A stretch of 26,663 bases of DNA from a virus, in the IMG/VR virus record IMGVR_UViG_3300046455_000050, positions 1 through 26,663 of that record. One strand, written 5' to 3'. The translations under genes were made by a program, and so were the position numbers. Positions 1 through 26,663 of the stretch are shown piece after piece (position 1 is the stretch's first letter; the number at the start of each line of letters is the position of its first letter). The notes under the pieces were generated by a model. It was not told the DNA's origin. It ran no database searches and saw only the letters and a program-made list of their open reading frames with translations.

Positions 1-1
1 C

Positions 2-841
2 GCTTACCAACTCGGTAAGAAGTCGGCAGAAGCCAAGCGTGAACTTGAGTACCACTTCGTGGGCCTCTCGCAGAACGCTGCAGTCGGTGCAGAAGCTACG
101 GCACGCAAGTTCGGTAACGTGTGGGGCGCTGATGCTGGTTCGGCAAAGATCATCGCTGCTGCGAACACGATCGACAAGACGGCAACCCCGGCTGCCCTGA
201 CGGAAGCTGACATCCTCTCGGCAAACCAAAAGCTGTACGAGAACGGTGGTGAAGCTAAGTTCCTGATGATCAAACCGGCTGACTCGCTGATCGTTGCGGG
301 CTTCTCGGCGGCTGCTGGCCGTATGCGTGACTTCGGTGGCGATAAGGCCATCGTCAACGTTGTGGACCTGTACGTCTCGCCTTAACCCCATGGGGCGAGT
401 AAAACCTTTTCTGATTGACTTGGAAACCCTGCAGAGGGCAACAAGGGGCAAGCAAGCGAAAGCTGTGCAGCCTGAACGACTAAGCGAAAAGGACCCGCAA
501 GGGTATGCGATAGTCTGACCTCCCATATAACTAACGAAGTGGGAGAGGGATTGCCGAAGAGCATCCCCGCCTAGGGTAGTACGCTAGGTCATTAAAGTAA
601 CAGAATGTTTGGTGAACAAAAAGTTGTCATCAACCGCTTCATGAAGGCCGACAGCGCCCTGCTGTTCGATCCGGCTAACTGGAAGATCAGCACGCTCCGC
701 GCATGGTTCCGTAACCCGCTGGCTATCACGGGCGATGGACACCGTGAGCAGATCGTTGGTGAGTTCGGTCTCAAGCACGTCAACTATGGTGCCTCGGGTG
801 CCGTTATCGGCCTGACCGGCACGAACCCGCTGGTCCCGTAA
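2..841 (+). CDS. Major capsid protein (5'-truncated by window; exons <2-382 and 608-841)
   Basis: This is the C-terminal part of the phage major head protein. The reading frame is open from base 2 and runs to codon CCT at 380-382, where an in-frame TAA follows at once. It resumes at TTT 608 and ends at TAA 839-841. Joined, the text reads VDLYVSP-FGEQKVVINRFM, which matches the continuous C-terminal pattern of the DUF5309 (SU10-type) capsid family, with later hallmarks LLFDP and a GEFGLKHVN-like strand near the end. The break is explained by a group I intron (383-607). The GTG at 59 is not the start, because the family-like sequence continues upstream of it. Without splicing the protein would lose its last 78 residues. 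Family assignment rests on remembered sequence pattern, not on a search; a capsid role is likely, and the intron joint is well supported. Confidence 0.82.
383..607 (+). ncRNA. Group I self-splicing intron in the capsid gene
   Basis: A compact 225-nt group I intron without an internal ORF. The 5' exon end CUCGCCU (376-382) pairs with an internal guide GGGCGAG (393-399), giving the canonical U-G wobble at the splice site (U382-G393). P7 is visible as GACUA (478-482) with UAGUC (511-515), inside sequences resembling the conserved R (GAACGACUA) and S (GCGAUAGUC) elements. Between them is P8, ACCC (493-496) and GGGU (501-504) closed by a GCAA tetraloop. A GAAA-capped hairpin lies at about 457-466. 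P9 is CUCCCA (520-525) with UGGGAG (540-545). The last intron base is G607, as the mechanism requires. The intron length keeps the capsid frame. It opens with UAA, so unspliced message stops exactly at the junction. Confidence 0.93.
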
Positions 842-896
842 GCAATATGGACCTAGCCGGTATCTCTATGCCGGTAGTTTCACCTTAGTTGTACTC

Positions 897-916
897 AGGG
901 GCCCTACGGGGCTCCT
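897..916 (+). terminator. Hairpin after the capsid gene, weak terminator candidate
   Basis: AGGGGCC (897-903) can pair with GGCTCCT (910-916), including one G-U pair, around a 6-nt loop. The following bases are only moderately T-rich, so this may be an attenuator, a processing hairpin or nothing functional. A second small hairpin (CCGGTAT with ATGCCGG, about 857-873) precedes it. Confidence 0.3.
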
Positions 917-979
917 CCAAATTCCTTTACGCCCTGCGCTGCTCCTACTCTCGGTAGCGTGGGGCCTTTTCTCGCCCCT

Positions 980-1276
980 ATGTCCCATCAATATCACGAC
1001 ATCAACCGCTCGATCAGTGAGAACACTGATGGGCACATTATTGAACGCGTGCAACACATTCCCCAAGGATTCCTCGAGCGCCTAAAGGCAGAACGAGACG
1101 AATCCACCAGTGTCCGCGAGACGGAACACCAACGTGTTGCATCCATCCCCACCTGTTTGGTCGAGAAGTGGATCTCCGAAGGCTATGACTTCTGGAACGA
1201 ACCTGTCTCGAAGATCGTTGCCAAGTTGAAGAACGAAGGCCTCGAGTACTTCCTCACGACCGCTAAGAGCGTCTAA
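980..1276 (+). CDS. Conserved small phage protein downstream of the capsid gene
   Basis: A 98-residue soluble, charged protein. I chose ATG 980 over the in-frame GTG at 959 because the extra N-terminal residues read through G/C-rich hairpin sequence; neither start has a strong Shine-Dalgarno. The C-terminal half (VASIPTCLVEKW, then a basic helix and the ending TTAKSV) resembles small proteins that often sit between capsid and adaptor genes in podoviruses. No enzymatic motif, membrane segment or signal peptide is visible. Its stop overlaps the next start as TAATG at 1274-1278, which suggests translational coupling with the adaptor. A structural or assembly role is inferred only from position. 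Confidence 0.7.
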   Translation: MSHQYHDINRSISENTDGHIIERVQHIPQGFLERLKAERDESTSVRETEHQRVASIPTCLVEKWISEGYDFWNEPVSKIVAKLKNEGLEYFLTTAKSV

Positions 1277-1887
1277 TGAACTTCAAACAAGTCCGCGATA
1301 AGGTCGCCGGTCTGCTCAACCGTAATGACGCCACCGATGCTCTCCTCAAGGACTTCGTTTCGATGGCGCAAGGCCGGATTGAGCGAACCCTCCGCACTCC
1401 AGGCCAAGAGCGCATCAGTGTATCCACAGGGAACGCATTGGCCTCTGAGGACGAGATTATCTTACCTCAAGATTTTCTCTCGCTTAAGCACCTGTACTCC
1501 GGGGACACCCTGCTGTCCAACAAGGATCTCTCGCACTTCCTTAGGCTCCCAAAGAGCACAGGGACTCCCCAGTACTACTGCCGCATTGGTGGTTCCTTCC
1601 TGGTCAAGCCCGCAGTTCCCTTGGGTACCTCGGTCTACATGATCTATTACGGTGCCCAACCTGAACTGGTCAATGACACCGATACCAACCTCTTCACCAC
1701 GGTCCTCGCTGACCTGTTGATCTACTGCGCTCTTGCCTTCGCTAGTGATTACTTCGTTGATGATCGTGTCACTGGCTTCGAAGCTCGCTACGAGATGCTC
1801 TTCGGTGAAGTCGTTGAGCAAGCACGCCTGACGGATACCGACCAAAGCACACAGGCCATTGAGCCTTCATACGACTCGGAGTATTAA
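1276..1887 (+). CDS. Head-tail adaptor protein (SU10-type adaptor-like)
   Basis: A 203-residue protein that probably joins the portal to the tail in the mature virion. It starts with a helix (MNFKQVRDKVAGLLNRND), followed by MAQGRIERTLRTPGQE, an EIILPQDFLSLKHLY strand region and a C-terminal helical pair containing FASDYFVDDR and FEARYEMLFGEV. This order (an N-terminal helix carrying a QGRIERTLR-like arginine motif, a central LP.DFL strand, then a late alpha-hairpin) is what I associate with phage head-tail adaptors. Length is ordinary for the group. It is coupled on both sides by TAATG overlaps, to the 98-residue protein before it and the tail fibre after it. Function is inferred from pattern and gene order. 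Confidence 0.68.
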   Translation: MNFKQVRDKVAGLLNRNDATDALLKDFVSMAQGRIERTLRTPGQERISVSTGNALASEDEIILPQDFLSLKHLYSGDTLLSNKDLSHFLRLPKSTGTPQYYCRIGGSFLVKPAVPLGTSVYMIYYGAQPELVNDTDTNLFTTVLADLLIYCALAFASDYFVDDRVTGFEARYEMLFGEVVEQARLTDTDQSTQAIEPSYDSEY

Positions 1888-3551
1888 TGGCTACTAGTTT
1901 CTTCAACGGGGAATCGACGTTCCCTGAGAATAACACCACGGATCAACTGATTGACGCACTTCAAGCGCAGTTGGCTGACTCCGCAGCAGAGTCTACGGCT
2001 GCCCAAGCGGCTGCTGTGTCTGCCCAAGCTTCCGCTAGTAACGCTGCGATCTCCGAGGCTAACGTAGCGGGCCTCTCCCAGGCTGCTACGGATACCCTCT
2101 CGCAAGCTACCACGGCTTTGGCTGCTGCTAACGCTGCTATTGCCTCTACGGCTGCTTCGGCAACCACGGCAACCAATAAGGCTGCTGAGGCTTCCAATAG
2201 TGCCCTCGGTGCTGCGAACTCCGCAACGGCTGCGGGGATTAGTGAGACAAACTCCGCAGCCTCGGCTGCTGCTGCGCTGGCATCTAAGAATGCTGCGGGG
2301 ACTTCGGAGTCCAATGCTGCTACTTCGGCTGCTGCTGCCCTCTCGAGCAAGAATGCTGCGGGTACTAGTGAGACGAATGCGGCTGCTTCAGCAACTGCAG
2401 CGAACACCAGTAAGAACAATGCGGCAACCAGCGAGACCAACGCGGCCTCTAGTGCCACTGCGGCTAACGCGAGCAAGGTGAACGCAGGGACTAGCGAAAC
2501 GAATGCTGCTGCTAGTGCTGCTGCTGCCTTGGTTAGCCAGAACGCTGCGGCTGCTTCGGCAACCCTGACCACGAACCAGACGGCATACCTTGCTGGTAGG
2601 AACCGGATCATCAACGGTGCCTGCAGTGTTGCCCAACGTGCCTCCGTAAGTGTCACAGGTGCTCAGGTGTACGGCCAATGCGACCGTTGGACTGGGATTA
2701 TCTACGGCAGTGCTGGTGGGGCACAGACCCTAGACCAAGCGGCTATCGCTCTCAACAGTGTCAATCGCTTCTGGGTACGCGAGACCGTAACAACCCCTGT
2801 CACGTCCCTAACTGGCAGTAACGGGTGGGGCGGGATTCAGCAGCTTATTGAGGGCTTCAACAGCCACGATCTTCTTGGCAAGCAAGTCACTATCTCCTTC
2901 TGGTTCGTCTCCAACGTAACTGGGAATTTCTCAGTGGCTTTGCGAGATGCCCCTACTTCCTTCTCGTACATCACTAGTTTCGCGGCAACGGCTAACGTCC
3001 CTGTCAAGGTGTCTTTCACGACTCCCACGCTCCCCACGGGGCTGAGTGTTCCTTACAGCACTGCCGCAGGGCTGGTCCTCTCCGTTGGTGCCTTGTCAAC
3101 CGGGACTCTTCAGTGTGCTACAGGCTCACTGAACACATGGGCCTCTGGGACCTTTGTGAGTGCCCAAGGTGCCACGAACTGGGGGACCACCAACGGTAAC
3201 TTCATTGCTATCACTGATGTTCAACTTGAGGAAGGATCGGTAGCAACCCCCTTCGAACGCCGTCAGTACGGTGAGGAATTCGCGCTGTGTCAGCGGTATT
3301 ACGAGGCAGGGCAGACAAACGTAATGCAGTCCCCAAGTACGGCATCTGCTGTCGGCTCTCAGGTTAAGTTTTCTGTGGCAAAGCGCTCCCCCCCTACGAT
3401 AGCCCTAGTCCGTCAATTTTCCTCCGGGGCTATCCCGGCAACTAGCTTGTCCGCGTCTCCAACTTCTGAGAGCGTCCTTGTGTACGTAGTAACAACTGCT
3501 GGCGGGGTAATGCAGGCGCAAGATGCCTGGACAGCGAGCGCGGAACTCTAA
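1887..3551 (+). CDS. Tail fibre / receptor-binding protein with tandem coiled-coil repeats
   Basis: A 554-residue fibre. Residues 1-30 are a short N-terminal segment, probably for virion attachment; there is no obvious T7 gp17-type anchor. Residues 31-230 are extremely Ala/Ser/Thr/Asn-rich and contain five tandem 21-residue units (117-221), each three heptads long, typical of a trimeric fibre shaft. From residue 238 (GRNRIINGACSVAQR) a globular part begins with the NRIING..(S/A)..QR pattern common at the start of phage fibre distal domains. It contains a jelly-roll-like region and the QLEEGSVATPFERR motif near 450. The far C-terminus is probably the host-contact tip. The gene is followed at once by a fibre-chaperone-like gene, which supports the call. 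Confidence 0.85.
   Translation: MATSFFNGESTFPENNTTDQLIDALQAQLADSAAESTAAQAAAVSAQASASNAAISEANVAGLSQAATDTLSQATTALAAANAAIASTAASATTATNKAAEASNSALGAANSATAAGISETNSAASAAAALASKNAAGTSESNAATSAAAALSSKNAAGTSETNAAASATAANTSKNNAATSETNAASSATAANASKVNAGTSETNAAASAAAALVSQNAAAASATLTTNQTAYLAGRNRIINGACSVAQRASVSVTGAQVYGQCDRWTGIIYGSAGGAQTLDQAAIALNSVNRFWVRETVTTPVTSLTGSNGWGGIQQLIEGFNSHDLLGKQVTISFWFVSNVTGNFSVALRDAPTSFSYITSFAATANVPVKVSFTTPTLPTGLSVPYSTAAGLVLSVGALSTGTLQCATGSLNTWASGTFVSAQGATNWGTTNGNFIAITDVQLEEGSVATPFERRQYGEEFALCQRYYEAGQTNVMQSPSTASAVGSQVKFSVAKRSPPTIALVRQFSSGAIPATSLSASPTSESVLVYVVTTAGGVMQAQDAWTASAEL
2235..2549 (+). repeat. Five tandem 63-bp in-frame repeats in the tail fibre shaft
   Basis: Five head-to-tail units encode residues 117-137, 138-158, 159-179, 180-200 and 201-221. 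Each begins G/A-(I/T)-S-E-(T/S)-N and ends with a K/Q-(N/V)-N/A-A type sequence. Units differ at several positions in DNA and protein, so they have diverged since duplication. Such repeats can change copy number by recombination and so alter fibre length. Confidence 0.85.
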
Positions 3552-3553
3552 AG

Positions 3554-3976
3554 ATGACTTATACACTCAACCCGCAGGGTGGCGTGGTTCGTGATGCTGA
3601 TGGTGCCTTCATCCCCAAGGACCCCCAGAACACCGACTATGCCACCTATCTCGCATGGGTCGCTCTGGGAAACTCTGCAACCGTCCAAGCACCTGTAGTA
3701 GACCTCCAAAAGGTTCTCACGGACACCGTGCAGTCCCTCATGGACACCAAGGCCCAGTCGTATCACTACGATGACCTGACAACAGCCGTAACGTACGCAG
3801 AGGAACCCTCGGTCCCTAAGTTCCAAGAGGAAGGCCAAGCGTTCCGTGCGTGGCGTTCTCAGGTGTGGGCTACGGCCTACTCGATCCTCGGGGAAGTCCA
3901 AGCGGGACACCGTAGTTTCCCCACGGTTGCTGAGGTCCCTGGGCTGCTCCCTCCGTTCCCCTTAGACACACCATGA
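3554..3976 (+). CDS. Tail fibre assembly/chaperone-like protein
   Basis: A 140-residue protein starting two bases after the tail fibre stop. The N-terminus (LNPQGGVVRDADGAFIPKDPQNTDYATYLAWVALGN) and the C-terminal half (Y-DDLTTAVTYAEEPSVPKFQEEGQAFRAWRSQVW) match the layout of phage proteins with a DUF4376-like region: a helix, TY(A)..S.P.F..EG.A...WR..VW. These usually lie directly behind fibre genes and act as fibre assembly chaperones or minor fibre components. No membrane segment or catalytic motif is seen. Its end overlaps the next gene as ATGA at 3973-3976. The role is inferred from this family resemblance and position. Confidence 0.68.
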   Translation: MTYTLNPQGGVVRDADGAFIPKDPQNTDYATYLAWVALGNSATVQAPVVDLQKVLTDTVQSLMDTKAQSYHYDDLTTAVTYAEEPSVPKFQEEGQAFRAWRSQVWATAYSILGEVQAGHRSFPTVAEVPGLLPPFPLDTP

Positions 3977-4194
3977 AGTACCTCTGGAACCTCCTGGTCT
4001 CCCTTGACCAGTTCATCAACACGTTCCTCTTAGGGGACCCTGACGAGACTCTCTCTAGCCGTGCCGCCAAGGCAATGCTTAAGGGGAAGCGTTGGGGCTG
4101 TGTGCTCTGTCGCCTCCTCGATTATGTGGAGAAGAATCACTGCCTGAAGTCCCTTGAGGTTGATGAGGGCTCACAGGCAATTCTTAAAGACTAG
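3973..4194 (+). CDS. Small conserved phage protein of unknown function
   Basis: A 73-residue protein starting within an ATGA overlap with the fibre-chaperone gene. It has an amphipathic N-terminus (MKYLWNLLVSLDQFINTFL), then GDPDETLSSRAAKA and a Cys/His-bearing part (GCVLCRLLDYVEKNHCLKS) that might bind a metal. The pattern GDPDETLS(S)R....W.CVLC.LLD recurs, as I recall, in small phage proteins near lysis or fibre genes; their function is not known to me. No clear transmembrane helix is present, so it is not an obvious holin or spanin. Confidence 0.65.
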   Translation: MKYLWNLLVSLDQFINTFLLGDPDETLSSRAAKAMLKGKRWGCVLCRLLDYVEKNHCLKSLEVDEGSQAILKD

Positions 4195-4201
4195 GATCAA
4201 T

Positions 4202-4666
4202 ATGACATGGTGTGAATACGCCGAAAAACAAATCAAGGGTTATGAGGGGTGTGAGCTTCACGCATACCCTGACCCTGCAACTGGTGGCGCACCGTGGACC
4301 ATTGGTTATGGTGCAACAGGCCCTGGGATCTCCAAGGGAACCGTGTGGACCCAAGAGCAAGCTGATGTGGACCTGCGGGCCCGTGTGGTTTCCCTTGGTG
4401 CCTTCGTGGACTCAGTTGTGAAGGTCCCGGTTTCCGATGAACAGAAGGCTGCCCTGATCTCCTTTGCATACAACGTGGGCAAGGGGGCTCTCAAGGGCTC
4501 CACGCTGCTCCTGAAGTTGAATGCAGGGGATGTCGAAGGGGCCTCCAAAGAGTTCCTTAGGTGGAATAAGGCCGCTGGAAAGGTGATGGCTGGTCTGACG
4601 AAACGAAGGGATGGGGAGCGGGCATTGTTCATCCTCGGCTCTAACTTCACAAAGGCTGCAGCATGA
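4202..4666 (+). CDS. Endolysin, T4-type lysozyme (glycoside hydrolase family 24)
   Basis: A 154-residue muramidase that cleaves the N-acetylmuramic acid to N-acetylglucosamine bond of peptidoglycan at lysis. The family catalytic set is visible as Glu15 (in YEGCELHAYPD), Asp24 and Thr33 (PWTIGYG). The later hallmarks DEQKAALISFAYNVGKGALKGSTLL and the C-terminal LTKRRDGERALF are also present. ATG 4202 was chosen because AGGA lies 6-9 bases upstream and the protein then begins at the family's usual first helix; an in-frame TTG 48 bases upstream runs through the preceding gene. There is no signal-anchor segment, so release should depend on a holin, and candidates follow immediately. Confidence 0.93.
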   Translation: MTWCEYAEKQIKGYEGCELHAYPDPATGGAPWTIGYGATGPGISKGTVWTQEQADVDLRARVVSLGAFVDSVVKVPVSDEQKAALISFAYNVGKGALKGSTLLLKLNAGDVEGASKEFLRWNKAAGKVMAGLTKRRDGERALFILGSNFTKAAA

Positions 4667-4887
4667 GCGATCACGACAACCGGATTGCTCGTCTGGAGTT
4701 CCGTGCTGATGCTACGGACCTAGACCTCAAGGACCTGAAGAGGAACCAAGAGGTCTTCGGAGACAGTCTCTCAGCCATCAAGAATACCCTCCTACAAATC
4801 AAGTACGCCCTCTACGGGGGTGGTGTTGTGTTCGCACTGAGCACACTGGGCCTCAAGGAAACCATCCTGAAGCTCGTCCTACATTGA
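4663..4887 (+). CDS. Coiled-coil plus single transmembrane protein, holin-associated (XhlA-like) candidate
   Basis: A 74-residue protein overlapping the endolysin stop as ATGA. Residues 6-45 form a charged heptad-rich helix (IARLEFRADATDLDLKDLKRNQEVF...) and residues 48-68 a hydrophobic segment (YALYGGGVVFALSTLGL). A coiled coil followed by one C-terminal membrane helix is the architecture of XhlA-type lysis accessory proteins. The lysis context supports this, but holin activity cannot be decided from sequence alone. Confidence 0.68.
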   Translation: MSDHDNRIARLEFRADATDLDLKDLKRNQEVFGDSLSAIKNTLLQIKYALYGGGVVFALSTLGLKETILKLVLH

Positions 4888-4898
4888 GATAAAACAAA

Positions 4899-5078
4899 AT
4901 GGAATTTCTGAACCGTTTCAAAGAGCCCTCGACCTGGGCCGGTATCGCTGTCCTCGCGCAACTCGTGGCACCCCAACTGGGTCTCCACGGGGACGTTGGT
5001 GGTGCAGCTACGCAGATCGGCGCGGCTATCGCGGCTGTCGCTGCTGTGGTCCGTGCTGAACAAGCCATCACGAAATAA
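4899..5078 (+). CDS. Putative holin (59 residues)
   Basis: This small gene starts at ATG 4899 and stops at TAA 5076-5078. The product begins MEFLNRFKEPSTWAGIAVLAQ, a pattern recurring in small phage membrane proteins near endolysins (short amphipathic start, EPSTWAG, then hydrophobic helix). A second hydrophobic stretch rich in Ala/Ile/Val follows (residues 36-50) before a charged end. It probably spans the inner membrane and controls the timing of endolysin release. Its position just after the endolysin and coiled-coil protein supports the call; whether this or the previous gene is the main holin is open. Confidence 0.7.
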   Translation: MEFLNRFKEPSTWAGIAVLAQLVAPQLGLHGDVGGAATQIGAAIAAVAAVVRAEQAITK

Positions 5079-5086
5079 GGAGCCTT

Positions 5087-5410
5087 ATGGCGAATATCTC
5101 GACTTTCGCAGGGGCTCAGGTCAAGGGCAGCATTCCCCTCGTGGGTGAAGTGGCTACCTACAACATCACAGGGGCTGCCAAGTTGATCAAGGTGGGCCCT
5201 GGTCGTATCGGTAAGATCACCACGATTGTGGCTGGATCTACGGCTGGCACGATCAATGATGTTGCTACCACTGGTGCGGCTGCAGTTGGCAACCAGATTG
5301 GGGTTATCCCGAATACGGCTGCAAACGTAGTGGAATACAACTGGCCGTTCGATAAGGGGCTGGTGATTGTTCCGGGTACGGGCCAAGTGTTGGCTGTGAG
5401 CTTCTTGTAG
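5087..5410 (+). CDS. Small beta-rich structural protein, possible decoration or fibre protein
   Basis: A 107-residue protein with a strong Shine-Dalgarno (AAGGAG, about 6 bases before ATG 5087). It is Gly/Ala/Thr/Val-rich with alternating hydrophobic strands (KLIKVGPGRIGKITTIVAG, AAAVGNQIGVIP, KGLVIVPGTGQVLAVSF). This resembles small beta-sandwich proteins encoded at the ends of podovirus structural operons. No Cys, signal peptide or membrane helix is present. It is the last gene before the terminator. Function is inferred; decoration, fibre and head completion are all possible. Confidence 0.65.
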   Translation: MANISTFAGAQVKGSIPLVGEVATYNITGAAKLIKVGPGRIGKITTIVAGSTAGTINDVATTGAAAVGNQIGVIPNTAANVVEYNWPFDKGLVIVPGTGQVLAVSFL

Positions 5411-5420
5411 TACGAAAGAC

Positions 5421-5468
5421 AAAAAGACCCCTCAGGTTTCCGTTATGGATTCCCGAGGGGTCTTTTTT
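5421..5468 (+). terminator. Strong rho-independent terminator closing the structural operon
   Basis: AAAAAGACCCCTC (5421-5433) pairs with GAGGGGTCTTTTT (5455-5467), and the stem ends in a run of six T (5463-5468). Because the left arm is A-rich, it can also work for leftward transcription and so isolates the structural genes from the convergent rep/par genes. Confidence 0.93.
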
Positions 5469-5640
5469 GTAACGCTAGGATTCGGTTTAGCGTTACCAAT
5501 ACCGAACGCTAACCTGTGGATAACTCTACTGTGGATAACTCCGTAGCGTTACAGAATACTCACACGTCCCCAGTCTAGCGAACGGTATCAGTAACGCTAA
5601 ACCCCGTAGCGAACGGTATGAGTAACGAAACAATACTTTT
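5469..5640. other. Plasmid-type replication origin: iteron-like repeats and two DnaA boxes
   Basis: Two perfect DnaA boxes (TTATCCACA read on the minus strand) lie in the same orientation at 5515-5523 and 5530-5538, 15 bp apart. Around them the 9-mer GTAACGCTA or its complement occurs at 5469-5477, 5488-5496, 5544-5552 and 5591-5599; the first two form an inverted pair. A 21-bp direct repeat with one mismatch lies at 5576-5596 and 5607-5627, each containing TAGCGAACGGTA. A related copy TACCGAACGCTA is at 5500-5511. An AT-rich stretch follows (about 5625-5660), running to the 3' end of the Rep candidate gene. Repeats, DnaA boxes, AT-rich region and adjacent initiator gene are the standard parts of an iteron plasmid origin. 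Confidence 0.82.
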
Positions 5641-5645
5641 AATAC

Positions 5646-6224
5646 TTAAGTTAACAATATGCGTGGACTCGACCCCGGAAGATGAGGGAGGAAGCTGTCA
5701 TCCTGATCTGGAACATCAGAGACCGCCACCTTGGTTCTGAGCACGCCCGCCTCAGGGTCCCAGACAAAACCGTCTCCAGGGATGATCTCGCAGTCCACGA
5801 AGGCTTCTGCGTTCGTCTGGTCCCCTCGGATCGCCTCTGCAACCCCCTCGACCACCTTGCGGAACTTTGCCGGTACGTAGTCGATTACCACGGTACAGAG
5901 CACTCGGGTCCCCATACGTACATCCATGCGTTCCCGAGCCACGTAGGTGCTACTACGCTTCCCCTTCCCTACGGTAAGCACCCGGAGCATCTTGAACGCC
6001 TCAAGGGTCTTCAGGGACGCGGTTACGGTCGTCTGTGACATCCCGGTCATCTCCGCGAGCTTGCGCTGTCCAGGCCAGCTTTCTCCGGTCTCGAAGTCTG
6101 CATGGGCTTTGATGGCTTGCCACACCCCGAAGGCACTCATTCCGATCTGAGCAGCGAGTCCCGAGGAGAAGAGGTCCCGTTGCATGGTCTGGTAGGTTGT
6201 ATCGATCTTGGCCTGAGAGGACAT
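5646..6224 (-). CDS. Winged-helix replication initiator candidate (Rep)
   Basis: A 192-residue protein with a very strong Shine-Dalgarno (AAGGAGGG) before ATG 6224. Residues 18-85 (LFSSGLAAQIGMSAFGVWQAIKAHAD, then GESWPGQRKLAEMTGMSQTTVTASLKTLEAFKMLRVL) form an HTH_36-type winged helix like those in plasmid and phage initiator proteins; the recognition helix is near residues 60-75. The rest has beta-strand character and no catalytic motif. It is the last gene of a leftward set with the partner and ParA genes and ends just before the origin-like repeats. That placement makes replication initiation the best inference; a transcriptional regulator is the main alternative. Confidence 0.66.
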   Translation of the reverse strand: MSSQAKIDTTYQTMQRDLFSSGLAAQIGMSAFGVWQAIKAHADFETGESWPGQRKLAEMTGMSQTTVTASLKTLEAFKMLRVLTVGKGKRSSTYVARERMDVRMGTRVLCTVVIDYVPAKFRKVVEGVAEAIRGDQTNAEAFVDCEIIPGDGFVWDPEAGVLRTKVAVSDVPDQDDSFLPHLPGSSPRILLT

Positions 6225-6544
6225 CAGTAGCCCTCCTTCTCAGCCTTGGCGATCTCAGCGTCCGCAGCAGCCTCCAGGGCAACCGGAACGAACTCCCTGA
6301 GGTTCTTGAAGCGCCCAGAGGCCTTGAGGTGGTTGAGCTTCATCTGGACCCTCTTGGGGACCTCGTAGCCGACCTTTACCCACTCATCATGTCCATCCCA
6401 AGGTTTCTTTCTTTCTAGATTACTTTCTAGGTTTCTTTCTTCCTCGATTTCTAAGTTTCTAGATTCAAGACTTGCAGGATTGGCGGCCCCCTTCGCTGCA
6501 ACACCCTTGGGGATCGCGAGCATATCCAGGGACCCCTTAGGCAT
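6224..6544 (-). CDS. ParA-partner, putative small centromere-binding protein
   Basis: A 106-residue basic protein. I chose ATG 6544, which overlaps the ParA stop by 8 bases, over an in-frame start at 6583 inside parA. The N-terminal half is extended and charged (SLESRNLEIEEERNLESNLERKK). The C-terminal half (VKVGYEVPKRVQMKLNHLKASGRFKNLREFVPVALE) has a strand followed by two helices, as in ribbon-helix-helix partition proteins. It sits directly behind parA, as ParG/ParB-type partners do. Its coding DNA contains CTAG motifs like those in front of parA. The stop overlaps the Rep start as TGATG. The partner role is inferred from context and the short fold pattern; a ParB of HTH type is not seen. 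Confidence 0.62.
   Translation of the reverse strand: MPKGSLDMLAIPKGVAAKGAANPASLESRNLEIEEERNLESNLERKKPWDGHDEWVKVGYEVPKRVQMKLNHLKASGRFKNLREFVPVALEAAADAEIAKAEKEGY
6410..6465. repeat. CTAG-centred repeat cluster inside the ParA-partner gene
   Basis: CTAG occurs at 6415-6418, 6427-6430 (12 bp apart) and 6459-6462, each within TTTCTAG on the plus strand, with a degenerate copy TTTCTAAG at 6448-6455. The motif AATCTAGAAAGAAA on the minus strand also occurs in the cluster in front of parA on the plus strand. On the protein level it produces the repetitive RNLE/SNLE residues. It may be a partition or autoregulatory site placed within the gene. Confidence 0.5.
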
Positions 6545-7181
6545 GAGCTTTCTCCTGACGAATAGGCTTCTCAAACTGTCCAACTAGGAAGGTTGCCACG
6601 TCATCAATAATGATTGCCCCAGTCCCTCTGTTGATTTCCTGGAAGGTCCGCCCGTCGATCATGCTCTCCCAGTACCCATTGAGCTTGGGAACGGCGTGGG
6701 GAATCACAGGACCCATTGCAGCCAGCCTTCTGGTGGCCGTGAGGGACACAGCTTTCCCATTGGTTTCGTTGAGCAGGAAGAAAAACTTCTTGTGTTCCTT
6801 CTCACACAGTTCGACGGTGCTGGCTGCTGCTCGGATGTCGTGAGGGGAGTGCTTGGCAGGGATGATGACCAGATCGGCCAGCTTGATCGCCGTCCGGTTG
6901 ATCTCATGGTCCTGCGGAGGGGTGTCGATGATGCACCAGAGGTACCCGAGGGCTTCCATCTCTGCGTGCTTCCTTGCGAGGTGCGCTGCGTCCTCCACGG
7001 GTGCGAAGGCGGGCGTCAGGTCCTTACGGTCGTTCCACCAAGCGGAAAAGGACCCCTGAGGGTCCAAATCCATAGTCACCACTGGCCCTTTCCCCATGGC
7101 CTCGAGTGCCACTGCGAAATGCGCTGAGTGTGTGGTCTTGCCGCTTCCGCCCTTGAGACAGGAAAACACTACGGTCTTCAT
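6537..7181 (-). CDS. parA: ParA-family partition ATPase
   Basis: A 214-residue Walker-type ATPase that would position low-copy DNA over the nucleoid. The deviant Walker A motif KGGSGKTT is at residues 10-17 with the signature Lys10; the A' motif DLDPQG is at 38-43; Walker B IIDTPP is at 84-89. There is no N-terminal HTH, so it is a small (type Ib-like) ParA. ATG 7181 is preceded by AGGAG. The gene is followed by a small DNA-binding candidate and the Rep candidate, and preceded by CTAG-rich repeats, which together make a normal par locus. Orphan ParA relatives (MipZ, chromosome proteins) are less likely in this setting. Confidence 0.9.
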   Translation of the reverse strand: MKTVVFSCLKGGSGKTTHSAHFAVALEAMGKGPVVTMDLDPQGSFSAWWNDRKDLTPAFAPVEDAAHLARKHAEMEALGYLWCIIDTPPQDHEINRTAIKLADLVIIPAKHSPHDIRAAASTVELCEKEHKKFFFLLNETNGKAVSLTATRRLAAMGPVIPHAVPKLNGYWESMIDGRTFQEINRGTGAIIIDDVATFLVGQFEKPIRQEKAHA

Positions 7182-7190
7182 TCTTATTCT

Positions 7191-7250
7191 CCTAGAAAGT
7201 TATCTAGGAAATAATATAGAAATCTAGAAAGAAATCTAGACTCCTAGAAA
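7191..7250. promoter_or_regulatory. Candidate par operator/centromere: five CTAG motifs upstream of parA
   Basis: CTAG lies at 7192-7195, 7204-7207, 7224-7227, 7236-7239 and 7244-7247, with a degenerate TATAGAAA between the second and third. The main spacings are 12 bp. Most are followed by GAAA or AGAAA on the plus strand. Arrays of short phased motifs in front of parA are typical operator-centromeres for ribbon-helix-helix partners. The parA Shine-Dalgarno (AGGAG) overlaps the first copy, so binding here could also repress translation or transcription. Confidence 0.6.
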
Positions 7251-7252
7251 AA

Positions 7253-7462
7253 TCAGTTAGGGTCGCAGTTCGTGAACTTCCCATAGTTCCTACAGGTATA
7301 ACTCGGGGCCATTACAGGTTGCGCTCTGTATTGTGTTCGGTTCATCGAAGCTTGCATCTGCCCCGCAGCATCAGACCACGCCTGGGCCTGTTGGGGCGTC
7401 ATGGAACCCGCACATCCCGAGAGGGCACTGAGGGCCCCGAGTGCTACCAGAAGTTTGTTCAT
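7253..7462 (-). CDS. Small lipoprotein
   Basis: A 69-residue precursor beginning MNKLLVALGALSALSGC: basic start, hydrophobic core and lipobox L-S-G-C, with lipidation expected at Cys17. The mature part is about 53 residues, Gln-rich (MTPQQAQAWSDAAGQMQASM), with two later Cys (YTCRNYGKFTNCDPN) that could form a disulfide. AAGGA lies 7 bases before ATG 7462. It lies in the plasmid-like module, far from the lysis genes, so an o-spanin is unlikely. Lipoproteins encoded by temperate phages can block superinfection at the outer membrane; that role is only a possibility here. Confidence 0.75.
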   Translation of the reverse strand: MNKLLVALGALSALSGCAGSMTPQQAQAWSDAAGQMQASMNRTQYRAQPVMAPSYTCRNYGKFTNCDPN

Positions 7463-7556
7463 TTTTTGTCCTTCGCTGATAATGGCTATTAGCAGTCTTG
7501 TATTTAATCTCTCAGATCCCCGTACTGCCTACTGCGTCCCGCCTCGGAGCCTTGTA

Positions 7557-7850
7557 TTACTTGGCCTTTAGTTCCTCTAGGTACTCATCGGCCAACTGGT
7601 TCGCGGCCTTCTCGAAGAACACCTGCATCGATCGGATGCCCCCTTTGTTCTCCATGAGCCACTGGATCTTCAGGTACAACTCAGGCTCTATCTTCAGGTT
7701 GTAGCCTCTCCGTCCAGCTTCCTCCACAAGCTCCGGGTTCTCCCAGGGGTACCGAGCCTTCCTCGACTGTTCCACGCGGACCTGCTCTTTTAGCTTCTGG
7801 ATCTCCGCCAGGGCTTCTGCCAACTTCTCTTCTGCGGTGATGTTCGCCAT
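7557..7850 (-). CDS. Small coiled-coil protein with ribbon-helix-helix-like C-terminus
   Basis: A 97-residue protein. ATG 7850 is preferred, with GAGAG just upstream; the longer in-frame start at 7907 would run into the preceding gene. Residues 3-32 form a heptad-rich helix (TAEEKLAEALAEIQKLKEQVRVEQ), and residues 50-95 read YNLKIEPELYLKIQWLMENKGGIRSMQVFFEKAANQLADEYLEEL, a strand plus two helices resembling Arc/CopG-type DNA-binding folds. In a plasmid module such a protein could control copy number or partition. I do not recognise a named family. Confidence 0.62.
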   Translation of the reverse strand: MANITAEEKLAEALAEIQKLKEQVRVEQSRKARYPWENPELVEEAGRRGYNLKIEPELYLKIQWLMENKGGIRSMQVFFEKAANQLADEYLEELKAK

Positions 7851-7903
7851 CTCTCTATACCTTGCTGTGGTGGTTAGCTTGTAACCGAATAATACAAGTC
7901 TGT

Positions 7904-8134
7904 TCAACCTCGCGCAATGCTATATACCTCTTCTAGTGTTGCGCATCTAACACAGCGGCCTAAGTCCTCCCAGGCATGGTCAAAGGTGTTGTATTGGCAC
8001 TCAACCTTGCCCGCAATGATCAGATGGAAGCCGAATTCATCGGCTGTTTGCTTGAGGGTAATCTGAGTATTATCAGACAATACAGAGGTCAGGAGCAGCA
8101 TGTTCTTGGCAGATTCCGTTACAGGTTGTTGCAT
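7904..8134 (-). CDS. Hypothetical 76-residue protein
   Basis: Not recognised. The protein has an N-terminal helical part (ESAKNMLLLTSVLSDNTQITLKQTADEFG) followed by strands (FHLIIAGKVECQYNTFDHAWEDLGRC) and a C-terminal helix. It contains three Cys but no clear metal site. ATG 8134 has no good Shine-Dalgarno, so the start is uncertain (next Met at residue 12). It is the first gene of the leftward rep/par-side group, and a palindrome lies about 55 bp upstream. Confidence 0.5.
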   Translation of the reverse strand: MQQPVTESAKNMLLLTSVLSDNTQITLKQTADEFGFHLIIAGKVECQYNTFDHAWEDLGRCVRCATLEEVYSIARG

Positions 8135-8186
8135 GGCGGGGCATTTATTACTGCTAACGAGGCAGTGGTGTGAATATTACGCCGTC

Positions 8187-8196
8187 CATGTACATG
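8187..8196. promoter_or_regulatory. Palindrome CATGTACATG, possible operator
   Basis: A perfect 10-bp palindrome between the recombinase stop and the leftward 76-residue gene. A TAATAT hexamer, a plausible -10 box for leftward transcription, lies at 8174-8179, so a bound protein would sit in the promoter spacer. No strong -35 box is visible. Confidence 0.3.
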
Positions 8197-8224
8197 ATTT
8201 GTTTTTTTTAAGCAGGTGTTGCGT

Positions 8225-9013
8225 TTACCTTACAGCGGAAAGAAGTTCCTCATCGGAAAGGTGCGCGTAACGGAGGGTAGTCTGTACATTTTTGTGACCA
8301 AGAAGCCGCTGAACCACCACCACATTCTTAGTCTTTGCAAGGGTCCGCGTGGCTGCGGTGTGCCTCAAGGTGTGCAACACGAAATCATCATCAGCATCAA
8401 GCCCCATGGATTCCTTCAGCCTTCCCCAAACGGCCCTGAGGTGCCCGAGGTTGACATCGAACACACCTTTTTGTAGGGAAGCCTTAGCGCGTTCTGAAAG
8501 GGGAATCGACCGGGCCCCCTTGGTCTTCGAGGTCCACAAGCGTACCCAATCTCCATCGATGTCCTTCTCCTTCAGGTTCAGCAGTTCCCCTCTGCGCATC
8601 CCGGTATCCAACAGGACCGTAACGAACCTAGCGATCTCATGCTCACCCCACTGCTCGAGCAGAGCCAGCATGGTTTCCTCTTCCGTCTGACTAATCCAGC
8701 GGACCCGTGAGTTGTCCTCGGATCTCCAGGTGATCTTGGGCATCTTCGCAATCCAATCACGGTCATGGGCGTACTTCAGGACGCTGTGTACGTTCGTGAG
8801 CTTGCGGTTGATCGTGGCGTCCTTCAGGGTTCCTTCCATCGAATCCACGAAGGCGTCAATGTGGATCGTCTTCACTTCCTTGATAGGGAGGTCACCGACA
8901 ACCTTGATGAAAGCTTCCACGTTCGTGATGGCAGTCGTGCAGTAGGCTTTACCGAGCCACAAAGGCTTCTTGGAGGTCTGCAGGAGTTCCTTGAGGGTGC
9001 TAGGTGCTTTCAT
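8225..9013 (-). CDS. int: Tyrosine recombinase (integrase/resolvase)
   Basis: A 262-residue site-specific recombinase. Residues 1-95 are an N-terminal helical core-binding domain. The catalytic domain shows the full set: Arg140 in TGMRRGE, Lys165 in the beta-hairpin SKTKGARSIPL, His214 and Arg217 in HTLRHT, His240 in LLGHKN, and Tyr249 in TTLRYAH. The enzyme therefore looks intact, though it lacks the extra arm-binding domain of lambda-type integrases. ATG 9013 follows GGGGA. In a plasmid-like module it could resolve plasmid dimers, as Cre does in P1, or integrate the phage; no attachment site could be identified in the window. Confidence 0.92.
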   Translation of the reverse strand: MKAPSTLKELLQTSKKPLWLGKAYCTTAITNVEAFIKVVGDLPIKEVKTIHIDAFVDSMEGTLKDATINRKLTNVHSVLKYAHDRDWIAKMPKITWRSEDNSRVRWISQTEEETMLALLEQWGEHEIARFVTVLLDTGMRRGELLNLKEKDIDGDWVRLWTSKTKGARSIPLSERAKASLQKGVFDVNLGHLRAVWGRLKESMGLDADDDFVLHTLRHTAATRTLAKTKNVVVVQRLLGHKNVQTTLRYAHLSDEELLSAVR

Positions 9014-9060
9014 GAGGGTCCCCGGTGGTTCGCTGTTTGGTATGAAAGGATAGTACCGTA

Positions 9061-9078
9061 TTGTATAACCTTATACAA
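9061..9078. promoter_or_regulatory. Inverted repeat operator candidate over the recombinase promoter
   Basis: TTGTATAA (9061-9068) and TTATACAA (9071-9078) form a perfect 8-bp inverted repeat with a 2-bp spacer, 48 bp upstream of the recombinase ATG. On the minus strand TTGTAT and TACTAT are spaced by 17 bp, a weak sigma70-like promoter whose -35 and spacer are covered by the repeat. This is a classic repressor layout, but no cognate regulator is identified. Confidence 0.5.
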
Positions 9079-9088
9079 GTACTATTTG

Positions 9089-9120
9089 AAAAAATACCCC
9101 ACCGTGTGAGGGTAGGGGTA
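9089..9120 (-). terminator. Rho-independent terminator for the leftward operon
   Basis: Read on the minus strand, TACCCC (9115-9120) pairs with GGGGTA (9095-9100), extended by ACC/GGT pairing with one bulge, followed by six T (9089-9094). It lies five bases after the stop at 9125 and separates the DNA-metabolism operon from the recombinase gene. Confidence 0.85.
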
Positions 9121-9124
9121 ATAC

Positions 9125-9718
9125 TTACTTAGCGGCTAGGATTGCGGCGTCTGCGTATGCGTCCCATTGGCCCCACGGCGTTTTCATGATTCCCCACTGC
9201 TCGCCTACGGTCGATTGCATCTTGAGCCACTTCCACCGCGCCGCATCCTTTTCGGCGTCCGCACGCTCATTACTCGCGCCTGCTGCGACTAGGCAAACGT
9301 CTGCGCCGAATTCTTGTTTGCGGTATAGCGTCACTGGCGCGGCTCCGTACTTCGAAACGTTTTCAAGGTCATGCGTTGAAATCCAAACCGGATTTGATTG
9401 CGAGCACCCTGAACCGTGACAAATGTCGCACTCTTTCCAATCGTCAACACTGATAGGAACGGCACCGCTTCCGTCGCATCGCGCATCTGCCACCGAACCC
9501 GCGTTCCGCTTCGCCCCCGCTGTGTCGGCGTCCGCACGCTCACTCGCGCCTGCTGCGTCATACTGGCTCGTGCTTTCCATCTGGATCGCTCGCCCGTCGA
9601 TAACGCCTTGTCTATGAGCCTCGCGAGCAATGATCTCCCATCCCTTAGGGACACGTCGCGCAGCGGGGCTTACGTGCTGCTTCAGCAATTCAAGAATTGC
9701 GTCTAGGTTGAGGCTCAT
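9125..9718 (-). CDS. Hypothetical protein with Cys motif and RADAEKDAARW tail
   Basis: A 197-residue protein behind a good Shine-Dalgarno (AAGGAG). Residues 1-45 are helical (LDAILELLKQHVSPAARRVPKGWEIIAREA). A central CDICHGSGC motif looks like a half zinc knuckle of the DnaJ type. The C-terminus ERADAEKDAARWKWLK is a recurring module in hypothetical proteins of beta-proteobacterial phages, and a shortened version (ERADA) occurs in the middle of this protein and at the end of the next gene. Function is unknown. It overlaps the upstream gene by ATGA at 9715-9718. Confidence 0.72.
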   Translation of the reverse strand: MSLNLDAILELLKQHVSPAARRVPKGWEIIAREAHRQGVIDGRAIQMESTSQYDAAGASERADADTAGAKRNAGSVADARCDGSGAVPISVDDWKECDICHGSGCSQSNPVWISTHDLENVSKYGAAPVTLYRKQEFGADVCLVAAGASNERADAEKDAARWKWLKMQSTVGEQWGIMKTPWGQWDAYADAAILAAK

Positions 9719-10002
9719 TTCCCGGACTCCTTTTCGGCGTCCGCACGCTCAGGCGCATACACCAGTAAATGCTTCCATGCTCGTGGATCGACTTCGGAAG
9801 CCTCACTCCCAAGCCGATCAACTAAATCCATCATTGCGTCACTGATTGTCTGCGCACGCTCAGGCGTAGGGGTGGCATAGATGAATCCGGGCTGAGGCGT
9901 ACTGAGCCAAACCACGTTCCCGGACTTGCTCACCTTGCCAATCGGCTGCGCCTCACGCGGTGCGCACTCGGCTTGCGGGGCCGCACCTTTCTCAATACTC
10001 AT
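9715..10002 (-). CDS. Hypothetical protein sharing the ERADAEKE tail
   Basis: A 95-residue protein. ATG 10002 is chosen because GGAGG lies 5-9 bases upstream. The product ends APERADAEKESGK, echoing the downstream neighbour and suggesting shared ancestry or recombination between the two genes. The middle (GNVVWLSTPQPGFIYATPTPERAQTISDAMMDLVDRL) shows a strand then a helix. No known domain is recognised. It overlaps the small membrane-protein gene upstream by 11 bases. Confidence 0.66.
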   Translation of the reverse strand: MSIEKGAAPQAECAPREAQPIGKVSKSGNVVWLSTPQPGFIYATPTPERAQTISDAMMDLVDRLGSEASEVDPRAWKHLLVYAPERADAEKESGK

Positions 10003-10147
10003 CGATCCTCCGGGCAACCTTAAACATAACCCCAAGGATACCCTCGAGTACCTCATCCAGCGCGTTCGCTACCAGACCCAGGATAGCCACCGGCATAGCC
10101 ACCAGGGCCAAGAGGAGCAGCAGTGGGCCCTTCCAGAGTTCGTTCAT
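9992..10147 (-). CDS. Small membrane protein (51 residues)
   Basis: The product starts MNELWKGPLLLLLALVAMPV and is hydrophobic to about residue 28 (one long transmembrane helix), then amphipathic and basic at the end (FKVARRIDEY). ATG 10147 overlaps the stop of the upstream gene (TGA at 10144-10146) in an ATGA arrangement, as its neighbours do. It is too far from the endolysin to be assumed a holin. Function unknown. Confidence 0.6.
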   Translation of the reverse strand: MNELWKGPLLLLLALVAMPVAILGLVANALDEVLEGILGVMFKVARRIDEY

Positions 10148-10374
10148 ACGAATGTCCTAGTGTTAGGGGCAGTGATCCACCACCCGTCATTGCTCTTTGC
10201 CATACCCTTAGCGACCATTTCAGAAACCTTCAGGCACCCTCGGGAATGCTGCAGGTACGTGCCGTCTCCTTGGGGTTCCCCGAAGGTTCCCCCACGGTGC
10301 TTCTCGAATGCTGCGGTGGAGTTGAAGTACTCCCGGCACTGGGGGCACTGATTGCGGTCTCCGGTAAGTTTCAC
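10144..10374 (-). CDS. Small zinc-finger-like phage protein
   Basis: A 76-residue protein starting at GTG 10374 with AGGAG about 8 bases upstream. CPQC near residue 10 is followed by EYFNSTAAFEKHRGG and a later Cys (HSRGCLKVSEM), giving a possible C-C-H-C zinc site like a shortened C2H2 finger. The segment EMVAKGMAKSNDGWWI is, as I recall, common in this family of small phage proteins. It probably binds nucleic acid or protein; the role is unknown. It is coupled to its neighbours by a GTGA and an ATGA overlap. Confidence 0.72.
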   Translation of the reverse strand: MKLTGDRNQCPQCREYFNSTAAFEKHRGGTFGEPQGDGTYLQHSRGCLKVSEMVAKGMAKSNDGWWITAPNTRTFV

Positions 10375-10538
10375 TGAAGGGTCTCCTGACCGATCTCACG
10401 GTAAAGTTCGCGGGCGTAGCTGTAGCCATCCCAGTTGTCCACACCAGCAGCGCGAAGGGCCTCGAGGAACAGTGCGTTCTCTTTGAACTCCTCGAGGGTC
10501 TCTACTTCGACCAGTACGTGGGTCTTGTTAATACTCAT
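10371..10538 (-). CDS. Small conserved phage protein (55 residues)
   Basis: Starts at ATG 10538 and ends at TGA within a GTGA overlap with the next gene. The protein reads MSINKTHVLVEVETLEEFKE, then helices, and ends YSYARELYREIGQETLQ. It looks like a compact alpha/beta or all-alpha fold with no metal site. The tight coupling to both neighbours supports expression. Function unknown. Confidence 0.6.
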   Translation of the reverse strand: MSINKTHVLVEVETLEEFKENALFLEALRAAGVDNWDGYSYARELYREIGQETLQ

Positions 10539-10620
10539 TTACTATTCCTTCGAACCATTGAAGATAGGCGACCAGGAAGTCAGCCCACGCGTCTACCGTG
10601 CGGATCAGGTCAGAGACCAT
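10528..10620 (-). CDS. Possible 30-residue peptide
   Basis: ATG 10620 overlaps the stop of the upstream gene as TAATG, and its TAA overlaps the start of the next gene by 11 bases. The product MVSDLIRTVDAWADFLVAYL... is an amphipathic, hydrophobic helix that could bind the membrane. Size makes it uncertain, but the coupling fits the style of the operon. Confidence 0.4.
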   Translation of the reverse strand: MVSDLIRTVDAWADFLVAYLQWFEGIVNEY

Positions 10621-10871
10621 TACATTAGGAGTTGAGTGTCAGGCTCGCCCCGAGAGGCAAGACCGAGTGTTTCACTATGGCCATGACACCTGCCCCCATC
10701 GATGAATCCAGCAGAAATCGCCTCGCCGTTCTTACGGATTTCTCGGACCCAGTTGCGTTCACTACCGAATCGAATCGCTTCCAGGGCTTCAAACATCCGG
10801 TCGTGGTCGATGTTCCGAGGAAAGACGAAGATTGATTCCTTCTCACCGAGTTGAACAACGATGTATTTCAT
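10620..10871 (-). CDS. Conserved phage protein of unknown function (83 residues)
   Basis: The protein has strands at the N-terminus (MKYIVVQLGEKESIFVFPRNIDH), a helix (DRMFEALEAIRF), and a Gly-rich C-terminal part GFIDGGRCHGHSETLGL. The combination VFPR.IDHD.M.EALE.IR and FIDGG.CHG.SETLGL is one I associate with widespread small proteins of Burkholderiales and related phages. No function is known to me. The start overlaps the MazG-like stop as ATGA. Confidence 0.73.
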   Translation of the reverse strand: MKYIVVQLGEKESIFVFPRNIDHDRMFEALEAIRFGSERNWVREIRKNGEAISAGFIDGGRCHGHSETLGLASRGEPDTQLLM

Positions 10872-11179
10872 CGGTTGTCTCCATTGCCTTGCAAAGTCCC
10901 TCGGTCCTTGCGACCACTCAGTTTCTCGATGTTCCCCTCAGCAACACTTGCCAACGTCAGGCCACAGTCAGCCGCAAGGGCAGCGACCATCCACAGGATG
11001 TCCCCGAGTTCCTTCTTGACATGCTTGAGGTCCAGTTCGAACTCATCACGGATGCTCTTGGCTACATAGCCCTGGAGTTCCCCGAGTTCCCCACCGAGTC
11101 CAAGCAAGACGTACTCCGTGGTTGCCGTGGGGAGGCGGAAGCTCATGGCTTCTTCCTGATACATATTCAAACCGTTCAT
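10868..11179 (-). CDS. MazG-like nucleotide pyrophosphohydrolase
   Basis: A 103-residue all-alpha NTP pyrophosphatase-type protein. The family's metal-binding signature is visible as E31-x-x-E34 (GGELGELQGYVAKSIRDE) and E57-x-x-D60 (KKELGDILWMVAALAAD). Such enzymes hydrolyse (d)NTPs to monophosphates plus pyrophosphate; phage versions adjust nucleotide pools or lower ppGpp. It is short but has all four core acidic residues. The leader before ATG 11179 is purine-rich (AAAGAGAGAAGAGAA). It clusters with a DUF5664 protein, itself linked to dNTP hydrolysis. Confidence 0.82.
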   Translation of the reverse strand: MNGLNMYQEEAMSFRLPTATTEYVLLGLGGELGELQGYVAKSIRDEFELDLKHVKKELGDILWMVAALAADCGLTLASVAEGNIEKLSGRKDRGTLQGNGDNR

Positions 11180-11277
11180 TTCTCTTCTCTCTTTATAAAG
11201 TGTTTGTCTTTGGGGTTACAGCATTGGGTCCCGAGGGGAATCACACGGGAACACCACCAGCAGCGATAGGTCTTCAC
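11176..11277 (-). CDS. 33-residue zinc-ribbon-like peptide
   Basis: Starts at GTG 11277 in a GTGA overlap and stops in an ATGA overlap with the MazG-like gene. The product MKTYRCWWCSRVIPLGTQCC has CxxC followed by a second Cys pair, a minimal zinc-knuckle pattern, then a basic tail. The arrangement is too neat to be chance, but expression is unproven. Confidence 0.5.
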   Translation of the reverse strand: MKTYRCWWCSRVIPLGTQCCNPKDKHFIKREEK

Positions 11278-11459
11278 AGGATGTAGCAGCGCTCGGGATA
11301 CCAGATGGCAACCTTGGAACCGCCTTGGTACAACTTGCCGTTCCTCAGGCTCGCCACGCACTCTTGAAGGTATGCCGAGCGCCCACTTGTGTACGCCTTA
11401 AGGAACTTACAACCCTCTGTGAACACCTCGCCTTTCATGTCTTTGATTAAGGTTTCCAT
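11274..11459 (-). CDS. Hypothetical 61-residue protein
   Basis: Contains a helical N-terminus (METLIKDMKGEVFTEGCKFLKAY) and a strand-rich C-terminus (NGKLYQGGSKVAIWYPERCYIL). It overlaps the DUF5664 gene upstream by 13 bases and the GTG of the next small gene. Not recognised; no membrane segment or known motif. Confidence 0.58.
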   Translation of the reverse strand: METLIKDMKGEVFTEGCKFLKAYTSGRSAYLQECVASLRNGKLYQGGSKVAIWYPERCYIL

Positions 11460-11890
11460 CGGTCATCCAAAGCAGGGCGGTTCTTGATCATCCAGCTTGC
11501 GAACATCAGGCAGCATGAGGCGTGGTACAGGTGACTCTTGCCTGACTCAGGATCCAGGTCCTCACCATCATTGAAGGCTGCTTGGTGACGTGCTGCAGCA
11601 TCCATCAGGCGGGACACAGAGAGACCCTTGCGCCAGTTGTGGGCTGCGTACTTCTTCTCACCGAAGCCAAGGACCTCAGCGACCCCTAGGAGCCACGAGG
11701 AGTCCAAGAGGGACATGCGGGCTTTGCCAGAGTCATGCTTGATGCCCGTGGACGGTTGGGTGGTCTTGGTGCCCTCGGTGACCACAGGGTCCACAGGGAC
11801 CGTCAGGTTCAGGATGTCCAAATGCTTCTGTACGGTGGGGTCGATGAACCCTGGGTACATATTGAACGGGGGGCTGTTCAGGGATTCCAC
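11447..11890 (-). CDS. DUF5664 protein, dATP/dGTP diphosphohydrolase N-terminal-domain-like
   Basis: A 147-residue protein starting at GTG 11890 behind AAAGGAG; an internal ATG at 11860 is an alternative. Residues 50-135 carry the DUF5664 pattern: KHDSGKARMSLLD, GVAEVLGFGEKKYAAHNWRKGL, a helix with HQAAFNDGEDLDPESG, then HLYHASCCLMF. The domain belongs to the all-alpha NTP-pyrophosphatase world and is found in many phages; MazZ of 2-aminoadenine phages is linked to it. No PurZ or DatZ gene is in this window, so a role in base replacement is not shown. General dNTP pool control is the safer reading. Confidence 0.77.
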   Translation of the reverse strand: MESLNSPPFNMYPGFIDPTVQKHLDILNLTVPVDPVVTEGTKTTQPSTGIKHDSGKARMSLLDSSWLLGVAEVLGFGEKKYAAHNWRKGLSVSRLMDAAARHQAAFNDGEDLDPESGKSHLYHASCCLMFASWMIKNRPALDDRWKP

Positions 11891-12606
11891 AGAATTACTT
11901 CTCCTTTCTCAAAGTCCCAATTCTCAACACGAAGGATGTAGGCCATCCGTGCATTCATCAGGGCATCGTCATCAGTTAATCCAGCCTTCAGGTACGCCTG
12001 TCGAACCGTCTCCCATTTGTACCCTTGCTTATCCAAGAGCTTCTTGGCACCCACAGGGCCCATACCGGGACACCCGCTAAACCCATCAACTGAGTCACCC
12101 ATCAGGGCTTGCGTGAGGAACTGGCGGTTACCGTCCTCCTCGGTTGAGGTGACCCACTTACCGCTGAGGTCAGGGGAGAGGTGCCACATGCGACCAGGGA
12201 TCGTCTTCAGGTCCTTATCGAGAGTGACAATCACAGTCTTACCGGGGAACTTGGTTGCCAAGATGCCCATCGCATCGTCAGCTTCAATCCCAGGTTTCTC
12301 AAAGGACGGGTAGGTTTCCTGAGCCCATTCCTTCAGAGCCCCATAGCCCACAGGCTTACGGGCCTTCCGGTTGCTCTTGTAGTTCGGGTTGAGGGTCTTG
12401 CGGAAGTTGGAACGGGAGGAGAAGCAAAGCTTGAACTCATCGTACCCAGTGTCCTCTTGGAACTTCTTGAGGTACTTGGTGAATAACTCCTTGGCTTTGG
12501 CTAGGTCCGTGTAGACAGACCATGTGTCCTCATCCCATTCAATCTCTTGCTCGCACACCGTAGCTGCCCGATAGACCGGAATGTCAGCATCAATCAGTAA
12601 GAGCAC
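11878..12606 (-). CDS. 5'-3' exonuclease (T7 gp6-like, FEN family)
   Basis: A 242-residue flap/5' exonuclease that would remove RNA primers and degrade host DNA. Motifs in order: metal Asp in LLLIDADIPVYRAA at the N-terminus, the arch/basic region RSNFRKTLNPNYKSNRKARKP, GIEADDAMG, VTLDKDLKTIPG, and the H3TH segment GDSVDGFSGCPGMGPVGAKKLL. GTG 12606 with GAGG upstream puts the metal site at the very N-terminus, as expected; an in-frame start at 12648 would add 14 residues from the preceding gene. It is shorter than T7 gp6 (300) but the core is complete. Confidence 0.88.
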   Translation of the reverse strand: MLLLIDADIPVYRAATVCEQEIEWDEDTWSVYTDLAKAKELFTKYLKKFQEDTGYDEFKLCFSSRSNFRKTLNPNYKSNRKARKPVGYGALKEWAQETYPSFEKPGIEADDAMGILATKFPGKTVIVTLDKDLKTIPGRMWHLSPDLSGKWVTSTEEDGNRQFLTQALMGDSVDGFSGCPGMGPVGAKKLLDKQGYKWETVRQAYLKAGLTDDDALMNARMAYILRVENWDFEKGEVILWNP

Positions 12607-12796
12607 GGACGACCCCCTCAGAAACCTTGCGGACCACTTGCCAGTCACTCATTTCGTACTCGACTTCGATTACCTCTAGGTCCTTCAACCCGTCTCGAAT
12701 CTTCGCGTAACATGTCGCGGGTGCTTGGCTGTTGTAGGTCTCCAGCACCTTGTTACCTTGGACCACGTAGTATTTCTTGACAGTCTCGGGCAGCAT
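12590..12796 (-). CDS. Hypothetical 68-residue protein
   Basis: Beta-rich N-terminus (KKYYVVQGNKVLETYNSQ) and a C-terminal EVEYEMSDWQVVRKVSEGVVRALTD. No known motif. ATG 12796 overlaps the upstream stop as TAATG, and its own stop lies inside the first codons of the exonuclease. Confidence 0.6.
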   Translation of the reverse strand: MLPETVKKYYVVQGNKVLETYNSQAPATCYAKIRDGLKDLEVIEVEYEMSDWQVVRKVSEGVVRALTD

Positions 12797-13182
12797 TAAG
12801 CCTCCTCGACCTTCAGGACAGCCTTATAGGTCCCATGACTAATCACTTCGATGATCTCGGTCTGGTCGCCGTTCTGAGCGAACCCACGCCAGCCTTCCAG
12901 TGCAGCTTCGAAGGTGGGATAGGTGGACTCGGAGATAGCCCCATCGGTACGGCGGAAGAACCGAAAGTCCTGAGGGATCGGGGTGGCTTCGATGTGTTTC
13001 ACATGTGAGCCATAGGCGTAGACAGGTGTCGAGGGGATATCAAGGAGGATGGTCAGGAGTAGCTCACTAGGCTCGAGGATCGACGTCTTGATCTCCGTGA
13101 TAACGCCAGGGCTTCCTTCGTATGCCCAGCCTTCTGCGTCCTGGAGGAACTCCACGCGATCACCAACAGCAAATTCAGTCAT
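12796..13182 (-). CDS. Hypothetical 128-residue protein with SH3-like N-terminus
   Basis: ATG 13182 is preferred (GAGGAA 8-10 bases upstream) over an in-frame start 27 bases earlier inside the preceding gene. The N-terminal part MTEFAVGDRVEFLQDAEGWAYEG, followed by GVITEIK and YAYGSHVKHIE, resembles the small SH3-like barrels often seen in phage accessory proteins. The C-terminal part is alpha/beta. Function unknown; it overlaps neighbours on both sides. Confidence 0.6.
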   Translation of the reverse strand: MTEFAVGDRVEFLQDAEGWAYEGSPGVITEIKTSILEPSELLLTILLDIPSTPVYAYGSHVKHIEATPIPQDFRFFRRTDGAISESTYPTFEAALEGWRGFAQNGDQTEIIEVISHGTYKAVLKVEEA

Positions 13183-13429
13183 TCTCAAATTCCTCTTCAT
13201 CACCACCAAGGGCGTTATTGATTTCTCGGATACCGTCTTCGAGAGCGAAGATCAGCGTCAGTGCTTCTTGTTCTTGCTCGAGGTCGTACGGGTCGATACA
13301 GGTAGCGGTAGCACTCAACAGGAAGGGGAGGCTGGTCTCGTACTCGTACTCTTCACCGTCAATGATTACGCTTGTGTACAACTTGTTTCCGTAGATGTAC
13401 GGGATGACTTCAGGAGTCTTGGTGCTCAT
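13175..13429 (-). CDS. Hypothetical acidic 84-residue protein
   Basis: Starts with beta-rich IPYIYGNKLYTSVIIDGEEYEYET and continues into an acidic helix (DLEQEQEALTLIFALEDGIREINN), ending in GGDEEEFEND. Strong negative charge at the C-terminus may serve protein contacts. No recognised family. It overlaps the next gene by 8 bases and the previous by 20. Confidence 0.6.
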   Translation of the reverse strand: MSTKTPEVIPYIYGNKLYTSVIIDGEEYEYETSLPFLLSATATCIDPYDLEQEQEALTLIFALEDGIREINNALGGDEEEFEND

Positions 13430-13610
13430 AGATTGCTGCGAGTCCTTCGCGTGTGATGAGCCATTGGCCCCCGAAGGAACCCGTGGATACCTCGGTTGTT
13501 ATGAGGCCCATTGAGGCTGCTGCGGCAATCTCAAGGGCGTTAAGGCGGGCATAGTTGCCCTTGACGAATGGCGGGCTCGTCCATACTTCTCGTAAGAGTT
13601 CTGTGAGCAT
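13410..13610 (-). CDS. Small winged-helix-like protein (66 residues)
   Basis: ATG 13610 follows GGAAGG and overlaps the upstream stop as TAATG; a longer in-frame start at 13673 lies inside the upstream gene. The sequence ARLNALEIAAAASMGLITTEVSTGSFGGQWLITREGLAAIYEH has helix, helix and beta-wing character, as in small winged-helix modules. It may bind DNA, but there is no direct evidence. Confidence 0.55.
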   Translation of the reverse strand: MLTELLREVWTSPPFVKGNYARLNALEIAAAASMGLITTEVSTGSFGGQWLITREGLAAIYEHQDS

Positions 13611-13747
13611 TACCTTCCAAGGACACGGAGGCAGTACCAGAACGAATGTGGCGAGGCGCGGCATTCCTGCCACATAGACACCTCATACCACCCAAGTAGT
13701 GCCACGAAGACACCCGCCAACACCATGTATAAAAACAGCAACTTCAT
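13610..13747 (-). CDS. Small single-pass membrane protein (45 residues)
   Basis: The product starts MKLLFLYMVLAGVFVALLGW, a clear transmembrane helix, and continues WQECRASPHSFWYCLRVLGR. The ECR...HSFWYC ending resembles a recurrent motif of very small phage inner-membrane proteins. It starts at ATG 13747 in the gap after the DNA polymerase gene and stops in a TAATG overlap. Confidence 0.6.
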   Translation of the reverse strand: MKLLFLYMVLAGVFVALLGWYEVSMWQECRASPHSFWYCLRVLGR

Positions 13748-13776
13748 ATTAAGAGCCTCTTATTCTGTAAGGAGAA

Positions 13777-15675
13777 TCAGTGACAAGCGGCCCATGAATC
13801 CCCAGTCTTGAACTCAGCATCGACCGGGCACTTGAAGTTGAAGTACTCACCGGCCTTACGGGCACAGTCAGCGACCATGGCACCGAAGGCTTCTTCCTTG
13901 CCTTCCTTGACGGCCCATTGCAACTCATCGTGAATCCAGCCAAGGAGCGTGAAGTCACCGTCCCACCCGTACTGGAGACCAGCTTCATCAGCCGCTAGGA
14001 AGCACTCGATCAGCCAGCGTTTGGCGACCATTGCCCCTGCACCCTGAAGGAGCGTGTTGAGGGCTGCGTGCTTATGGCGAACAGGGATACGGCGTTTGTC
14101 GAGACCGAAGAGGTAGCCACGTTCCGCAGACTTGTCCACGGCTCGCTTGAGTTTCCCGAGAGCCGGGAGTTTCTCTAGGAAGGACTCTTTGAGCTTCTTA
14201 CCTTCCTTGGCACCCTTGCCAACAATGGAGCCGATCTTCGCGTCACCAGCCCCGTAGAGCCAGCCGTAAATGAACGTCTTCGCGTTGTCACGAGTAGGGA
14301 GACCAGCGGCTTCCTGATTCACCGAATGGATGTCGCCCTTGAGAATGACTTCCCCATAGGCCCCGTCATCCCATTGACTCATGTAGTGCGCAAGGCAGCG
14401 CAATTCGATCCCGGATAGATCCACTCCAACTTGTCGGAATCCTGGGCGCACACCCCAAAGCCCTCGGCACTCTTTGCCCCACATAGCTCGCACTGTAGGT
14501 ACTTGGGCAACGTTGGGCCACGAGTGAGTGCAGCGGCCTGTAACCGCCCCGTTAGTGTTGATGGAGTGGTGGATGTGTCCTTGACGCTCATGCTTAAGCC
14601 AGGACTGGTTACCTTCTGAAAGCTGCCCAATTCGTTTCTCGAGTAGGAAGTAGTGAGCGAGGATTTTGGCCTCGGGGTAATCAAGTTTCTCTAGGACCGT
14701 TTCGTCTACCTGGGGCTTCCCACCGTCCGTGAAGACATTGGGCTCCCAGCCGTACTTGACGATCAACCGTTGGGCTATCTGGTCCCGACTACCAGGATTG
14801 AACTCTACGATCTTGTCCTTCAGTCTCTTCCCGGTTTTCTCGGATAACCTTTCGATTACCAGAGGCGGGAAGGTGTCTAGCATCTGCTGACGGATAGCAT
14901 CGCGTTCCACTGCGAGCTTCGAATAGAGTTCCACGGCAGCCTTGGTGTTGAAGGGCCAGCCGCTACGTTCCATCATCGAACAGAACCAACGAACCTCATG
15001 CTCAATCTCAATGGCTTGCCGCGAGTACTCCATCTTGGAGAAGTGCTCGTACAGGGCAGCAGTGACTTCAACGTCGAGGTCGCAGTAATCACCCATCTCT
15101 TCGGAATACTCAGCCCACTCAAGACCCTCGGGGTAGTTCTCCCGACCCCACGCTGCCAGCCAAGCCTCTCGGTCAGCCTTCTCGACCTGTTTGGGCGTAA
15201 GGGTCTCAAGGTACTCGTGCCAGGGGTCGCAGCCGTGAGCCTCGATCCATCCGTTCTTGAAGTCCGTAGAGTATTCACCCTTCTGGAGACCCAAGCGGTA
15301 CCCCCAGGCTTCCAGGGAGTGGGAGCCAACCTTCTTGCTAGGGAGCCTTCCGGCCTTGATGTGTCCACCATCGCGGGTGACTAGATCAGGAAAGAAGAGG
15401 CGTGAGATGACCAGGGTGTCATAGACCTTCTTGCGGTCTACAGCGAAGCTCGGGTAAAGCTTCTGGATGACAGGGATGTCGAAGTTGATGATGTTGTGAC
15501 CAGCTAGGATGCCGGTCTGTGCTGCAGCTTGAAGGTAAAGAACCCCTTCCTCAATCTCATCAGGACCGAAGCGCATTACCCCGCTTGTCTCGACATCCTT
15601 CACGGAGATGCAATGGATCTTGGTTACTTCATGGAGGAGGCCATTGCACTCCAGGTCGAACAGGGTAGTACGCAT
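13777..15675 (-). CDS. T7-like DNA polymerase (family A with 3'-5' exonuclease)
   Basis: A 632-residue replicative polymerase. The proofreading domain has Asp7 and Glu9 (LFDLECNG) and Asp66 (GHNIINFD). The polymerase domain has motif A VDLSGIELRCLAHY, motif B RDNAKTFIYGWLYGAG with the tyrosine typical of T7, and motif C IHDELQWAV with the catalytic Asp583-Glu584. It ends GDSWAACH, matching the T7 gp5 C-terminal histidine. It is somewhat shorter than T7 gp5 (704). Processivity in T7 relies on host thioredoxin; I could not confirm the thioredoxin-binding loop. ATG 15675 follows AAGGA. Confidence 0.96.
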   Translation of the reverse strand: MRTTLFDLECNGLLHEVTKIHCISVKDVETSGVMRFGPDEIEEGVLYLQAAAQTGILAGHNIINFDIPVIQKLYPSFAVDRKKVYDTLVISRLFFPDLVTRDGGHIKAGRLPSKKVGSHSLEAWGYRLGLQKGEYSTDFKNGWIEAHGCDPWHEYLETLTPKQVEKADREAWLAAWGRENYPEGLEWAEYSEEMGDYCDLDVEVTAALYEHFSKMEYSRQAIEIEHEVRWFCSMMERSGWPFNTKAAVELYSKLAVERDAIRQQMLDTFPPLVIERLSEKTGKRLKDKIVEFNPGSRDQIAQRLIVKYGWEPNVFTDGGKPQVDETVLEKLDYPEAKILAHYFLLEKRIGQLSEGNQSWLKHERQGHIHHSINTNGAVTGRCTHSWPNVAQVPTVRAMWGKECRGLWGVRPGFRQVGVDLSGIELRCLAHYMSQWDDGAYGEVILKGDIHSVNQEAAGLPTRDNAKTFIYGWLYGAGDAKIGSIVGKGAKEGKKLKESFLEKLPALGKLKRAVDKSAERGYLFGLDKRRIPVRHKHAALNTLLQGAGAMVAKRWLIECFLAADEAGLQYGWDGDFTLLGWIHDELQWAVKEGKEEAFGAMVADCARKAGEYFNFKCPVDAEFKTGDSWAACH

Positions 15676-15684
15676 AGATTCCTT

Positions 15685-15900
15685 TTAGTTTTCGAAACGG
15701 TTCTTCAGGATCAGATAGAGGGAACGGAGTGTTGCTTCATCGAGGGTGACGCCTACGTGTTCATCACCTTCCCAACCACCTTGCTCACGCTCTTGTGATA
15801 CGAAGAGGTAGTCCTCTCCTTTGATCACCTCAACTCCATGCATAGCCAGCAGGAGCACTTCTTCAACAGGTGGCAAATCTTCTACGTATTCAGAAGGCAT
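15685..15900 (-). CDS. Hypothetical acidic 71-residue protein
   Basis: ATG 15900 overlaps the end of the primase-helicase gene by 11 bases; upstream in-frame starts lie inside that gene. The protein is acidic (EYVEDLPPVEEVLL, KGEDYLFVSQEREQGG) and ends with a helix ATLRSLYLILKNRF. It lies between primase-helicase and polymerase genes, so a replication accessory role is possible but unproven. Confidence 0.55.
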   Translation of the reverse strand: MPSEYVEDLPPVEEVLLLAMHGVEVIKGEDYLFVSQEREQGGWEGDEHVGVTLDEATLRSLYLILKNRFEN

Positions 15901-17500
15901 ATGCGTTCTCGTCAGGTTCAGGCGCAAACCCACCTTCCTGGTCGTATAGACGTCCAGTGGTTCGGTCGTAGCCAAGTTTGATTAGGGTGCCCGTGGCAGC
16001 CCCTGTTAGGCGGTCCTTCAGTATCCGAAAGGTAGTCGTGGCGCGTTCTTCAGGGTCTTCGCTCTGTTGGTTTCTCTCGAGACCGAACATGAAGAACGAC
16101 CAGAAGCCAATAGATCGTGATCCCTTGAAGTGTTTGATGGACACATGACCGCCCTCTTCGTGGCTTTTGCCCTCTGGAGTACTAAGGTGCGAGACGAAAT
16201 GAATCATCACTTCCAACTCGTTAGCCAATCCCGCCATCTCTTTCATGATCTGCTCGATGGACCCCTTCTCGTCACTTGTATCCGCCATAGCCGTAAGGTG
16301 ATCCACGTAGAAGATACGGATTCCCTCAGCGTGGGCCATGTATCGGATCTTGGCGCTCACCACGCCCCAGGCAGTCTCACCAAAGGAATCGTAGAGGAAC
16401 ACCTTGCCCTCGAATTCCTTGATGGCCTCCAGGCGTTCTTCCTTGGTCCAAGAGCCATCAGGTACATGGAACCGCTTCCCCTTCAGCTTGCCAGCGATAC
16501 GGGCTGCAGTCTCTTTCGGCTTTTGCTCTAGGAAGACTAAGCCAACGTTTTGTTTTAGCACTTCTACGTCGAAGGCAATTTGCTGTGTTAGAAAGTCCGT
16601 CTTGCCAATACCCGTGCCCGCACCGAAAGCATATAACTCCCCATAGCGGCGTCCGTACGTCAGTTCCGTAAGCTTCTCCAGGAACCACGGCAACCCCTTT
16701 TCAATCGTCTTGTCTAGTTCATCGTAGAGATCCGAGATCCCAACGATCCCATCGGGCCTATACGCCTTCGCGTTCCAAATGGCCTGGATGACATCAGCAC
16801 CCTTGCCTTCCTTGAGACACTCATTGGGGTCCTTCAGAGGCAGTGAGGCAATCTTGGCTTTCCCAGGAGGGAATAGTTCAGCACAAGCCTTGGCTGCATC
16901 CTGTCCCGGCTGATCCATGTCAAACATCAACACGATCTCTTCGAATCCCTCAAGGAACTCCATCTGTCTCGCAAGGTCCTTCTTGGCACCCTGGGCACCA
17001 TTGGGTACCGAGACCACGGGCCACTTGCCGCCCTGAAGCTGACTCACGGTCAAGCAATCGATCTCACCCTCGGTGATGACCAGTTTCTTACCCTTGGACC
17101 AAAGAGACTGCCCGAACAGCGGGGGCTTTGCAGCGTCCCCAATGAAACTGAAGGTCTTCTCGGGACCACGGACCTTACAGGCCACTACCTGTCCGTCCTT
17201 CACATACGGATACAGGTGGGCACCCTTGCCCTTGTACTGGCCGATACGAACGCCAAACTGTCGGCAGGTTTCCTCCGTGATTCCTCGGGGAGGGATGCCG
17301 CGTACTTCGGCATTTACATATTCGTCCAGATTCTCAGCCACTCTCTTTCGTCCTTTGGTTTGTACTTCTCCATCCCCACGCTCGAAGTGACCACATGAAT
17401 AGCAGTGTGTGTGTCCATCCGAGTACGTGGCGTTTGCATCACTAGACCCGCAGTTATCACAGGGGCCCTTGCTAATCAGGGTGGTCTCTTCTCGTTCCAT
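15890..17500 (-). CDS. T7-like primase-helicase (gp4-like)
   Basis: A 536-residue bifunctional replication protein. Residues 14-36 form the zinc-binding domain (CDNC...CYSC, Cys14, 17, 33, 36) used for template recognition in primer synthesis. The Toprim-type primase core shows VITEGEIDCLTV and LMFDMDQPG. The C-terminal RecA-like hexameric helicase has Walker A GAGTGIGKTDF near residue 295, a FYVDHLTAM Walker B-type strand and later HFKGSRSIG motifs. Size is close to T7 gp4A (566). It unwinds DNA 5' to 3' and primes the lagging strand with the adjacent polymerase and ssDNA-binding protein. Confidence 0.95.
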   Translation of the reverse strand: MEREETTLISKGPCDNCGSSDANATYSDGHTHCYSCGHFERGDGEVQTKGRKRVAENLDEYVNAEVRGIPPRGITEETCRQFGVRIGQYKGKGAHLYPYVKDGQVVACKVRGPEKTFSFIGDAAKPPLFGQSLWSKGKKLVITEGEIDCLTVSQLQGGKWPVVSVPNGAQGAKKDLARQMEFLEGFEEIVLMFDMDQPGQDAAKACAELFPPGKAKIASLPLKDPNECLKEGKGADVIQAIWNAKAYRPDGIVGISDLYDELDKTIEKGLPWFLEKLTELTYGRRYGELYAFGAGTGIGKTDFLTQQIAFDVEVLKQNVGLVFLEQKPKETAARIAGKLKGKRFHVPDGSWTKEERLEAIKEFEGKVFLYDSFGETAWGVVSAKIRYMAHAEGIRIFYVDHLTAMADTSDEKGSIEQIMKEMAGLANELEVMIHFVSHLSTPEGKSHEEGGHVSIKHFKGSRSIGFWSFFMFGLERNQQSEDPEERATTTFRILKDRLTGAATGTLIKLGYDRTTGRLYDQEGGFAPEPDENAYAF

Positions 17501-17509
17501 CAGTAAATC

Positions 17510-17698
17510 TCAGTCACTCTCAAGAATGTTGATTTCGTGGGGATACACAATGCCCGTGGTCTGATCGGAAGCCCGTACGCTGTAGTGCGTGCCAAGGATT
17601 CCTTCGCCCATCCTGAGGACTTCCACAGTGGAACCCTTGGACCACGAAGGGCCGTCATAGGAACTGAAGTCCACCAACAGCTTTGCTTTACGTGTCAT
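17510..17698 (-). CDS. Hypothetical 62-residue protein
   Basis: A small beta-rich basic protein (MTRKAKLLVDFSSYDGPSWSKGSTVEVLRMG, then YSVRASDQTTGIVYPHEINILE), possibly an SH3-like barrel. It lies between thyX and primase-helicase with short spacers. No recognised family. Confidence 0.6.
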   Translation of the reverse strand: MTRKAKLLVDFSSYDGPSWSKGSTVEVLRMGEGILGTHYSVRASDQTTGIVYPHEINILESD

Positions 17699-17701
17699 GG
17701 G

Positions 17702-18346
17702 CTAGTTATCCAAAAGTGCGTTCATTGATTCCGGGAATAGGAGGCTCAACTCCTCATGGAGGTACGCAGCAACCTCACGGCACGCTCGTTGTGCATGAGG
17801 GTCCAAACGTTGACGACAGACGCGAGCGAAGGCCATCAGGGAACCGGACCACACCCATTCGGTCATGGTGTTCAGCGGGAGTACCATTCGGGCTTCCTCG
17901 GGGGCTACTCCTTCCCGGAGAAGGGTCCTATAGATATGCAGGGCGTCCACAGAGATGTTGCGCACGTCGAAGAGGAATAGGCGGCTGTCTTCCAGGACCT
18001 CGCCGGAACCCTGCTTCACGTTATCCGCACGGCTATGGAGTTCCTTGGGCACATAGAACTCAGGCTCACTATCGACATACCTACGGCTAACCTCATTCCA
18101 ACTAAGGCCAACCTGATGCTTCACCAACTGGCGAGCAACGAAGATCGGTGCCTTGATACGGAACTGGGCAAAGCAATGGGCGAAGGGTGACCAGTGGTCA
18201 TGGGTTGCGAGGTAGTTGATCAGTCCAACGTCCTTGCCACTCAACTCTTCACTCTTCTTGTCGAAGGACACTCGGGCCACATTGGCGACAGTCAAGTCCG
18301 AGCCCATGTAATCCAGAAGTTCGACCTTGATGTCTGCGGTCTTCAT
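17702..18346 (-). CDS. thyX: Flavin-dependent thymidylate synthase
   Basis: A 214-residue ThyX, which methylates dUMP to dTMP using methylene-tetrahydrofolate and FAD. The ThyX region is visible as RQLVKHQVGLSWNEVSRRYV, the phage-type variant of the RHRxxSxNExSxRY motif, and is followed by PEFYVP. The C-terminal EEARMVLPLNTMTEWVWSG and ...RLDPHAQRACREVA carry the conserved substrate-binding Arg and late helix. ATG 18346 is preceded by a purine run (AAGAGAGAGAGAAAC); a much longer in-frame start at 18472 would cross the previous gene. It supplies dTMP together with the phage ribonucleotide reductase. Confidence 0.95.
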   Translation of the reverse strand: MKTADIKVELLDYMGSDLTVANVARVSFDKKSEELSGKDVGLINYLATHDHWSPFAHCFAQFRIKAPIFVARQLVKHQVGLSWNEVSRRYVDSEPEFYVPKELHSRADNVKQGSGEVLEDSRLFLFDVRNISVDALHIYRTLLREGVAPEEARMVLPLNTMTEWVWSGSLMAFARVCRQRLDPHAQRACREVAAYLHEELSLLFPESMNALLDN

Positions 18347-18365
18347 GTTTCTCTCTCTCTTGTGT

Positions 18366-18551
18366 TTAGAACGTGACGCCAGCCTTCTCCAACTGGTCAT
18401 CAATGTGAAGAAGGGCTTCTTTCTGCATACCCGAGTACTTGTCAGCACCGTAGGCAGCCTCAATGAGACCATTACGGAGGTACTCAGCTTGCTCCAGGGT
18501 CATCGTGATCTTCACGTTGCCGTTCTTCGTGTGCTTTACCTTGACGATCAT
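18366..18551 (-). CDS. Hypothetical 61-residue protein
   Basis: ATG 18551 has AGGAG nine bases upstream. The product begins MIVKVKHTKNGNVKITMTLEQ and is an alpha/beta mini-protein ending in a helix (ALLHIDDQLEKAGVTF). An alternative TTG start at 18626 in a TTGA overlap with the upstream stop would add TDFTEEQWEALHPSRK-type residues that also look protein-like; I cannot decide between them. Function unknown. Confidence 0.6.
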   Translation of the reverse strand: MIVKVKHTKNGNVKITMTLEQAEYLRNGLIEAAYGADKYSGMQKEALLHIDDQLEKAGVTF

Positions 18552-18622
18552 CTTTCGGGGCTCCTGTTGAGTTACTTTTCGGGAAGGGTGGAGCGCCTCC
18601 CACTGTTCTTCGGTGAAGTCGG

Positions 18623-18835
18623 TCAAAGGATCTCCGGGGAACCCAGGGTGTACCGCATGTACCGTTGGCCCGAGACCGGATGTTCTTTCCACTCACCGAG
18701 GATGTTGTAGCCGTTGAGGCGAAGGTCCGTAATGCGTCGAGTGAGTGATTGGATCGAGTGATCCATGATTGCTTCGCGCTGGCTAATGCTTCCAGCCTTG
18801 CGAAGGTGTTTAAGCAGGACTTGCGTCTGGTTCAT
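18623..18835 (-). CDS. Small helix-turn-helix protein
   Basis: A 70-residue protein: VLLKHLRKAGSISQREAIMDHSIQSLTRRITDLRLNGYNILGEW. This is the winged-helix pattern of a widespread family of small phage proteins (helix, ISQREA turn, recognition helix S.TRRI.DLR..GY.I, wing). It probably binds DNA or serves as a local regulator. Leader before ATG 18835 is purine-rich (GAAGAGAGAAAGAA). The start overlaps the end of the endonuclease gene as ATGA. Confidence 0.76.
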   Translation of the reverse strand: MNQTQVLLKHLRKAGSISQREAIMDHSIQSLTRRITDLRLNGYNILGEWKEHPVSGQRYMRYTLGSPEIL

Positions 18836-19245
18836 TTCTTTCTCTCTTCTTTAAGCCAAGCCTCGGGGACAACCTTGTCGGAATAAAGGAATCCGTGGCG
18901 TTCACACCAGGAGGCATAGGTAGACTTGGAACCCTTGTATAAGGGACTGGAACTGCGGGAGAAGACGAAGCGGATGTCCTTCTCGGGATGGGCTGCTTTC
19001 ACTGCTAGATGCTTAGTGCGGTCTGCTGAGTCAAAGAGGCCTTTCCCTTCCACGATGATCCCATTTCTTAAAATGAAATCTGGTTTGTAGGAATGCGGGA
19101 TTACGTACTCAAGTTTCTGAGTTTCATATTCATATGCCATACCCGCTTCATCCAACTGCGCAGCGATCTTCTCTTCAAGACCACTGCGCATCTTCTGTTT
19201 GATCTTCAGCCCGTGGTTCTTTCTAGTAACCCACGAGCGGGCCAT
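18832..19245 (-). CDS. Endonuclease I, Holliday-junction resolvase (T7 gp3-like)
   Basis: A 137-residue PD-(D/E)XK nuclease. Catalytic residues line up as Glu24 (SGLEEKIAAQL), Asp56 (YKPDFIL), Glu66 and Lys68 (GIIVEGKGL), the arrangement of T7 endonuclease I. It resolves branched DNA before packaging and helps degrade host DNA. Size is close to T7 gp3 (149). It is coupled to the ssDNA-binding protein gene, sharing the base at 19245, as in T7 where 2.5 and 3 are adjacent. Confidence 0.92.
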   Translation of the reverse strand: MARSWVTRKNHGLKIKQKMRSGLEEKIAAQLDEAGMAYEYETQKLEYVIPHSYKPDFILRNGIIVEGKGLFDSADRTKHLAVKAAHPEKDIRFVFSRSSSPLYKGSKSTYASWCERHGFLYSDKVVPEAWLKEERKK

Positions 19246-19811
19246 CAGAAATTCACATCCTGATCTTCGTCTTCCTCTACTTCCTCAGATTTCTTCGGGC
19301 TACGTGCAGGAGCCTCATCAGCCACGAACTCAGCTTCATCATCAGCATCGAACCCACCACCGCCATACTCCTCAAGTTTGATGATCTGCACCGAGTTGAT
19401 GTACAGAGTCACACCAATGTTCGTGCCGTTGGCATAACCCTTAGCGGCACCTTTGATCTTCAGGACCGAACCACCACCGATGGACAGGTCTTCCGTGTTC
19501 TTGATCGGGTTACCACGGCCGTCGAACAGCGGGAGCTTCTTCGTGTTGCCGTTCTTGTCCTTGGCCTTGCTCTTGAACTTGATGGTGACCGTGCCGTCTT
19601 CGTTCTCTTCCGGGAACTTGACCTTGGCAGCCTTGGCTTTACCAAGCTCCTCAAGGGCCTCTTCCTTCATCAGTTCAATCAGGCCCTCAACCGACTCCAG
19701 CGAGGGGAACGTGAGCTTCGTGTGGTAGACACCGTCAGCGTCATACTTCGTGTCCGGGCGGGTAAGGCTCGTGAAACCAGCAATGCCCTTAGGGCTCGTA
19801 AAGTTCTTCAT
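19245..19811 (-). CDS. Single-stranded DNA-binding protein (T7 gp2.5-like)
   Basis: A 188-residue OB-fold-type protein. The C-terminus is strongly acidic with a terminal aromatic residue (EEVEEDEDQDVNF), the defining tail by which T7 gp2.5 contacts polymerase and primase-helicase. The body alternates strands and charged loops (YHTKLTFPSLE, VTIKFKSKAKDKNG, GSVLKIKGAAKGY, GVTLYINSVQIIKLEEYG). Gene order (SSB then endonuclease I) agrees with T7. It coats lagging-strand template and promotes annealing. Confidence 0.9.
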   Translation of the reverse strand: MKNFTSPKGIAGFTSLTRPDTKYDADGVYHTKLTFPSLESVEGLIELMKEEALEELGKAKAAKVKFPEENEDGTVTIKFKSKAKDKNGNTKKLPLFDGRGNPIKNTEDLSIGGGSVLKIKGAAKGYANGTNIGVTLYINSVQIIKLEEYGGGGFDADDEAEFVADEAPARSPKKSEEVEEDEDQDVNF

Positions 19812-19814
19812 GTA

Positions 19815-19973
19815 TCAATCTTCAAAGTAAGGGTCAAACATCGGGTCAAACAGGGAAGGGTGGCCTTCATACGCGTGCATGTCGTATCCGTGGGCCATGA
19901 GGGCTACTGCGTCATCGAGAGGCATGTAGTCCTCTGCGTAGTCGTCTTCGAGTGAATCGTGATCGTCAAACAT
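19815..19973 (-). CDS. Very acidic 52-residue protein without Lys or Arg
   Basis: From ATG 19973 to TGA 19815-19817. The product (beginning MFDDHDSLEDDYAEDYMPLD) has 12 Asp and 4 Glu, five His and no Lys or Arg, giving a net charge near -16, with aromatic residues spread throughout. That composition is typical of DNA-mimic or nucleic-acid-enzyme inhibitors. It lies just before the ssDNA-binding protein gene, where T7 carries gene 2 (host RNA polymerase inhibitor); sequence similarity to gp2 is not evident. The Shine-Dalgarno is weak. Function is open. Confidence 0.62.
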   Translation of the reverse strand: MFDDHDSLEDDYAEDYMPLDDAVALMAHGYDMHAYEGHPSLFDPMFDPYFED

Positions 19974-19993
19974 CTAGGGTCCGTAGAAATGCC

Positions 19994-20013
19994 AAAGGGC
20001 CCCGTAGGGCCCT
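19994..20013 (-). terminator. Hairpin after the RNA polymerase gene, terminator candidate
   Basis: AGGGCCC (19996-20002) and GGGCCCT (20007-20013) form a perfect 7-bp stem with a 4-base loop; on the minus strand only TTT follows. It may end or attenuate leftward transcripts from the polymerase gene before the early operon. Confidence 0.6.
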
Positions 20014-20039
20014 AGACTGTATTGTGTTGTACAAGAAAA

Positions 20040-22544
20040 TTAAGCGAAAGCGTATTGGGACTCGAGGATGCTATTGAGATCCAAGGAACCACGCGGGGGA
20101 ACCATCAGCTTGTCTAACTCCTTGATGAGCTTGGCGACCTTCTTGGCCTCTGCTTCATCGGTGGAACCTTCACCAGTCACGATCAACTCAGCCCGTGCCG
20201 TATCCAGAATGTCTTCCAGGGGGTCACGGCCTTCGTACATCTCGACCATGCTCTTACGGACAATCATCGAGAAGGCGTCCATCTGGTTCGGTAAGGATGC
20301 AAAGGAGTCGTGGATCAGAAGGAAACTATCGATCCCTTCGGCCTTCGAGTTCTGCACGACCAACTGAAGGTGGGCTGCATCGAAGCTATGGATGAAGTTA
20401 GGGCTGATGCTGCTGCGTTGCTTGTGGGCGTTGAGGTCCTTAGAGAAACCCGACTGGACCTTGGGCATGTACTTCGTAGAGACGTTGAGGGCCTTGTTCC
20501 AGAGGAAGGTATGAATGCGGGTGAACGTGGGCTTGTAGTACGCGTTGAGCACAGGGAACCCCATAGGAGTAGTCCAGCGAACCGGAAGATTAGCCCGAGC
20601 CATGATGCCAGCGATGGACTTCAGGAACTCCATGACCAGCGGGGCACCCTTCACGGTCTGCTTGATGCCAGTCATGTTGTGTGCTGCCAGATAGCGGGCT
20701 ACCTCCATCGATTCGACCCAGTTGTCCTTGGTGACCCCGAAGTGAGCACGGGATTCATCATCCACATCCATGATGTCTTCGAATAACTGATCAGCAAAGC
20801 CCGAGACTTCCGAGCCGTAGCCGTAGGTCATCACGTTCCGCTTGGTAACCTTGCGGTCGATACCATAAGAAGACCACAGTTCAGCGAACTTACGGACCTT
20901 CTCATCCTCATGGGTCAGGTCAGCTTCGACCAAGGGACCCGAGATAGCAGCGACAGCCGCATAGACATCCTGCGGGAGATCCGAGGGCAACAGGTTCACC
21001 AGAGCACCACCGTGAGCATCCCGCATGATTGCGGAGAAGTGTTGGATACCAGAGCACGAACCATCGATAGCGATAGGCAGGTGGCAGCGGTAGCCAAGGG
21101 GGTCCTTCAGGTAACCCGAGAGGGCCACACAGGCAGCAAGGAAACAGAACGGGCTGTCTGCGGTCTTCCAGAGGTCCAAGGAGTTGATGGGGTCTTTGGC
21201 AATCGCCTGGATCATCTCGAGGTTGTCTTCGGTCCACTGAACACGAACATCGAACGGTGACTTATCCAGAGCACGGCCATTCACCTTCATGGCATTGGTC
21301 GTAGCCACGTTCCACTTCAACCACTTCACGCCAGTCTCAGTCAGCACCTCACCATCAGCAAACTCGAACAATCCCTTGCAGTAGTCAGCACGTTGATGGT
21401 TGAAGCCGGGTTTTGCATACACACGGCTACGCCAGTCCAGAACGTGGGGCTGATAGAAGCGGGGCTGTTCGACCAGGAGCTTGGCTTCCTCAAGGTCACG
21501 ATCAACCACAGCGTACTTCGCGTTGCTGCGCTTGTTGTCCTTGCGGATAGCCCACTTCTCTTCCTGCGTTGCATCCTTCTTCATCACCTTGCGGGGCCCC
21601 GGCAGCTTACCGACCGGGAGACGCATCTCATGGCAGAACGTGAGTGCAGAGAGGACCGTTGCGTTGATACGCAAGGCTACCTCTTGGATACCGTTCAGAG
21701 CCCCGACAAAAGGTGCTTGTTTCTCGATAGCATCGGCAATCAACTTCTTAGCCATCGGGTTAAAGGTAGCAGCGATCTTTACAGTTTTTGCCACACGGAC
21801 ATCGTTGTATGCCCCAGTGTCGAAGGCAACCCAAGGGTTCGGAACGGTGACCATGGCCTGATAGACCGGGGTTGTCCACTGTTGGCGCTCTTTAGTCTTC
21901 TGAAGTGCCGCATGGGCAGCCTCAGTGAACGACAGGCGCAGTTGGACTTCCCCGGTCTCATCATCGGTAGCCTCGGTGTGCTCGAAGAGATCGGTTGATT
22001 GTTGCGCAATGAAGAACAATGCAGCCCCAATGCTAACCATACCTTCTGCGTCTACACCCGGCTCCGGGAATTGCTCAAGGAGGGTGTTTGCTGCTTCCAG
22101 CTTGGCGCGGCGCTTCATGGAGACGTACTTCTTCTCCTGCTTCTTGAATTCCTTGGCATCCGTGTTCTTCAGACGCTCTGCAGCAATCGCAACGCGGACC
22201 TCGAAACCGACCGTCTCATACAGGGACGTGAGGGTCTCCTCGGACGTAGCGGTGTTGAAGGAAGCCTTGAGCGTGATACCAGCCAGCAGCGTGTGATCGA
22301 GGATCTCCATGGCCTTGAAGTGCGCGGGGCGGTTGTTAGATCCTTCCAGGGCAGCGAAGTAGGCCACGTGTAACGCTTCGGTCATCTTCGGCAATGCGGA
22401 GTCGAACAGGCGTTCTTCAGCCTTGCTCAGGTCACCCATGCTATGGGCAAACTCAGCGTTACCTTCGTAGCGCTCTGCACCCTTCGCCAACATGCGCTCT
22501 TCAAATGCAGCCTGGGCTTCGTAGTTCAGTGCAATTTCGGTCAT
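20040..22544 (-). CDS. T7-like single-subunit DNA-dependent RNA polymerase
   Basis: An 834-residue phage RNA polymerase (T7 gp1 has 883). Catalytic motifs match T7 closely: IAIDGSCSGIQHFSA (metal Asp, T7 D537), RKVTKRNVMTYGYGS (T7 K631 and Y639), and LLIHDSFASLP (metal Asp, T7 D812). The specificity-loop region lies before SSISPNFIHSFDAAH, and the C-terminus ends YAFA, echoing the T7 FAFA end. ATG 22544 is chosen because GGAG lies seven bases upstream; an in-frame TTG at 22556 is less likely. It heads the leftward operon behind a host-type promoter and should transcribe later phage genes from its own promoters. Confidence 0.96.
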   Translation of the reverse strand: MTEIALNYEAQAAFEERMLAKGAERYEGNAEFAHSMGDLSKAEERLFDSALPKMTEALHVAYFAALEGSNNRPAHFKAMEILDHTLLAGITLKASFNTATSEETLTSLYETVGFEVRVAIAAERLKNTDAKEFKKQEKKYVSMKRRAKLEAANTLLEQFPEPGVDAEGMVSIGAALFFIAQQSTDLFEHTEATDDETGEVQLRLSFTEAAHAALQKTKERQQWTTPVYQAMVTVPNPWVAFDTGAYNDVRVAKTVKIAATFNPMAKKLIADAIEKQAPFVGALNGIQEVALRINATVLSALTFCHEMRLPVGKLPGPRKVMKKDATQEEKWAIRKDNKRSNAKYAVVDRDLEEAKLLVEQPRFYQPHVLDWRSRVYAKPGFNHQRADYCKGLFEFADGEVLTETGVKWLKWNVATTNAMKVNGRALDKSPFDVRVQWTEDNLEMIQAIAKDPINSLDLWKTADSPFCFLAACVALSGYLKDPLGYRCHLPIAIDGSCSGIQHFSAIMRDAHGGALVNLLPSDLPQDVYAAVAAISGPLVEADLTHEDEKVRKFAELWSSYGIDRKVTKRNVMTYGYGSEVSGFADQLFEDIMDVDDESRAHFGVTKDNWVESMEVARYLAAHNMTGIKQTVKGAPLVMEFLKSIAGIMARANLPVRWTTPMGFPVLNAYYKPTFTRIHTFLWNKALNVSTKYMPKVQSGFSKDLNAHKQRSSISPNFIHSFDAAHLQLVVQNSKAEGIDSFLLIHDSFASLPNQMDAFSMIVRKSMVEMYEGRDPLEDILDTARAELIVTGEGSTDEAEAKKVAKLIKELDKLMVPPRGSLDLNSILESQYAFA

Positions 22545-22582
22545 GGCGTTCTCCAAGTAAGTTCGTGTTTTCGATGGAATTG

Positions 22583-22611
22583 ATCATACCATCGGTCAAT
22601 ATCTTATGCAA
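22583..22611 (-). promoter_or_regulatory. Host sigma70-type promoter for the RNA polymerase gene
   Basis: On the minus strand TTGCAT (22606-22611) and TATGAT (22583-22588) are separated by exactly 17 bp, matching 4/6 and 5/6 consensus positions. Transcription would start about 25-30 bases before the RNA polymerase Shine-Dalgarno. An early phage polymerase gene has to be read first by the host enzyme. Confidence 0.75.
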
Positions 22612-22701
22612 CACAGAACTGTACAAAAAATTTCAGAGACGATGATCCGTTTCTGCAATGGTGCACAAGTTGGGAAAGTTATTGATTTGAAACGATATTT
22701 A

Positions 22702-22717
22702 CTAGATGTTATCTAGG
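22702..22717. promoter_or_regulatory. CTAG palindrome related to the par operator
   Basis: CTAGAT (22702-22707) and ATCTAG (22711-22716) form an inverted repeat with a GTT spacer. The stretch GTTATCTAGG (22708-22717) is identical to 7199-7208 in front of parA. It may be a second binding site of the partition partner or another regulator. Confidence 0.5.
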
Positions 22718-22780
22718 CGCCTCCTTGGGGCACCAAATTCGACCCCTATATGTAGACCAAACCGGCCAAGATCTCGTCCA

Positions 22781-22806
22781 GAAAAAGTCCTTTAAAATCA
22801 AGGACT
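22781..22806 (-). terminator. Leftward intrinsic terminator-like hairpin in the control region
   Basis: AGTCCTT (22786-22792) and AAGGACT (22800-22806) form a perfect 7-bp stem with a 7-base loop; on the minus strand it is followed by TTTTT (22782-22786). It would end a short leftward transcript initiated between here and about 23100, suggesting a small RNA or attenuation. Confidence 0.5.
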
Positions 22807-22844
22807 CTCCCAACTTGTGCACCATAGAAGAGAGACACACAATC

Positions 22845-22853
22845 TTGTACAAC
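22845..22853. promoter_or_regulatory. TTGTACAAC motif, site 1 in the control region
   Basis: Palindrome TTGTACAA followed by C. The same 9-mer occurs at 23131-23139 (plus) and, on the minus strand, at 20026-20034; all three lie in intergenic regions in front of operons. Possible operator or phage promoter part. Confidence 0.4.
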
Positions 22854-22952
22854 TTTGGATAGACCGCCCATCAGTAAGGGGTAGGGGTTACCCTTAGGTT
22901 CCTATGGTTATCTATAGGTACCCATAGTCTATGTAGGGTGTATTTATGATTG

Positions 22953-22976
22953 TTAATAGTAGTTCTCTATAGAGAC
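22953..22976 (+). promoter_or_regulatory. T7-like phage promoter candidate
   Basis: TTAATA (22953-22958), eight bases, then CTATAGAGACC (22967-22977) resembles the T7 promoter frame TTAATA-n7-CTATAGGGAGACC with one extra spacer base. It would start a rightward transcript near 22972, just before the structured nrdB leader. TCTCTATAGAGA is itself a 12-bp palindrome. With a single such site found here, the assignment is tentative. Confidence 0.4.
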
Positions 22977-22989
22977 CCTAAGGGTCCTG

Positions 22990-23124
22990 AAGAATCACAG
23001 AGGAGCCTCAGGGCTCCCCCTACAAGACTCATCTGATACCTGCGCCCACTGGCACCTACTTTTAGGGTCCCTCAGATGATCTCGGCACTGCCATTCGGTG
23101 TCTTGGGGTTCCTCTGTGATTCTT
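22990..23124 (+). ncRNA. Structured leader RNA upstream of nrdB
   Basis: Nested complementary segments form a multi-stem RNA of about 135 nt. P1: 22990-23004 with 23110-23124 (15 perfect bp). P2: CCC(TA)CAAGAC 23018-23028 with GTCTTGGGG 23100-23108 (9 bp and a 2-nt bulge). P3, stacked directly on P2: TCATCTGA 23029-23036 with TCAGATGA 23072-23079. A 20-nt insertion lies on the 3' side between P3 and P2 and contains TGCCA, complementary to TGGCA in the P3 loop, a possible pseudoknot. A small GAGCC/GGCTC hairpin can compete with the end of P1. It is 48 bases before the nrdB start, so it may be a cis-regulator. No known riboswitch is recognised. Confidence 0.62.
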
Positions 23125-23130
23125 TTCCGT

Positions 23131-23139
23131 TTGTACAAC
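23131..23139. promoter_or_regulatory. TTGTACAAC motif, site 2 before nrdB
   Basis: Second exact plus-strand copy of TTGTACAAC, 33 bases before the nrdB ATG and just after the structured leader. The following bases ACACTGCAATACA partly resemble those after the minus-strand copy at 20026-20034 (ACAATACA). Confidence 0.4.
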
Positions 23140-23171
23140 ACACTGCAATACACTTCGAGAGAGTGAGAGAG

Positions 23172-24164
23172 ATGGCAACCCCCAATATCCAGAGGAAGAC
23201 AGACAGTCTCCTCACGCAGTACCCAGAGGTCGAAGAGTTCACCAAGCAGCAACTGAAGATCTTCTGGCTCCCTGATGAAGTGAAGGTCGAGAAGGATGTC
23301 CAGGATGTTCTGGTCAACATGACCCCCGCAGAGAAGCATGGTGTTACTACCGTGCTGAAGCTATTCACTCAATACGAGTTGAAGGCAGGGGCAGAGTATT
23401 GGACTGGTCGATTCAAGCGCCGCTTCCCGAGACCTGAGTTCCAGGAGATGGCAGCAACGTTCGGTATGTTCGAATTGGCTATCCACAAACGCTTCTACCA
23501 GAAGATCAACGAACTGCTGTTCCTGCACACGGATGAGTTCTATGGAAGCTACAGCGAAGACCCAATCCTCGCAGACCGAATGGAGTTCATCGACGGCATC
23601 GTCGGTGACCCCGATGATCTGGTCTCCCTCGCGGGCTTCGCTCTGGTCGAAGGTGCAATCCTTTATAGCTCGTTTGCCTTCCTCAAGCACTTCCAGCAGC
23701 AAGGAAAGAACAAGCTCCTGAATCTGGTCCGTGGGATTAACTTCTCGGTACGAGACGAGAACCTTCACTCCCTGGCGGGTGCATGGGTCTTCAAGAAGCT
23801 TCTCGAGGAGAAAGAACTAGGCAACCACGCTCGTGCTGAACTACAGCACCGGGTGCATGAGATGGCTCAGGCCCTCTACGAACATGAGAGCCGTATCGTT
23901 GACATGATCTTTGAATCAGGTCCGATTGATGGTATCAACGCCACGCAGTTGAAAGGGTTCGCTATGTCGCGGGTCAACGCGGTACTTGAGAACCTGGGCT
24001 ACGCGCATCTCGTTGCAGTAACAGACAACCCGATTGCCGACTGGTTCTACAAAGCAATCAATTCCTACACCTTTAACGACTTCTTCAGTGGCATGGGTTC
24101 GCAGTACCACCGTGACTGGGATGAACAAGCATTCACGTGGAAAACTGAAAATGAACCTGTATGA
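23172..24164 (+). CDS. nrdB: Ribonucleotide reductase small (R2) subunit, class I
   Basis: A 330-residue ferritin-like R2 subunit that would generate or hold the radical for ribonucleotide reduction. Probable metal-site residues are Glu69 (FTQYELKAG, at the usual Asp position), Glu101, His105 (FELAIHKRF), Glu160 (ALVEGAIL), Glu196 and His199 (RDENLH); Tyr109 fits the radical tyrosine. The spacing Glu-x-x-x-His in the first helix pair differs from the canonical Glu-x-x-His. ATG 23172 is directly preceded by GAGAGAGTGAGAGAG, a purine leader that includes the ribosome-binding site; an upstream frame from 23076 runs through the structured leader. It overlaps nrdA by 14 bases. Confidence 0.93.
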   Translation: MATPNIQRKTDSLLTQYPEVEEFTKQQLKIFWLPDEVKVEKDVQDVLVNMTPAEKHGVTTVLKLFTQYELKAGAEYWTGRFKRRFPRPEFQEMAATFGMFELAIHKRFYQKINELLFLHTDEFYGSYSEDPILADRMEFIDGIVGDPDDLVSLAGFALVEGAILYSSFAFLKHFQQQGKNKLLNLVRGINFSVRDENLHSLAGAWVFKKLLEEKELGNHARAELQHRVHEMAQALYEHESRIVDMIFESGPIDGINATQLKGFAMSRVNAVLENLGYAHLVAVTDNPIADWFYKAINSYTFNDFFSGMGSQYHRDWDEQAFTWKTENEPV

Positions 24165-25845
24165 CCAACTGAGCGAAGAACGCAAGCAACTCCAAGCAGA
24201 TGGCCTGGTCCCCGAGTGGTACACGACCGCTGGTTGGCAGATGTTCAAAGATAAGTACATGCACGGCACCACGGATGTTCGTGGTCAGTTTGAACGTATC
24301 GCAGCAACAGCAGCAAAGCATCTCCGTACGGTAGGTATGGAACAGGAAGCAGAAGAGTGGTTCTTCAAGCTCCTATGGAACGGCTGGCTTTCCCCTTCGA
24401 CTCCTGTACTGGCTAACACTGGTACAGAGCGTGGGATGCCTGTGGCGTGCTCTGGAGGCAAGATCGATGATTCGATTCACGGCTTCTACAAGCATCGCCT
24501 CGAAACCGCCATGCTCACCAAGAACGGCTTTGGAACCTCGGGTTACCTGGGTGACATACGGCCCCGAGGAACTCCCATCAGCGTTGGTGGCAAAGCTTCT
24601 GGTGTTCTTCCTGTGTTCACCGGCCTTATTCGAGACATGCGGGATGTGGCTCAAGGTACCGCTCGCCGTGGTGCTTATGCTGGCTATCTGCCTGTAATGC
24701 ACGGTGACTTCGATGAGGTCTGTGATTTCATCTACAACAACCCTGATGATGCCAATATCGGATGGGTCATTGACGATGCCTACACGGCCCTGTTGGACCA
24801 AGGGGATGCTGATGCTACCCGTAGGTTCCAGAAGATGCTCAAACTGAAGATGGTCCACGGTAAGGGTTACTTCTTCTTTGTCGATAAGGCAAACCGTAAC
24901 CGTCCTGAGATGTACAAGCAACATGGCCTGACCATCAACAATAGCAACCTGTGCAGTGAGATCATGCTCTTTAATGACGCTGACCACACCTTCACCTGTG
25001 TGCTGTCTTCGATGAACGTAGCCAAGTATGACGAGTGGAAGGATACCGAGGCTGTCTACTGGGCCACATGGTTCCTTGACTGTATCGCTGAGGAGTTCCT
25101 CGAGAAAGCCAGAGCTACCCCTGGTCTTGAGGGTGCTGTTCGGTTCACCGAGAAAGGCCGTGCTCTTGGCTTGGGTCAGTGTGGTTTCCATACGTACCTG
25201 CAGCAGAACATGATTGCCTTCGAGGGCTTTGAGGCCCACATGAAGAACCTCGAGATTGCCAAACATATCGATGAAGAGAGCCTCAGGGCCTCCAAGGATA
25301 TGGCTGGTGTTCTAGGGGAACCTGAGTGGTGCAAGGGCTTTGGTGTCCGCAACACACACCGTATCGCCATCGCTCCCACAAAGAGCACGGCAAACCTGAT
25401 GGGTGGAGTGTCTGAGGGTATCAACCCTGACCCTGCATTCGTCTATACGGCTAGTGGCGCTGCTGGTGAGATGGATCGTATTAATCCGATTCTCCTCCAG
25501 TTGATGAAGGACCGTGGGGTCTATACGAAAGCTGTGGTGTCTGATCTTGCCGATAAGCAAGGGTCTGTCCAGCATGTGGACTGGCTCAGTGACCATGAGA
25601 AGGCTGTCTTCAAGACCGCATTCGAAATCAACATGGATGCTGTGCTGAGACTAGCGGCAACCCGAGGGAAGTATGTGGACCAGTGGCAATCAGTGAATCT
25701 GTTCTTCGCAGCCGATGAGGACGAAGGGTATATCGCTGAGATCCACCAGAAAGCATTCCTTGATCCGAGCATCCTTGCTCTTTATTACATCTACACCCAA
25801 GCGGGCGTTCAGGCTGCCAAGGGTGAGTGTGAAGCTTGTCAGTAA
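24151..25845 (+). CDS. nrdA: Ribonucleotide reductase large (catalytic) subunit, class I
   Basis: A 564-residue NrdA-type subunit. Substrate-site residues are seen as the redox pair Cys100 (MPVACSG) and Cys283 (FTCVLSSMN), with Asn266, the thiyl Cys268 and Glu270 in NNSNLCSEI. The radical-path tyrosines Tyr545-Tyr546 (ALYYIYTQAG) and the C-terminal Cys560-x-x-Cys563 for thioredoxin or glutaredoxin reduction are present. There is no N-terminal ATP-cone, so overall activity regulation by dATP is probably missing, and the protein is shorter than E. coli NrdA (761). ATG 24151 lies inside the end of nrdB; an upstream frame from 24034 is only overlap. With ThyX it supplies dNTPs for phage replication. 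Confidence 0.94.
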   Translation: MNLYDQLSEERKQLQADGLVPEWYTTAGWQMFKDKYMHGTTDVRGQFERIAATAAKHLRTVGMEQEAEEWFFKLLWNGWLSPSTPVLANTGTERGMPVACSGGKIDDSIHGFYKHRLETAMLTKNGFGTSGYLGDIRPRGTPISVGGKASGVLPVFTGLIRDMRDVAQGTARRGAYAGYLPVMHGDFDEVCDFIYNNPDDANIGWVIDDAYTALLDQGDADATRRFQKMLKLKMVHGKGYFFFVDKANRNRPEMYKQHGLTINNSNLCSEIMLFNDADHTFTCVLSSMNVAKYDEWKDTEAVYWATWFLDCIAEEFLEKARATPGLEGAVRFTEKGRALGLGQCGFHTYLQQNMIAFEGFEAHMKNLEIAKHIDEESLRASKDMAGVLGEPEWCKGFGVRNTHRIAIAPTKSTANLMGGVSEGINPDPAFVYTASGAAGEMDRINPILLQLMKDRGVYTKAVVSDLADKQGSVQHVDWLSDHEKAVFKTAFEINMDAVLRLAATRGKYVDQWQSVNLFFAADEDEGYIAEIHQKAFLDPSILALYYIYTQAGVQAAKGECEACQ

Positions 25846-26001
25846 CAGAGTTAGCCCTTGAGGCAAATATCCGGTGACCAGAGCCTAGACTTGTGCCCTG
25901 AGACAACCCGGCAATTCAGGTGGGAAGCCTGATCCTAACTAATTACAGGCGAGGCCGTCCTGTGTCCCTAGTTCGTAAGGCTAAGGGTCGTGAGGCCAAT
26001 A
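25846..26001 (+). other. Non-coding stretch with several short hairpins between nrdA and the tRNA-like gene
   Basis: No ORF is supported here. Short stems can be drawn: CAGG/CCTG near 25917-25931, ACAGG/CCTGT near 25946-25963, and CCCTAG/CTAAGGG near 25966-25986. The run CCTAACTAATTACAGGCG in the middle is unusually free of coding character. It may be a structured RNA or a tRNA precursor leader. I do not recognise a family. Confidence 0.4.
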
Positions 26002-26102
26002 GCGTCTCTTGTGTAGTGGTAGCACGCGCCCCCGCAAAGGGTAACTAAGCTGCGGCTTGAAACCGTGGTGAAGAGGTGAGGGTTCGATTCCCTCGAGACC
26101 TA
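26002..26102 (+). tRNA. tRNA-like gene with atypical anticodon region
   Basis: A clear T-arm GAGGG-TTCGATT-CCCTC (26078-26094) is followed by GAGACCT, pairing over GTCTC with GCGTCTC at 26002-26008 (mismatch at the second pair). The D-arm GTGT-AGTGGTA-GCAC is normal. Between D-arm and T-arm lie about 53 bases instead of the usual 22-40. Two anticodon-like loops are possible: CCGCAAA (anticodon GCA but with C at position 33 and a poor stem) or CTTGAAA (anticodon UGA, stem TGCGG/CCGTG, after a roughly 24-base insertion). CCGCA and TGCGG also pair with each other. No CCA is encoded. Identity cannot be assigned; it may be decayed or specialised. Confidence 0.6.
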
Positions 26103-26126
26103 ATGAGTAGTACTTTTACCCGAAAT

Positions 26127-26145
26127 CCTAGATGCAACGTCTAGG
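26127..26145. repeat. CCTAGA/TCTAGG hairpin between the tRNA-like genes
   Basis: CCTAGA (26127-26132) and TCTAGG (26140-26145) form a perfect 6-bp inverted repeat with a 7-base loop. In addition TAGGTCTC (26142-26149) is complementary to GAGACCTA (26095-26102), the 3' acceptor strand of the tRNA-like gene, so the trailer could compete with acceptor folding. Confidence 0.5.
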
Positions 26146-26170
26146 TCTCAGTCAATCTCAACGCGAGGGA

Positions 26171-26252
26171 TTCTGAGGGTAACCTTTCGGAGAACCTTCT
26201 TGGTCTCTCTCCTCTCTCTCTCCCAAGAGGGCCCAAAAGGTTACCCTCAGAA
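26171..26252 (+). ncRNA. Long hairpin with a 19-nt CU-repeat loop, antisense RNA candidate
   Basis: A lower stem of 17 perfect base pairs (26171-26187 with 26236-26252) is followed by a small internal loop, then an upper 9-bp stem CCTTCTTGG (26195-26203) with CCAAGAGGG (26223-26231), capped by a purely pyrimidine loop TCTCTCTCCTCTCTCTCTC (26204-26222). The loop is complementary to GA-repeat ribosome-binding leaders in the same genome, best to nrdB (two GAGAGAG blocks at 23157-23163 and 23165-23171 with one base bulged) and thyX. No T-run follows either side, so it is not a simple terminator. A regulatory RNA role is inferred. Confidence 0.6.
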
Positions 26253-26268
26253 CACTTCGATTGCACGT

Positions 26269-26342
26269 CACCTGTCGTCTAGCGGAAAGACAACCACCTC
26301 GGGTGGACTAAAGACCCTCGGTTCGACTCCGAGGCAGGGTGC
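26269..26342 (+). tRNA. tRNA-like gene with shortened anticodon loop
   Basis: T-arm CTCGG-TTCGACT-CCGAG (26317-26333) and D-arm GTCT-AGCGGAA-AGAC (26277-26291) are canonical. The anticodon stem is CCAC (26294-26297) with GTGG (26303-26306), leaving only five loop bases (CTCGG) where seven are needed. The acceptor CACCTG against CAGGGTG lacks one base. It looks like a tRNA of the Glu/Gln-type D-arm that has lost bases, or a tRNA-shaped RNA not used in decoding. No CCA is encoded. Identity not assignable. Confidence 0.58.
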
Positions 26343-26467
26343 TTCTGTTTCCCCTACAGAGCTATTTCAGCCTCTGTGATCCCTCTAGGCTACGCTGGTC
26401 CCTCCAGATCCTCGGAGCCCCTAAAAGGCCCCTGTAGAGCACCTAGAATCCCTATTCCCACATAAGC

Positions 26468-26494
26468 AAAAGCCCCTAGGTTTCCCTAGAGGCT
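26468..26494 (-). terminator. Leftward rho-independent terminator
   Basis: AGCCCCTAGG (26471-26480) pairs with CCTAGAGGCT (26485-26494) with one mismatch; on the minus strand the stem is followed by TTTT (26468-26471). It lies 25 bases beyond the stop of the leftward gene at the right edge. Confidence 0.82.
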
Positions 26495-26518
26495 CAAGGT
26501 TCGAAGACAGTGGTCAGG

Positions 26519-26662
26519 CTACTTTGGAACACGGACCACCCTAATGTTCCCAGGGAGATGAATCTCTACCTGTCCCTGCATCGCCCTTGCAAGCTCCTCA
26601 GCCAGTGCTTTGGTTAGCTCATGGATGAGTGTAGGTGTCGGATTGACGGCCCGTGAGTAAGC
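26519..26662 (-). CDS. C-terminal end of a leftward gene (start outside the window)
   Basis: The minus-strand frame is open from the window edge to TAG at 26519-26521 and encodes 47 residues including LIHELTKALAEELARAMQGQ and ending EIHLPGNIRVVRVPK: an amphipathic helix followed by two strands. A terminator sits just downstream, which supports a real gene. It is transcribed toward nrdA, opposite to the tRNA-like genes. Function unknown. Confidence 0.65.
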   Translation of the reverse strand, partial: AYSRAVNPTPTLIHELTKALAEELARAMQGQVEIHLPGNIRVVRVPK

Positions 26663-26663
26663 C

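Follow-up and report, generated by a model that had tools for sequence, protein, structure and literature searches.

Gene and repeat content of the locus

The virus record IMGVR_UViG_3300046455_000050, from an uncultured phage, was analysed as a window of 26,663 nt (positions 1 to 26,663 of the record), in which genes for a T7-type RNA polymerase, primase-helicase, PolA, endonuclease I, exonuclease and adaptor are present. The RNA polymerase (RNA_pol match, 1e-94) is ~31–32% identical to T7-group RNA polymerases, the endonuclease I gene has a Phage_endo_I match and the primase-helicase is of the T7 type; these family matches bear out the T7-like replisome and RNA polymerase of the original prediction, which had been made from the sequence alone. 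Transcription of all genes in one direction, a trait of Autographiviridae, is not observed. Replication genes lie on the minus strand and structural and nucleotide-reductase genes on the plus strand, and "T7-like" therefore refers here to the enzymes and not to the family. Ejection and virion structural proteins were detected in G008, an integrase-type relative. No strand-specific repeated 11-mer stood out when T7-type promoters were looked for. A hairpin of ~200 nt, its stem hypervariable and perfectly covarying, precedes the phage RNA polymerase gene, at 22616–22846.

The module of interest lies between two intrinsic terminators (Table 1), both of which we could confirm. The right-hand one divides the upstream replisome genes from the recombinase and cassette genes. 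At the left-hand one, structural and module genes run towards each other, so the earlier statement that the module is oriented away from the structural genes has to be rejected.

Table 1 Features of the locus, with window positions and the basis of each assignment
Feature	Position	Strand	Basis or remark
Intrinsic terminator	5421..5467		Inverted repeat (21 nt, 86%) and terminator scan; common to converging (+)/(-) genes
Plasmid origin (ori)	5468..5643		TAACGCTA/TAGCGTTA iterons, repeat, DnaA boxes, AT-rich stretch adjoining rep
Rep, 192-aa winged-helix replication initiator	5646..6224	-	HTH_36 (1.7e-7) and PHROG replication-initiation families
ParB/ParG-like putative centromere-binding protein, 106 aa	6224..6544	-	Position and model; no family match
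Second centromere-like repeat array	6401..6465		Within parB coding sequence; three YCTAGAAA sites
ParA, 214-aa ParF-type (type Ib) Walker ATPase, no N-terminal DNA-binding domain	6537..7181	-	Profiles and structures
First centromere-like repeat array	7187..7250		Directly upstream of parA
Lipoprotein-like ORF, 69 aa, accessory	7253..7462	-	LPAM_1 (0.0036), below cut-off
Conserved ORF, 97 aa	7557..7850	-	Beside recombinase in plasmid-type and integrase-type relatives
ORF, 76 aa, conserved in some relatives	7904..8134	-	Comparison of relatives
Tyrosine recombinase, 262 aa	8225..9013	-	Phage_integrase (1.8e-21)
Possible host promoter, TTGTAT-N17-TACTAT	9050..9078	-	Upstream of recombinase, aligned across clade; weak
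Intrinsic terminator	9097..9117	-	Terminator scan; aligned in relatives

The origin-like region with DnaA boxes named in the original prediction is well recognizable, with two perfect boxes (TTATCCACA at 5515–5523 and 5530–5538; 2 found versus 0.15 expected), the TAACGCTA iterons and a further repeat, TAGCGAACGGTATnAGTAACG, at 5576–5596 and 5607–5627. At the sequence level, the neighbouring rep together with these iterons and boxes amounts to an initiator system of the plasmid type. Beside the ori, the search of the window for an Xer dif-like site gave only chance-level matches; such a site is visible by eye by the ori in non-T7 relatives. The predicted winged-helix Rep candidate is substantiated by an HTH_36 match that exceeds the Pfam cut-off and by the phage replication-initiation families. 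Its AlphaFold2 model (mean pLDDT 72) places the winged helix at residues 29–99, and among the best aligned structures were 4pql ("N-terminal domain of DNA binding protein") and 4pt7 ("structure of initiator"), with Z scores of 9.9 and 9.5. These scores are tied with those of many generic winged-helix proteins, and the model fits an initiator no better than generic winged-helix regulators. Foldseek with Rep likewise returned generic winged helices, none with E < 0.001, and tblastn against PLSDB found no relative at 1e-3.

The ParA ATPase and its probable partner were both recovered. ParA matches AAA_31 (2.8e-13) and the PHROG family "ParA-like partition protein" (1.1e-29), is 44–47% identical to ParA of sequenced plasmids, and has as nearest solved structures plasmid ParA (5u1g) and ParF (4dzz), both spanning its full length; it fits the definition of type Ib (ParA of ~200–215 aa, without N-terminal helix-turn-helix and closest to ParF). 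The ATG of parB at 6544 overlaps the end of parA, and parB directly follows parA in the ParA contigs where the region is present. Profile searches with ParB gave no family match and a search against phages found nothing. Its model, of modest confidence (pLDDT 64), shows a disordered N-terminal arm and, after residue 54, a strand-helix-helix read as a C-terminal ribbon-helix-helix, with weak nearest matches to ParD antitoxins.

Two centromere-like repeat arrays, a feature absent from the original prediction, complete the partition system expected of a phage-plasmid (ParA, a ParB candidate and repeat arrays, one of them upstream of parA). All six YCTAGAAA sites of the window fall in these arrays, the first of which is probably also an operator, and 8-mer sharing between the two arrays exceeded that of 1000/1000 shuffles in 12/12 contigs. 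The motifs of the two arrays change in concert between relatives, from YCTAGRAA in the window (4 and 3 sites) to CCAAGRAA in contig G001 (3 and 2 sites), and neither contig has the other's motif in either array.

Exchange of the cassette among relatives

The locus was compared across related T7-like contigs, in clusters defined at 95% nucleotide identity. We found par-rep genes in 7 clusters, a tyrosine integrase of ~430–460 aa in 4 and both in none. Where close relatives have the flanking genes in common with the window, the place of the segment is taken either by another partition cassette or by the large integrase. The large integrase had no match in plasmid-type contigs, and ParA, ParB and Rep had none in two complete-looking integrase-type genomes. 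The par-rep and integrase cassettes are hence colinear and mutually exclusive, as in cluster A mycobacteriophages. The parts, the repeats and this swap can be read directly from the sequences, as can the occurrence of the cassette in unrelated phages described below.

The exchangeable unit (~5468–7550) comprises the ori, Rep, ParB, ParA and the centromere-like repeats. Its left edge is the terminator at 5421–5467, which is also present behind the ori in G001 and G003 and behind the stop codon of the integrase in G008, and its right edge is the ORF at 7557–7850. Comparison with relatives had been proposed as a check on whether 5469–9120 is a discrete insertion; a swap does occur at this locus, but the extent does not hold. 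The recombinase and the ORF at 7557 are conserved in relatives without plasmid genes, so the unit gained or lost is ~5468–7550 and the longer segment was discarded as a single insertion. The predicted lipoprotein is present as an ORF with only a weak family match, and its relatives are placed elsewhere in some sister genomes (positions in G007, G008 and G010). Neither it nor the recombinase is shown to belong to plasmid function.

Every rep locus examined has its own iterons and 1–2 DnaA boxes downstream, near the rep end; the architecture of the ori is constant and the iteron sequence is specific to the type. This architecture is absent from integrase-type loci, and the whole contigs of G007 and G008, the two complete-looking integrase-type genomes, contain zero perfect DnaA boxes. 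The Reps of the window and of contig G004 are ~51–54% identical and both have TAACGCTA iterons, the phages being otherwise unrelated; on this comparison, Rep and its iteron travel together. Homologous cassettes were also found in unrelated N4-like and ~39-kb DnaB-type phages, which indicates that the cassette moves between phage lineages. Since the plasmid cassette occupies the exact site of the sister phages' chromosomal integrase, the group appears to swap between plasmid life and integration into the host chromosome. Repeated swapping is suggested by 2–3 label changes on the recombinase tree, although the well supported branches do not force it.

Proposed lifestyle and alternative explanations

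The above analyses led us to propose a temperate podophage, equipped with RNA polymerase and replication enzymes of the T7 type, whose prophage is maintained by this segment. Rep would bind the iterons (5468–5643) and, with host DnaA, fire the plasmid origin. ParB would bind both repeat arrays, upstream of parA and inside parB, and the ParF-type ParA would then segregate the circular genome into daughter cells, so that the phage could be kept as a plasmid of low copy number. The ori-rep-parB-parA cassette (~5468–7550) would be a mobile unit in place of the sister phages' integrase, and the adjoining small tyrosine recombinase, kept in both kinds of phage, most likely circularises the genome or resolves multimers. 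We regard this explanation as a whole as likely and well supported, though without experiment; replication, segregation and the role of the small recombinase are inferred. Persistence of a T7-like phage as a low-copy plasmid, the central claim of the original prediction, gains support from the swap, the Rep-specific iterons and DnaA boxes, and distant circular plasmid records, while actual plasmid life and low copy number remain inferences. Two pattern scans of 84,980 bacterial and archaeal genomes (with RNA polymerase and ParA alignments) found no relative, and there is consequently no host, lysogen or plasmid isolate of the clade.

The recombinase is intact, as had been predicted, and among solved structures it is closest to phage integrases (e.g. 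HP1) and Xer recombinases. It occurs in both plasmid-type and integrase-type contigs and is thus not the swapped part. Alignment of its flanks in search of a recombination site gave only promoter-like and coding conservation; the possible promoter at 9050–9078 is inferred from this alignment alone and was not flagged by a consensus promoter scan. An intact, phage-integrase-like enzyme in both types of relative could be the real lysogeny enzyme of a phage that integrates, Rep and Par only stabilising a transient or excised form. This is unlikely but not negligible: sisters that share this recombinase have, at the cassette site, an additional and far larger integrase, so that the small enzyme is apparently insufficient, and no segment resembling attP was identified.

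No CI-like repressor was found among the window ORFs scanned, in agreement with the original prediction, nor among 63 small ORFs of relatives G008 and G003; the scan found one winged-helix HTH_39 protein. The failure to find a repressor, the phage's own T7-type replisome and the homologous cassettes in N4-like phages, which are generally regarded as lytic, would all be compatible with a cassette used in the lytic cycle or in a carrier state without true lysogeny, with Rep-ori as an accessory lytic origin and ParA/ParB placing or segregating replicating DNA. We consider this very unlikely, as same-place interchange with a large integrase makes most sense as prophage maintenance, and DnaA boxes, like a centromere system of the ParF/ParG type, are plasmid features coupled to the host. 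Highly improbable is a MarR-like regulator in the place of Rep with the iterons as its operators, as has been proposed for MarR-integrase modules of other temperate T7-like phages: Foldseek matches of Rep are mostly MarR/ArsR-type regulators and in the T7-like phage LUZ100 the integrase lies next to a MarR-like regulator (PMC10134795), but the profile matches favour replication initiators, rep is absent where the integrase is present and the Rep repeats are always accompanied by DnaA boxes.

Maintenance as a plasmid could be extended to the speculation, quite unlikely as it stands, that one mobile ori-rep-par cassette with centromere repeats in parB has spread to three unrelated lineages (T7-type, N4-like and DnaB-type), making supposedly lytic phages plasmids, and that in the T7-type clade the hairpin at 22616–22846 acts as RNA in place of the missing repressor, its stem being the immunity or incompatibility type.

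Related systems and implications

The phage-plasmid P1 and its relatives combine phage genes with an iteron/DnaA origin, a ParA-ParB-centromere system and a tyrosine recombinase (Cre in P1). The same kinds of parts occur here, only at the level of family folds, but with par of type Ib and not type Ia, no identified repressor and T7-type transcription. The ParF-ParG system of TP228 is similar in its ParA without N-terminal helix-turn-helix, upstream repeats and small partner downstream, in our case a ribbon-helix-helix protein only by a model of modest confidence, and differs from ours in that here a second array lies inside the partner's coding sequence.

The circular 44–48-kb plasmid records pVPan1 (Vibrio panuliri) and pCFD-1-5 (Sphingobium) each carry a distantly related phage with T7-type RNA polymerase. 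pVPan1 has a tyrosine recombinase 32% identical to that at 8225–9013 and a long hairpin upstream of its RNA polymerase gene. The RNA polymerases of these records are, however, only ~30% identical, and in place of ParA they have either ParM (actin-like, in pVPan1) or no partition gene in the annotation. Terminally redundant lytic phages also yield circular-looking assemblies.

The precedent for an integrase swapped for parABS comes from cluster A mycobacteriophages (RedRock, Miko and others), in which parABS lies at a position colinear to that of the integration cassette in their close relatives, some also carrying RepA and an origin, with one ParA family and diverse ParBs (PMC7157519). Those are siphophages of Actinobacteria, whereas here a podophage with T7-type RNA polymerase and replisome has ParF/ParG-type par, a DnaA-box iteron origin and a small recombinase in both forms. 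Temperate phages with T7-type RNA polymerase and lysogeny genes (LUZ100, vB_PaeM-G11, Pasto and HTVC019P) are integrase-based, and the available parts of the sources describe no partition system or plasmid replicon in them (PMC10134795; PMC10142737). T7-like phages with integrases are thus already known, and circular plasmids with T7-type RNA polymerase phages are already deposited; a search of the open literature found no description of T7-like phages with a par-rep/integrase swap.

The question is directly testable in the sister genomes, whose shared locus is occupied by an integrase, by par type I or by par type II, and the cassette, at ~2 kb and including an origin, is of a size suited to a minireplicon. 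T7-type phages serve as the textbook example of lytic phages. Should homologous plasmid cassettes allow T7-type and N4-like members to persist as plasmids, lifestyle would be a swappable module and not a trait of the lineage, which would bear on screening for phage therapy, where integrases are checked and par/rep genes are not.

Gene layout and exchange at the putative plasmid locus

In this 26,663-base virus record of the IMG/VR collection, a minus-strand series runs from the T7-type RNA polymerase through endonuclease I, ThyX, a T7-type primase-helicase, PolA, an exonuclease and MazG to the tyrosine recombinase, ParA and Rep, with plus-strand genes at both window ends. The original prediction had the plasmid module oriented away from the structural genes; in fact, both converge on the terminator between them. 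The polymerase is ~31–32% identical to those of T7-group phages, and since transcription runs in both directions, "T7-like" refers here to the enzymes of this phage and is no placement in Autographiviridae.

Features of the window and of related contigs
Feature	Record	Position	Strand	Remark
Structural genes	window	59-5410	+	
Terminator	window	5421-5467		
rep	window	5646-6224	-	
parB candidate	window	6224-6544	-	overlaps parA
YCTAGAAA, 3 copies	window	6412-6463		within parB
parA	window	6537-7181	-	
YCTAGAAA, 3 copies	window	7191-7250		directly 5' of parA
Terminator	window	9097-9117		
T7-type RNA polymerase	window	20040-22556	-	starts minus-strand series
Hairpin	window	22616-22846	-	between polymerase and ribonucleotide reductase genes
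Two long ORFs	window	23076-25845	+	read as ribonucleotide reductase pair from sequence itself
tRNA-like gene	window	26002-26102	+	~31-nt insertion 3' of anticodon arm; Rfam 35 bits; not called by ARAGORN
Second tRNA-like fold	window	near 26267-26343		seeming, by eye
Par type II	L101	6751-7720		
dif-like site	L083	6680-6700		
dif-like site	L086	near 1715		
dif-like site	L042	near 10460		
dif-like site	L040	near 14490		
dif-like site	L091	near 7110		
ArdA-like antirestriction candidate	L047 (from G008)	13663-14091		2e-5, under Pfam cut-off; integrase type
Long inverted repeat	L025 (pVPan1)	19089-19292		5' of polymerase gene; z -4.7

Relatives were viral contigs linked to the window via the RNA polymerase, ParA or the small recombinase; all come from metagenomes, and several nearly duplicate one another. 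Common flanks, formed by the recombinase with the 97-residue ORF 7557 and, on the opposite side, by the terminator with the structural genes, enclose either ParA-ParB-Rep, as in the window, or an unrelated ParA with an RHH protein and one of two Rep types, or a tyrosine integrase of ~430–460 residues whose stop codon runs directly into the terminator. Clustering at 95% nucleotide identity gave seven plasmid-type clusters, four integrase-type clusters and none with both, and reciprocal searches of long contigs gave no match for the large integrase among plasmid-type members, nor for ParA, ParB or Rep among integrase-type ones. The locus between the flanks is swappable. Of the discrete insertion that had been proposed for checking, the segment between the flanks is indeed exchanged, but the recombinase stays in the flank. 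The second ParA, with its HicB/Arc-like RHH partner (par type II), lies at this locus in L101 and L102; as it occurs with either Rep type, rep and par also recombine independently.

Partition genes, repeats and origin

The predicted Rep, ParA, DnaA boxes and repeats are real. Rep matches HTH_36 over the cut-off, plus several replication-initiation families, and 3' of rep lie TAACGCTA iterons and two perfect DnaA boxes (0.15 expected by chance). One or two boxes occur near the rep end in 15 of 15 rep loci examined, and none across the whole integrase-type contigs G007 and G008. Iteron kind varies with Rep type among related loci: TAACGCTA in the window and G004, GTTCA/GTGAAC-type in L101, L083 and L086, TAGGTGTC in G001, G003, L091 and L102, and GCCGCT-type in G005. 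In several related cassettes the origin adjoins a dif-like site that matches GATAA-N6-TTATGTCAA exactly or closely, which suggests multimer resolution by host XerCD in those cassettes; matches in the window are at chance level only.

ParA is a 214-residue ATPase whose closest solved structures, at full-length coverage, are plasmid ParA/ParF, and it shares 44–47% identity with ParA from sequenced plasmids. The parB candidate has no family match; it is placed 3' of parA in ParA contigs where the region is present, and its product is modelled, at modest confidence, as a disordered arm followed by strand-helix-helix, as in ParG. Within these limits, kept position and ParG-like model fit the predicted ParA partner. 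The window holds six YCTAGAAA copies in two arrays, and 8-mers common to the parA upstream region and the parB start exceeded 1000 of 1000 shuffles in 12 of 12 contigs. In G001, the closest ParA relative (ParA 92%, ParB 78%), CCAAGRAA replaces this motif in both arrays, and neither genome has the other's motif in either. Because the motif changes in both arrays together, the sequences argue that one protein, most likely ParB, would read both. To our knowledge, a repeat array within a parB coding sequence is unusual.

Hairpin and putative plasmid state

The hairpin (~200 nt, z -5.5) lies 5' of the polymerase gene and has no Rfam entry. Standard pairs fill 95% of pair cells across nine relatives, and 19 pairs have changed on both sides, a pairing level reached by no shuffle (shifted controls, 37–48%). 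Around 18 bp of the stem are hypervariable yet perfectly covarying, set inside conserved stems, and alleles cross lineages: G001 has the stem of G008 and G010, not that of G003, its nearest relative. The Vibrio panuliri plasmid-phage pVPan1 has a similar long inverted repeat with a strong predicted fold. As predicted, no CI-like repressor was found in the window, nor among 63 small ORFs of two relatives; for this reason RNA might act as the switch or determine immunity, while RNase III processing, a role as lytic origin or inhibition of host RNA polymerase is equally compatible with the hairpin.

In the best-supported scheme, which lacks experiments, Rep and host DnaA would initiate replication at the plasmid origin. 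The circular genome would be segregated by ParA and ParB and may persist as a plasmid, a step backed as yet by neither a host nor an isolate, read coverage or an experiment; contig overlaps suggesting circles cannot distinguish a plasmid from terminally redundant virion DNA. The terminator at 9097-9117 lies between the module and the replisome genes, and 5' of the recombinase a promoter-like element, though weak, aligns across the clade (the consensus scan did not flag it). Since these would allow it, we infer that host polymerase may express the module while phage polymerase is silent. Because both lifestyle types retain the small recombinase, its inferred role is most likely circularisation or multimer resolution, as for Cre in P1.

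Precedents and cassette mobility

About 20% of cluster A mycobacteriophages have parABS replacing the integration cassette in colinear position, some with RepA (PMC7157519), phages with ParA/ParB occur in glacial viromes (PMC4490671), and integrase-bearing T7-like phages have been described (PMC10134795; PMC10142737). Distant phages with T7-type RNA polymerases also appear in two circular plasmid records, pVPan1 and pCFD-1-5. No T7-like or N4-like phage-plasmid with the window's arrangement is described in the open literature searched, subscription papers and preprints being outside our scope.

G002 is N4-like, since it encodes a virion RNA polymerase of 3616 residues (PHROG score 2602) and, adjoining ParA, a small RNA polymerase. 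G006 is considered N4-like by kinship (39 ORFs in common with G002 at 60%) and its 3834-residue protein, and contigs L084 and L092 by size and neighbourhood only. The ParA-ParB cassette, mostly with a recognisable Rep, is seen in ~75–78-kb contigs (L054-L057 from G002, L058-L061 from G006, L084 and L092). As far as we know, N4-like phages are generally considered lytic. G004 and G005 are ~39-kb phages with a DnaB-type helicase, G005 having its own terminase and head-closure proteins. These phages have little in common with the window besides ParA (53–83%), ParB and usually Rep. Gene histories also conflict within the T7-type clade: the window ParA is closest to that of G001, whereas its recombinase is closest to those of phages with other cassette types (85–89%) and only 68% identical to that of G001. 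We conclude that the cassette is mobile.
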